The position numbers and the translations under genes were made by a program. Below the pieces are notes generated by a model, which was not told the DNA's origin, made no database searches, and worked only from the letters and a program-made list of their open reading frames with translations. From contig OZ020514.1 of the NCBI GenBank assembly GCA_963971425.1, positions 26,462,602 through 26,526,601 of the forward strand: a stretch of 64,000 nt of DNA, given 5' to 3'. How positions within the stretch are numbered: the first letter of the stretch is position 1; each line of letters starts with the position of its first letter. The stretch comes from Bryoerythrophyllum caledonicum. Its lineage: Eukaryota; Streptophyta; Bryopsida; Pottiales; Pottiaceae. Shown piece by piece: positions 1-64,000 of the stretch.

Positions 1-2891
1 CCCGCTTCTTCTTTGCGGCAGGCTCCTCCTGGCTCTCTTCATCATCCTTCGAGCACCACATCGCTTACATACAGTCAAACAATGGATTCCCACAAACGAA
101 TGCATATATAACAAGACTCTGTGATACAGTGCTGTAGTGCATTTATGACTAATACGTGTAATATACAGTGGAATTGTCACTGGATTGTGTCACATTTTTG
201 AGATACGTTACTCATACTTGTGACGTTTCATTGCTTATATTACTGTGTCTTGTCACATTCGCTCGGTATATTACTGATCCCTGTCACATTCGTTGGGTAC
301 ATTACTGATCCCTGTAGCATTCACGTGGTTTATCACTAGTTCATGCTAATCACAGGGTTGACTAATCCATACATTTAATCTACTCTCTCATACATTTCAT
401 GTATTTGGAAGTGGAAGGGTACCTTGTCCTTCGCGGTCGCGCGGCGCGTGGTACGACCGTTGCGATCCTCCAAGAGCTTCTCGGCCTCGCCCTTCCTCTT
501 CTTCGGCGATTTTTTATCCTTCTTTGGCATTGAGGGGGGTTCCGGATCCGCACCTTCCTTAGAGTTTTTGGCAGCCTTGGCTGGTTCAATCTGAGAATTC
601 AAACATACAACGCCCTCGGCGTCACCGGACTTCACAGTAGCCCCTTCCTCCTAATAGCAGACATCAAAGAGAAGTGAGTACAACAAACAACCTAACTGAT
701 TGACCAACCATCTATTAGCTTGATTCACTATTTTCAGTACGTTCCTGGGTGTTGAAGTCATACCTCTGCTGCTCCTTCAGCTACCTCATGACGAGTCATG
801 TGGACCTCTTCATCCGTGTTTGTTGCGGTTTTATTTGTGCCCCACACAGGATCCATGATTGCCATAGAAACAACCGGCAATTTTGCTGATTGTGGATGGG
901 CCTCCTCCAATCCCGTATTGCCCATTTCTGAGGATTCAGGTGCGGTCGATGGCAGCCGATGCTTCCGGAACTCGAGTAGCAGCTCCTTCATGCTGCTTTT
1001 CATGTCCTCTAACTCGCCTTTAACATCTTGTATGTGTGCCTCCACCTCGCTCCTTAAAGCTGCAAGGCCTCTTGGATTGGACCCTCCGCCTCTTGAAGTG
1101 GACGACTGTGGGCGACCTGATTTGCCGGGTGTCATGAGCTCTGCTTCGATTTCCAATTGCGTTGGAGGCCGATCCAACTGTACGGCCTGTGAGAGAAGCA
1201 ACTGATCATCCATAAAGATCTATGCAATTATCAATACGGGTCAGAATCACAGTGAAGAGAAGCGTTTTATAATTGTACAGTGATATCACTATCTGCAGTC
1301 ACCTAATTGTCTTGAGATTGGTAATATGACTCTATAACGTCACAAAATCTAGTTGCATGTGGCTGGAGAATATGACTGCCTTCAGTCATTCTCTGTAGGA
1401 AATCTCACTGTCAGTAGTAAAGTGAATGTCAGCAAGCAGTCATACCATCAAAAACATTTTAGCAGAAGTTGGTGAACGTGACTTACAAGGCGAGATCTCA
1501 CTTCCCCTTCAGACCTCCCGGAGTGCGACACGTTCTGGACAACTTGTCTCACGTTCTTCATACGTTCTGCCTCTGCAATCTTGTCTGTCCTTGCTATCAA
1601 CTTCTTGAAGTTCTCCGCATGCTCCTTTTTCACGTACCCTGGCAGAGGCTCGCCCTTATCGAGAAGCCTCTTCATATTTGCCCTCTTTGTGTGCATTTGT
1701 TGACGCAATTCTTGGAAGAACACGTCCTCTGGAACATCCTCCAGCCCACTCCGGTATTCAAACTGTGCCGCCATCCTGTCCTTGATTGCCATGAGCAGCA
1801 CTCGAGGATGCAATTTGAAGTTGTCCACGCTCCAGTCCAAGTCGCGGGAATAGCCACGAAGTTTGGTTAGCCAATCAGGCCTATGCGCTCCCGTCGGGCA
1901 TCCCAGATTATCAACTTCAACCCACATTTGGGACTCCTTGTCTCCGGATCTCTTCATACTCCGCCTCAAATCCTTCAACTTGGACTGACGGTGTGGAGAT
2001 GTTTCAAGATTCCGTACCTTCTTTCGTAATTCATTCGGATCTGCACCCTTTTGCGCCATCCGCCTCAAGACCCCAAGTTCACGTAATTCAATCTCATCAA
2101 GGAGTTCCGTGCATTGCTCCGGTGGTGCCTCCTCCTCTTCATCTTCAATGTACCGCTCTTCCTCGGCATCCTCTTCTCCTTCAGACCTTAGAAGGGTCTC
2201 ATCTTCACCATCGGTTGTACTCCCCAGCATTGTCGAAGAAGCCATGTTGCTCTTCCTTGGACGAGATTGCACCCTCCAGGAGGTAGGCTTATCGCCAGAA
2301 CAACGTACCCCCTACAGGAAATGATTGAGATGGAATTTAACGGGCGCCTACAGTATGACTGAAACCCGCTATGTTTATTCAATTATGACTTCACGTAGTC
2401 TTAATCACAACAACATCACTACAGGTAGTCATATTCGACACTCAGCATGACTGAAACTAGTTATGTTGTACTCACCATGACCGAAACATATTTTGCACTC
2501 ACCATGCCTTGCATCAAACCATATACTAAGGCAAAGTACAAGTAGTTTGGATTCTTGCCTTTCGTTTTTTTGTTTGTAACGGCTCTTCTACGAGTTCGTC
2601 CTCACCGTCGTCGTCTTTGCCGCTAACACCCTGTGGTAGTAGCCTCCTTTGCGTTGATCGGGTCCGCGATGGCTGAACACTGGAAGGCCCTTCGAAGGGC
2701 ACATTATGGCTGCTCTCAACAACATCCGCAATCTCAATCGAAGTCATTTCCAAGACCGGCAAGGTAATCGCAGGGAAACTAACAATTGTTCGAAAAACTT
2801 CAATTTGTGCATGGTCCGATAGATTAGCAATGTCTCTTATCACTTTTCCAACTAAATTATATCCACAGAATTTATGACTACTCCAAGTCAC
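1..2891 (-). CDS. TnpA-like accessory transposase protein (Transposase_24 type), multi-exon, 3' end off the window
   Basis: Minus-strand open blocks at 2,891-2,526, 2,272-1,448, 1,213-758, 635-375 and a stub at 60-1 look like exons of one gene separated by introns that carry the element's TGACT motifs. The largest block has an acidic Glu-rich N-terminus, then a DWSVDNFKLHPR-type region and a charged stretch ending KNVRQVVQNVSHSG, which resembles the end of the plant Ptta/En/Spm Transposase_24 family. The 1,213-758 block contains a predicted coiled coil (about residues 50-85). The 2,526-2,650 and 375-520 blocks are Lys-rich and nuclear-localisation-like, and the stub at 60-1 also reads as a Lys-rich tail (AAKKKR). 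TnpA proteins bind subterminal repeats and assist TnpD. Exon joins are inferred; the family call rests on the largest block only. Confidence 0.6.
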
Positions 2892-5102
2892 TGCTGCAGC
2901 TGAATGTGACTACAGAAAGTCACGATCTCTGCACATACAACCCCACGGTCTCACAATATGAATTACAACTTCATTCATGATATTTGGGGTTTATGTAAAT
3001 TACTGGGAATTCATTAATTTCTCATACATTATTCGAAGAAGACCCTAAACCCAAAAGAATAAATTCCAAAATTAACATGCATGGATTTGAAGCAATCGTT
3101 CAAGACCATAACATCTGACAACGAAAAGTTCAGATCCCCACCCACGAAAAACTTGACAAAGCAAGAACAAGGAGACTCATGCTCGGGGGTATGAAGTTTG
3201 TGAGTGAGAGACAAAGAATGAGCAGTTGCTGAGCTAGTATAGAGGCCTCGTGGATTATCGGTGGACCAAACCCTAAACTATCAATGATGGCACAACTCTA
3301 ATCGAAGGCCATGAGGGCGACCTCACCCCAAAAAGGCTTCACCGCAGCAGCTCTGAGCTTGAAGGCCAGGAGGGCGACCTGATCACGGGTAGGAGGGCGA
3401 CGGCCACACCCCCGAGCAACCAAGAGGGCGACGACACCACCGGTGTTGACCTCGGCTACGGACGGCCACGAGGGCGACCAGGAGGGCGACCAAGAGGGCA
3501 ACGGCCAGGAGGGCGACGGCCACGAGGGCGACTAGGAGGGCGACGGCCACGAGGGCGACCAGGAGGGCGACCAAGAGGGCAACGGCCAGGAGGGCGACGG
3601 CCAGGAGGGCGACCAGGAGGGCGACGGCCACGAGGGCGACCAGGAGGGCGACGGCCAGGAGGGAGTCTTCTCCGAATTCGGCCATATCCTCACCCCTGAG
3701 CGCTGGAAGGGCGACCTCACAACCGACATCGGAGCCTCGATGCTTTGTCCCTGTGAAACCCTAACTTCGGCCTGGACTCAAGACCAAGCAGCAAGGCGCA
3801 CGAGGTTTCAACTCACCTCTTGTCTTGCGGTCGCTTGAAGGTCGTTGGTGCAGCCACAGGCAAGCCTAAACCACGCATCACCTCCTTGTTCTTGGCAATC
3901 GTGTTGTTTCTCAGCTTCTCGTAATCTGATTGCTCAGGGGCCATCGTGCTTGGTCACACACTCCGCCTGTGAGAAGCGCACTAACGGCAGTCGAGGATGG
4001 TCGCTACAGTGCGCGGTAGGGTTTGTTAGTCGGCCACGTCGCCCTGGTCAACGTCCTTTGACCGATCCCCGCCGACCTGGTCTCGGTTACGGGCTCCAGT
4101 TATACGTGTTACTACCTTTGGTCATTCGTATCTGTGTGACTGCCTTCAGTCATACGTATGACTGGCTATAGTCATGTGACTCCATCCTCCGGGCCGGGAC
4201 AGGGGTGGAGAGCCCCTTGAATTTGGTATGGATTGGTTTCCTGTGATTGTGTGTAGAAAATTTAAACGACACAGTGTCGTCTCCGGCTTATCGCTCATGC
4301 AGTGCGTATGCCTCTCGGTGATTGGGTGTTAGATTATAATACCAATTGATTTTTAACTTTGTTGCTGTTTTTTCAGTAAAACTTCAATGGTGACCGGTGT
4401 GGTGAGAAGCACCATTAATGTAATATGTTGGTGGGTGTCAAATTCCTGTTCATCTGAATCACTACCAAATTACATACACTACGTATAGCTTGCATGTCCT
4501 GATAAGCTAGTTTGAAGTTTGCAGTTTGGATGTAGAATTGTGTCTGCTTTCTTGTCCTGTGGTGCACGATAAGGTTTAGAGTAGGTACTTAATTCTCAAA
4601 TTTAGATAAGTCCATTATGATGTATGGTATAGATTTTTGTTCTATTCAATCATTAACAACTCACATATACTACACATGGCTTGCATGTGTTGATAAGCTG
4701 GTTTGCAGTTTGGAATCAGAGCTTGTTTGTGTTGTGGTGTAGGATAAGTGTACGGTGGCTTTCTAATGTTAAGTAGGGGTTAGATTGTATGTGGGTACTT
4801 GATTAGATTGGGTGGTGAATGGTTTGATTCCTGATTATAGATTCTCAGAATTTTATGACAACTTCCAGTCATGTATGTGACATTCGGAAGTCATATTACA
4901 CCCTCTCGTCATTTGCATCACTATCTTTTGTAATAAATATGAGCGATTCCTCTTATATGACTTTCTCCGGTGATATTTCCGTTGCACAAAGGTATGCTGA
5001 TTTCAATATCATAAGTGGCGTGTAATGTGTATAAGAATTGTATTGTCATTGCCTCCAAGAGCTCCTTGTCACCCTGAACGTGTGTTTTGGTTCTTTCCAT
5101 AG
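2892..5102. promoter_or_regulatory. Divergent intergenic region of the CACTA element
   Basis: This 2.2-kb gap separates the start of the minus-strand TnpA-like gene from the first plus-strand TnpD exon, so promoters for both should lie here. It holds a GC-rich minisatellite (3,300-3,668) and several TGACT/AGTCA pairs (4,137-4,172, 4,855-4,900). The rest is AT-rich with two diverged copies of a segment containing 'cttgcatgt..tgataagct' (about 4,490 and 4,680). No clear TATA box can be assigned. Confidence 0.4.
3300..3668. repeat. GC-rich minisatellite of mixed 12- and 15-bp units
   Basis: Direct reading shows GAGGGCGACCAG (12 bp) alternating with GAGGGCGACGGCCAC or ..CCAG (15 bp). The array is dense from 3,465 to 3,668, with scattered units back to 3,300. 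All unit lengths are multiples of three, so several frames stay open and give Trp-Ser-Pro or Val-Ala-Leu repeats on the minus strand. I take these open frames as a side effect, not genes. It lies between the two divergent transposon genes. Confidence 0.9.
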
Positions 5103-6006
5103 GATGGAAGAAGGGGAGCTCCAATGCTTAAAGCATCTACAATTATGGCAAGAGGAAGAGATTCAAGCGGATACCTTGCGATTAACAAAATACCCATGTC
5201 CATGCACTGAATGTGCAGGAGGGAAAGTTCTTGATCGAGCCGCAATTCGGAAGCATCTTCGTAGTAGAAAAAGGGACCCCGTTTTTACAGCATCGATCTT
5301 GGTAAGTGATTGCAACCAACCAGCCCTTCTAAATTAAAGCGATGTGGTTCTATGTACTGTTGTAGGGTTTAAAAGTTTGTGTTCATTAATTATGTAGGAT
5401 CGGTGGAGACCCGTTGTCAGATCAGCATGTTTAAAATCACTGACAACGTTCTTAAGTAAAAAAAAATCCTCCGATCACGCCATATCTACACCTACATCCG
5501 CAAGAGTCAGTCGCTTGCAAAAGTGGCGTTCAGATGTGTACGACGGACAATGGTGCGACGGGCTCATTCCAAAGCTAACACGATTTTCATATTGGAAAAG
5601 AGATTGGGAAGTGAAGGTGTCCAAATTTGGCTTCATGGGTTGGGGTCTATTTGCAATGCAACCCGCCAAAGAGGGTGAGGAACTGCTTCCTTTCGTAGGA
5701 CCACAATACACCTCGGCAGAATACAAAATATTGAGCAAGGCACAACCTCGAATGAAGTCGTACGTGATGCGTGCGGAGTCGGACTTGTACATTGACGGAG
5801 ATGTAGTGAAAGGGAATGTCGCTGGATTCATTAATAGTTCCATTGGGCGTAGTGAGATAGGAAATGTTGTGTGGGAGTTTCGCATGTTTCCTAAACCGTG
5901 GAACACTTCGGAATGGGGATATGTGATTACCATAGCAACAAGGGACATCAGGGCTGGAGAAGAACTCTATGCGCATTACTTCCTACATCAGAGCACTGTG
6001 TGGTAA
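5103..6006 (+). CDS. Zinc-domain exon spliced to a divergent SET-domain exon
   Basis: Exon 1 (5,103-5,301, ATG at 5,104) carries CPCTEC and a downstream His like the transposase-associated N-terminal domain of TnpD, and ends with GTAAGT in phase 0. A second exon after an AG at 5,397 (5,398-6,006) continues in phase 0 and ends with TAA. Its product has a SET-like order: GFMGWGLFA near the start, GFINSS where SET enzymes usually have NHS, NVVWEF, then GEELYAHY in place of GEELTYDY. SET domains transfer methyl groups to protein lysines. The Asn of the NHS core is kept but His is changed, and no flanking Cys-rich pre/post-SET is seen, so activity is uncertain. Exon 1 could equally join the TnpD exon at 6,253, which is also phase 0. 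No stops or frameshifts are seen. Confidence 0.65.
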
Positions 6007-6252
6007 ATGAGTAAATATAATGAAAGACTAGTTGAGGCCTGAACGGCAGAACTACAATCGGTGCATGTCTATGTAATATGACTAGTATCAGTCAAGTTGT
6101 TTTCAAGATGACTACAAACAGTCACTATTCACTCCTGTAATGTGATTACTGTCAGTCATATTTTGCACAGCACGTCTTCAATGAGTACCTTCTTTGTGTG
6201 AACAACACTTAACACATGGACACACTTGTCATGCACGTGGATGAATTTGCAG

Positions 6253-9200
6253 GATGAGTACAGCCCCCTGAATTTGGTCCAAAATATAGAGCGCAATGGT
6301 GAAGATAGCGAGTCTGAGTCTAATCATACATTGGACGGCGGAGAAGTTGGAGAAGTAGATGTTTTGCGCATGGTGGCAGATTGCTTCAACAAGTATGACA
6401 ATGTCAACTTAGGGGGGAGCGAGACAATCCCAACTCATGATGACGGAGTTGATGATGTGGTACTTGAAGCTGCGCACTGCCCGGAGGATGGCTTCGTACC
6501 GAGTGACAACGAAGGTAGCGATGACGAGACGGAGGAACGCAACAACCCCATGGAATCAAGAGGGACAACCATGAACATGAACGACCCTAGCGGCATAGCC
6601 GTGGACATCCTATTACGCGATGCGAAGACTCCACTTTATGTAGGGAGCTCTTCCAACCGTCTCACCTCCACGCTCATGCTACTTGTTTATTGCACCACAT
6701 TTGGCGTACCAAACAAATTTGTGGACGAGTTGTTGAAGTTATTACGGGAGACAATATTGCCCAAGGGCAACACACTTCCGAAAACATTTTACGAGGCAAA
6801 GTGTATGTTGATGAAATTGGGGTTGTCCTATGACTCTATACATGCGTGTAGAGATGAGTGCTGTTTATTTCGGAAAGATTCAGAGGATGCAACGGCGTGC
6901 CCTGTTTGCTACAAATCCCGGTATGTAGACAACTCCACCACAATACCTGTCAAAGTATTGAGACACTTCACATTGATCCCTCGTTTGCGAAGAATGTACA
7001 GTTGCACACGTTTGGCAGAGCTCATGAAATGGCACGTAGGCGGAAAAAGCAATGACAAGGTTATGAGATCTGTGGTTGACTCAAAGGCATGGAATCACGT
7101 GAATAATAGATGGCCTGAGTTTGCAAATGAAGAACGTAATGTTAGGCTAGGCTTGGCACTAGATGGTGTTAACCCGTTTCGGAACCAAAGCCTTAGCCAC
7201 TCAACGTGGCCCGTGGTCATGCTAAACTACAATCTTCCCCCTTGGCTAGTGACCAAAAACTTCTTCATGATGCTCACGTTACTGATACCCGGAAAAGAGA
7301 GCGTGACGGATAAAAATGTGGATGTGTACCTAGCACCATTAATGGAAGAGCTACAAGAGCTATGGAAAGGGACCGATTGCGTAGATGGATCACAAAGAAA
7401 CTCTATCAACAATACATTCAAACTCCGGGGCATGTTATTGTGGACGGTGAACGACTTCCCGGCATATGGATTGATTTCTGGCCAAGTCACAAAAGGACAT
7501 AAGGCGTGTACCGTGTGTGGCCCCAATGTAGTAACTCGGCGCTCAAAGGCACTGAAGAAGAATGTCTACCTTGGGCATAGACGGCATTTGCCAATGGCGC
7601 ACCAATGGAGACGACAAAGGGCCAATTTTGATGGCCAACCCAACATGAGACCTCCACCACGAAGGATGAGCGGTCGAGAGCAATTGCACTTCGCGAATGA
7701 GCGACAACAATGGACAAGAAATAACCGCGAAAACGAAGGAGGACAGATGCCAGACCCTATACATGAACATGGAGTAAAGAGAAGGACATCTCTCTTTGAC
7801 CTTCCGTATTGGAAAGTACGTGTGTCTAACGCACTGTTGTAGTGTGACATGACAGTATGTAGTGATGTTATGTTGCGTGGACTCTACATTATGACTGTGC
7901 ATAGTGATAATCAGTTTCATTGGCACTAATGTTTAGGACTCAATGTGCAGTCATATACTGTGGAATGTGACTAAATATAGTTGTTGTTGTACTTCATGGA
8001 ATCTAATTTGTGACTGACCGGAGTCACTGTACAGGATCTTCTAATCCGACACACGTTGGATGTCATGCACTGTGAAAAAAACATCGCTAAGAATATCGTG
8101 AAGACCATATTTGGAGAGAAGGACACCCTCGCAGCCCGCCTCGATATGAAGGAAGCGGGGATACGCAAACATCTATGGCCTGTACAAGGTAAGAAACCCG
8201 GCAGCGTCATATTACCTCGCTCATCGTATGTTCTTACGAAAGAAGAGCGACAGGTCTTTGTAAACCAAGTGCGTTCCTTGCGAACCCCATCTCAGTACGT
8301 TGGGCAGCTAAAGAAGCGTGTTAGCATGGATGGGAGTATCAAAGGTCTGAAATCACATGACTTCCATGTCCTTCTCCAGCAAGTGTTGCCACTATGTGTG
8401 CGCACTACAATGGCCAAGGAAGTTCGTACGGCAATAATAATGTTGAGCCGGGTATTTCGGCGGATATGTGCTAAGTCCATTGATCCCAAGGCAATAGAAG
8501 ATATGAGATGCGAAGCGGCCATCGCTTTATGCATGTTGGAGAAGGAGTTCCCGCCGTCGTTCTTTGACATTATGAGTCACTTGGTTATACACCTTGTAGA
8601 GGAAATTGAAATTTGTGGACCCGTGCATACGCGATGGATGTACCCTATAGAGAGGTATTTGAAGACACTCAAAGGCTACGTTCGAAATCGATGTCAACCA
8701 GAAGGCAGCATGGCTGAAGGCTATGCTCTAGTACAAGCATTGGGATTTTGCACCGAGTATATGCAAGAGTATACGACTACTACACGAAGAGTGTGGGATG
8801 ATAAAGAAGACCCGTCCATGTACGACGAGATACTTGAAGGCAACGAGCGTCCACGCAGATTGTCAGTTAACCTTCGGGGATGGATTCACGAGTTCGTGGT
8901 GAATAACGCGGCGCCATTGGAAGATTGGCGCAGGTGAATTAACATCACTATGGCTTACGTAGAATATGACTGCGACTATACCTAGTATAACTGTATTCAG
9001 TGATGTTGATGATATTCATGACTACCTTCAGTGATGTTTACGACGACTCCTCGTGATATCAATGACTGCCCATAAATGTTGACGTCTGCTTCTAGTGACA
9101 TCACTGTTTGCCTTCACTGTTGGCTGTGACTGCACCCAATGATGTAGTTGTTGCCAAGACCGACCACAGTCAGCTACATATTACCTTCTACTCTTAGACA

Positions 9201-10123
9201 ATTTTGTGAAGGTGCACTGGACCATAAATAACTCTTCTATCCTACAGGCGACACGAAGATGACATGGCACGTCGTGAAGCGGAGCGACACGAGTACAGGC
9301 GCAAGAAGCGGAAGGGTAGGACAGCCTACCCGTCAGAGATGTGTGATGAAGATTTCCATGTCTGGTTTCCAAAGGTTGTGTTACGAGCTGTACAAGATGG
9401 AGACGAGCAGGTCACTACCGATGTATTGGCCTTATGGTACCTCCATCGGACGAAGCCAAGTCGTATCGGTCCATGTATGCATTTGGAAACCACCTACGTG
9501 TGCGGAGTGCAGAGGCGCAACTCACAACCACAGACTCTGGAGTAGCCGCTACCTTTGGTCAACTTTGTCGCGCGGGTACAAAGGATACAAATCTTAGGGC
9601 TGCACAGTTGGAGTATGTGGGGTGGGTGGAGGAAATACTATCAGTGGACTATGGACAGTTTGAGGTGGTGGTCCTATATTGCAATTGGGTGGTTGCAAAC
9701 ATGAGAGGAGATGGCGCCACCATGAAGCGCGACGATTACGGTTTCAGCACCGTTAACTTTCAGAGATTGATCCCATACTCTGCACAGTCATTTGCCTTTC
9801 CCCTCCACATCGAACAAGTTTTTTTTGCACCAGACTTGGCGAAGCGTGGATGGGAAGTTGTGATGCGCAAAGAACCGAGAGGAGCTCGGTCATTCTCCAA
9901 ACACCACTTCTCGGATGAAGTCCAATGCATATCATTGGGTAGAGCGTGTGACTTTTCCGGACTGAAATCTACGAGCCTAGATTCGGATTCGATAGCACAG
10001 ACACCTATTCTGGTTGGTGCGGTGGAAGTAGCCCCAGAGGTGGTCGCCACAACATTAGAACGCCTCAGAGAGGATGACACATCGGTAGATGATTTAGAGT
10101 ACAGCGACTCAGAGGAGGATTGA
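6253..10123 (+). CDS. CACTA transposase TnpD (Transposase_21, DUF4218 and DUF4216 regions)
   Basis: Main exon 6,253-7,815 starts after an AG in phase 0 (DEYSPLNL) and holds the Transposase_21 core: RLRRMYSC, MKWHVGGKSND, NVRLGLALDGVNPF, WPVVMLNYNLPPW and DVYLAPLMEELQELW. It ends in LPYWK at a GTACGT donor. Exon 2 (8,035 to about 8,931) opens with DLLIRHTLDVMHCEKN and includes the DUF4218-like segment (GLKSHDFHVLL, MYPIERYLKTLKGYVRN). Exon 3 begins near 9,247 and includes a DUF4216-like block (VGWVEEILSVDYGQFEVVVLYCNW). Frame changes near 9,430 between the Arg/Lys-rich start of exon 3 and the DUF4216 block, so there is either a one-base indel or a missed splice. The 5' end probably uses the zinc exon at 5,103-5,301. 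This is the enzyme that cuts and joins transposon ends; otherwise the gene looks intact. Confidence 0.88.
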
Positions 10124-10892
10124 GTCTCGGTTCAATCATTGACAGTTCTATACATTTCAGTCGTTGCCATATCTATGTATACATATATTCACATATGCAT
10201 ATTTAATCAGCAACCTCACGGCTTGGGCAGATAATAAACATGCACTTAAACCTCTGTAACCAATATGCACCATTTTCAAGCCAATTGAAAACCATTACGA
10301 CATGCATGCTCAAAATTATAAACTGAGCAACCGCTCTTTTCCATATTCCATGCCAATGTAACCCCCCCCCAGTTAACCGAATTAAACAAAAAATTAATCA
10401 TCATCTTTTCAAATTATATTCATGGACAATTCTAATAATGGTAAGGCACCTTAGAATTACTCAATTTGGGACATGAATCATTTTTACTAACTAAATACAC
10501 TAAATCCTCATACTATGCAGTGATTGGGAGGGCCAAAATACATGTAAACTGCCTAGGGCAGTGTATATAATATTGGGCTGCCCAAAAAAAAAAAAAATAT
10601 GACTACAGAAAAAATATGACTGCAAAATATGACCGCTGTGAAAATATGACTGTCAAATATGACTAGACGTTCCCTACGATCGTTCCCATTTGTTCCCTAC
10701 GAAGGTATACGACCCTCCCATGCATTTTATACGGTACAGCTGGCAAATATGACTGCAGAATATGACTGCCAGTCATATTCTCAAATTGGATTGCCACCGA
10801 CAGTTTCGACCAAAAAAAATGTGACTGCCTCTAGTCGCCTGTCATCCCCAGTCATATTTTCCCAGTCATAAAGGTAGCAATCTGTCGTAGTG
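10124..10892. repeat. CACTA right subterminal region with TGACT-motif cluster and terminal repeat
   Basis: After the TnpD stop the sequence is AT-rich. From 10,595 to 10,870 the motif ATATGACTG or its reverse CAGTCATAT occurs about ten times, in both orientations. The last 20 bases (10,873-10,892) are the outward-facing CACTA end. In En/Spm, TnpA binds clustered subterminal motifs; the same role is inferred here. Confidence 0.8.
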
Positions 10893-10934
10893 ATTTCCTC
10901 CACATTCACCCTTCAAGAACAAATATAATGAGTA

Positions 10935-11245
10935 ACCTGCATGAATGCCCTGACATAATCAACCAAAGTTGCCCCAAAGAGGTTGTTGCCCTTGTTCTCG
11001 GACGCTTGGAGCCACTTGTTGTGCATTGTCTCTGCAAGGTTGCACCTTGTCATGCTTGCCCACTCGTCGTTTGTAAGATCCTAGAAACATGAATCAATTA
11101 CACAAACATCCAATCAAGAAAAGTTTTACCTTGGGATGTACTTAAAGTGAATTAGGAAACAAGGTAATGTAAGGGGCTCACCAAGGTCACAGCTCGACCC
11201 CACTGAAGGTCATATCCTCTTAATGGTCATTCAAATTGGCGGTGT
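10935..11245 (-). pseudogene. Degraded minus-strand coding fragment, transposase-like
   Basis: Just outside the CACTA end, the minus strand can be read as two short exons. 11,245-11,180 gives RGYDLQWGRAVTL before a GTGAGC donor, and 11,085-10,935 gives NDEWASMTRCNLAETMHNKW and then YVRAFMQV. The mix of conserved-looking Trp/Cys residues and correct splice dinucleotides suggests real coding ancestry. I associate this pattern with transposable-element proteins of seedless plants but cannot name a family. The CACTA element probably inserted into or beside it. Confidence 0.35.
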
Positions 11246-11530
11246 ATGACAATATCCAATCTACAACAACAATTTTACGGCGTCCCATATCCCATTATAA
11301 TTATGTGAGGCATGTTTTGACAATTGTGCTTGTATGGGCTTTGAGTTACTGTCTTCCATAAATTTACAAACTTTTAGTGGATATTCTTTGATAAGAAAGA
11401 GAACAACACTTAATGGATACCATCAACCAGTATTCAATTAGTCTTAGTGGACGGGATACCTTTGCAGTCATTGAATTAGATCATTCTATTGTCATGTGGA
11501 ATTCTCGCTAAGTAAATTAGATATATTGCA

Positions 11531-12571
11531 GATGCTCGTAGAAGTTGTCCCCTCCACAGCTGCTCATTTAGTTGAGGGAAAGATGAAGAAGAGGAAACGC
11601 GGACTCCTCTTCTCAAGTAGCAAGCAGTTGAGGAAGGCAAGGAGGGGAAGACGTAAGGCTCAGATTGTAGAGGATGATTTAGGAGATACTCCGCGTGTCC
11701 TATCCTTTGAAATCGGTGCAAGTTTAAGTTTGCCAAGTATTGAAGAGGTTGGTGGATTGCCAACAATTTAAATGGACGACAACATGCAAGACGAGGAGGA
11801 TGATGAGGGCAATCATCAATGTGGACATTTGGTATGTGATCTCAATAATACTTCAATATTTCTTATTTAATAGACGTCATTTCAACATGTTGTTGGTAAA
11901 AAACGACAACATTTTTCACATAGAATACAACATTTTTCATATAGAATATTGTGGCTGACAGTTGCACCTTTTGACATTGAAGGCTTATAGAATGATAAGG
12001 CCCATATATTCATTTGATAGTTCATTGAACTACTTAAAACAATTTGATGACTAAATGGTATTCTAATGCGTTACACAGGTAAAACCAAAGCAATTGACAT
12101 GATTTAATGATCATATGCTTGTAATTTCTATTTGATTATCACCACTGTGTACAACTATACCGTAACGAGGATCTAAATGTGCAACTAAAATGTGCCAGTA
12201 ACGAGGATCTAAATGAGTTAATCACGTTAGCTATATGGATAAGATGAAGACTGTACGATACATCTACCTCGATGTGATTTTGACCTGAATCAAGATGTGC
12301 AACTTAATTTGATACTTTTGGAAATTTGCAAATATGAAGATTTGAAATCCTAAATTCCTCCCATTTTCATTGGATCTGTAGCTCAGTTAAGTCTCTTTCA
12401 CATCTAAGAATTGCAATGCAGGAGGAGCAGCCATCGATTGCGTGTCGTGATGAAGAGATTTACGACGGAGATTGTGACGACATGAACTTGAGAGCGATGA
12501 ATGACGAGGAGGACATGAGCAAACATGAAGCTGAGGACGACACTCAAGCTCCCAACTTGGTAGTTGCAGGT
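11531..12571 (+). CDS. Possible small-exon gene with acidic exons, unrecognised
   Basis: Three short open blocks could be spliced: 11,531-11,770 (basic, KMKKRKRGLLF and KARRGRRK), 11,772-11,832 (acidic, DDNMQDEEDDEG, followed by GTATGT) and 12,415-12,570 (acidic, NDEEDMSKHEAEDD, followed by GTGAGT). Each downstream end carries a donor-like GT and the introns are AT-rich. No domain is recognised. It may be the 5' part of the methyltransferase-like remnant at 14.3-15.2 kb, separated by the satellite arrays. Confidence 0.25.
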
Positions 12572-12816
12572 GAGTATCCCGATATCTCTCCATTCTGACT
12601 TTGTCACAAGTGAGCTTAACCCCCGAGAACCCCAGCGTCGGAAGCAACCTTCGTCTATCCCTGCCGGACCTCTAGTTTCTGCGATAGACGCCATGAATCA
12701 CAAGCCGGAGTATACATTTAGGGTTTGAAAAAACAAAACTCGTAGAAGTCTAGACAAAGCTATGCCAGTGAGGGTTACGAGCGCGAGTGAATGGTGTGCG
12801 GAAACTGGCCGTATAA

Positions 12817-13050
12817 GGGGCCGCCGGTGCCGGCGTGGATCTCAACCTTCACGGAATGATGTGCCAAATGTGTAGAGGAGGGGGTCGCCAGTGCCTGCGA
12901 GGGTCTCAACCTACATAGAATGAGGTGCAAAATTTGCAGTGGAAGAGGTCGCCAGTGTCGGCGAGGGTCTCAAACTACACAGAATGAGGTGCGGAATTCG
13001 TAGTGGAAGGGGTCGCCGGTGCCGGCCAGGGTCTCAATCACACAGAATTG
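12817..13050. repeat. 64-bp tandem repeat, about 3.6 copies
   Basis: Units start at 12,817, 12,881, 12,945 and 13,009, exactly 64 bp apart. Each begins GGGGTCGCCRGTGCCGGCG and continues with a GGTCTCAA block and a TAGAATGAGGTGC-like block. The first 25-bp core recurs in the 137-bp array just downstream. Confidence 0.9.
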
Positions 13051-13283
13051 CAGATAAGAATTGCAGATAGTGTGGCCCGGGGGCTGGTGTGCTTGCACCA
13101 GAACGAGAGTATCAAGCACGTAATCAAGTCCAGATGGATACGAAAGGGCCTGTAATCACCGAGTGCATCTCAGATTTTGGTAAGTATGCAAACTCTCTTG
13201 ATGAAAGTCTCTCACGTCAGTCAGAAAGCCGTAGATTCCTGTGATCATTCCCATACTAAGTATAATAAGTACTTTCTGCACAA

Positions 13284-14150
13284 TAATGACCAGGGAATAC
13301 TCGTAGTGGAGAGGTTGTCGGTGCCGGCGGAGGTCGCGACCTTGATTTCTAAAATGGTATGGCACATTAAAAATAGAGCTCGGATGAGAGAGTTGTGTGT
13401 GAATGAAGTTTTGTGTAAGCACTCCCAAAGAGCCGCCGGTGCGGGTGGGGGTCTAGAAGACGCCCTTGAGAATTTGATGCCATTTCTAAAATGGTATGGC
13501 ATATTAGAAATGGAGCTTGGATGAGAGAATTGTGTTTGAATGAAGTTCTGCAAAAGCACTCCAAAAGGGTCGCCAGTGCCGGCAGGGGTCTAAAACACGC
13601 TCTTGAGAGTTTGATGCCATTTCTAAAATGGTATGGCACATTAAAATAGGAGCTCGGATGAGAGAGTTGTGTGTGAATGAAGTTTTGTGTAAGCACTCCC
13701 AAAGGGTCGCCAGTGCCGGCGGGGGTCTAGAGCACGCTCTTGAGAATTGGATGCCATTTCTAAAATGGTGTAGCACATTAGAAATGGAGTCAAGACGAGA
13801 AAGTTATGCATGAATGAAGTTTTTTCTTGATATACTTCATCCGCATATAAAACACTGCTCCAAGTTCAATGTTTAACGTTCCACACCATTTTAGAAAGCG
13901 CTTCATAAGCTCTATAGCATGGTTGAATTTAAATAGACTTATCATTCACTAACAAGGGGTTGTCATTCATCACTCCCCTTTTAATTGTGCCTTGGAGTTT
14001 CTTATAGGCACTCCCAAAGGGCAGCCAGTGCCGGCGGGGGTCTATAACACGCTCTTGAGAGTTTGATGCCATTTCTAAAATGGTATGGCACATTAAAAAT
14101 GGAGCTTGGATGAGAAAGTTATGCGTAAATATAGTTTCTTGTTGACATAC
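13284..14150. repeat. 137-bp tandem repeat array with extra spaced copies
   Basis: Units begin with ACTCCCAAAGGGTCGCCAG at 13,421, 13,558 and 13,695 (137 bp apart), with another at 14,010 and a partial copy near 13,284-13,420. Each unit also carries ATGCCATTTCTAAAATGG and a GGATGAGAGAGTTGTG block. The 13,810-13,925 and 14,140-14,245 stretches are a second shared segment (CATACTTCATCCGC, ATAAAA, GTGCTCCAAG). Open frames within the array repeat with it and are not treated as genes. Confidence 0.88.
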
Positions 14151-14259
14151 TTCATCCGCGCATAAAATAGTGCTCCAAGCTGAATTTTTAACGTGCCACA
14201 TTGTTTTAGAAAGTACGTCACAAATTCTATAGCAGGATTGAATAAGAATTGACTTATCA

Positions 14260-15219
14260 ATGACTACCATGGGGGTGTTGTTAATGGCACCTCTTTTGAA
14301 ATGCCGTGGAGTTTCTTATGAGAATAACGAGGTGCCTGAAATGACTCAGGAGAAACTATGGATGTTTTCTACCTCGGTGATGGAGTCTCATATCAAGACC
14401 AAATGGCTTAAAAGATGGAACTCACCCCTTTCTCTTCGTATTCAATTGAAATTTCCTTCTCTATTCATGTTGATCCGGAACTAGCCAAGGTTGGTATTAA
14501 TCTAAAAGAAGACGACATTTTGTTCAACTATACGTCCTGTAAGTCTTAAGCCATGAACGGTACAGTACCATGGAGATGAGCTCATGAAAATGATGAAGGA
14601 TTTATGCAGATGTTTGTTGAAGCCTTCACAAATCCAGGCTCAATTATTTTGGATGCCACAGCTGCTACAGGTGCAACTCTCACTTGTTATAATTGACATT
14701 TTTCTAAATTCATTTTGAGTTCAATTTTTCTTAATCTTGCTATGTTTTTTACCGGGTTCACGAGCTACTACTTCAGTAGGAAGCAGGCTACATCGGCATG
14801 TTATTGGCTTTGAATCTGATCCACTCATTTTTTAAGCCCTTCTTAGTCCTCTTCAACAAGTGTCACCAAGTTCATCAATTCCACCTAAACGGATTGATGC
14901 CTTTGATGAAGATTTGTCGCGTGGCAAAAAGAATCATTTAAGTAAGTAAGTTCATTATTTCAGTGTTTTGCCGTCTTGATATTTCAATCCTTTTACAAAG
15001 TATAATTACTTAACTATTTAGTTGTTTGGCAGATTGATGGATTGCGCCTATTCTCCACTAAAATCATTTAAGCTTTCATCATATGAAGAGACTATTGCTC
15101 GTGCCTATGCTTCATTGCATTCTCCGCCATTAGTTCAGAGACATCGTGGTTTCAACCTTGACGTTTATCAATTTCTGGATGTTGAGGCACTAGAGGGTAG
15201 TGAAAGTTATTCTACATAG
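14260..15219 (+). pseudogene. Amino-methyltransferase-like remnant (N4/N6 type)
   Basis: Spliced reading of the plus strand gives, near 14,590-14,671, FVEAFTNPGSIILDATAATG, which matches the layout of motif I (helix, PGD-like turn, VLDxFxGxG) of beta-class amino-methyltransferases. After an intron with a GTGCAA donor, 14,765-14,830 gives HRHVIGFESDPLIF, the following helix-strand that places the acidic residue binding the SAM ribose (GxExD). Blocks at 14,275-14,480 and 15,022-15,219 may be flanking exons. In-frame stops occur (e.g. after DPLIF), so the copy is broken. The catalytic DPPY-type motif is not found. If this reading is right, the ancestor methylated amino groups of A or C in nucleic acid. 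Confidence 0.45.
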
Positions 15220-16077
15220 ATTTTCTATTATTGTTGTGGTCATTTATGTGGCCTTAGTTTGCTAGTACTGTTCTACTATCTTATTCATATATTTCGTACT
15301 TTGTTCTGACTTTTTTGGCATCATACACGGTATTGTGATTCCCTAGCTACTATTGCTCTATGGCAAATTATACAATTCACACGTTTAACTTTCATAAAAT
15401 CTTGTTTAGGGGCAATTTTTTAAAATTTTGTTTTGTATGTAATACCACATACAGGAGATGGAGTTGTTAGAAGAAATTAAATGCAAAGAACTAAAAAACA
15501 ACATCAATTGATACAACCAGAACATAAATATTTACATCCTTGTCCACCTATAGTATAGAATGGTGATGCCTAACAACATAAGCATGGGATAGTGGAGAAG
15601 ACCCCAATCAATATCAGTTTGAAAGACTTTTATTATCACCTACACATAAATGCCGGTCATAGCGGCCCTGTTGAAGTTCCCATCTTCAAATCATATAAAT
15701 ATGTAGATGTCCCATATCATTTGAAAAGACATTGCTAATAATGAACTTCCTCACCATCTCACAATTTTGATTTTTCCGCGGTAATGGGCATCTCTTATCA
15801 CTTTCATTATTGTATTTGACTACCTTCGGCTTTTCAATTGCATTTGTACGACATTAATTCCACGGCAATAGGATATATACTTCAACTAACAATATCTATT
15901 TTTCTTGTATAATGTAAATATCCTACCACGGTTATAGGATCATGAGACAAAAATTTGTTATTGTACTTGAGAAAGACCCACGACTTTTGGCCCTCAAAGT
16001 TAACAAAACCAAAAAAACTAAAAAAATAGAAAGAACTTTTCTGCTCACCGCTCACCGCTCACGCCGACTGCTCACCG
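15220..16077. other. AT-rich intergenic, no gene seen
   Basis: The stretch has no coding block or clear repeat. A short CTCACCGACTGCTCACCG-type tandem at 16,045-16,085 borders the Copia remnant. Confidence 0.5.
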
Positions 16078-18560
16078 ACTGCTCACATGGTCAAGTTCTT
16101 GTATCGTGAAGGGCCTACCCAAGTTACCTTACGCCAATATCATTTGTAAAACTTGCCAACAAGGCAAACATGCACGAATTTCTTTCTCCCCAAGCGTTTC
16201 TTAAACCACGGATACACTTCAGGTTGTTCATAGTAGTGTATGCGGCCCTATCAAGAAAACATCATTCAACGGTGCCAGATATTTCATCACCTTCATTGAC
16301 AATTACAGTTAAAAACTACCGGTCTAACTTATAAAAACCAAGGATAGAGTTACAAAAGAGTTCAAAAAATTCAAAAATTGCATAGAAAATCAGACAGAGA
16401 AGAATATTTTTATGCTTCTCACTGACAACGGCACCAAATATATGTCTTCAATTTTCCAATAACTTCTTATTGATTCTCGCATTCACCATGAACTTACGCA
16501 CTATTAAACATCGCAAAGTAATGGTATTTTGGAGCGCAAGAATCGGTCCATTGTGGACATGGCTCGATGTTTATGCTTTCAAAACCAAATTCCCTCATAT
16601 CTATGGTCCGAGGCCATAAAACCTGCCACCTATATTATTAGTCAAATCCCTACTTGCGCATTATTGCATATAATACCCTAAGAGGATTTTTCTAATATAA
16701 AACCTGATCTATCTCAGCTTTGTATTTTTGGCACACACGTCTTCGTCCACATCCCGAAAGAAAAAAGGTACCAAATGTCTTCCAAATTCTCTAGTTGCAT
16801 TCTACTTGGTTTAGACAAATCCACTAAAGGATATAGGTGTTATTGCCCTTATAATCATTGTATTATTATATACCGTGACGTCAAGATTGATGAAGACCAT
16901 CCTTGCAACATCTTCTCCAATATCTCTGAACCACTTGAGTTTAGGCACGGCCACTTCAAATTAGTGCTCCCTCATATGGACCCTAGAGACATATCCAATC
17001 CTTCTGATGTTAGTAGCGAACATCAAGACTCTCCATATCGCCAGCCTCTTCAAATCCAATCACCCTCATGCACAAACCACACAACTACAACGAAGCCCAA
17101 ACCTCACTTAGACATTCCGCCATCCACATCGACCGGGGATCCACCATCAAATCACATACCGCCATTGATTTGTCATTCTAGTCGCATCAAACGACCTTCA
17201 GTGCAATTGGAAGGCTTCCTCGGTAATACAGAGGATTCGAATCTCACCTGTAAGGCCATCCTAGACTACCCCAATTGGGTTCAAATAATGCGTGAGAAAA
17301 TTGACGGCTTCCAGGACATGAAGACATAAACACTCACCGAATTATTCCATGGACATCTGGCCATATCCTCCAAGTGGTTGTTTAAGCTGAAACCGGCCCA
17401 ATGCAACATCCCTGATCGATATAAAGCCCGTTTAGTTGCTCACCGTTTCTAACAACGCAAAGGTGTCGATTATAACGAGACCTTTACTTCTGTTGCCAAA
17501 TACAACACCACAAAAGTAATTACCTCCTTAGCAGACACCATGGGTTTGGATGTCCATCATATCGATGTCAAAACTACATATCTCAACAACCATTTGAAAG
17601 AAAAAGTCTATATGCGCGAACCGCCTAGACACGTCATCAAAGGACAAGAACATTTGGAATGTGAATTACACCGATCATTATATGGCCTCAGACAATTTGC
17701 ATGGAATTGGAATCAAAAGATCAATCAATGGCTTTGGAAACACGGCCTCCAACTGTCTCATGCCAACAATAATCTCTATTACCTATGCCAAGGAAGCTTG
17801 ATCATTCTTCTCATCCTATATGTTGATGACGTATTTCTAACTGGCAACTTTAAAATGAAAATCTCATGGCTTTGGGAGAAATTCCGCTCACGCTTCAACA
17901 TGACTTATCTTGGTCTTATCTCCAAATTTCTTGGTATTGAGTTTATTAATCCAAAAAGGAATCAACATCCACCAAACCGATTGTGTAGAATCTATACTTA
18001 TTGAATACTGAATGCAAGACTACAATCCAACACAAACGCCTCTATGTGCTAATTTCACGACTTATGGACAAACTAACACACTAATGATTGATCCTACTAG
18101 CTATGGATGTCTCATCGGTAAACTTTCTTTCCTCACTACTACTCATGGTGATATCACATATGCCGTCAACCTTCTAATCGAGGTACAATTTTGCACGCCA
18201 AACCGCACATTTTCAAGCAGCCAAGCATACAAGTAATCATCCACTGAATCCGAGTATTGGTCTCTTGTTGAGGCTACCAAATAAGCAAGGCCAATTCATA
18301 TTCTTCTCGAGGGTTGGAATTTGACAAAAAACAACCCATTCATATCATGTGTGACAATCAAAGCGCGATCAAGATTTTTGACAACCCGCAATTGCACTCC
18401 TAAACCAAACACTTTGATACTCATTTCAATTTTGTTTGAGACATGGTTGAAAAAGGTCTAGTTAACATCCTTTTCACACCCACCAGCCGACATGTTGATC
18501 AAAGCTTTAGGTCACATTAAATTCAACTCATGCAAGCAACTTCTTAATTTTTCTCCGACA
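16078..18560 (+). pseudogene. Ty1/Copia retrotransposon remnant, 5'-truncated
   Basis: Broken frames read in Copia order. The GAG-pre-integrase end (CKTCQQGKHAR, about 16,150) is followed by the integrase core (FITFIDNYS; LLTDNGTKYMS; GILERKNRSIVDMA), the post-integrase LSQLCIFGT..VFVHIPKEKR, and reverse transcriptase (HHIDVKTTYLN, LYGLRQFAWNW, LILYVDDVFLTG, FLGIEF). The RNase H part reads ESEYWSLVEATK and CDNQSAIKI. The YVDD active site at about 17,815-17,835 is kept, but many in-frame stops and shifts break the polyprotein. The gag gene, primer-binding site and both LTRs are not seen. Members of this family copy RNA into DNA and integrate it; this copy cannot. Confidence 0.9.
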
Positions 18561-18732
18561 AATATTCCTGCCCCTTGAACTGCCGTTTCACAACAACCTG
18601 TAGTGCATCTCCCTACGGATTCATGGAGGATGTTGTTCATAGAGAATCCTTGTCCAATTCCTATACAATAAACATATCTATTAGGTAAGGGTTAGATCTC
18701 AATCCCAAATTCTTTGCAGCGCCTCTGTTGTA

Positions 18733-19310
18733 CAATGGGGTACCAATCAAAATGTCGTTTCTGAATTCGCAGTGAGAAAAATTTCAGTACTGCCAACTTT
18801 GAAAGCCTCCTGAGAGCTCAAAACTTTATATTTTACCACGAAAATTTTACCAAGAAATTCCTTTAAGTTAATTATATGTATGCCAAATTTCAAGGCCAAA
18901 AAATTCACCGAAAAAAAGTTATTTAAAATCTACCAACATTGGTAGCTGTGGAAATTTTTTCACTGCTGCCAACTTTGACAGCCTCCCAAAGATTGAATTA
19001 TTTCTTTTTTGCCATGAAATTCTTGGAACAAAAACCTCTTTATGTTAATAAAATATGATAAAAATTTCAAGGCCAAAAGATTAATACAGAAAAAGAAATC
19101 CACAATCTACCAACATGTGTAGTTGTGGGAAACAATGGGGGAAACCATTTCATTGCTACCAACTTTGATACCCTCCCAACGGTTGAGAAATTGTTTATTT
19201 ACCATGAAATTTTTGGCACAACATGATCTTTATGATAACAACATTCATGCCAAATTTCAAGGTCAAAAAATTAATACAAAAAAAACATTTACAATCTACC
19301 AAGGTGTATG
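18733..19310. repeat. Left TIR of the Tc1-like element: three ~180-bp direct units
   Basis: Beyond the outer ~45 bp, three diverged units follow (about 18,780-18,950, 18,951-19,125 and 19,126-19,310). Each contains TGCCAACTTTGA(A/C)AGCCTCC or a close variant, a CCATGAAATT segment, TTTCAAGGCCAAAA and ATCTACCAACA. The third unit overlaps the 3' end of the transposase frame. Confidence 0.85.
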
Positions 19311-20303
19311 TCCTCCATTTGCCTCAATCACTGCTTGTAACCTAGAGGGCATAGAATGACATAGTTGAAGGAGCTTTGTACCATTGATTAACCTCCACTC
19401 TCTTTCAATAACTACCTTCAAGTCATCTAAATTTTTTGGACATATTGGGCCATGTTGCAAAGCATCTTTCAAAATCTTCCAAAGGCTCTCAATTGGATTG
19501 AGATCGGGAGAATTTGCAGGCCAATCGAGCTTCTTCAAAAGGTGTGTTTGTCTCCATTCTTCACATACTTTGCTACGATGGACAGGTGCGCCATCTTCCA
19601 TGAGCAATCCTTGTGGCACTCTATTCATAAAATGAAGCAACTCGACATTGTAGACCACTTCAACAAAATCCTTAGCAGAACGTCTATCTTTGGGCATAAA
19701 AACAAGTTGTGACTTTTGCCCTCCAACAAATGCACCCCAAATCATCAAAGAAGTTCTCCCACTTTTAAAAGTTGGAACTATACAACTTGATGAATAGCGC
19801 TCATATGCATTTCTCCAAACATGAACTTGTTTAGAATTTTTTCCAACTTCAAAGGTAGCCTCATCTGTCCAAACAACTCTCTCCCATTCTTTTATAGTCC
19901 ACCCACAATACTTTTGAGCAAATGCCAATCGTTTAGACATGTGACGATGTGTCAAAAAAGGTTTTTTAACAGCAATTCGACTGAAAATGCCACTCTTATG
20001 TAAGGCCCTTCGAATAGTCGATCTAGACACTTGAATAGAACATATATTAATGATCTCAGAGAGTGTCAAGGGACGATGAGTTTTTGAGACACGTATAATA
20101 GCACGGACATCTCTATCACTAAGCTTTTTAGCATGCCTTCCACCACAAGGTTTGCACTTATAGGTTCCATCTTCTCAAAATTTCTTTACTATCCTCTGAA
20201 TTGTTCTAACATGGACTCTAACAATAGCTACAATGTCAACTCCTGTCTTCCCTGCCTCACTCAAACCTACTATGTGAGCACGAGTTTCATCTGAAATAGC
20301 CAT
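19296..20303 (-). pseudogene. Tc1-type DD34E transposase, one in-frame stop
   Basis: Reading from ATG at 20,303 gives 335 residues in one frame, interrupted only by TGA at 20,177-20,175 (codon 43). The N-terminal part has paired helix-turn-helix features (GLSEAGKTGVDIVAI; CGGRHAKKLS). The DDE core shows VVWTDEATF (Asp147), LMEDGAPVHRS (Asp237) and SPDLNPIESLWKILK (Glu272), exactly 34 residues between the second Asp and Glu, so DD34E as in Tc1. Length fits the ~340-residue family norm. The product binds the TIRs and moves the element by cut and paste at TA. Plant IS630-Tc1-mariner elements that I know of are DD39D, so this class is unexpected here; fungi and animals carry DD34E types. Confidence 0.92.
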
Positions 20304-20660
20304 CACTCAGTGACCATGATCCAGCCTCACTCACTGAGCACATATATAACCTCACTCAGTCATCAGATAAAATCTCACATACCCTCAATCACTCACCACC
20401 ATCGTGCCACACAACCTTCACTCATTCACCAGACCTCACCAGTCACCACATGTAAGTTATAACCTCACTCACTCTTAAGGAAAATCTCACAAACTTCCTC
20501 AGACACTCATCCCATGTCTCATCCACTTAGTTATCACGTAGCCTAGACTTACTCATTTAACTCATCTTTCATGCACTCAATCACTCATGTTCACAAAGTT
20601 TCAATCCTGTGCTTAGAAAATAATCACCCATCACTTGCTTCTCTCATCATCCCACATCCC
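20304..20660 (-). promoter_or_regulatory. ACTCACTC-rich upstream region of the Tc1-like transposase
   Basis: Between the transposase ATG and the right TIR, the sequence is dense in TCACTCA/TGAGTGA words (over a dozen between 20,301 and 20,600). It lies where the promoter and 5' leader should be. The role is inferred from position only. Confidence 0.4.
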
Positions 20661-20924
20661 ACCTCCTAGAATGCTCTATTGTAAATGCAAGCATTCTTAT
20701 TGAGAGGAAAAAACTTCTTCATGCATATATGGTCTCCAATTTTTAAACAAGTGCAGTCTTTGAGATGTGACAAGTGTACACAACTAAATTTGGCTATCCT
20801 TGATTTTTTTGAGAAGCATTTATGATTAGAGATTGCATCATCTGAAGAATTTCAATCTAGAAGCATGATTGTCTAACATACTTCAACAATTTCAATGTCT
20901 TTAATAAAAGGTATCTCACAACTA

Positions 20925-21503
20925 CACACATTGGTAGATTGTAAATGTTTTTTTTTGTATAAATTTTTTGACCTTGAAATTTGGCATGAATGTTGTTATC
21001 ATAAAGATCATGTTGTGCCAAAGATTTCATGGTAAATAAACAATTTCTTAACCGTTGGGAGGGTGTCAAAGTTGGTAGCAATGAAATGGTTTCCTCCATT
21101 GTTTCCCACAACTACACATATTGGTAGATTGTGGATTTCTTTTTTTGTATTAATCTTTTGGCCTTGAAATTTTTATCATATTTTATTAACATAAAGAAGT
21201 TTTTGTTCCAAGAATTTCATGGAAAAAAAGAAATAATTCAATCTTTGGGAGGCTGTCAAAGTTGGCAGCAGTGAAAACATTTCTACAACTATCAATGTTG
21301 GTAGATTTTGAATAAATTTTTTTTTGTTGAATCTTTTGGCCTTGAAATTTGGCATACATGTAATTAACTTAAAGATAATTCCTTGGTAAAATTTTCGTGG
21401 TAAAATATAAAGTTTTGAGCTCTCAGGAGGCTTTCAAAGTTGGCAGTACTGAAATTTTTCTCACTGCGAATTCAGAAACGACATTTTGATTGGTACCCCA
21501 CTG
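20925..21503. repeat. Right TIR of the Tc1-like element
   Basis: This is the reverse complement of the left TIR with the same three-unit structure (TGTTGGTAGAT, TTTTGGCCTTGAAATTT, GGAGGCTTTCAAAGTTGGCA). Differences from the left arm are scattered substitutions and small indels. Confidence 0.85.
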
Positions 21504-21505
21504 TA

Positions 21506-22443
21506 CTACGGCACCTTGCTCCGCCCTCTATTATACCTGAAGGCTTTGCCCGTTTGTAATAAAACATCTTCTTTCTATTGCACATATCAATCAATTTGAA
21601 AACTCCATTTCTTCTCACAACTGTACCAAGAAACAAATTTAGCTGTACTAATTTTATTTCAAGTAAAACAACAACATTATAATACAACCTAGAGGAAAAA
21701 TTACCTCGTTCATGAATTTCAGAATCTATCTTCGTGAAGCAGTGGTACTTTCATGCCTCCTTAAAGATGCAACATAATTCTCCGGGCCAAGGTAAACCTG
21801 GAAGTAAACTCCTGTAGAGTAGCATAATTAAAAGATTGCTAGAAACTACAATAATAACGACTAAGAACAATTAATCTTCACGGAGAATATAAACATGTCT
21901 CACACAGTCGTGTCCAAATATCAACGGCTGCAGGACCGCGTGACTGCGTGACTGCTTCAAAGAGAAAGGTATGTATCATTACAGCTGTAGTGTGCAAATT
22001 CAAATGTTGAGTACATTGATATTGATGATTCACACAACAACAACACTATAGAAAACAGACATCCTTGAACCTACTACGTTGTTTCATCGATGTTTGAAAA
22101 TCTTCTATCTTATCTGCAATAGGCTACTCTAATCAAAGATGAAATAACCGCATTGGAGCCTCTGAAATTCCATCGGCATGACCAGGTGAACCAGATTCCT
22201 CTGTAGAATCAGCCATCACCGCCAGAAGGAACCTATCTCTAGTTTCCCTCGAATGAAAGGGCAAAAATGCCGCAGATACATAGTGCGTGGAGTGTGACAA
22301 ATTCTACACTGATTTCAACTCTGCCAATAGTCATTACGGCCTATGAAAATACAGGATACTAGCACTAGAACAGATAAAGCTTCTTTGGTGAATGCTACGA
22401 ACATTTATGATAATTTAAGGTCGAAATAAGGGCAAACATACTA
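21506..22443. other. Intergenic stretch between the Tc1-like and Harbinger elements
   Basis: No coding block is supported. The sequence just after the TA duplication is the likely pre-insertion partner of 18,600-18,730, probably 3' flank of the Copia remnant. Confidence 0.4.
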
Positions 22444-22501
22444 TTAGAGCATGGCCACCGGGACGCAACCCCGGGCGCCCAAACCCAGTGCAGGCTGCAC
22501 T

Positions 22502-22521
22502 GGAGGTCATTAATGACCTCC
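22502..22521. repeat. Perfect 20-bp palindrome in the Harbinger 5' region
   Basis: GGAGGTCATTAATGACCTCC equals its own reverse complement. It lies 55 bp inside the left end, where transposase or partner-protein sites would be expected. Confidence 0.75.
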
Positions 22522-22751
22522 TGCGGTGCCCACCGCTGCCCGGTGGCAGGCAACCGCACCCGGGTAAATCCCACTGCAGAACCCTAAATCCGTCCTTCCC
22601 CCACTTGCCGCCCCCCATTACCGTACCCCATGCCCATGCCCATGCCCGTTCTTCTGCGCCAGAGACTGTTTGTGATTTATTTTTTTTATATTTCCTTCTT
22701 GTTTAAACTCTAGTAGCAATAATTTTAGTAGGGTTTTAGGGTTTATTGGGG

Positions 22752-24061
22752 ATGGAGGCGTGGAGGTCAAAGTTTATGAGTGCACGGGCTTCGTTTCGGG
22801 AGGATGATGATGATGACGACGAGGCCATCATCGCGGTTTTAGGATTCAACGACGTCATGTTGGAAGAGGATTCCCCCCCCCATCACCAAGACCACGAGGC
22901 GGTTCTTGTGTTGGGAAGCGAGGGAATATTGAGAGAGCGCGGGTGGAGATGGACAAGCGCATGGAGTTGGATTATTTTTGCGATCGCCCGATTTATGGAC
23001 CGCGAATATTTCGACGACGTTTTCGTATGAGGAGGTCTCTATTTCTCTCCATTCTTGAAAGAATTTGTGCACGTGATTCTTATTTTGTCCAAAAGAGAGA
23101 TGCGACTGGTTTATTAGGATTGTCCTCTCGGCAAAAGGCCACTGCTGCTCTTCGTATGCTTGCCCTAGGAGCCACTACGGATGCTCAGGATGATTACTGT
23201 AGGACTAGCAAGAGCACTGCTATGGAGTGCTTAAAGCGATACTGCAAGGAAATTAGGGTAGAGTTCGAAGCGTATCACCTAAGGCAACCCACCAAAGCGG
23301 ATTTTGAGGCGTAGTTTGCTATCAATGACGCTCGTGGATTTCCTAGGATGTTCGGTTCCATTGATTGTATGCACTATGAGTGGAAGAACTACCCAGTTGC
23401 CTGGCAGGGGGCATTTGGTGATAGAAACGGAAAGAAGTCTATTATCTTGGAGGCCATTGCAGATCAACGACTCCACATCTGGCACATATTCTTTAGGCTT
23501 CCAGGGTCTAACAATGACCTAAATGTTCTTGATCGATCCCCAATGATCAATAACATGCTCACTAGTGAAGCCTCAGACTTTACTTTCCAAGTGAATGGTA
23601 AGGAGTACAACATGTATTACCTATTATCTGATAGTATTTATCCAAAGTGGGCTTGCTTTGTCCAGAGCATTCATGAGCCTCAGGATGAGAAGCGGAAACA
23701 TTTTGCCAAGCGGTAGGAGGCTTGCCGCAAAGACGTGGAGCGTTGCTTTGGAGTATTGCAGACACGCTTTGCCATCATTAGGAACCCGTGCCGTCAATGG
23801 GATATGGGTACCATTGCTGATATCATGTTTGCATGTTGTATCTTGCACAACATGATTTTGGATGATGAGCGGGGGGTCTCCGATCTTGATAATTACATTC
23901 CATAGTTAGAGGTTGAGAATGTACCCCTTGATAGAGAGTTATCATTTGATGATCTCATGGCACATACGATTGAGATAGAAAATGGTGACAATCACTACAG
24001 CCTTCGAGGTGATCTCATTGAGCACGTGTGGCGGCTAAAAGGCACCGCTAGTTGTGCATGA
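22752..24061 (+). pseudogene. PIF/Harbinger transposase (Plant_tran type), three TAG stops and one frameshift
   Basis: The N-terminal block (ATG at 22,752 or 22,746) is out of frame with the rest, probably by slippage at the C9 run near 22,875. The main frame then runs from about 22,920 to a TGA at 24,059-24,061. Key features are YFCDRPIYGPRIFRRRFRM, GSIDCMHYEWKNYPVAW (first Asp), LSDSIYPKW (second Asp) and CRKDVERCFGVLQTRFAI (Glu), then CCILHNMILDDE. The DDE set is present. Stops are TAG at 23,312-23,314, 23,714-23,716 and 23,903-23,905. These transposases excise the element and need a partner Myb-like protein, which is not seen here. Confidence 0.93.
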
Positions 24062-24065
24062 ATTT

Positions 24066-25086
24066 GGTAGTCTTTGATTTTATATCATTTTTGTTTTTTT
24101 ATTATGATATTGTATTTTTTACCAGACTAAGACTTTTTATAGTTTACACAAAATACTTGTACTCTTTTATGAATTACCATTCATGTACTCATATATTTTA
24201 CATTTCTTCAGTGATTTGAAAACAACCCTCATTCTAATTCGTGTCAGTAATGTTATTTATAACAAACTAAATCTTTAAGATTGTAAAACATACTGTCTAC
24301 AAGTAGTAACATTTTATAAATAAACCATGTTACTGCGTATGCATTGGTTTTGATTATGCTTTTATTAATTGCCCTCATATAAAAAGTCCTACTCAAAGGT
24401 GGTCAACAAATTAGATTGGTTTAGGGACGATGTGCAAAAACTTTCCAATTGACTTCCACAAATCTCTATGACGTTCTCTTGTTTGTAATATGTTATTACT
24501 ATTTTCTTTATAAATGAAATAGGTTTAGCGGTACATAGAATATATTTTTTATTGTTCGCATACAACCAAAGAAAATTATGTTCATCTCTTTTAAATTAAT
24601 GCCGGAAGCATAGCTGGTTCTTCAAATAACTTTAACTAGGATAGTTTCTTGAAAGATAAATTTTCAATAGTGCCAAGTCATGTATTTCTATCAAATGGTC
24701 AAACAAAGATTTGTCATTTCACGTTCAATTACCATTTTAAAGTTATCGATCAAGGTTCATATTCACCCAACTATTGCTGAGATCTTTGTATTGTTTTGTT
24801 ACATTGTTTCTCTTATAAGTTCAAGTTTAAACTTCCAAATCAATTGCTTGAAATGTTACTCCGAAGTATATTCAACAGATTACAAACCAAATTGTGACTT
24901 GACTATGCTTATACTATTACTTAGTGCACCTATTTATAAATATGCTACACTCAAATTGTACCTCTAGAATTGAAGTACATAAAAATAGTCTCAAGCTTGA
25001 CATGATGGTATTGAATGTAGACCCTTTGAGTTTTTCTATACATACATAGAACATTATATTATTGTGGACAACAATATGCGGTGAAA
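24066..25086. other. AT-rich intergenic, no gene seen
   Basis: No coding block, tandem repeat or terminal repeat is evident. Confidence 0.5.
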
Positions 25087-25903
25087 CTCTCCTTATCCCC
25101 TAAAGGACCAAAGTCCCCTCGGGGGACATTTTGAGTTTGAATGAGGTACCATGTTCTCAATTCTAGGCATTATTTTTTGAGATTTTTTATTGGATGGACA
25201 ACTTTTGATTAGCTTTGTGTAGACGCCAATTTCGTAGAATTTCGACTTACGGTTCAAAAGTTACAATTTATTTTCACTTACATATACAAATAGTCCAGTA
25301 GTTAGTGTGACACATCACAAATACTGTCACTAAACTTAAACAACTTCTAAATTCAATAGAAATTCGAGTTTTTGTCCCTTTAAAAAGAAAAAAATTTCCT
25401 CTTGAAAAGGAAATTGAGATCTTTGCATTTGCCATACAGATTTGTGAGAAGGATATGATATATGCAAAATATTAAGTGTATTGTTGATTCTCAGCACATA
25501 GTTGCATTGCAGGATTTTTTAGGACATTGTCTACACCTCTTCTACTTCTAAAATTCGGTGCACATGTGCTTAACATGATCCTTTTTAAGTTAACATAATA
25601 AATTCACGGCCCATAGTGCAAAAAGTTGCCATAGAAGGTGGTCGAAGTTTGTTGAAGGTGTTTAGTATGACCTCAAAAAGAGATTATGTCTTACTTCAAA
25701 GGCTACTATCTTTCAATCCGTGCGGTCAAACTTACCAAAGTTTTCATCACACACTTTCATACAACTCTAGTACAATATTCTACGGTTAAATTTTCAAAAT
25801 AAATATTTTGTATCATTTTGTGTTGAATGCGCTGAAAATGGTTGTTTTGGAGTGATTTTGAGGGGAAAATGTCTTCGTCCTTTAGGGATTAAGAAGGTGC
25901 ATT
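25087..25903. mobile_element. Possible nonautonomous element with imperfect inverted ends
   Basis: The left end CTCCTTATCCCCTAAAGGAC and the right end GTCCTTTAGGGATTAAGAAGG are inverted copies with a few differences, about 815 bp apart. Nothing coding lies between. No target duplication is certain, so the element type is open. Confidence 0.4.
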
Positions 25904-27939
25904 GAAATGATAAATGACTCTTACAAAAGATACATTTGATTTGTAAGTAGAGTGACAGAAAGACAAAGTGTTTCCTCTGAGAGAATTTGTTTCACAGGTT
26001 GCCACTGTGCCACTTGCAAACGATCGGATTAAAAACCAAAAGTGAGAACGGGGTCCTATTTTATTTAGACGGAAAATGGGAATTCTGAAAACATGTTTGT
26101 ATTTTAACATGATAAGGCTGAAATACCAAAATGACCTCCAAATGAAAGATGTTTCTATTAACCCCTAAACGTCCTTGGGGGGTCGAAACGCTGAAATACA
26201 ATAAAAAATCCCTCAAAATTAAATTCCATGTAGAGCTCAATGGGAGAAAAATATTAAAAAAATAACTGTAAGATCCTCTTCAAACCTAGCCAAATAATAA
26301 GTGAGCTAATTCTTGTGTACTTTGGGCATGATTTGGGCCTCCATCCACTCCAAAAAGTGCTACGTTTGGGGGCTGAAATTAGTCGGGCAGATCCTACTTT
26401 TTGGAGTTTTTGAGAAAATACACCTTGATTGAAAATCCACTTCCAAAAATGGTCAACTACAAAAATGTGACTTTGTCGGTTTGGAAGACAATTCCAAAAA
26501 CAGATATTTATTTGGAGGTCTCATGTATTCACAATCCGCCTTACAATACACATATGTCATATTTTCTCCTACTATTTGGAGGCTGCCCTTCCAACTTTGG
26601 GTAGGCTGTTTGACAAAAAGAAAGAAACATGGGCACCTTCACTAAGGAAAAGACGAAAATTTTGTCAGAGATTGGCATGTGCAAAGCCACGATCTTATGA
26701 CAATCACCATTAATATAAGATAATGGTCCTTGTACTTAGCTAATAAATAGCTTGAGCCCTTACAATGACCTTCCTATAAAATGGGGAATATGTGATAGGG
26801 TGTTATAAATTTCCTCCCTATGTTGGCTTCTCCTTATTATAAAAACAAAAAAAATGGCAAAGGTGATGGCATGACAGCCTTTATTCCTTGAAAGGCCGAC
26901 TTGGCCAACCCGACTACTGCTACAGGTCCCTGCCGTTGAAATCGCCATCAAAGGCATCGACCGTGCCAAATGTGTGTTGCGCCTTCCTCTTCGGCAATAT
27001 ACCCACCAAGGCGCACACTCGTATACCCGGCGCACACCCGTATACCCGACGCACACCCGATTCTGCCCAGGGTGATCCCATATCCGTCCTCCCAACTGCT
27101 TTGAATTCTGCTAGGACGAGGGCTTACTCCTTAGAGTTCGAAACGAAAATGAGGCACTGGAGTCCAGAACAAAAAACAAGCTTTGGAGTTTGGTCACATT
27201 CCGTAGAATCACCCAAAACTAGATCCCGGAGTCCAAATATCATACCGTAAAATTCAAGGAAAATTCAAGTGAACATGAGAGGTATTCAACAGAAAATAAG
27301 ATGAAAAGTAGGAATAAGAAATAAATGTAAGAATTTCTACTTACTCGGGAAAAAAATCCCTATCTTCGTTGTGAAAAGTGTGAGTTACGATGGCAATCTC
27401 CGCGGTGTAGCCAAATATTCTCCCAATTCTTATACAAATATTGTAAGTGGTTTTTTAGACTTACAATAATTGCAAATATGAACGCAAAAAAATAACAGTA
27501 ATTTTGAATGTTCTGATCTCACAAATGGAGAAGATCCAACAAGTGAAATTTTGAACAATTAACACCATATTCGTTATATTGGAAGATTTAGCGACTCCCA
27601 AATAAAACCATGTAGATCATAAGAGCTAAAGTGCACATCTAAACTCTACAATATGGAGGGATATGAGTTTCCATTAAATTGGGAGGTAATGTTTTCTACA
27701 AAAACCCCTAGAAAAACAAGTACTGCGGATAACATTACATTACGAATCTAACTATAATATTGAAAAGAAGAACACATTAGTTGACACTTCTTTTATACCA
27801 CATGTGTTCATTGAATATGAATAGCTAAATATTCACACTCGATCCTACTAACCCGCATTAACACCATGCTCCAATTTAGCTAAAAGTGAGCTAAATGACG
27901 GACAAATATCCACTTGTAAGAGAATTAGCTAAACACATT
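25904..27939. other. AT-rich intergenic with a short 19-bp tandem
   Basis: Contents are mostly AT-rich. TTAACCCCTAAACGTC at 26,158-26,173 has an inverted match at 61,345-61,360. A 19-bp tandem (GCGCACACCCGTATACCCG) has 2.7 copies at 27,011-27,060 in a GC-richer island (26,880-27,130). No gene is supported; the island's open frames lack a recognisable domain. Confidence 0.4.
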
Positions 27940-28255
27940 TTGATGAGCCCTTTTATATTTAAAAGAATTTCAATTCTCCTTGTGGAATACACATTACCTA
28001 AAAATATATATAACGAGTTTCAAATGATGGTGCTCAAAAGTGGAAAAAAAATTGCACACACTACCTCTCTTCGAACTAAACTGTCCCCATCACTTAGAGG
28101 TGCAATGAATTCAAAAAGGCAATTCCACACACTTTAGCTCCACTTGACCTAAAGTGTGCACCATTGCTAAGTACACTGAACTAAATAAGAAGATTTGCTC
28201 ACACTTTAGCTCCACTAGAGCTAAAGTGCGACCCAACATTTACTTTCTATCATTC
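27940..28255. repeat. Copy 1 of a ~300-bp repeat with CTTTAGCTCC palindromes
   Basis: It shares with 33,235-33,545 an AT-rich lead (CCTTTTA..AAAAGA.TTC..TTCTC/AC), a GTGGAA block and two TTTAGCTCCAC..AGCTAAAGTG palindromes followed by GCACCATYRCTAAGT. It lies 3' of the minus-strand DUF7869-type gene. Confidence 0.6.
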
Positions 28256-28546
28256 ACCATGAAGGCAATTACTGGTATTATTGGTTTCTAGACTAGAAGC
28301 AATTTACCACATTGTTATTTTAAAAAGAAAATAAAACATACTGCAAATTATCACCGATACGCAAAAACAATGGAGAGAATATTTCATAGCAATCATTGGC
28401 ATCACATATTATAGTCATACAGAGTGTAAATTAATCAAATACAAATATCTATAATCTGAGCACCAATGGATCTAACCATACTACATGAAGTATTATGCAT
28501 CAGAATCTAAAATCTAGGAAAAGGAAACTCTATTTATCTAAGTCTA

Positions 28547-30615
28547 TTACGATTTGGACCTGGCAAGTGCTTCCAAGGAGGCCTTGATAATTGCTACTTG
28601 TCCCTTCGGAATTTTTGTAGTTGAATCTTGCACATGACCTCCATCCCTCTTTGAAGACCTAGGTTTCCATGCTGTCAAGATTGAATCGGTACTCTCCCAC
28701 GTTATGGCTATCCCCTTTTCAATTGTCCAACGAAGGTTGCAAACTGTATCCCAATATTTATAGAACTTCAAAACATCCCGATCGTGCGATATAGGGCGGA
28801 AGAATTGGATACGCACGGTGTTTGGCATATCCGGGTTAGAATTAGGATCTGAAACTGCTTGAGCAATCCAAAATGGGCGCTCGTCCCCATCACAAGGCCG
28901 CAATGCAACAAAATAGCGAGCAAAAAGATCACGACCAACTCTAAAAGAAGGAGGTGGACGATCACGTCTCTCGCCAACAAAATGATCATCTTCACGGTAC
29001 TCCTCACGAACCTCACCCTCCGCTGAGAACTCATCTTCAATGGCATGGGTAATTCGCGTCGATGGCCAAAAGCCGTCTTCCAATGATATTGGCGTATCCA
29101 TTGGAATTATCAAAACATCTCTAACATTGCGCCAATAATACGATAGCGGCTCAAAACGTGATCTGGCTTCAACAGACTCCCGCGATGATTGCTTCCAGTG
29201 ATTAATGAATCCTGAAAGTCCCTTCACCACCTCATGGAGATGTCGCATCATAGAAGGCTTCAATGCATCAGGTTCTCCGCGAGGCCATAAAGATCGTCCT
29301 TCACAATCCTCCTTCCACAATTTGATGCCACTACCTTCTCCTCCCTTAGGAAGCCAATCCTCATCATGACAAAGGATTTTATACTTCATTACCGGACAAC
29401 CACTAGAGCCCACATAAAACTTGAACTGATGAGCCTTCGTATGACCCTGCAAAGCTTCATCACCGTCCGCAATCGTATCCCCAATGAACTTCTTAAAGTC
29501 AGGAATCTCTTGGATGAGATGTGGGATTGTGGGAACACTCTCATTTTTCATAAACGACCTCATGAGTAGAGGAATGGTTGGAAAACTCTTCTTCCTCAGT
29601 GTCATACTCCAACGTCCAAATAATGCATCTATATCATCATGTCTATGACCAACTAGCATAAAATTAACATATACCTCGCGGAAGATGCGTTTTGCAACAA
29701 GGAAAGACCAAAAACAGAAAGCAAATCTATTTTTGTTATCACCAACTGCATTGTCCATTTGCATGTTCAATATTGGTGGCAAAGACCTCCATGGAACTGG
29801 GATATCTGGAATCGGCCCTAATGGATCCAAACACATCTCCGCACCCCGTAATACCGCCGCATATAATGGATGAGAACCAGATTCTGGAAAGAGTTGTCGG
29901 GACGATGACTTTGGAGGCGCCTCCATTTCACGCAATAGTTTTGCGAACGACCCGACCGTGTAATTGGCATCATGGGAGTATAAATCAAGGCCGTAATGGG
30001 CGTAACGTTGGTCCACATGACCATGGGCAAGCATGCCTGTGATTGCAAGAGGCAACTTCATAAGCCCATCTAAGTGCTTTGTTTTATGTGAAAAAACCGG
30101 GGAGGCAGTCTTGAGTGCAACAACTATTGCTCGCAACAGCGTTAATGGAAACAGGGGTCATGAGGAATTCAGCATTCCTGGACACTGTTGGACGTGTATT
30201 CCTTGAGGAATTGTCGTACGAACATGAGCTCCCACCTAGAGGTCTGTTACGCTCAACCAACCAGACATTGTAAACGTCCCTAAGGCAATGATGGAAGAGA
30301 CTCACACCGTTTAAAAAGACTTGTTGAATAGGCCAGGACCTAAATGAGTACCTCCACTCATCAGGAGCTTCCTCTAGAAGAAAAGTACTGGATACTTGTA
30401 CTACAACATTTGAATCCCCAAGAGGACCAGAGGAACCTAGAAGTGCTCTGGACCGGACATTGCGAACCAACCCCTCCGCAACGCGAACACCCGGACCATT
30501 GTGAAGTGAAACAGTCATCCCGACCCAGAGACGGCGAGGAATAACATCAAACTCAGGAAGGTCTGGGTTCACGGGAGCGTCAACATGAACATCGTCGCCC
30601 TCCAAAGACGACAAA
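28547..30615 (-). CDS. DUF7869-type transposase-like protein, first exon not identified
   Basis: The C-terminal frame (30,136-28,547) has YSHDANYTVGSFAKLLREME, ILNMQMDNAVGDNKNRFAF and VNFMLVGHRHDDIDALFGRW. These match the pattern of the DUF7869 family, in which a QxDN and a VGHxHxDID motif carry conserved acids and His of a probable RNase H-like transposase core. The N-terminal part (30,615 to about 30,140) lies in another frame (EFLMTPVSINAV), so one indel near 30,140 joins them. An AG at 30,617-30,616 marks the start of this exon, so earlier coding sequence is missing. The C-terminus includes a Trp-rich RPFWIAQAV region. Enzyme activity is inferred from the family's spread in mobile DNA. 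Palindromes at 30,994-31,250 lie just upstream. Confidence 0.7.
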
Positions 30616-30993
30616 CTGCATTCCAATGATATAAATATTAAATAACCATGACAAATAAGATTGGGTAAATATCTTGTAGGAATAGACATCAATGAAGAAG
30701 CATAGGAAGAGGGTAATTAATCTTGAATCGAGGTAAAGGTCTGGCACTTAAAAATAACTATGATTCAAGTGAGTTGACATTGTAAACCAGGCAAATTTAG
30801 CTTGACTCGAGGTAAACTCATGCGGTATTTTATGACAAGTATAAAATTTCATGCGATTAGTTTTAATCCGAATATGAAAATTATCTCACCCTTGACAATG
30901 ACAATTAAGCCCGACCCAACCTAAATTAATGACTATCAGACTCATTGTCATTTTATCTTGAGTCGAGGTAAACAGAAATAAAAAATAAGGTAT

Positions 30994-31250
30994 GACAGTT
31001 TAGCTCAAGTCGATATAAACTGTCCTTGGAAAGAAGGAAAGCCGACTCGAGCTAAACTGTCGATACATTATAGTAAGACAGTTTAGCTCGAGTTGAGCTA
31101 AACTGTCAATAGATTATAGTAATACACTTTAGCTCGACTCGAGCTAAACTGTCCTACCTTCTTTCCAATGACATTTTAGCTCGACTCGAGCTAAACTGTC
31201 CCTGGAAAGAAGGTAAGACAGTTTAGCTCTAGTCGAACTAAACTGTGCTT
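30994..31250. repeat. Cluster of six TTTAGCTCGAGTCGAGC-type palindromes
   Basis: Complete or near-complete copies lie at 30,994-31,024, 31,077-31,107, 31,124-31,154, 31,170-31,200 and 31,217-31,246, with a half copy at 31,041-31,061. The copy at 31,170-31,200 sits within a larger hairpin, because CCTTCTTTCCA (31,156) pairs with TGGAAAGAAGG (31,203). They lie between the DUF7869-type gene and the telomere-like tract. Confidence 0.9.
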
Positions 31251-31865
31251 CCGTGATTCTCGGCGTCTTTTTAGGGATTCATACGGTAAAACTCTTCAGC
31301 CTGTGAATCTGACTCTCTGTGTACTACAACCCAAATCTTTCTGTCAGTCGTCAAGAAACTTGCAGTGATGCTTCAAAATCACAGTAGCAACTGGAACCAC
31401 CGCAACAACCCTACACACTGTCACATCCTAATTGCTAGAGACTGTGCACGGAGAATGCAAGAAGTATACATTATGTACCTTATGAAGAAGACAACTAGTG
31501 CGTTGTTGCCTCGCGCAAGCGCCCTGCTCAACTATGCGCAACCTATAGATGTTACCCTCCTCAACCTCCGACAGTTGTTCTACCTCCAAGCCTCTCCACA
31601 ACAACCTTGCACAACAACCAAAGTGAGAAGGAATGAAATGAAGAAAGTTTTTGAGGATCGGCGAGGTCGCTCACGGACACACGACCGTTTCAGAATTGGC
31701 GGGAGGAAACTTCAGAATTGGCTGGGGGACTTTTCCACAACCCCTAAAAAAGTGCAAATTCAAAATCTTAGCGGGAAACTGAATCAACTATTTCCTGGCT
31801 GACTAAAATAAGGAAGAGTACATACCTCGAATCTACTCGCACATGCGAGTTATATACAAGGTTTT
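31251..31865 (+). other. Open frame without recognised domain upstream of the telomere-like tract
   Basis: An open frame of 145 codons runs from 31,365 to 31,802. It is rich in Arg, Leu and Gln, with no motif I recognise. It could be the leader of a divergent transcript or chance. I do not claim a gene. Confidence 0.2.
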
Positions 31866-31875
31866 GGGATAACGC

Positions 31876-32002
31876 TCAGGGTTTGGGTTAGGGTTAGGTT
31901 TAGGGTTTAGGGTTAGGGTTAGGGTTAGGGTTTTTAGGGTTAGGGTTTAGGGTTTAGGGTTTGGTATTTAGGTTCAGGTTTAGGGTTCAGGGTTTAGGGT
32001 CC
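31876..32002 (+). repeat. Interstitial telomere-like repeats
   Basis: About 125 bp of degenerate TTTAGGG and TTAGGG units (GGGTTTAGGG, GGGTTAGGG) on the plus strand. Both 7-bp plant-type and 6-bp units occur, with GGTTCA/GGTTTGG variants toward the right. Unique sequence on both sides shows it is internal, not a chromosome end. Confidence 0.93.
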
Positions 32003-33234
32003 TTTGTTTAAGTGTTATCTTCTGATGTCATTTCATTTCAATATAATAATACTTTGAAGATTCAAGATATTTGCCAATTCAACTAAGGTATAGGGAAATG
32101 TAGAGAAGATATTGAGATGATTAGAAATATATTGTACTACAATCCAAATAGGACTTATCTATTATGTTGAAATCAAAGACCTTAACAAACGTGTAGCATT
32201 CACCACAAAAAAAAACATGTTATATGTGCACGTGTATTTTTAGCAAAAAAGTATGTATTCAAACATGCTTTGGACATCATTTCTTTGGGGTTTTAAAAAT
32301 GTGCATCATGTTACTATTTTGTCATCAATTTAGAATGTGCATTCTTTGGCAAGAATTCCAAGTGTCCCCATGGTTTGAATTTCAAATTGAAATTGGTTAC
32401 TATCCACTTAGAGGTACGCAAAGACTTGAAATGTGCGCAAACTAATAGTTTGATTAAAATATCTTATTCTTGAGTTCACATTGTATTATCATGAGTTTAG
32501 GGTCTGGCAATCTAAGCATGACATGAAAGATGGAAGAATTCTTGACCATACACAATTTATTTCATGTTTTGACATGAAATTAAAGACTTTGTCATTTGTA
32601 AAACATAGAGAGTGGAACAATATTAAAAGATTTAAACAAGAAACGGAGAAACCTCCTCATGACAAAAAAAGGATAATCAAAATATAAAATATAACTAATA
32701 CAAAGTGTATCACTTAGTGCATCAGGCATAATTTAATGTTCGTAATGTAAGTAATTTTGAATTTATTTATACATGCAAAAAAGGAATAATTAGTTTTTGA
32801 GCACGTTCTAGTGGTCGCAAATTATATTTGAAATTCTCAAAATTTTGTAGAAGGATGATAAAAGTCACGAGGCATAATTATTAGTAATTTATTTTCTCAA
32901 TGAACGTCTTCAATAAAAGTTATGCGAGCCAAAAGAGAAACTTCTCGATTGCCGGCACGTCGAGCAACCTAAGAAATGTTTTGCTATGACACAGTATGGA
33001 ATGTGATATTTTCAATACATAGAAGTAATATTAGAACGAATGATATTGTGGAAAAACATGTTATTTTTCTAGTGAAAAACAAGACTACATCCCAATTCAT
33101 ACATTTTCACACATTGTCACATATTATTGATTTAGGGTACCAAGAATACTTAGACTTCATATCCACTGAAGACTAGGGGATTATTATATTTTTTTGCTTT
33201 TTAATATTACTATAGGAGATTTAGGTCCACATAT
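32003..33234. other. AT-rich intergenic, no gene seen
   Basis: Short open frames near 32,224 and 32,481 have no recognisable domain and match the AT-rich background. Confidence 0.45.
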
Positions 33235-33545
33235 TATGAAAATCCTTTTAAAATTCAAAAGATTTCTATTTCACTTGTGAAATACTTAACCATAAAGAGA
33301 AGTACGGAGTTCAAAATGATTGTTTGAAGAAGTGGAAATACACATTGCACATACATCAGCTCAGTTTTTAGCAGAGGTGTGCACCATCACTACTTGCAAT
33401 GAACTAAAAGGAAGGTGTGCACACACTTTAGCTCCACTGGTGCTAACGTGTGCCTCATCACTAGGTGCAGTGAACTAAGAAGAAAATATGCTCTACTAGC
33501 GCTAAATTGTACACCATCACTAAATGGAGTAGATTAGAAAGCAAA
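33235..33545. repeat. Copy 2 of the ~300-bp repeat with CTTTAGCTCC palindromes
   Basis: Direct-orientation relative of 27,940-28,255: AAAATCCTTTTAAAATTCAAAAG, AAGTGGAAATACACATTGCAC, then CACACTTTAGCTCCACTGGTGC and two GCACCATCACTA blocks about 70 bp apart. Confidence 0.6.
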
Positions 33546-36500
33546 AATGCACTATGTAGCTCCAGTATACAGAAGATGGCTTCTAGAGAAGTGGACACTA
33601 AGGATACGATCGGCGGAGATGAGAGAGGAGTAGCTCCGTATTTCCTAGTGAGGAGGGTTCAAAGTGTTAGACAAAATTTGACCACAAGGCAGTAAGAGGT
33701 GGTGCATCTTGCTTGCATGTCTACTTGTATAGTGTCATTTTTTGTTGAAAGGTGTGTTAGTACACATGTGTTGGTGTGGGGCTTTTTTGGATTAAGACTA
33801 GACAGACTTTTGCAAGAAGGTTGGTGGAGACTTGTGGCTATGGTCTATGAGGTGGAGCTGGAGCGAGCATTTGTGTTGGACTAGGCCATTAGCAGCAGAT
33901 CCACAACCTTCACCACAAGATCCAGATCTAGATCTAGATTCCAACCGAGGAAGGATACTTACACTCCACACACTTGGACCAACCGAACCAGGGTACACTC
34001 AATATAGATGGAGCACAAGATTGAATGGAGCACTCAACAACCGCAGCAAACAGATACCTCACTCTCACTGCACTTCTCTTTATCATGCACTCTCTCTTTT
34101 TACATTGGTAGTTATGTTCCTTCTAACAACTTGTTATTTCCTAGGCTTATTCACAGACGTACTCTAGACCACAGAGATCTGACCCCTCTCAGCAGCTGCA
34201 AACCAACAACAACAAGAGGACAACGAAGCAAAGCAAACGAGTTCACACCCACACGACAATACACAGGAAGAAAGCAAAAACAACACACACGACTCAGGTC
34301 CACGCGCACACATCACAACATGAAGTCGAAACAAGATTATTGCATGACATTGAAGTCCAGATTCACAAGCCAAAGCAACCAACTGCATCTAGACCACGAC
34401 TATACAACAAAGGTGTGCAGCCAACGTCTGTCCAAGAAGCTCGGCAGGTGGGCACGGAAAAGTCGGAGCAAGGAGATCGACATGTGGACAACGAAGAGTT
34501 CCCTCAAGGAAGACGACAAGTCGTCACTGTTAACTGCACCTCCTCCTCCGAATCAAATCCTGAGCCAAGTCAGCTCTGAGTACAAAGTGGACCGCTCCAA
34601 GCAAGCTCCTTCGAGAAGACCCACCGCCACCTACTTCGTAGCTGCAATAACGTTCGCCACAGCAAACAACCCCAGCCACCGCGTCGTCAACAGTGGGTAC
34701 AACAAGACCAACACCGACCTCTGCCATACAACAGTTCACATCCTTACCAATGAGACCAGACGTGTCCAAGCGGCCAAGAGCAACTTCTACATGCAAGTTA
34801 AAAAGGACGATAGGCCCTCCGAAGTCCACCAGCTCGCACGCGGCATCCTAATCCACACCACCCCCGGAGCTCGGGTCGCCTTCGTGAGCACCCTAGCACA
34901 CAGCGGCATCATGATCAGGAAAAACACTAGCAGTCAAGAAGGCCAGGACCAAGAAATTTAGGGAGGAAGGAGGCGAGTCCAGCAACAAAGGCAGAAACGA
35001 CACCCATACAAACCAGCTACTGCGAACTCGAAGCCATACAGACAAGAACTAAACAGACATCATCAAACTCAAGCGCATCAACAACGAGAGGCCCCCACGA
35101 TTCCAAAACGGCAACAAGCAAATTCAAGGAATGAAGCTCACCAGGTAAGCCTCCTCACCTCTTTGTCTATTCCATTGCTTCTTGTAATTCAAGTATTTTA
35201 TACTACAATGAAGGACAACCGACCCAGCCGAAATCAACTCTACTGCATCAAAAATGTCATCATCAAGGGCAGACGGCTGGTACGAAACCCTAACCGCCTC
35301 AATCCTAAAAACGACGTAACCAAGCTCCGAACAGTCCCAGACCCAAGGGCAACACATCGCAGCCATCAGAATCAAATCGAATGGTCATACAAACGGCGAG
35401 GTGAACCCAACCCTAGACTTCAACGACCCCAACAACGAAATCCTTCATCGACATCGAAGACAACAGAGAACTCCACCGGAAGAAGAGCAACATGGTATAA
35501 GAGACATCTCAAGTCTTCCCACGGCTCAATTTACCCTGATCATTGTAGTCGAGAACCACTGCACGCTATTTGCATCTGTCAGGGAGGCAGTACCTGGAGC
35601 TCGGAGCGACGTTGCCAGGATAGCGCGAAGATCTTCAAGCGGTGCAGTGCAGAGTGGATCGCCCTCCTACGTGAAGAATTTCCACCTGGATCCTTCGTTG
35701 GGTTGTCTTTCTTGTATTCTCTGCAAGTTCAATTTTGGATCTATAAGTATGTTGACATGAAGTTGTTGTATTATGCAAAGAATAGGCAGATCACAAGCAG
35801 CCCGATGAGAAGACAACTCACACCTCGGCCGCACAAAGAAGAATTTCGGAAATGCACCATTGCAGCGAAGCGCAGTAACTACTACGCAACTGACTCCCAA
35901 ACCACCATCTTTTACTTATTTCCTTATTTCTTAAGCTACCTATTGCCTGAGTCCTTCTTACTGTACATAGTATCACAGACTCACGTTTACTTGAATCCAT
36001 GGTTGCAGGCATCTTCCTTCGCAGGAAACCCTAGTTCTTTGAAGTCTGGACGTAAAGCCTCAAAGTCTGCATGCATACTCATCCCGAATCCTCGTGCTTC
36101 CCTGAATACTTGGCAGACACAACAGCTGGACCCGAAAGGAGAGAGACGCCGTAAGACCAAAGTGAAGGCAACGCCTCGTTTCCACAATCAAACCCCGACT
36201 ACTCGGCACACACAGGAGCTGCACAGAGAGTGTGAAGGAAGGAACATATTTGGATCGAAGAGGGCGTCGAGACTCAACGCCGTGCTGCTTCTCCGCCGCA
36301 GACTGTGGAGATCTACCCCCACGAGAGAACTCGGCAGGGCACATCAATACCGTACCAAGCTGGAAGGTGGTCGTGCTAGCGTCGACACACGGAGCAAGAT
36401 CAACATAGCCGCAACGCGCAACTATTCTCAACGTAAACCTAAAGTGCCCGACTCGGCAGCAGACAACCACACACAAGGTCAATAGTGATCGAAACTGAAG

Positions 36501-37394
36501 TCGCCCGAGTCCAGCACGCAACCAACAGGGCCCGACTCGGCTGAAGGAAGGCGGGACCACAGTTTCGCCCAGGAGCATGGCAGGACCACCTTCGCCCAAG
36601 CCCCGGGACCCACCCGGCCCACTTTTACCCGTGGACCACTGCAGCTGAGTCTCACTCTCGAGACACAACAGAGCCTCTGAGAAGAAGACTATACGAGGCC
36701 AACAGGATGAGGAAAGACCGCACGCAGCTGAGTCACACTCCAGCTGAGTCACACCCAAGAGGCACAGCAGGGCCTCTCGAAAGAAGACCATACGTGGGCA
36801 GCAGGAGGAGGAGAGATATCAGTCAAAGTAAAAGTGACCAGTACAGAGGGAGAAGAGTAGGAAAGGACAAGGTTAACCTACAACCATACAATAGCAGAAG
36901 GAGGCCACTAGTACAAGTTGTATCCCAGGAGGATCTCAAGCCCAAGCCTATTGCTACAAGGAGGTCCTACCAAGTTACGACCTGGTACTATAACACCCAA
37001 GTGAAGCCCACACAATCAGGTCACAGCTCTCTACCTCTTTCCTTGCTAATTGCTAGTTTCTTACACCACAAGGTTTACGTTGCAAACCTATGGATATGTA
37101 TTCAAAGCTTAATATCAAACATATTTTCTCGGGGAGGTGACCAATGTTATGGCACCTCCCTTGTGTGTGTGGGTATAGTAAGCACTAAGCATTTCAAACT
37201 CCTCCCCTCCCACTTAGAACTATTAGAAAGTAGGAGTCCAGTCAAATGCTTGCAATTCTACATAGATACTATATACCCCTTCTTGATCATATTAACTTCA
37301 CCAAGCCCTCAATGTATGTTGAGGGGAGAAGTTAAGGACAAGATGATAAGGGGTAATGATGTAGCAACCTTTTACACTCCTCCTAGTAACATTC
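33546..37394 (+). other. A/C-rich leader-like region with probable introns, unresolved
   Basis: A/C-rich blocks alternate with pyrimidine/AT-rich blocks that end in AG. Examples of the AG ends are 34,144, 35,791, 36,009 and 37,071. GTAAGC follows an A/C-rich block at 35,142. This looks like a spliced 5' leader of the retroelement ORF1 at 37,395, or an older degraded gene. The best coding-looking frame (35,221-35,700, with DISSLPTAQFTLIIVVENH and SDVARIARRSSSGA) has one stop and no recognised domain; 34,600-34,960 in another frame is similar. Introns in a non-LTR element leader would be unusual. I do not claim a function. Confidence 0.3.
36642..36812. repeat. Imperfect ~72-bp duplication
   Basis: CAGCTGAGTCTCACTC at 36,642 and CAGCTGAGTCACACCC at 36,741 each start a segment continuing with GAGACACAACAGAGCCTC-like and AGAAGAC.ATACG blocks. 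The copies are offset by 99 bp and about 80% alike by eye. An extra CAGCTGAGTCACAC lies at 36,725. Confidence 0.75.
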
Positions 37395-38993
37395 TTGCTC
37401 TTAAATACTTACAGTATGGATGCATCTACAGCTACTCCCTCCAAGCGACTCTTTGCCGACGTTGTAGAAGACTCATATGCTGTGAATGTGTCTCAAAGGA
37501 CCCTATGTATTGCGAATTCCACCCAGAAAAAGGTGAAGGCAACAAGTTTGCCTCTCACCGAATATTGGTTAGGGTTTCACACCATGAACACTCTTGCAAG
37601 AAACAAAGGAAACTCTAAAGTCCCCATTGTTGCTATAGAAGAATTAGTAAAAGAAGGTCTTAGCCCCAAAGAAGCAGCTGAAAGCTTCGAAGCAATACCA
37701 TCATACTCATTTGTCCCACAAATGGAATGGTCATCAAAAAGGCTAGATGGGAAGGTGGGCAACCACTTTAATCTCACTCAACTTCCAAGTAAAGTTGAGG
37801 TAGATGAAGATGGCTTTGCATTGGATTACCAAGTTTCAATCCACTTTGAACTTGGTGATCAAATATGGTCAAAAGATGTAGTAATGGATATGACAAAAGC
37901 AAGGCTAAAAGAGATGGAAATTCCCCTTGGCACCAAGATTGGTGAACCAATAGCCATTTTTTGCTACCATCAATCTGATAAATGGAATGGTGGTATCAAA
38001 TTACATCTAAAAAACCCGAAGACGGATGGGAAAGGGCTATTACAAGGATTGAGACCCTTCATCCTCACTTTGGATGAAGGGATTCCACACAAAGGAAAAA
38101 TATGCAAAACATATGATGCCCTAGCCTTCTCACACCTTCTATCGGTCAAAATATCCGGTCCTAGCCTTGTGAATAGAGAATCGCATGACTTGCATGAGGA
38201 GATTGTGAGAGATAGTTTTGCAAGAGGACATGACTTTGAGGTCACGAGTGTTGAAAAGAAAGTGTTATTTGAATTTGCATGGGTTAAAACCCCCTCCCCG
38301 GTACAAGCGGCCAAAGTCAAAGACTACAAAGTCTCATTTGATAATGAGATCTTTGTGCCGGTTGCCGCAACCCGGAAGATGGATGAGGATGAGATTGCCA
38401 AAAAGAATTGCCTAATTTTTATTGCAAAAAACCTCAATAAAACAAAAAGTGAAAAAGAACTAGTTGAGGGGATAAAATCCTTACTCGGGGATGAGAATGT
38501 GGTTGATACATTCTTCAAACTCGAACACGGGAGGCATGTAGGAACTTGCAACATTCAATGCCTAAACGCAGCGGTGTATAAAAAATTTGTCAAACAAAGC
38601 AAAAAACTCCATGGCAAATACATCATGTTTACCCCCCACCCCAAGAGCTTAGATGGTAGTAACAAACCTAGCATAGATGAGTTAACAAGGCTTGGGTTCA
38701 CGGATGTAAACTCGGCCGTGGCAAATGTAGTAATTGCCATATAGAATGGACCAAACAATAGCAACGGTGTCACCCTTCAACAACTTCGGAAAGAAATGAA
38801 GACCATGAAAGGAGAAATAGTGGAAGAAGCTAGACAATATGCGGATCTAGTACAAGCAAATACCATCAAATCACTAAGGGGGGAAATGTCGACCCTTCGA
38901 TCTCAACTAATTGCCACCATCAGGGTGGCAGAAACTCAAGCATCAGAACGGGAGCAAAGAGTGATTGAGAACAAGATAGATACGTCAAACTAA
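37395..38993 (+). pseudogene. Retrotransposon ORF1: RRM-like domain then coiled coil, split by TAG
   Basis: The first part (449 codons, TAG at 38,742-38,744) ends with a beta-alpha-beta pattern, NCLIFIAKNLNKTKSEKEL.. and HVGTCNIQCLNAAVYKKF, like an RNA-recognition fold. Central strands (DYQVSIHFELGD, EPIAIFCYHQSDKW) have no family I recognise. After the TAG the same frame continues (LQQLRKEMKTMKGEIVEEA) into a heptad-like coiled coil and stops at 38,993. RRM plus coiled coil suits an ORF1 protein that binds the element's RNA and self-associates. The stop is probably a nonsense mutation, since the second part keeps a coding character. Confidence 0.7.
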
Positions 38994-39074
38994 TAGTGAC
39001 ATACAACGCTATAATTAATAAAAATAAAATATTATATATTTATACTAAAATATATATTATATACCCCAAAAAAA

Positions 39075-39241
39075 CATAGTATATATATATACTACTAAAC
39101 AAACCAAAAACAAAACAAAAAATAATATAGTATATCTATATACTATTAAACAAACCAAAAACAAAACAAAAAATAATATAGTTTATCTATATACTACCAA
39201 ACTAACCAAAAACAAAACAAAAAACAATATAGCTTATCTAC

Positions 39242-39270
<29 letters not shown>
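39075..39270 (+). repeat. 51-bp tandem repeat (in-frame 17-residue unit) and CAA run
   Basis: The TATAG word recurs with its G at 39,079, 39,130, 39,181 and 39,232, exactly 51 bp apart. The unit includes ACCAAAAACAAAACAAAA. In the ORF2 frame it encodes a Lys/Thr/Asn-rich 17-residue repeat (NNIVYLYT.KQTKNKTK), then (AAC)n as poly-Asn. This frame is open from about 39,055 to the TGA at 39,406. Confidence 0.9.
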
Positions 39271-39272
<2 letters not shown>

Positions 39273-39360
39273 AAGAAAAGGAAAATACAAAAATAATATT
39301 AGTGCAAGACAACAACAAAAACAACAACAAACACAAAAACAACACTCCATATTCCTCCCA

Positions 39361-39438
39361 CTAGTAACCATAAATACTACTTATTACAAACTACTAATTA
39401 TACTTTGAGGAAACATAGAAACTAACCCCGGCCCAATG
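39361..39438 (+). other. 2A-like peptide motif before ORF2
   Basis: In the ORF2 frame, codons 39,409-39,435 read GNIETNPGP, immediately followed by the ATG at 39,436. This fits the 2A consensus D(V/I)ExNPGP except Asn for Asp. Upstream codons give a hydrophobic helix-like run (YYKLLIIL), as in 2A peptides, but TGA at 39,406-39,408 lies between them, so the motif could act here only by readthrough. 2A motifs make ribosomes skip a peptide bond and occur at the N-terminus of ORF2 in several APE-type non-LTR families. Confidence 0.8.
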
Positions 39439-41675
39439 CCAAATGTCTTCCACAACCATCCAAAAACACACAAAAGATTATCAAAAATATATTTTATTCT
39501 GAATACTATAAAACTATACCTCGAATACCAACACCTAGCATCCTCCTTTGCACCACTTCTAAAAAATAATCACACATTTCACCAAACTTTTTCCACCCTC
39601 TACCCCAACATTTCCCGCTACATACACCAAAAAGCCAACCATCCATCCACACATATTTTATTCGCCATAATTACCACCCTTAACCCATCAATAGACGAAT
39701 GCAACAATATCACCAACCAACATTCTACCAACACAAACCCAACACATTGGACAAAGATATTACTAAATACCCTATCCTCCCTACATAATCCCCCTGAAAG
39801 ACATATAGACATACACCACCCATACACAAAATTCCTAGAAGAAAACCAACACCTTTTTGAACACAAAACCTCTCTACATAATGACCTATACAACTTTATT
39901 CATAGCCAAACTCCACCCCCTTCCCCCAATGAACTACAACCAAAATTTCCCTACTTCCCACATAATCTCATCCTTGAAGCTCTTAGATGCTTTGAACCAA
40001 TTCATGCCTACACACACCCTACTCCGACACCCACCCACATCTCCCCTCCACTTTGCAACCACGACAATACAGACAATAGAAACACATATATAACTACATG
40101 GAACGCCTCAACATTAAATACTGCTTTACCATGCATACACAACCTAACCACCCACACCAACACTCCACCCGCCATAATTGCCATACAAGAAACTAAAATA
40201 ACTGCTACTAAATCCAGAAGATACATCCAAAAAACATTCCCAGATTACAAACTTATAATTAATAACACTCATTCTCTCACACGATGTATCCAACAACGAA
40301 GGCCATATACACCGACAAGAGGAGGCCTACTCATGCTCATACATCAATCATATGCCTTCCCCGGGAACATTACTAAAATCCCCACCCCGGCCAATATATC
40401 ACCATATCTTCAAATTATTGAAATTACTAACCGACCCCTTCAACCATGGCTCATTCTTCACCTATACATGCCCTCACACATAGAAGACTCGAGGCTTATC
40501 CCGGAAATCCAAAATTCCATCACTTCACAAATAAATACACATACTAACCATACAATAATAATAGGCGGAGACTTTAATCGAGATATTGCCCTTATTGGAC
40601 GACAAAATGGAGGGGTTTCTACCCCCCCAATGGACATAGACTATCAATGGCAAAATTATATAGATAACCTAGGGTTATATCTAATCCCAACCAATACACA
40701 ATACTCTCGCCAAGGTGGACTCAATTACACACACACCAGTCTAATTGATGGATTTTACATTAGAACATCTAACCATACCCGTTATACATCTACCACAAAT
40801 ACCACAACCAACTTAAACTCGGACCACTTCCCAATCCAACTCAATATACCTCACAACACCCTTATAAGTAGACCTCCCACACCCATCAACTTAAATGATA
40901 CTAAAATACTAAATCCCATCCCAAAAGAAAACCTTTACAACTTTAATACAATATTCTTTGAAAAAAACTCACTACAAATAGACTCCCTTATAGATATTCT
41001 TTCTAACCACCAACACCTCACACAAATACAATGGGAAGAAGCTTGCACGACTCTTGACAAACTTGTTAATGAAATTTCTACTATATTAGAAAAAACTTGT
41101 AAAGCCCCCCCAATTCCACAACTAACACCTAGAACCTCAAAACAAGGAGGATATCTCCCGAGAAAACTAGCTAAAAAGTGGAAACAACATCTTGCCACAT
41201 ACCACACCATTCGTAAAACAATTTACACCGCTAAAACTAATCAAAATTGGCAAATCCACCCCATAATCTCCGAACTACAAAACCTCCGTCACCCTCATAT
41301 CCCACAATTACCACTACCTAACACTTCTCACGAAGAATGGCTAAAAGATATTGCAATCATTGCAAAAACTGCCAATAAAGAAGCTCGGAAAATTACCACA
41401 AAATATGCAAGAGAATGTGTCAAAAAAGCCATATCTTAGTATCGTCAACTATACGAAACTAGCCCAAAAAAGATTAATAGAAAAGTCTTTAAAAATAACA
41501 CAAACCTGCCACTAGATTACATCTTAGACCAAAACAATAACATTCTAACCGGCCCTGATGACATCGCAAACGAAATACATTTTCAACAATCCATTAACAA
41601 TAGACCAACCACCCCCCCATGTCACTTCCAACCACAACACACATCAACATGCACGTGCGGAGTTAGGCAATACCC
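39436..41675 (+). pseudogene. Retrotransposon ORF2 part 1: N-terminal extension and APE-type endonuclease
   Basis: About 210 residues of His/Thr/Asn-rich N-terminal sequence of unknown role precede an exonuclease-endonuclease-phosphatase fold: ITTWNAS (Asn), AIQETKI (Glu), IIGGDFNRD (Asp, Asn), SLIDGFYI and LNSDHFPI (SDH). All main catalytic positions are present, so target-site nicking would be its role. TAG at 41,437-41,439 interrupts it; the frame continues to CHFQPQHTSTCTCG and RQYPWP near 41,660, a Cys-rich stretch just before the expected RT domain. The RT fingers and palm are then missing. Confidence 0.88.
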
Positions 41676-42587
41676 GTGGCCGAAAGAAGTACCACACCCT
41701 ACATATACCTTGGAATAAACCTAGTCCCATCGTTAAAATGGAAAATTCAAATTCACGCTACTACTACAAAACTTATTAAACAATACAAGGAACTTACACT
41801 ATGTCCGGCCACATTGCAACAAAAAATAAAAATGATTGATACCGTCATACGACCGGGTATCTCATATAGTTTCTATGCGATCCCTTATTCCATGCCCGCC
41901 ATAAACAAACTTGATAAAAAAATCATAGCCATACAAAAGAAAATATGCGGACTCCCTAATTGCACGCCCAATATCATAACACAACTCCCCCACAAACTAT
42001 TTGGATTAGAAGCTTTTTCCCTCAAAAATGCCTATCCACGTTGCATTGGAGAACAACTCCAAAATGCACTTAACGACAAGGGACGACTAGGATTAATCTA
42101 TAGTGGACTCCTTCGGCACATCCTTGCCATTTATGGAGGAGCACAATACCTCCAAAGACTTAAAAAAACTGATTGTCTTTGGTCTCCCATTACCCGCACA
42201 CTTTTTCTACTCAAAACAGAAGGTCAAACATTTCTAAAAAGCACACTAGAAGATTTCCTACTAGGCCCCGCGCCGCTCGAACAAAACTAGGCAAATGAAA
42301 TACATAACCTCCCTAGACTTGACCGACAACTATCCGACAAACTCCTACAAAAACTTTTTTCTGCAAACATTACCGATCTAAAACAAATTACACTACCAAA
42401 TGGAACACACCTCATGGACGACAAGAGCTACAAAACATTCTACGGTACCCCTCACAAACTAATAAAAAGTGCACTAAATATTGCTAAACAATTATTTTGT
42501 CATCCTCCATGCCTCCCTATATGCCCCAACCCTTGCACCACTCACGCCACACCGCGCACACTTAAAGACTCATACATCATCGATTAA
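41676..42587 (+). pseudogene. Retrotransposon ORF2 part 2: RT thumb region only
   Basis: YIYLGINLVPSLKWKIQI resembles the start of the RT thumb in non-LTR elements, followed by KMIDTVIRPGISYSFYAIP. This region joins directly to pre-RT sequence at about 41,675, in a different frame. The RT catalytic core with its (F/Y)xDD is absent. A TAG at 42,288-42,290 and TAA at 42,585-42,587 add breaks. The missing part would be well over 1 kb in a full element. Confidence 0.7.
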
Positions 42588-42714
42588 AATAACATCCACC
42601 ACGACACCAACCTCCCATTAATCCCTCCAAACCCGCCACATTCACGACCATATACCCCCCCCACCACATATATTAAAAAATCCTTCCATACACCCAATAA
42701 ACAACATAACCGCG

Positions 42715-43650
42715 CATAAACATAGAAAGTACATTGACTCTTACAACATAAGCAAACAATATACGACATACCTATGTCATTGGTCCCACAATAACACCAC
42801 CTATGCCAAATGGCTCCCACAAAGAAATATTTTCCCTTGGCACAACCCAAATACTTCCTTACATAACACCGAAATCCTCACACAATACTACCTTAGAACT
42901 CAAAACAATCACTACCTAAATATCATACAGTTACACCACCCTCAAACACAACCTCGAGATAGTAGATTTGTCACGCCACCTCTTATTATCCCCTTCCTTA
43001 ACATCTTTACAACCGAATGCAACCCCGAAACAGACATCCTCGTACAAACAAATACTATCAAAATACAACAAGATAATGCCCACATATACGAAAGTAATGG
43101 GATACATCTAATAACCATACCACTCGCTAGACTACAATGGCTGTGAAACCAATATCACAACGCACTACAAACCACCATTAACATTGAACCAATACCCCAA
43201 ACATTTGAAACCAAAATTGTTTGGCTATACCAAAGATATAACTACCATATACCCAAAAATGACCCCCTTAAAAATGCACACTACACACTACACGATCCTA
43301 TCTTAGACTACCTTATTACATCTCTGAAAATAACACATTCATACTTTTCATCCCCCGTTACATGCTCCACAAAAATCTCGAAATTCTACTCTCCATTCGA
43401 ACGTGATAAAATTTTTGGCTCTCTTGGAAAAGCTTTTGATTATAGATGGAGCGGAATAGGCCTTGCACACCCTCACAACGAAGAAGAAATACAACAAGCA
43501 ACACATTGGGCACGCCTAGCGGCAAACAATGATCCCAACCACAACATCACCATTATTATCACTCTCGACACTCATTAGTACCACAACTCTAACCCACACT
43601 TAGGCCCATTTCCGGACTCACACATCATAGTACTATTTGAAGCCGACTCT
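42715..43650 (+). pseudogene. Retrotransposon ORF2 part 3: uncharacterised domain before RNase H
   Basis: Same frame as the downstream RNase H, with TGA at 43,144-43,146 and TAG at 43,576-43,578. The conserved-looking part (about 43,375-43,650) reads FYSPFERDKIFGSLGKAF, WSGIGLAHPHNEEE, ATHWARLAA, TIIITLD and GPFPDSHIIVLFEADS. The order of a Trp, a HPHN turn, a helix, a strand ending in Asp and an aromatic is reminiscent of the second half of amino-methyltransferases such as phage Dam or PCIF1, with HPHN where NPPY/NPPF would be. That likeness is weak and by eye only. The Dualen of Chlamydomonas carries a cysteine protease; no Cys/His pair of that sort is seen here. Confidence 0.45.
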
Positions 43651-45450
43651 ATGACTTATCAAGAACCCACTATACCTCCGCATATACAAATGCCCCGCCT
43701 TGAACCAGCAACCCTACGTATCCTATGTATACATCACCAAACTCGAGAAATAGGCAATCTGGAAAACCTCACCCACCTCACTTTGATAGCAAAAAATCTA
43801 AACATTAACAAGGTATACACCGCAACTGCCTCTCCCACACCCATTTCAACCCGTGTAAACCGCAACAAAAAATGGTCTAAAACCCCCCACACAAACATCT
43901 CAGCATCACCAATTACCGAACTAAACTTCCCCCTCCCCTACTATCAAATTAATACAAACCTTAAATTCGACCCTAACTTTAGCTACTACACTGACGGCTC
44001 CTTTAAAGAACCAACCGAAGTAAGCCCGGGACATTGGCACCGAGAAAAAGCCGGTTATGGGATATACGATTCAACCAAACAAATTAAATTAGGCAAAAGA
44101 CTACATGGACTCCAAAATATTTTAAGAGCCGAAATGATGGCTATACACAAAACCCTTAAAATAATCACCACTCAATACCCAAACGAACCGGCTCACATTT
44201 TTACAGATTGCGTAAATGTATTATATCTCCTTAATACACACATTAAACACCCTACTTTACACAACAGTCATCCAGATAAAACTATCCTTACATCTATGGT
44301 TGCAATGCTCAAAAACCGTACGCAGATTACCACACGCCACAAAGTCCGAGCTCATGCTAATATCAACGGCAATGAACAAGCCGACAAACTAGCAAAGGAA
44401 GGAAGAGAAAAAACCCACAAGAATGCTGAACACCCATACGAACACGCCCATGCCACCCCATATTACTTCCATAGATATGAATGGCCCTCTATGGGCGAGA
44501 CTCCCGATAAAGGCCCCGTACGATTCTTGGACAAATACCTCAAAAAACATGATCTTATAAATAACCAAGAAAAACTTACAGAAAACTTCCCCAATATTGA
44601 CAAATGGACCGGCAACCCAAACATTCACAACATAATGTCCAACAATTTTTGGAAAAACCCCATAATTACGGATCCACAAATCACATGCCTAATCAAATTT
44701 TGCACCGGACAATACATGGGTAATGCCCGCAAACAACTCTTCTTTGGAATAGAAAGATTTCCTACAATTACATGTCCAATTTGTAACACCACGGACCCAG
44801 ACACATGGCTACATGTCCTACTCAAGTGCCAAAACCCCCATATACACTCACTAATTGTCAAAAGACATAATAAAGCCGTATGGGCTATCCGTAAACTACT
44901 TATATCATCAACCAAATCCCGGTGTTTCATTCTCATGAATGCCGGAACCTTTAATGACAACCCACAAGAAAATACGGTCCCTCGTTGGCTATTACCCTGC
45001 ATCTGTCATACTCAAAGATGCCACTGTAATGCAAGATCCAAACCGGACCTACTATGTGTTAGAGGACTTTCATACAAAGACCCCCCACCAAACCACATAG
45101 ACCCTAGTCTAACCATCCAATTTATTGAATTCACATATTGCAATGATAGATTCTTCCCGGACACTATTGCAAACAAAACAAATAAATACCAACCACTACT
45201 TGACGATATTCAAGCACTAGGATGGTAACTAGACCCCCTCATTGTCATCACCGCGGGTGCTAGAGCCACCACCTTCATCCCCTCAATGACAACCCTTGAA
45301 GAAACATTTAAAATTCCCATCACTTCAATCAAAACCACATTTTCAAATATTAACACTATTGCAATTCAACATGCTATGTCGATACTCCTACATAAACGTA
45401 AACTTGAAAACAACCAACCCCTTCCGGACGCTTTAAACCCCCCTTCATAG
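43651..45450 (+). pseudogene. Retrotransposon ORF2 part 4: RNase H, CCHC finger and restriction-like endonuclease
   Basis: The RNase H domain shows YYTDGSFK (Asp), LRAEMMAIHK (Glu), HIFTDCVNVLYLL (Asp) and HANINGNEQADKLAKEG (His/Asp), a complete set. Then CPICNTTDPDTWLHVLLKC fits the CX2CX(7-9)HX4C finger that precedes the endonuclease in R2-type elements. The C-terminus has SKPDLLCV (PD), IQFIEFTYCND (Glu) and KTNKYQPLLDDI (Lys..KY), the PD-(D/E)XK layout of an RLE. TAA at 45,226-45,228 cuts it, but the frame continues with clear coding character (DPLIVITAGARATTF) to TAG at 45,448-45,450. RNase H removes template RNA; RLE nicks target DNA. Confidence 0.85.
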
Positions 45451-46139
45451 ATCTACACTTGCATTCTGCTTTTCACCGTACTTTCCCTCCCTCTTTTAGG
45501 ACTTTTTGGGACCAAGGGTCCTTTGATATAGGTTACTTGGTACTGGATACATAGTGTCCACCCTCGAAAGGGGGAAGTAGTTCCATACTACTAACCCATG
45601 CCCGGTGAACATGGACTTAGTGGTGGAATGAACGGACACTTGACTCACGCCGGCCTCCTCTGGGGACCGGCGTTCTTCTTCTTCTTGGACACTAAGTAGG
45701 AATCCATACAGTAATTGTAAAATGTACAATAAGTGTAGTGACAAAACTATACATCACCCAATGTCAACTACCACTCTAAATGTCAATCCTAGTAAATAGT
45801 GGAACATAAAGTTTTTTACTTGTGGACAATTAGTTTAGGAAACCTTAATCATGGTTCGATTACATCTTGAGCATCATAGTAAAGAAGGGTTGAGTGCATG
45901 TAGAAAAGCAAGAATTTGCAAGAAAGAGCTTGATAATAATCGGACGTAGGTATGGATCAAACAAAAAATATCAAAAATTGGACAAAGTAGAATGTAAAAT
46001 ATGGAGGGAAAATGAAACAACAAGTAGAAGATTGGAAATATAAGAACATTCTTCTGGAAACGAAAATGAGTAAATAAAGGAATAATCGAAAAGGAAAAAA
46101 CTTAAACATACAATAAATATAGAAATACAAGTAAAATAC
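45451..46139. other. Retrotransposon 3' tail and flank, no gene seen
   Basis: 45,451-45,720 is probably the 3' untranslated part of the non-LTR element. It includes a small inverted pair (CCGGCCTCC and GGACCGGCG, 45,650-45,672) and CTTCTTCTTCTT. There is no poly(A) tail. The rest is AT-rich. Confidence 0.4.
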
Positions 46140-46515
46140 TCATTAGATATCCATCACATATTATGCATTCAATGTGCATTACATATTCAGTAAATATTCA
46201 TTAAATACTTATTGAATATTCAAATACACATTAATTTTACATTAGAAATTTATGCACTATTCATTAACTATTCATTAAGAGTGCATTAAATACTCTATAA
46301 ATAATCATTAAATATACAAATATTAATTAAACTATCATAAAATATACTTTTAAAACTTCAAACATTCATTAAGTAAAATTTAAATATTCTTTAATTGTGT
46401 ATAAAAGTTACAGATATACAAACATACATGAATTATCCTATAAAAAATCATTACAAAGTCATTAGTTATTGGCTAATTATATGATTACACATTAAATATT
46501 CAATAGATAATATTA
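46140..46515. repeat. Degenerate ATTAAATATTCATTAA-type repeat
   Basis: Words such as CATTAAATATTCA, ATTCATTAA and CATTAAATA recur about twenty times at 10-20 bp spacing over 375 bp, in a strongly AT-rich tract. Confidence 0.7.
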
Positions 46516-46789
46516 AAAAATATTAAAAAAATGCAAGAGATGGGAATGAGAATAGCTGTAGATAAGACGATAAGAAATTGAGGTTGAAGATGAGACGAAG
46601 AATAAATGCATGGCAATCGGTAGTCAAAACATATTGAGCTTATACAATTTATCAAGTATCAAAATTGTGTGCTAGGGAAGAGTTTTCATAGAGGGCTATT
46701 ACAAAATGAATTGTAGTAGGTGAACAAATGAGGGATAATATTCATGACAATGGTGGCTAAAACTAGTTTCCAACTTGCTGACAAATAGT

Positions 46790-47192
46790 GTACTAGAGAA
46801 AGAGAATCTCCACCGGGGCCGAGGGACCAGAATGCAAGAATAAACACAGTAAAGCCCACTCCGCGAGGCCTAGGCATGTGTCTCGGCCCATTGGAATGGC
46901 GGCGACGGTTCTTCTAAACAATAAATTTACAAATAGTATAGGGAGACCAAAATTCCCCGGGAGCATGTGTTCAATCATGTAATTACACGAGGGAATTAAA
47001 GAAAATCAATATACACCCCAAAAAAAATTAGCCTACTATGGCGTTAGTGTTGGGCGCTGGCGTTCCCTCACAGTGGCCAATTCGGGGATGGTGCAGGGGG
47101 AAAAGGATAACCCCCCTCCCTTCATCTCAAACTTGGGCACCTTCCCGCTGGCGTGGAAAATTCCCCGTCAGGGTGGAGATGCTCTAACTACT
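46790..47192. mobile_element. Possible small Harbinger-like MITE
   Basis: The left side has GAATCTCCACCGGGGCC (46,803) and the right side ends GGTGGAGATGCTCTAA (47,177-47,192), an inverted pair like the GAGCAT-type Harbinger end at 22,447. The interior is GC-richer than the flanks. The left end is imprecise and the target duplication uncertain. Confidence 0.4.
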
Positions 47193-47239
47193 GGATTTGT
47201 ACCGTTAGAGTAAAAGCAAAATGAAGTGAAAAGTAAAGA

Positions 47240-47370
47240 AAAAATTCACACTTTAGCTCTATTAGAGCTAAAGTGTGCACCATCACTAAGTGTAGGGAAC
47301 TAAAAAGGAAGTATGCACACTTTAGCTCCAATAGAGCCAAAGTGTGCACCGACGTTTATTTTATAATTAT
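47240..47370. repeat. Copy 3 of the CTTTAGCTCC repeat
   Basis: Two palindromes (CACACTTTAGCTCTATTAGAGC.. and CACACTTTAGCTCCAATAGAGC..) are separated by GCACCATCACTAAGTG. The tail ACCGACGTTTATTTTATA matches ACCCAACATTTACTTTCTA at 28,235. Confidence 0.75.
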
Positions 47371-48397
47371 ACAATTGCAAGATGTGGTCTTAACATACTT
47401 ATTGTTTGTTCAATTCTCATAGTAAATAATATCAAACTCATAAAAAATCAAAACGTGAATTCAAAGTAATAGAATCTTAAAATCATAGCTTTAAAACTCT
47501 CATAAGTGTGCTTCACCTAATAATTGGTGTAGGAGGAACTTATATACATCGATGGTAATGAATTTACTCCTTGTGTAATGCAGAAATTGAAATCGAGTCA
47601 AGTGAAAGCCAACTGATCCACTAAAACCATGAAAGAAAACTAAACACTATAATCATGTTTCTAACACTAATCACTATAATCGTTCACTTCCGTCTAATCC
47701 AAGTTTGTGTATTATTGAGAAAATGCCAATTTAGAAGTTTTAATTGAGATCATACAAATGAAATTGGAAATAATCACTTTTCTTTTGCTACCTGTTCGTT
47801 GCCCCAGAATATGCAAAATTGTAGTGTTAATGGCCTAGAAAAAATGTGTAGGAAATTTACGAGTACAGAAATACTACACACGCGTAATATCTTGAACTTG
47901 TTCTAGAAAGATTAAATTGGCTTCTTGAAACTCCGAGTATCAATAATAAAGGTGAATGAATTGTGGTGCAACCATACGTTATACCCGAGGGTCTCACCCG
48001 AATATCACGTAGGGTATCCCGAGGGTATCTCGGGAGCACCACACGGCCACAGGGTTTCGACCCTCATGGCTTTAGGTGCCCCCGAAAGTACCCCACGAAA
48101 ACGTGGCGCTCGCTTTTTCTCTTCCCTTTTCCTTGCTGTCCAGGTTTTGTGTGTGTGTTGCGTTGTTGTTTTGTGAGTCTTATGCGTTTGTGCGTTAGTT
48201 CGTCGTTGCGAGTTTGCGGTTTGTGTTGGTTTCATTATCTACAGGGCTTGTTAAGTTTGTGTATACTGTAGAGCTGCGTTTAGGCTTTCGTGCGCAGTTT
48301 ACTGGAGGTTAGGGTTTCATGCGGATAGGGTTTGTAGGACGTGCGATTTTTTCTTGTGTGAGTTCGCGTATACTGTAGCGCTAGAGTTTAGGGCTGT
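47371..48397. other. Intergenic; GC-richer 3' half may be a promoter or leader
   Basis: 47,371-47,960 is AT-rich with nothing recognised. 47,990-48,300 is GC-richer, with a pyrimidine tract (48,113-48,135) and a long GT-rich tract. It precedes the GTGAGTTT minisatellite and the palindrome-bearing element. No gene is supported. Confidence 0.35.
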
Positions 48398-48556
48398 TTG
48401 TGTGAGATTGTTTGAGTTTGTGTGAGTTTGTGTGAGTTTGTGTGAGTTCGTGTGAGTTTTTGTGAGTTTCTGAGAGTTTCTGTGAGTTTCTGTGAGTGTG
48501 TGAGTTTCTGAGAGTTTTTGTGAGTTTTTGTGAGTTCCTGTGAGTGTGTGAGTTTT
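48398..48556. repeat. ~10-bp minisatellite (GTGAGTTTNT)
   Basis: About 16 units of TGTGAGTTTG/TGTGAGTTTC/TGAGAGTTTC in a row. The minus-strand open frames here (Thr-His-Lys-Asn-Ser repeats) result from the repeat. Confidence 0.92.
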
Positions 48557-48782
48557 TGTGAGCACGTAGAGTCTGAAACGGCCCTGCGCGAAGGATTGAC
48601 ATGAATAAGGAACAAGACCTGCAGCTATTTCAGTCGAATTTCTCAGTTTTAAAGGTGACTGCACTCATTCAGTCTTGCATTTATTTCGATAGTTGTGTAG
48701 TTTTGCTTTAGATATGATGTATTGAAACATTATGATAGCATTGCTTTTGATGTATGTGTGAGAAAATAGATGAGATTGTGTA

Positions 48783-48905
48783 TTCAATGTGCTGGTTTGA
48801 ATGTGGTCGTTTGAATGTGGTGGTTTGTGGTGGTTTGTGGTGGTTTGTGGTGGTTTGTGGTGGTTTGTACTGATTCGTCGTGGTTTGTGCTAGTTTAAAT
48901 GTGTT
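48783..48905. repeat. 10-bp minisatellite (GTGGTTTGTG)
   Basis: A run of GTGGTTTGTG units, perfect from 48,819 to 48,870, with degenerate GTGCTAGTTT(A) units after it. Confidence 0.9.
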
Positions 48906-48944
48906 GGTTTGTGCTAGTTTAGATGTGCACATTGAAGTCAATGT

Positions 48945-49060
48945 TGTGGTTTCAATTGCTAAATTCAATGTGCTGAATTCAATGTGTTAATTTCATTGTG
49001 CTCATTTCAAAGTGCTGAATTCATTGTGAATGATTTCAATGTGTTGGTTTCCATGTCCTA
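48945..49060. repeat. ~16-bp degenerate repeat (TTCAATGTGCTGAA)
   Basis: Eight or so variants of TTCAATGTGCTGAA/TTCATTGTG follow each other. With the two preceding arrays this makes three different short-period tandems within 700 bp. Confidence 0.75.
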
Positions 49061-49266
49061 CTGTGATTGATTTTGTGTGTGTGGGTTTGTTATTGTTGTT
49101 GCAGGACGTCTAGTTCCAGCAGAATTTGTCTGGGATTAAGGTTCATAATCTATGGCTGAAAGGTAGAATCCATGCTCTCACCCAGGAGTTCTAAACCCTA
49201 CGCCTTCAATATCATAGAACAAAAGAAGAATCTGCACAAACTGCAATAAATAAGCTCTTCAATGAA

Positions 49267-49612
49267 CACAGTTTAGCTCGAGTCGAGCTAAAGTGGAACA
49301 TCGATATTGCTCTAATGTCCACACTTTAGCTCGACTCGAGCTAAAGTGGGCCTACACTGTGCACTATTGTCCACACTATAGCTCGAGTCAAGCTAAAGTA
49401 GGCCTCCACTGTGCACATTTGGCCACACTTTAGCTCGAGTCGAGCTAAAGTGCGCTCTCCAGCATGCTCTTTTGGCTACACTTTAACTCGACTCGAGGTA
49501 AAGTGTGACCAACAAAGCACGCTGGAGAGCGCATTTTTGCTTGACTCGAGCTAAAGTGTGGACAATAGTGCACAGTGGAGGCCCACTTACGCTAGAGTCG
49601 AGCTTAAATGTA
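49267..49612. repeat. Array of palindromes folded into a ~240-bp inverted repeat
   Basis: Palindromic cores lie at 49,267-49,296, 49,318-49,348, 49,372-49,400, 49,423-49,453, 49,478-49,507, 49,538-49,560 and 49,586-49,607, about 52-58 bp apart. Spacers on either side of the 49,478-49,507 copy are also inverted: CTCCACTGTGCAC (49,404) against GTGCACAGTGGAG (49,568), and GCGCTCTCCAGC (49,453) against GCTGGAGAGCGC (49,521). The whole block can fold back on itself. It lies about 1 kb upstream of the methyltransferase-like gene. Confidence 0.92.
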
Positions 49613-49825
49613 CGACTAAATACATCTTTGGTTGCGCTAAAGCCGGCTCCAACGAAAGAAATTAACAAAAATTCTCGAAAACTCTCGGTCAAAAATGACA
49701 TGACCTTCCAGTAAAGCCAACACACTTTACCTCGAATCGAGCTAAAGTGTAAGACAATAAACATAAACAACAACTCAAACACAACAACATTCGGACTTTA
49801 AACATTCCAGAAATAAAGTATACCA

Positions 49826-50345
49826 ATGATAACTATGACTTAACTCATGTCAACTTCTCGTTCACCTTTCACAAGTGGGCAAGAGCTTCAGACCCGCTGC
49901 AACCACTTGAGAACCTCGATGAGTGAGGTTCGTGAGTGATTAGAGCGGAACTGAAGCTCTTCCACAGTTTTGAAAATTGAACGAGAAGTAGCCATGAATT
50001 GAATTAAAAAGTCTAGTAAAGTCGTTTGAATGATCAATGTTAGTGCCAAAACTAATCAGCTATGCATTCTATGTATAAGCACTTTAGCTTGAGTCGAACT
50101 AAAGATGCAGCTAACGTTTGATTACAATATTGTTACAGTCGTGTAATTGCAGTCTAGTATCTCAACTCATGTCTACTTTTCGTTCACCTCTCATAAATCC
50201 TGCATAAGCTTCAGTCCCGCTCCAACCACTTGAGATTCTCTAAGAGTGAGGTTCGTGAGTGATTGGATCAGTTTGTAAGCTTTTCCACGGTTTTGGGAGT
50301 TGAACGAAAAGTAGGCATGAGTTGATTGAAAGGGTCTAAGAGAAT
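49826..50345. repeat. Two copies of a ~190-bp fold-back element
   Basis: Copy A (49,845-50,010) and copy B (50,162-50,330) share CTCATGTC.ACTT.TCGTTCACC, CCACTTGAGA and GAGTGAGGTTCGTGAGTGATT. Each ends in the inverse of its start (GAACGA.AAGTAG.CATGA.TTGA), so each forms a ~24-bp terminal inverted repeat. Spacing between copies is about 320 bp. They lie just upstream of the methyltransferase-like gene and may be small nonautonomous elements or duplicated regulatory hairpins. Confidence 0.75.
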
Positions 50346-51969
50346 GTTCTAATTGACTAAATTGTATTGCAGAGTATTATTCACATACTTGAATAACGTT
50401 ACACTTTAGCTCGACTCGAGCTAATCTGTGACCTCGCCGTCCTAATCGGATGATCATTAGAGCAATCTAATATCTTTGCTCTGTTTCGTGTTTGTGCAGA
50501 TCTAAGAGGGACAGGATGGTGTCTCAGCTGCAGCACTTCTTCCAGCCAAAGCCTGTCGACGTTGACGATGACGATGGAGTCGACAACAACCACTTGGATT
50601 GTTGGGAGCTCAAGGACCCATCGATGACACTAAAGTGGACACTTCTGTGGGCGACCTATACGGATCATTTAGTGTTTGGTCAGACCTTCGCTGGTGCTAT
50701 CGTCGATCCCCAGCACATCGACTTCAAGACCAAAGTTACTGATGTAGTCCACGAAGATAACGATCACGTTAAGTTGTCGTGTGCGAGGACCACTGAGTCC
50801 CTAAATCCGTATTTCTTTACTATTGTAGTGAACAATAGTTCATCTCCCTTCTGTATCCAGGATTTAGTCGATTCTCTTAGGTCTTCCAAATTTGAGGAAA
50901 TAGTGACTCAGGTCGAGCATGAGATCTCTCTTAAGAAATGGGAGACTAGTAGCGGACAGCCGCTGAAAGCAAAGGCTGTAGCTAATAAACTGCACGTCAT
51001 TCTATCTAGAATGAGTACCTTTGCCGCTCTAGATAAGGCCAAAAATATCGCAGCAAGACGCCCGATAGAACTTTCAACGGTTCCGGGGGCCGTGACCAGT
51101 AGCCAGGACATGAGTCAAGCGTCGGTACCACTTAGAACACCAGGTGCGGGAACAAGCCGAAACACCCTGCGCAACACGCTGTCTGCTTCCCCCGTGAAGA
51201 AGCGGTCAGCTGCCAAGAAGCCGGAGACCTCTTCAAGAAAGAAGCCGAAGCTCGTATCAGAGGAGGAGTTAGCCAATTCGATGGCCTTTGCACTCTCGGA
51301 GCTCCCTAAGGCGCTCGGATACGGATAGACAATCAACTACAACAACGTCCAACAGATTTACCAAAAAATCTAGACGGAGTGTGAGAGCTGCTTCTTCAAT
51401 GGAGACAAAGAGATGAAGATCGAGCTTGACGTGATGAGGTTGCATAGTGCACCGCCGGAGTGGACGATCCGTGCGTTCGAACCTCGGGGCATGGAGGAAT
51501 TGAAGCATTACTACCTACAAATGCCCGACAAGACGCAAAAGCAGACTCTCTGCGTCATGCCGAAGCTCGACGCTATGCCGACGACTGTTGAGGAGCTCAG
51601 CGACTGCGACTTCTACATCAACAACAGCCAGCACAGCGTTGCTGCCTCAAAGGAGATGATTAATGGCAACGTCCTGGAGGTGATGAGAAGGCACTTCCAA
51701 ACATGGCAATGTTACATTGTCTGGACGCAGGATCCGGAGAAGTTGAGGAAGATTTCCGCGTATTATAATCGCGTGAATCACTTGGTCCAGTTCAAGCCGA
51801 CCTGGGCAACGAATATCCTCGGCTCCCGTGCTTTGTGGATCCAAGCTGGGAGACCAATGCCGAAGCACTCCGCCACAGGCGTTCGCGGGTCTCACAAGTC
51901 AGGTCGGAGAACGGTGGCGGAGATTGCAAATGACAAGAGGTTTGAGGTAATATATCTTAACCAAGGTCA

Positions 51970-52095
51970 TGCACTTTAGCTCGACTCGAGCTAAAGTGCA
52001 AATTCGCTCTATATCTGTACAGTCATATGTATAGATAAGAAATCGTCATTGTCTGCTCATGGGTTGCAAGTTAGCTCGACTCGAGCTAACTTGCA
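51970..52095. repeat. Two perfect 31-bp palindromes in intron 1 with different arms
   Basis: 51,970-52,000 has arms TGCACTTTAGCTCGA around C, and 52,065-52,095 has arms TGCAAGTTAGCTCGA around C. In each, the right arm exactly complements the left, so changes in one arm are matched in the other. Confidence 0.95.
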
Positions 52096-53540
52096 GTATT
52101 TGGACCCTACTGGACATGTTTGTATTCCTCCTATATTGTATACTCAAACGATCCTGCGCAGCCATTTCTTAACGCGGTTCGTGAGCGCTTCGCAATGATC
52201 AACGTTGCGAAGAGCTACGCGGCGCTCAAGAAAGCCGGGAAAGCAAAGGAGCTTTCAATTACGAACAAGGTGAAGATCATCACCGCGACAGATGAGACCT
52301 TCAAGCTCTGGTCCGATGTCATCTCTTTTGCGGCGCATGGCGACCTCATCAACGTCGATTCAACTTTGACACCCTTGGCAAAGTTCAAGCACGCGAAGTC
52401 TTGGGTACCTGAGAAAGATGGAGTCCTGACGCGCGAGTTCTTCAAGTTTCTCGGCAACATGACCGAAGCCGATCACGCGAAAATGTGCAAGCACATTCTC
52501 AATCGATCAGGGCCATCTCGGAAACTGCCCTACCCTAAGGTGGTCATCAAGCTGCCGAATTCTTCGTTGGAGGATTGCTATACAGCCCGGGACTGGGTGG
52601 ATCGGAGGAAGAGGAAGGAGGTCGCTCGGATAAAGCTTCAACTGATCAGGCCGGAGCTGGCCTTCTTCAACAGCACTGGAGTGTACAGTCGTTCAAACTG
52701 GCGGACGTTCAAGAAGAACTACAACGTCAGCAAGGCCTCAAAGCGTGCCGTCTTGGATTGGGGTCCACCGGATTCATAGTACAAGGATTCGAGGCAGACA
52801 CAGTTTCGCAACTGCAAATGTGAAGATCTCTCTCCGTACGCAAAGGAGTTCTTCAGAGTCTTCATCGATGTGTGGTCGCGGTTTGTTTCACCTGTGGGAG
52901 CCCTGCACTTCTGTTCTTACAAGGCGGCAACGAATTCGCTCGGGACGTGGCCTTCGGATTCGTGGAGCAACCTGGGCTGCAATGTGAAGCTCGGCATCAT
53001 CGACTTTCGGAACATCCTTGGGTTCTCTGGGACGGCAACGTCGTCGTTGGAGAGGCCCTTCTTCGACGAGTTCATGACGATGTTCGCATCAAAAGGGCAG
53101 CCTCCCCTCACCGATCTTCCAGCCTGGCTCTTCATTTGCGGCAACGAGCAGTCACACCTTCAAGTGACAGCGTTTGCTGAGGGCCCGTCGTTGTGCCATG
53201 CATACGATGTGCTGCAATCGTAGTATCTTCCCTCCGAGAACGAGCCCCTGGGAGGATACGCGCCAAAGACCAACAACGCTCTCGACCCGGTTCGGCTCCA
53301 CTCCTCTTCAAGAAGGAGCTTACGGTGATCCCGGTCGTAAAGAAGATCTACGCAGCACCAAAGCATGTGTTGTATACGAAGCTGCGGAAGTACAACGAGT
53401 TGGCGTACTCCATGAATTTGAACGAGCTGAGGATGGAGTTCTTCATCAAGGTCCTGGAGTTGTTCTACAAGAGGGGGGATCCTATTGTCCAGCTGTTTGG
53501 CGGGATGAAATTGCTGACTGCGAGTGTGGTAAGCATCCCT

Positions 53541-53780
53541 ACAGTTTAGCTCGAGTCGAGCTAAACTGTTGATTCCCTTTCTGACTCGCGCATAGTTTCA
53601 ATGAGGTCATGCCTATGGTATTGCGTGACACTTTAGCTCGAGTCGAGCTAAAGTGTCGGCTTTTACTTGTATGGTTTTCTAGAAGTCATTAACTGCGTTC
53701 GTATCCTTTGAAGTTGTAATAGCTGAGTTTTCGTACCAGCAATTGTTTGTAGTGAGTTTAGTTCGACTCGACCTAAATTG
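53541..53780. repeat. Palindromes in intron 2
   Basis: 53,541-53,569 has arms ACAGTTTAGCTCGA around G and 53,627-53,657 has arms GACACTTTAGCTCGA around G; both are perfect. A decayed copy lies at 53,755-53,778. Confidence 0.93.
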
Positions 53781-53895
53781 AATCTTGTTCAATCCATTGG
53801 TGTGCAGATGCTGGACCTACAGGCATTCTGCATTTCCCACGACACCGATGAGCAGGACCTCGACGACGCCTTTGAGGTCGCCTTGACGTTGGATC

Positions 53896-55236
53896 GGGCC
53901 GATTTCGATATTTCTGCGTATCACGTCAACGCGGAGATCTTCCCCGAGCTTGGAGATGCCGTTGGAAAGGGGAAGGGGAAAGCCATTATTGACCTTGGCG
54001 ATGAGGAGGAAGATGCGGAGCCGAGCGCTGTGGTTGCGTGCCCGATCTCGAGCACTGTCACTCCGGATAATGAGTCCCAGGACGACTTCGTTGACGCTAC
54101 TCCGCCTGAGTTTCAGAGTGCCTCTCAGTCTGAAGCAGGAGACACAATCGCTTCCTCGCGACAACGACTCGACTTCCCGGAGTTGGATTCGTTAGAGATT
54201 TCCGTCAGGCCTCATTCAGCTCCCACCTTGGGCGCTTCAACCGCTCGACCCGCGGCCAAGAAGAGGAAGGTCCCTAGCGCGAGCGGACGCTCTCCGTTGG
54301 CTATCGTGAGCAACGCTCAGGATGACAGCAGGTTGATCTCCCTTGATAAGAAGCTCGAAGAGGAGGCCACCTGGATGAGGTTGATGGAGTAGCGGCTGGC
54401 GAAGCGCGACGAGGAGCTCAGGGATCTGCAGCGGAGGCGTGACGATGAAATGAAGAGGGACCAAGATCATAGGCATGCCGAGATGATGCTCATGATGCAG
54501 AGATTCATGTCGGCTAATTTGCGTGCTGCCGCCACAACACCACCCGTAGTTAATGCTGCGGTCCCACAGCCTCCCGCCTCACCGGACGGCGGGTATGGGA
54601 GTCCGTCTCGCGATTTGCAGCTACCATCTCTGTCGGGTACCTCCCCCGTCTCCAGTGGGGGTCAATAGCTTCCTGTTCTCCCTTCCCCGCCGGCCCGCCC
54701 GTCCTCCCCTCCGAAGTCGCCCGATCGAGACGAATCTATCGCAGATGTCCCCAGGTCATCGTCAGGTAAGTGTACGTAGTTGCGAGTGTATAGAGGCAGA
54801 GCATTTTGTAAATGTCCAATTTTGTACTCCAGTATTTTTTTGTTAATATTACAGTGCACGGCGAGATCTTCAGCTCGACTCGAGCTAAACTGCTTGACAT
54901 CTAACCACTGTGACTTGTATCCGTGTCCTCTGTGCGCATCCGCTCATAGGGTGAAGTTCTTGAATTTTTTCAGATCTAAGTTTCGGTGATGACGCGATTG
55001 CTCAACCAGTCATAGAAGAGGTCGTCCAAACTGCAGTCCCAGTCATAGAAGAGGTCGTCCAAGTTTCAGCCGTGCTCGTAGACGAGATCAATCATGATTC
55101 TGAGCCACCTCTTCTTGTCCCAGAACCGTGCCCCCAAATGAATGTCGGGCACTCCGGGCCCCTTGACTGCATGCAGGGTTCGTTGAAATTGATGGGTGCC
55201 CGAGACGAAATGCTGCAGGACGATGAAGTTCTCGAG
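53896..55236 (+). pseudogene. Coiled-coil and nuclear-signal linker of the same gene (exons 3-4)
   Basis: Exon 3 continues with an acidic Ser-rich region, RPAAKKRKVPSASG (a monopartite nuclear signal, about 54,250) and a charged helix (KKLEEEATWMRLME, then RLAKRDEELRDLQRRRDDEM) likely to form a coiled coil. TAG codons at 54,390 and 54,666 interrupt it. The donor at 54,766 is phase 1 and matches the acceptor at 54,973. Exon 4 (54,974-55,236) carries a 30-bp tandem coding PVIEEVVQ twice and ends at a GTATTC donor in phase 0. The intron between them contains a half palindrome (54,870-54,893). Confidence 0.5.
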
Positions 55237-55429
55237 GTATTCTTCTAACTCTTTTCGAACTCCACTCTTTCCCCATCACTCCTCCCCATATTTACCTCTT
55301 TCGTTCTACGTATTGTTGATTCGTCGTTGTTAATGAATCTGTAGTAATATTGGTTGTTCTCCTGGCGTTTCCGAACCACGTCGGCGAGGCATCAATAAGT
55401 GGTGCCAGTAATCTAGAAGAAATACCTAG

Positions 55430-56107
55430 AGTCCATCAGATATCGAGGGCAGGTGGTTGAATATTGTGCTGGACCTCAATGGGATTCTATGCACGTGTGA
55501 GCCGTCGTGGCAGGCCTGAGGATCCAGGAACTCTATCCCGTCCATTCACTCGGCTTTGCTGCCGGCCGAAGTAGGCCCTACACTAGTTCGAGTGCGCTTT
55601 GGTTGTGCTGAATTTCTTACAAAGTTGTCTAAGATTGCCACCATCACGATCTGGAGTTCGATGATGGAATCTACAACGCGTCAGATATGTAAATATCTTT
55701 TTCAGCATAGTTCTTCGTACCCTCTCAGGATCTTTGGTCAAGAGAGTTGCGATAGGATTCCCGAGCGTAGAGTCGGTAGCAGAACAATCTACATGAAGGA
55801 ATCTGGCACTCAAAAGGACATCTTCTTGAAGACCTTATCGAGCCATCTCTTCAATAGGTTGGGTCGTGAGTATACTCCGGCAAATACGCTTGTCATTGAC
55901 GACAGCCCGATTAAGGACATGCTCAATTTGCCGGAGAACGTCCTTCTTCTTCCATCATGGTCGTACAAACATGTTGGTGCGAGAGACGATTCTGTATTGT
56001 TGGAGGAATTGCTGCCATATCTCTCTGACCTTCATCAGTTTTCGCGTGGCCTAGTACAGTACTGGGCCGAACATCCCTCTGGTCAGGAGATGTTTTATAA
56101 TGATTAG
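55430..56107 (+). pseudogene. FCP1/NIF-like phosphatase domain, altered catalytic motif (exon 5)
   Basis: After an AG at 55,428-55,429 the frame gives WLNIVLDLNGILCTCE, then FGCAEFLTKLSKIATITIWSSMMEST, KDIFLKTLSSHLFNRLG and NTLVIDDSPIKDMLNLPENVLLLPSW, the NLI-interacting-factor/FCP1 layout of HAD phosphatases. The nucleophile Asp of DxDx is kept but the second Asp is Asn (DLNG), which should block acid-base catalysis. The IDDSP motif is intact. One TGA at 55,517-55,519 follows the first motif. Phase agrees with exon 4, so the domain probably ends the methyltransferase-like protein. FCP1-like enzymes act on phosphoserine, as in the RNA polymerase II tail; the role in mobile DNA is unknown. Confidence 0.65.
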
Positions 56108-56200
56108 AAGACGTGTGGTCAGTCTGCGAGTATCTGGAACGCAATCCAAGCGTCTCAGAATCTCCGCTCTAAATGCCGCTGAGAACGCTTAGATGCCTTT

Positions 56201-56230
56201 TACACTTTAGGTCGAATAGAGCTAAACTAT
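56201..56230. repeat. Decayed palindrome downstream of the FCP1-like exon
   Basis: TACACTTTAGGTCGAATAG followed by AGCTAAACTAT. It keeps the core with several mismatches. Another decayed relative lies at 56,926-56,948. Confidence 0.7.
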
Positions 56231-56442
56231 ATCGATTGACTACAGCTTCGATTTTGTAAATTTTGTTGGACCATTTTTTGTGTATATTTTTTTTATAAAT
56301 GAAACTGAGATGTTTCACCGCTTTGTTTGTTGTGGGGATTGAAAACCTACTGGTGATGGAATGTCGTGCTATTTTGAATGATTGGAATTTTCATCTATTG
56401 TTCTAAAGTATGTGAGTTTCGCTGTGGTTGAAATTTCTACAG

Positions 56443-57350
56443 GATTGTGACTGTCGGGCGTCCATGGATTCCTTGCTAGGCCCAAAGGAGTTCGTTTTTT
56501 CTCTTCGGAGTAAAGGGCTTTTGTTGCACTCTGCTGCAACCGCGCAATCAACCATGGATTATTCGACCATGGCAGTGGACGACGGAGTTGTTGAAAGCCC
56601 TATTGCGCGGGAGCCAATTCATGAAAGGAACAACTCACCTTCGCCGTAGTGGCCTCGTTTAGTTCCTGGCTCCCCGCCTTTAAATCCGGATAATTGTACT
56701 TCAGCAAAGCGTATTCTCTACGACGGTTTAAGGGATGGTACTTCCCAACGCTCGCTTGCGGTGCGTGTTATGATGACCTCCAATTTATTGCACTATTGAG
56801 ATTGTTTGGCCTAGTCAATTTTGGTTTGTTGTTGAGCTACATTGCACTAATGTAGTTTTGGTTCATTTGAGCTTATTTTTTTTGTTGGAGGTTAAATGTG
56901 CTCTGTGGATCTTTCCTTCTGCATTTTAGCTCCATTCGACCTAATGTTCGCTAGGATGGATCTCAATGATTAAATTTTCATGTGTGCTGTGTAGAAGTAT
57001 TCGACCTAAAGTGTATTTCTTTGAATTGTGTGTGGCGCCTATTGTGCTGGAACCATCCGGTAAATGTCTCTGTCCCCGAACTCTCTCAGGAAATGCTGCT
57101 AGAGGCAAATGCTCTCCTTCCCCCACTCGCCGGCACTCGCTGCCCAAATCAAACAATGACGAGGTGCGTAGGCGGGGTTTGTAGCGTCTTCTAGAGAGTC
57201 CATTAATGCAAGAGAATGGCGCAACATGGACAAGGCAACGTCAGAGGGCTTTTTTGAAGACGCGTATAGAGGCTTATGGTGGAACTCCGTAGACCATTTG
57301 ATTAGTGATAGGACGATTGTGTTTTGCCTCGGGGTGAATGAGTGTTGTTT
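56443..57350 (+). pseudogene. Further coding-looking exons after the phosphatase domain
   Basis: After an AG at 56,441-56,442 the frame DCDCRASMDSLLGPKEFVF runs to TAG at 56,647 and continues (LVPGSPPLNPDN). A block at 57,060-57,165 gives NVSVPELSQEMLLEANALL, and 57,200-57,350 gives INAREWRNMDKATSEGFFE and WWNSVDHLISDRTIVFCLG. Their composition differs from the AT-rich flank and suggests a second gene or the 3' end of the same one. No domain is recognised. Confidence 0.3.
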
Positions 57351-58107
57351 GTGACTTTTTTCATGAAGTTTTATAAAAAGCTTGGAATAATGGTACATGC
57401 TTCTTTTAGCGTTACCATTTTTTGGGACATTCGGCTAATTTGGTCCATCCATGTAATGAAATATAGTATTCTTGGTGCATTGTCGATATGCTTTGCACCT
57501 ACAATTGTCTATATATATTGATACTTTAAAGATCATATATCTTCAAAATTATGGAAATCTTCCATTATAACGAATATGGTGTTAATTCTTCTAAATAAAG
57601 TTTGGTACAAGAACTTATAGTTGGAAGTCTGAAAATAGTAAAAAATTGGTCTATACCCTCGAGAGTGCATAGAGGCAGAGGATGGTAATTTTGAGGTTTG
57701 AAGCTCCAAGACATTGAGGATTTTTCTAGGTTATGATCTCAAATCTGGTGCACATGTCAGGGTTGAAATTTGAGTCAATATTTTTTTGTTATAATCATCT
57801 TTGGATCATATAGTTCAAATTAAAAAAAACAAAAAATATATGATCCATGCTTCAATGAACACATAGTGGTAGAAAATTGTAGTTTTGTAACTTCAAGCTT
57901 CTAAAAGCACAATGAATTCTTGAGGACAATTTCCAAATGTTATAATCTCAAAGATGATGCACATCCTATAGATGAAATTTACAACAATACTTCTAGATAG
58001 ATTTAGATAAAAGATCCTACGCTTGAAAGCTTAAAAATTGTAAAGAGTCTGATTCATGCATCTATCCATGCATGGAGGTTAAAAATTGCACTTTACAAAT
58101 CAATTAC
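57351..58107. other. AT-rich intergenic, no gene seen
   Basis: AT-rich with no coding block. A 37-bp segment at 57,553-57,590 (ATAACGAATATGGTGTTAAT at its core) is an inverted match of 27,546-27,582. Confidence 0.5.
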
Positions 58108-59654
58108 TCATTTTCCCTGTTGACTTTCACTATCAAGGTGATTAATATAATCTATCCAAGTGATAGGTGTTCCACTTGTTAGTTGATTTGATAGCCTTTC
58201 ACGAATTGCCAATTTGTTCACAAGGGCTAGGCTCAATTTGAAATTATTAGTTGATAGTGAATTGGCATCGAACCGTAGCGTTCCGTGGCTGACATATTTG
58301 CTAAATACAAATATACATGCTCCATTATTATTTTGAAGTTTCATGCAGTGTTGAAAGTTTCCGAATTTGCCTCCTTGCGGATGTCCTTCTGTAAACCAGC
58401 ATATAAATGAACAATCCAAGTCGTTTTTATCAATATGTGGCTTTATAAATGAATTCTTTGACAAGTGCAATTGGTGCACTTTTGTTGGATATGCTTTCAA
58501 CCCAATTGCGATACAATCCATATGTTGAAATTGATGAGCAAAAAACTCTTTCATAGGAGCTCCAAATAAATCTAAGCCTTCTACATTGCCGTTGCAATAG
58601 AATTTCATGTGTCCCTCAAGGAACGTTTTGTGTCTTCAGTCATGTTTTTACAATAATACTGAACGATATCTTCTTTTGACTTTTCTCCTGCATAGACAAC
58701 ATAGCTGTGGCCTACAGACTTATAAACACCTCGTTTTGGGTCTTGTTTATTAGATTTTCCTACAAACGGAGCGGTCTGATAATATATATCTGTGGCCTCT
58801 AATGTTCTTTGATATTCAACATCGTTGTCCCATATTTTTGGAATATAAATAAATAAAACCTCTTTCAATGATATGTTTTTTGGATCCAATGTTTTATTGT
58901 TGATTATAGTATTTCCATCCAGCAATAATACAGCAGTTGGTGTTATTGGTTGCAAATGATTATTTTCATATTCACTTTCTCAACTTTTCTCAAATTTTTT
59001 GTTCTCCCAATATGGCTCTTCTTCATTTGTGATATCAATTGGAATATTCGTGTAGCTAACGATTACCTGCATATCAATATTTATGTTGAATGCCTCGAGA
59101 ATGGATAGTTCCAACAATCCTTTTTTCACCGGTGAACATTGGAAAATTTTGTATGGAACATGTTTCTTTTTCTTTTTCTTTTCTTCACTTTTTTCTTTCA
59201 AAAATTTCTCCTAGCAGAGAAAGGTTTGATGGAAGTCTTCGAAACTAGTTATTTCGATGTCTTTGGTAATAGACGTATCAAAAATAAATCTTGTATGCAT
59301 TGCAAAATCAGGATCTAGTGTCGATTCACATATAGAGCAACGTAAAGATTTTTGCGCACAATCATGCCATAGTTTGTGGCAATAATGGACGTAAATCTGT
59401 TGTTTTGGTATGGTCATGTCTACCTTTGATGAAGGATTGGTAAATATATTTTTGAAATACGGCCACGTTAGGCTTTTTCTACGAGGTATGGCATATAACC
59501 TGTCAAATGCTTTATTGGTGTGCCCTACAGTTTTACAACCTCTATTCTTTGAATCGTATACCAACTCCAAGATTTGCTGATCTTCTATAAAATTTAGGGC
59601 AATAACTTGTCCTACTCTAGATTTTTTTGCACTCGGTTGCACAAGCTCAGCCAT
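58108..59654 (-). pseudogene. TET/JBP-like 2OG-Fe(II) oxygenase, two stops and one frameshift
   Basis: One minus-strand frame runs from ATG at 59,654 (MAELVQPSAKKSRVG) to about 58,605, interrupted by TAG at 59,213-59,211 and TGA at 58,982-58,980, then shifts into 58,608-58,108. The N-terminal part has a Cys/His cluster (VHYCHKLWHDC, RCSICES), perhaps a zinc site. The C-terminal 166 residues show SFIKPHIDKND (His58, Asp60), GHPQGGKF and YVSHGTLRF (His108), giving the HxD..H iron triad with a GG turn before a strand, as in TET/JBP-type dioxygenases. Such enzymes oxidise methylated bases and travel with transposons in fungi and some plants. The total near 515 residues and a shared frame across stops mark a recently inactivated copy. 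A different 2OG oxygenase subfamily remains possible. Confidence 0.5.
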
Positions 59655-59894
59655 CTTCAGAATAAAAATCAATAAATATCTCGATATATTCTGATAGTTA
59701 TATGTGTTTAATCTATACAATAACAATATATTTTTTTGTAAATAGTATTTATAGCTAACTTCTACAAGCTTTCACTTTTTTTTTTCTGTAATAATAAATT
59801 TACAATGTAAGTATCAGTTTGAATTTACAAAAATATATTTTTTTTTCTAAAATTATTAAATTATAAAAGTATGTATAATTTTGTGTTGAAAGTA

Positions 59895-60115
59895 AAAGAC
59901 AAAAACACAAAGACAAAAAGACAAAGACCAAAAGACAAAGATAAAAAGACGAAGACATTGTTGTAGGAGCCCCAGCAACTGTTGTTGAGACCCCAGCAGC
60001 TATTGTTGGGGGCCCCGGCGACTGTTGTTGGGGCCCCAGCCACTATTGTTGGGGCCCCTTTAGCTGTTGTTGGGGACCCTAATTATTATTGTTGGGGTCC
60101 CAATTAGTGCCGATG
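59895..60115. repeat. AAAGACAA tract and ~21-bp minisatellite (TTGTTGGGGCCCCAGC)
   Basis: 59,895-59,960 is (AAAGACAAA)n-like. 59,960-60,110 has about seven units of TTGTTGGGGCCCCAGCNACTA, 20-23 bp each, with central GGGGCCCC palindromes. It lies upstream of the oxygenase pseudogene. Confidence 0.88.
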
Positions 60116-63035
60116 GGGCATAGTATGGAATTCAATATGCAACCCGGTTTAGAAGAACTGATTCAAATTTCAATTGTTGGATGTTTTTCATTTGTAAAAT
60201 CATAACGTTCAAAGTTGAATCAAAACTTCTTTTTCCCTTTGCCCAAGAGGCAATGTCTAGATGGTGCAAAGGAGGACTTGATCATTGTTGCCCCTAAATT
60301 TTTTCTCATATTTTTTTCTATGTAGGAGACTAAGTTGACTTTGTACATGCAAAATTTTAGAAACTCGTTTGAGTTTTTTAACCTTCATCGAAACTTTTTT
60401 GTACAAGGATTATACCTTCTAAAATCACACTTCGTACCATGATTAGGTAAAAACCGAATAATATATTGGGACATTGAGCCATGAATAGCTCTGCAAGAAA
60501 CATATTTGCAACAACATACTAGGAAATGCAATAAATGGAAGGACGTTGGCCTCCATGCTTTTGACGTTCATAGTGTGAAAATTTTATACAATACACAATT
60601 TTTATTAGACAAATTGAGATTATTCACAAATTTATTACTTTCAATCATTTTACACATCTTCTATAAAATAATTTAGATGAATGCTGAAATAACACAATGA
60701 GGTTTTGCAATTTTGCAATCCATGTGCATTTATTACGTGATGGTGGTGGGATGGTGTTGGTTGAGATTTGAATCTTGCAATTTGATTGCTGAGATGTTGA
60801 AATGGTGGCTCAATAATGTTGAAGTGTATTGTATGTCTTGGTTTTTTGAATGCACAAGAAGGTAGTTTGTGTGCACATTTGAATTTTGAATGCCACTTTG
60901 TCCTTCCCCCTCCTTGTCTTGAGATCTGCCCTAATTGATGAGGGAGCCCGTTTTGGAGGTTGTCCAACCACCCAATCATAGTAATTAGTTGCTCTAATTA
61001 CTTATCTTTCAAAAAACACACTTTTCTTGAACTGAACCACCAAGGGCAGCATAATTTCTTTCCTCATCTTTGCACTAATTCCTATTGCCCCAACTCAAAA
61101 TGGCAGCCTAAATTTTTACCAAAAATTGCAAAACTTGCTTCAAAACAAAAACCTCTTCCATCTAAAACCTCCCTACAAAAATCACTGTAACGCTTGGGGT
61201 AAAGGAAATAACTCCATAGTAAACTACACCCGGTCTACAGTAACTTCCAAAAACAAACAAATGAAACGGACTTTGGATGAAAAAATGGCAGCCATTTGAA
61301 CTTCCCCGAGTTCATCTAGAATGTCGTTTTTCGACATCAGAGACGTTTAGGGGTTAAACAATCTTCTATAAGTACTGAACATTTCCGTGTTTTGATCCCA
61401 TAATGCAAACAATCTCGAGGTGGGCTTTTCCAAATCCTAGACATTATATCATGGTCGGAGTTTTGAATGATTTTTTTAAAATATATGTCCAAAGATGCAA
61501 GAAGATCATAGATACATGGGTATATATTTTTTCTTCTTGTTGGAATGAGGGCAACAAAAACTTATTACATCTTACCAAAGAATTCTCAAATGCGGGCAGG
61601 TTTTTGTCGGGCAGGAAACTCCGAAAACCAATGATAGAATTTTTTTTTCCATGATCAATTCTCAACACAAACATGTAATATTATTTCATTTCAACTCCTA
61701 GATGCAAAAAGACCCGAGTTTGGCTTTTGGAAATCCTCGGCATGTTTCCATGTTTGCAAATTTGTTTCAAGTTTATTGAAATTCAATAAACGGATTCAAG
61801 AAGACAAGAGATACGTGATACTATTATTTCTTTTCTCATCGGAGTAATTGAAAAAAATTTAAGACATCTTTAAAAAAAACTTTGCGACTGCGTTTAGGTT
61901 ATTGAAGTGTGGGCAACACCAGAAGCTTTTGCTAGACAATCTTTTTCACATGAAATTTTCAATACAATCATGTAATGAAAACTTCCTTTGAATTTGTCAA
62001 GAAAATTACTTTCCTTTAGTGCAAATTAAAATTTAAACCGAAGTAAAGCATTTTTGCTCATTGTCACACATATTTGGGCAAGGCACTATAAAAAATTATT
62101 CCATTTGACAAAAACCTTGGAGATTTTTTTTTAATTCACTCTGTTTTTTTTCAATTGCAAAATGTGATGCAAAGTTTCTTATTGACTGAGTCAATTTGAA
62201 TTGTGAAAAATATGAAGTTCACAAAAAAAAACGTTCAAACCCTAACTCCTTGCACAATTTTAGGAATATGTAATACCCTACGTCTACCTCTAAAAATTTG
62301 TGTAAAAGGAGAAAAAATCATGCTTGACATGATGTTAATTAATTTAGACCTTATGTAGTGAGAAATTAGTACACCAAATGAAGTCAAAGTCTACTTTTTC
62401 AATTAGCGTACTGAAGAAAATAAATTGTTCTCTCTACTTAAAACACATAAATCTTTCAATCCATGCAGGCAAATCGTTAAGGTAGAGTGAAATTTTAAAC
62501 AACTGAATGAGCTAATAAGTAGACTGAGGACATTGCATGGCATCACATGAAATTGCTGCTGCTATCATCATGAGTACTTGGTATCAACTTGAACAAAAAG
62601 AAAACATAACACAACAAAATTTGAGATATTAAGAAAATCACCAAAAACAACATTTTGATCTAGAGTTGAATTTTAAATAACTGAATGACAGCTCTCATCC
62701 TCATCTTCCGCAAAATTGCGAGCACCATCTCATCACTGCTTCCATGATAAGAATGAGACAACTCCAGGTGGTGTTAATCTTCCTGTGGGCGGTTTCAGGT
62801 CAAAAAAACACACATCCTCATGCTTCCACTTCCACTCATTCTTCTCTTGTTCCTGCGAGAAACAAGTCTAGAATTTGATTCTTCCACATTTTCCACTAAT
62901 CCTTCTCTCCTCTCCTCTCACAAGCAGACGGAGGACATCGCATGGCATTGCTGCAGTCATAGGTACATGGGAACAAATTAAACAAAAAAAAAGTATTAGA
63001 AAGCAAAATTTCAGAAATTACGATAAACATTTTTA
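60116..63035. other. AT-rich intergenic with a diverged duplication
   Basis: No coding block is supported. TAGAGT(G/T)GAATTTTAAA(C/T)AACTGAATGA occurs at 62,483 and 62,659. CTGAGGACATTGCATGGCAT (62,523) recurs as CGGAGGACATCGCATGGCAT (62,929), so 62,520-62,700 and 62,925-63,030 are partial copies. GACGTTTAGGGGTTAA lies at 61,345-61,360. Confidence 0.4.
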
Positions 63036-63350
63036 GCACAAGATTTTACTACACAAGCCGCATTATATACTCATCATCAATATATTGCTGGATTTATAAT
63101 GACAGGTGTTTTTGCTCTCGGAGCTATCTTTTTTATAAGAGATTATAATCCACAACAAAATAAAGATAATATTTTAGTAAGAATGCTAGAGGATAAAGAA
63201 GCAAATATCTCATATTTAAGTTGGGCTAGTTTATTTCTAGGTTTTCATACTTTGGGAGTTTATGTTCATAATGATGTTATGCTTGCATTTGGTACTCCAG
63301 AAAAACAAATTCTAATTGAACCTGTATTTGCTCAATGGATACAATTTGCC
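63036..63350 (+). pseudogene. psaB: Nuclear copy of chloroplast psaB (partial)
   Basis: The frame [20 protein letters not shown], then [27 protein letters not shown] and FAQWIQ is unmistakable photosystem I P700 apoprotein A2, about 105 of its ~734 residues. Both ends break off abruptly into unrelated AT-rich DNA. Residues normally invariant differ (e.g. LGAIFF where HGAIFF is usual, VYVHND where LYVHND is usual) though no stop has arisen. It is a plastid insertion (NUPT) of moderate age, not a working gene. Confidence 0.95.
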
Positions 63351-63497
63351 TGCTTTCTTTTCATTGAGGCAAATAAAGGAAAACGGTCCATGAACAGACA
63401 CATACAATATCCACCTTCGGTCTGAACATGAAAAATTTAAAAATGTTCTATCACTGAACTACTTGGAATTTAAATAAGCCAAGCATGAACCAACGAC

Positions 63498-64000
63498 TTA
63501 CCATGACTGTCTCCGTTGATGTAGACCGTTACCACTTTTGCTTTGAAACGTCAAGGGCATCTCAGACCCTAGGATTTGAACTTTAGGCTCCTCTGTCTCC
63601 TCCAGCCAACTATGGTCGTCTACACCGCGTAGTCCATCATCCTCGTCATCTCCGTGCAATCCGTCTTCCTTGTCTTCATCTTCGCCTGGATTGCCGTGCT
63701 CCTCTTCAGCTGCACGTCCAATGGATTTTTCCTTGTGCTCACGCTTGAAGAGAGCGTCGAGGTCTTTCTGAAATTGAAGTTTGTCTGCCAGGTGCTTCTC
63801 AAATTTTTGCAATTCGACTTTCTTCTTCAACCGGAAGTATGTCTTTGAGTCCTCGTTTGGTAAAGTTTCTTCATCAAACTGCATGAGCATGGCAAGGTTT
63901 TGATCAGCTAAACCTTGGGCCTTCAACATTAGAGCGTGGGCAATTTTTTGTGTCGCTGCTGCTTGTGCATAAACAACACCCTCTTTCTGCTTCACTCGCA
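63498..64000 (-). CDS. C-terminal exon of a coiled-coil, acidic-tailed protein, 5' part off the window
   Basis: The frame is open to the window edge and reads QAAATQKIAHALMLKAQGLA, then KTYFRLKKKVELQKFEKHLA (charged coiled coil) and a Glu/Asp/Gly-rich tail (EDEDKEDGLHGDDEDD), ending at a stop at 63,498-63,500. Such helical, acidic C-termini occur in TnpA-like and Myb/SANT-like partner proteins of plant DNA transposons, but no diagnostic motif is present. It may belong to another element to the right. Confidence 0.45.
   Translation of the reverse strand, partial: RVKQKEGVVYAQAAATQKIAHALMLKAQGLADQNLAMLMQFDEETLPNEDSKTYFRLKKKVELQKFEKHLADKLQFQKDLDALFKREHKEKSIGRAAEEEHGNPGEDEDKEDGLHGDDEDDGLRGVDDHSWLEETEEPKVQILGSEMPLTFQSKSGNGLHQRRQSW

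Follow-up and report, generated by a model that had tools for sequence, protein, structure and literature searches.

What kind of genetic unit carries a gene that joins an amino-methyltransferase-like region to an FCP1-like phosphatase domain amid palindromic repeats, as a first-pass annotation of this Bryoerythrophyllum caledonicum locus had proposed, and what might the palindromes be for? Analysis of the window (the whole stretch of 64,000 nucleotides) and of related copies showed that the reported gene belongs to a DNA transposon, of which it is the second of two genes; the element has terminal inverted repeats (TIRs) and a 4-bp target-site duplication. One gene does join both regions within a palindrome-rich mobile element, as had been claimed.

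Limits and abundance of the transposon

The transposon enclosing the gene spans 30,023 bp (window positions 27561–57583), far beyond the limits first given for the gene. Its termini are formed by the terminal repeats AACACCATATTC..., with the left TIR, AACACCATATTCGTTATATTGGAAGATTT, at 27561–27589 on the forward strand and the right TIR at 57555–57583 on the reverse strand. The flanking target-site duplication AATT (27557–27560 and 57584–57587) abuts AACACC on the left and GGTGTT on the right. Genome-wide, the exact element ends were found 712 and 748 times, compared with 0 for the control. Of 9 full-length pairs, 7 showed a 4-bp target repeat, as did 8 of 9 MITE pairs; the 2 full-length pairs without matching flanks were both among five further pairs examined, and in one of eight MITEs the flanks were off by one base. 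The duplications include AATT, ATTT, TATG, TTAT, TGAG, AAAC, and GAAG, and an empty site was identified for a nested MITE. Inverted repeats at both ends and a target duplication of constant length (4 bp) are features of TIR DNA transposons of the cut-and-paste type.

Two other copies read from end to end measure 18.6 and 22.8 kb; the element family is very abundant, 18–23 kb in size, and the window copy is one decayed member. Within it lies a nested LINE-like insertion of approximately 12 kb (33602–45685, forward strand), flanked by direct repeats of TGGACACTAA and missing from another copy of the element, copy B. The insertion carries endonuclease, RNase H, and PCIF1-like domains; the frames scanned gave no match to a reverse transcriptase. 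The palindrome regions at 27.5–31 kb and 47–57 kb were also considered as separate elements, which was rejected, these being the two ends of one element with the insertion between them; a left end near 47110, hinted at by one locus (L018), was rejected by end-to-end comparison with copy B. Rfam, tRNA, and PHROGs scans and phage tblastn searches returned nothing of use. Elsewhere in the window, at 6202–7926, lies a separate CACTA-like gene with PF02992.

The first gene encodes the probable transposase

The first gene (28547–30716, reverse strand) clearly matches DUF7869 proteins (PF25273, E = 2.5e-40); it is broken in the window, where approximately 750 bp present in copy B are missing near 30106–30117. 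This genome yielded 3,613 first-look DUF7869 candidates, 150 of which were scored. When 44 scored DUF7869 matches were compared with 106 scored exon-2 matches of the second gene, 33 of the 44 had an exon-2 match within 60 kb on the expected side. All 33 linked pairs are divergent and 26 are spaced by 8.4–9.7 kb; the chance expectation is about 0.015 per match. The DUF7869 protein is the probable transposase of the element. In an alignment of six such proteins, acidic residues that may be those of a DDE/D transposase recur at MD, QxDN, and GHTH(D/E)DID, the second of which is lacking in copy B. Pfam recognized DUF7869 alone in the first gene, and PDB searches gave nothing, or matches with E of 0.3 and above. 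We know of no described function for DUF7869 proteins, and the literature search found the domain named in no paper.

Structure and decay of the second gene

The second gene is a spliced gene at 50516–56182 on the forward strand. Exon 1 (50516–51946) encodes the N-terminal part, a nuclear-signal-like run, and a ParB-like stretch; exon 2 (52162–53528) a 450-aa domain with IDFR and, at its end, a motif-I-like FGGxKxLxAS; exon 3 (53808–54765) the end of that domain, an acidic stretch, a nuclear-signal-like KKRKV, and a coiled coil. Exon 4 (54974–55236) is followed by exon 5 (55380–56182), which encodes the NIF/FCP1-like domain (DLNG ... IDDSP). Across 9 other aligned copies, introns 1–3 retain both their GT and AG borders and intron 4 its GT, with two exceptions (CAA at acceptor 2 in L013; no exon 3 start in L024). 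The spliced gene first proposed is confirmed, with a reading frame interrupted by stops and two missing bases. The last join had been placed at 55429 (CTAG), which fits only because a base is missing nearby; an acceptor CAG lies just before 55380 in 8 of 10 aligned rows (CAC in the window and L014), and we move the join accordingly. Downstream of the NIF domain, a conserved coding-like block (56443–56760, forward strand) is preceded by AG and followed by GT in aligned copies. A tblastn search with the sequence of a second organism against five short stretches, a small database, matched L012 (E = 3e-17) and the window (1.8e-6). The block is possibly a further exon; no clear donor toward it was found in exon 5.

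The nuclear-signal-like runs and the coiled-coil-like stretch were seen by eye in the translation, and both recur at similar places in another copy, copy A, in agreement with the first-pass annotation. The ParB likeness consists of a GQHS motif noticed by eye (YINNSQHSVAAS in the window, YIINGQHSVAAS in relatives): for exon 1, no ParB match was found among Pfam or PDB profiles, and a PDB search with the ParB-like profile gave nothing, or E of 0.3 and above. A Pfam match of exon 1 to HTH_Tnp_Tc3_2 (E = 0.025) was below the cut-off and was set aside as chance.

The window copy is broken. It carries in-frame TAG codons at 51326 and 51371 in exon 1, 52777 and 53221 in exon 2, 54390 and 54666 in exon 3, and at 56105, an in-frame TGA at 55517, and, compared with other copies, lacks single bases near 53301 and near 55436. 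Decay of CAG by CHG methylation was dropped as the source of the TAG codons because relatives hold varied amino acids at these positions.

A NIF domain with an altered catalytic motif

Profile searches bore out the FCP1-like assignment: PF03031 (the NIF domain, FCP1-SCP family) scored 54.9 bits in the window (E = 1.1e-14) and 68.6 bits in copy A, above the curated cut-off of 21.8, and DDSP is kept. The element differs from the family in its fusion to unrelated domains and in having DLNG, as first annotated, rather than DxDx(T/V). DLNG was read in 15 listed loci of the second-gene family, in L016, in the window, and in the second organism, and DLNR in L024; the DxDx(T/V) motif was not found, the second Asp being Asn in every copy with the motif read. 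A host-like NIF copy, L001, has DLDE. Because the second Asp is Asn, the NIF domain is probably unable to act as a normal phosphatase. Apart from one NIF-type match below the cut-off, the NCBIfam scan gave chance matches, and PDB searches with NIF gave nothing, or E of 0.3 and above.

Palindromes occupy the non-coding parts of the element

The palindrome core is AGCTCGASTCGAGCT. Allowing up to 3 mismatches, TTAGCTCGASTCGAGCTAA has 28 matches in the window versus 0 in 100 shuffles, consistent with the palindromes first noted in introns and upstream DNA; genome-wide, TTYAGCTCGASTCGAGCTRAA was counted 4,583 times as an exact 21-mer and the reversed pattern 0 times. Palindromes lie in the left subterminal repeats (28036–28254; palindromes at 28134 and 28206), as they do near the left end of copies A and B, in an array upstream of the DUF7869 gene (30797–31241), and, ahead of the second gene, in an array accompanied by long inverted repeats (49267–50430). 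They are also found in intron 1 (51947–52161; at 51976 and 52071), intron 2 (53529–53807; at 53546, 53633, and 53758), and intron 3 (54766–54973; at 54870). None of the 22 palindromes of copy A and none of the 24 of copy B fall in coding sequence, which makes up 33% and 40% of the respective lengths; those of the two copies occupy like places, with flanks that differ by subfamily. In the second organism, introns 1 and 2 likewise contain palindromes, as does the stretch separating exon 3 from the NIF domain. Each of the 8 MITEs read keeps one palindrome, although these are not 8 independent events, because only two length classes are represented.

Candidate roles of the palindromes

From this sequence pattern, the palindromes most likely represent putative docking sites, where one of the element's proteins would bind to support transposition and to regulate the element itself. 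The best explanation overall, with a nearly even chance of being correct, is a two-gene transposon whose palindromes are docked by a nuclear regulator or by the DUF7869 transposase. The ParB-like, methyltransferase-like, and NIF protein would be the element-specific nuclear regulator, and the regulator or the transposase would bind AGCTCGASTCGAGCT. The placement of these palindromes is directly observed: they lie close to the left end, ahead of each of the two genes, and within introns. Palindromes near the ends would aid transposition, since MITEs keep one, whereas those in promoters and introns may allow the element to regulate how it is transcribed or to counter silencing, in the manner of VANC in VANDAL elements and TnpA in CACTA elements. 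The NIF domain would probably bind a phosphoprotein, be it the phosphorylated tail of RNA polymerase II or some other, without hydrolysing it. We put forward quite tentatively that this is a new superfamily of giant transposons (DUF7869, 4-bp duplication, AACACC ends) with an operator-regulator system, in which a protein combining ParB-like, retired methyltransferase, and phospho-reading NIF parts would recognize a coevolving palindrome in promoters, introns, and ends and couple the element to RNA polymerase II, so that silencing would be escaped and transposition driven.

It is also conceivable, if somewhat unlikely, that the DUF7869 transposase alone binds the palindromes. The second protein would then serve a separate, accessory function, such as a link to transcription or the cell cycle via its NIF domain. 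Retention of the ends and one palindrome by the MITEs is in keeping with this, as is the division of labour between two proteins in CACTA and MULE elements, but a transposase acting alone would have no need of the palindromes that precede the two genes and occupy introns.

The model first proposed, in which an active amino-methyltransferase methylates the palindromes of its own element, is improbable. The order of the exon-2 parts would presumably fit a beta-class layout, and the alignment with beta-class N4/N6 amino-methyltransferases (9 used of 10 loci fetched) coincides with motifs X and I, the only part with resemblance above shuffled controls: there the profile alignment scores 35.6, against 26.0 for the best of 150 column shuffles and 20.0 for the reversed profile. 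None of the 150 shuffles reaches the hhalign score, but the probability is just 28.5%, and 15.9% with five rows. A catalytic DPPY-like motif IV was not found in the exon-2 domain, and motif I is altered in copy A (SAFGGSK versus DPFAGSG). VLDWGPPDS, on which the first-pass layout (VLDWGPPDS..FGGMKLLTAS) had relied, is found solely in the lineages of the window copy; the family as a whole does not conserve DWGPPDS, which aligns with DQPGE or EQPGE in relatives, so that methylation is doubtful and the proposed layout is weakened. Conservation is highest at (I/V)DFR, which reads IDFR in 8 of 8 A1 rows, INFR in L024, and VDFR in the second organism. Pfam and PDB searches gave no match above the cut-off for exons 2–3, those of PDB with exon 2 yielding nothing, or E of 0.3 and above; a Perilipin_2 match in exon 2 (Pfam, E = 0.0016) was below it and was set aside as chance. 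Judging from these motifs, methyltransferase activity of the 450-aa domain is doubtful; under the regulator reading, its catalysis was probably lost and the region would serve as a DNA reader instead.

Given its large size, the element might instead be part of an endogenous large DNA virus, which is very unlikely: scans with a few short peptides each revealed no relative in viral contigs, no capsid or polymerase genes were seen by eye among ORFs of at least 140 aa in copies A and B, with Pfam covering pieces of the two genes, and the inverted repeats, the MITEs, and the duplication of 4 bp are characteristic of transposons.

Homologues linking the two regions were sought around NIF matches, and 14 of the 20 loci fetched retain exons 1, 2, and 3 and the NIF exon, each at least in part; the exon order recurs in this genome, with identity down to 33–47% per exon, and exons 1–3 and NIF lie in order on one contig of the second organism. 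The refuting condition named in the first-pass annotation, a lack of homologues that link the two domains, therefore did not hold. Between subfamilies, dN/dS is 0.13–0.33, indicating purifying selection, with every comparison of copy A but one saturated. A chance pile-up of neighbouring pseudogene fragments among repeats, which the breaks at several places in the window copy might suggest, is refuted by this recurrent order and by the dN/dS values. Likewise refuted is a reading of TAG as an amino acid that would leave the window copy intact: 7 of the 8 in-frame stops ahead of its final TGA are TAG, but copy B and other relatives have E, W, Y, K, Q, and L codons at those positions, many copies are free of stops in exon 2, and the window also carries a TGA and two missing bases.

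Relationship to known transposons

VANDALs are MULEs with a longer, 9-bp target duplication, and to our knowledge VANC contains no NIF or methyltransferase-like domain. In the Arabidopsis VANDAL/VANC system, the transposon encodes a further protein that targets short motifs within the element's non-coding DNA, the VANC21 signal being stronger in introns, intergenic regions, and terminal non-coding regions (PMC5735166). Motif targets vary between related elements there, as here, whereas the VANC21 motif is YAGTATTAY, compared with the 21–27-bp palindrome of the present element (PMC5735166). The likeness is one of motif placement only.

The two-protein layout is shared with CACTA/En-Spm elements, in which one of the two proteins, TnpA and TnpD, binds subterminal repeats. 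The present element differs in its ends (AACACC versus CACTA) and duplication (4 versus 3 bp), and the tnp2 domain PF02992 was not found in its two genes. Its varied duplications do not fit the TTAA target of piggyBac and Kolobok. Duplications of 4 bp also occur in the Sola, Ginger, Academ, and Chapaev superfamilies; a check against these found only DUF7869 by Pfam in the first gene. Literature searches revealed no described transposon with this domain pairing, as the first-pass annotation had stated, and nothing on this element; the domain set of the accessory protein was not found in print by these searches.

The element suggests a transposase function for DUF7869 and would extend the known transposon families by one that is very abundant and well delimited, with presumed binding sites readable straight from the sequence. 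Because these sites are short palindromes, number in the thousands, and persist in 163-bp MITEs, the question of self-regulation or escape from silencing by a transposon is directly testable, and one purified protein with short probes would suffice to address it.

The reported gene belongs to a large two-gene transposon

The window is transposon-rich eukaryotic DNA, part of a 437-Mb genome (C1:26462602-26526601), and the reported gene (50516-56107) sits within a larger mobile element. The ends of the element were located via the inverted repeat TTAACACCATATTCGTTATA, which has two exact matches in the window, at 27559-27578 (+) and 57566-57585 (-), against a chance expectation of 0.01 with up to 3 mismatches allowed. 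Window positions 27558-57583 are collinear with copy B, one of 2 other copies from the same genome whose full length was read (A, 22,796 bp; B, 18,627 bp), apart from the gain of 33602-45685 and the loss of approximately 750 bp of the first gene. The gained 12 kb lies between TGGACACTAA repeats, with endonuclease and RNase H domains encoded in it, and appears to be a nested LINE insertion; no match to a reverse transcriptase was found among the frames scanned in it. Its segment at 39409-45228 begins its frame with a 2A-like GNIETNPGP and also codes for a PCIF1_WW domain above the curated cut-off (41.1 bits, E = 1.9e-10), alongside the endonuclease and RNase H; PCIF1 is the cap m6Am methyltransferase. 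A telomere-like TTTAGGG/TTAGGG run (31860-32000) inside the element adjoins the DUF7869 end. Other transposase genes in the window, CACTA-like (tnp2, DUF4218, and DUF4216), Tc-like and Harbinger-like, together occupy 6202-10120, 19266-20174, and 22817-24058.

In copy A, 2 protein-coding regions point outward from a divergent middle: on the left a 956-aa frame matching PF25273 (DUF7869), and on the right the reported gene. In an alignment of the DUF7869 frames of A and B with parts of 4 others, the acids of MD, QxDN (lost in B), and GHTH(D/E)DID stand out, and we infer that the protein may be a DDE-like transposase. The pairing of the 2 genes is recurrent: 33 of the 44 scored B-type DUF7869 matches have a scored exon-2 match no more than 60 kb away on the expected side; these pairs are all divergent, 26 of them at a distance of 8.4-9.7 kb, and about 0.015 would be expected by chance per match. 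Since 106 of 1,464 exon-2 candidates were scored, the 11 matches lacking a partner may have unscored exon-2 copies close by. Genome-wide, DUF7869 gave 3,613 first-look candidates; many of the 150 scored have open frames of approximately 1066-1087 aa, which probably represent transposon lineages besides the NIF-bearing one.

The element leaves 4-bp target duplications. Flanks match in 7 of 9 full-length pairs, namely the window copy (AATT flanking AACACC ends on both sides), A (ATTT/ATTT), B (TATG/TATG), L009 (TTAT/TTAT), and 3 of 5 further pairs, the other 2 showing no match. Among MITEs, the short elements with the same ends, they match in 8 of 9: 7 of 8 short pairs, with the eighth differing by 1 base, and a 404-bp MITE inserted in exon 1 of locus L028 (GTGT/GTGT), the empty site of which is uninterrupted in L014. 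The exact 23-base end occurs in 712 + 748 copies genome-wide (control, 0). Exon 2 is 99-100% identical to that of A in 17 full-length copies, including the query, suggesting that the A subfamily probably moved recently.

The second gene is conserved as a unit

Exons 1 to 4 (50516-51946, 52162-53528, 53808-54765, and 54974-55236, all on the + strand) have splice sites that are held in 9 other copies, with 2 exceptions, both at acceptor 2 (L013 and L024). The NIF exon starts at 55380 rather than at 55430 as first annotated, a join that fits only via a missing base near 55436; CAG precedes 55380 in 8 of 10 aligned rows, and CAC in the window and L014. A conserved block at 56443-56760 is also present in copy A and the second organism (see below). 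In the window copy, this gene is interrupted by stops and lacks bases, and exons 1 and 2 of L017 and L019 are free of stops.

The domains are linked within the gene. We chose 20 loci from 150 NIF matches, mainly from the class with frames of approximately 281-292 aa: 14 have exons 1, 2, and 3 and NIF at least in part, 2 lack one part (L018 and L025), 1 has only a related NIF exon (L020), and 3 belong to other NIF families (L021-L023). With a contig of the second organism, the 14 loci bear out the earlier claim that one gene joins both domains. A-type copies show 33-47% identity per exon. The gene is under selection, with dN/dS between subfamilies of 0.146-0.160 for exon 1, 0.125-0.192 for exon 2, 0.30-0.33 for exon 3, and 0.13-0.29 for exon 5; values within subfamilies are noisy (0.11-1.18), and those against copy A are saturated but for one comparison (0.155 at dS 3.9).

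Scanning prokaryote genomes with the exon-2 alignment matched CADCWO010000243.1 and CADCWO010000269.1 (58% and 55% identity across the whole query) in a bin named uncultured Synechococcales cyanobacterium. Their reading frames are interrupted at the same places as the moss gene, with the same palindromes in between, and contigs of this cyanobacterium-labelled bin (loci L070, L071, and L072) therefore appear to be eukaryotic DNA. CADCWO010000243.1 runs on into an open NIF exon with DLNG, so that the linkage of exons 1-3 with NIF is conserved between organisms; a DUF7869 gene, its frame 963 aa long, is present in that bin as well.

Methyltransferase-like and NIF domains

The first-pass annotation read a methyltransferase layout, VLDWGPPDS..FGGMKLLTAS. 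Exon 2 terminates with a motif-I-like run (e.g., GDKVLSVYAGSKFLIAS). The VLDWGPPDS site is not conserved: it is LVDQPGEAFF in A, LLEQPGEHFF in copy D (L033), LLEQPGEIFF in copy E (L034), and LLLEQPGDHFF or LLLDQPGDWFF in the second organism. The best-conserved candidate is IDFR (8 of 8 rows of the exon-2 alignment; INFR in L024, VDFR in the second organism). Pfam and PDB searches with this region gave no match above cut-off. A 7-row profile compared with 9 beta-class methyltransferases (E. coli YhdJ and 8 phage proteins) aligned at motifs X and I with a score of 35.6 (best of 150 column shuffles, 26.0; reversed profile, 20.0) and an hhalign probability of 28.5%, a hint, not proof, of descent from that class. 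The absence of DPPY speaks against methyltransferase activity.

The NIF/FCP1 domain was correctly recognized and is clear, with DLNG in 15 listed loci of the element's family, in L016 and in the second organism (DLNR in L024); L001, a host-like NIF copy, has DLDE. The second Asp serves as general acid in HAD enzymes, which makes hydrolysis by the DLNG domain doubtful and binding more likely. A separate NIF family outside the transposon (L004-L007 and L023, with frames of 306 to 669 aa; L006 and L023 denote one locus) also has DLNG, with an identical motif sequence throughout.

Palindromes occupy the non-coding parts of the element

Allowing up to 2 mismatches, A and the window copy each contain 22 matches to the core AGCTCGASTCGAGCT, and B contains 24 (shuffles, 0-0.05). 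None lies within coding sequence of A or B, though 33% (A) and 40% (B) of their length is coding. As first noted for the window, palindromes lie upstream of the gene and in introns; A and B share a similar layout, in which palindromes occupy the DNA near the left end, the regions upstream of the 2 genes, the first 2 introns, and the interval separating exon 3 from NIF, with subfamily-specific flanks (ATTCAGCT at most A sites, TTTAGCT at most B sites). Those of the second organism lie in the first 2 introns, in the interval from exon 3 to NIF, and downstream of NIF, the longer ones having A-type flanks. The exact palindromic 21-mer occurs 4,583 times genome-wide (control, 0). The 8 complete MITE pairs sampled, which are 163 or 237 bp long and lie before position 10.63 Mb of contig C1, each have exactly 1 palindrome, and the 404-bp MITE has, by eye, 2 variants (TTTAGGTCGA...). 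That MITEs keep the palindrome points to a role in movement, and its position in introns and upstream of genes points to one in regulation. Two long hairpin-like inverted repeats (49842-50000 and 50162-50325, approximately 80% alike) also lie upstream of the second gene, and this stretch recurs in several other copies.

A possible mechanism and its parallels

The DUF7869 protein would cut and join DNA, the second protein, with its nuclear-signal-like runs, could act as a regulator, and one or both may bind the palindromes. The moss element is set apart from VANDAL elements by the length of its duplication, 4 bp rather than 9 bp. The nearest functional parallel is VANC of VANDAL, the signal of which is stronger in introns and in the non-coding DNA between genes and at the ends of its element (PMC5735166). 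In agreement with the earlier claim that no described transposon with this pairing is known, we found no description of the domain pairing, DUF7869 or such an element in the mainly open-access literature searched, outside Repbase. The DUF7869 lineage stands a fair chance of being an undescribed transposon superfamily.
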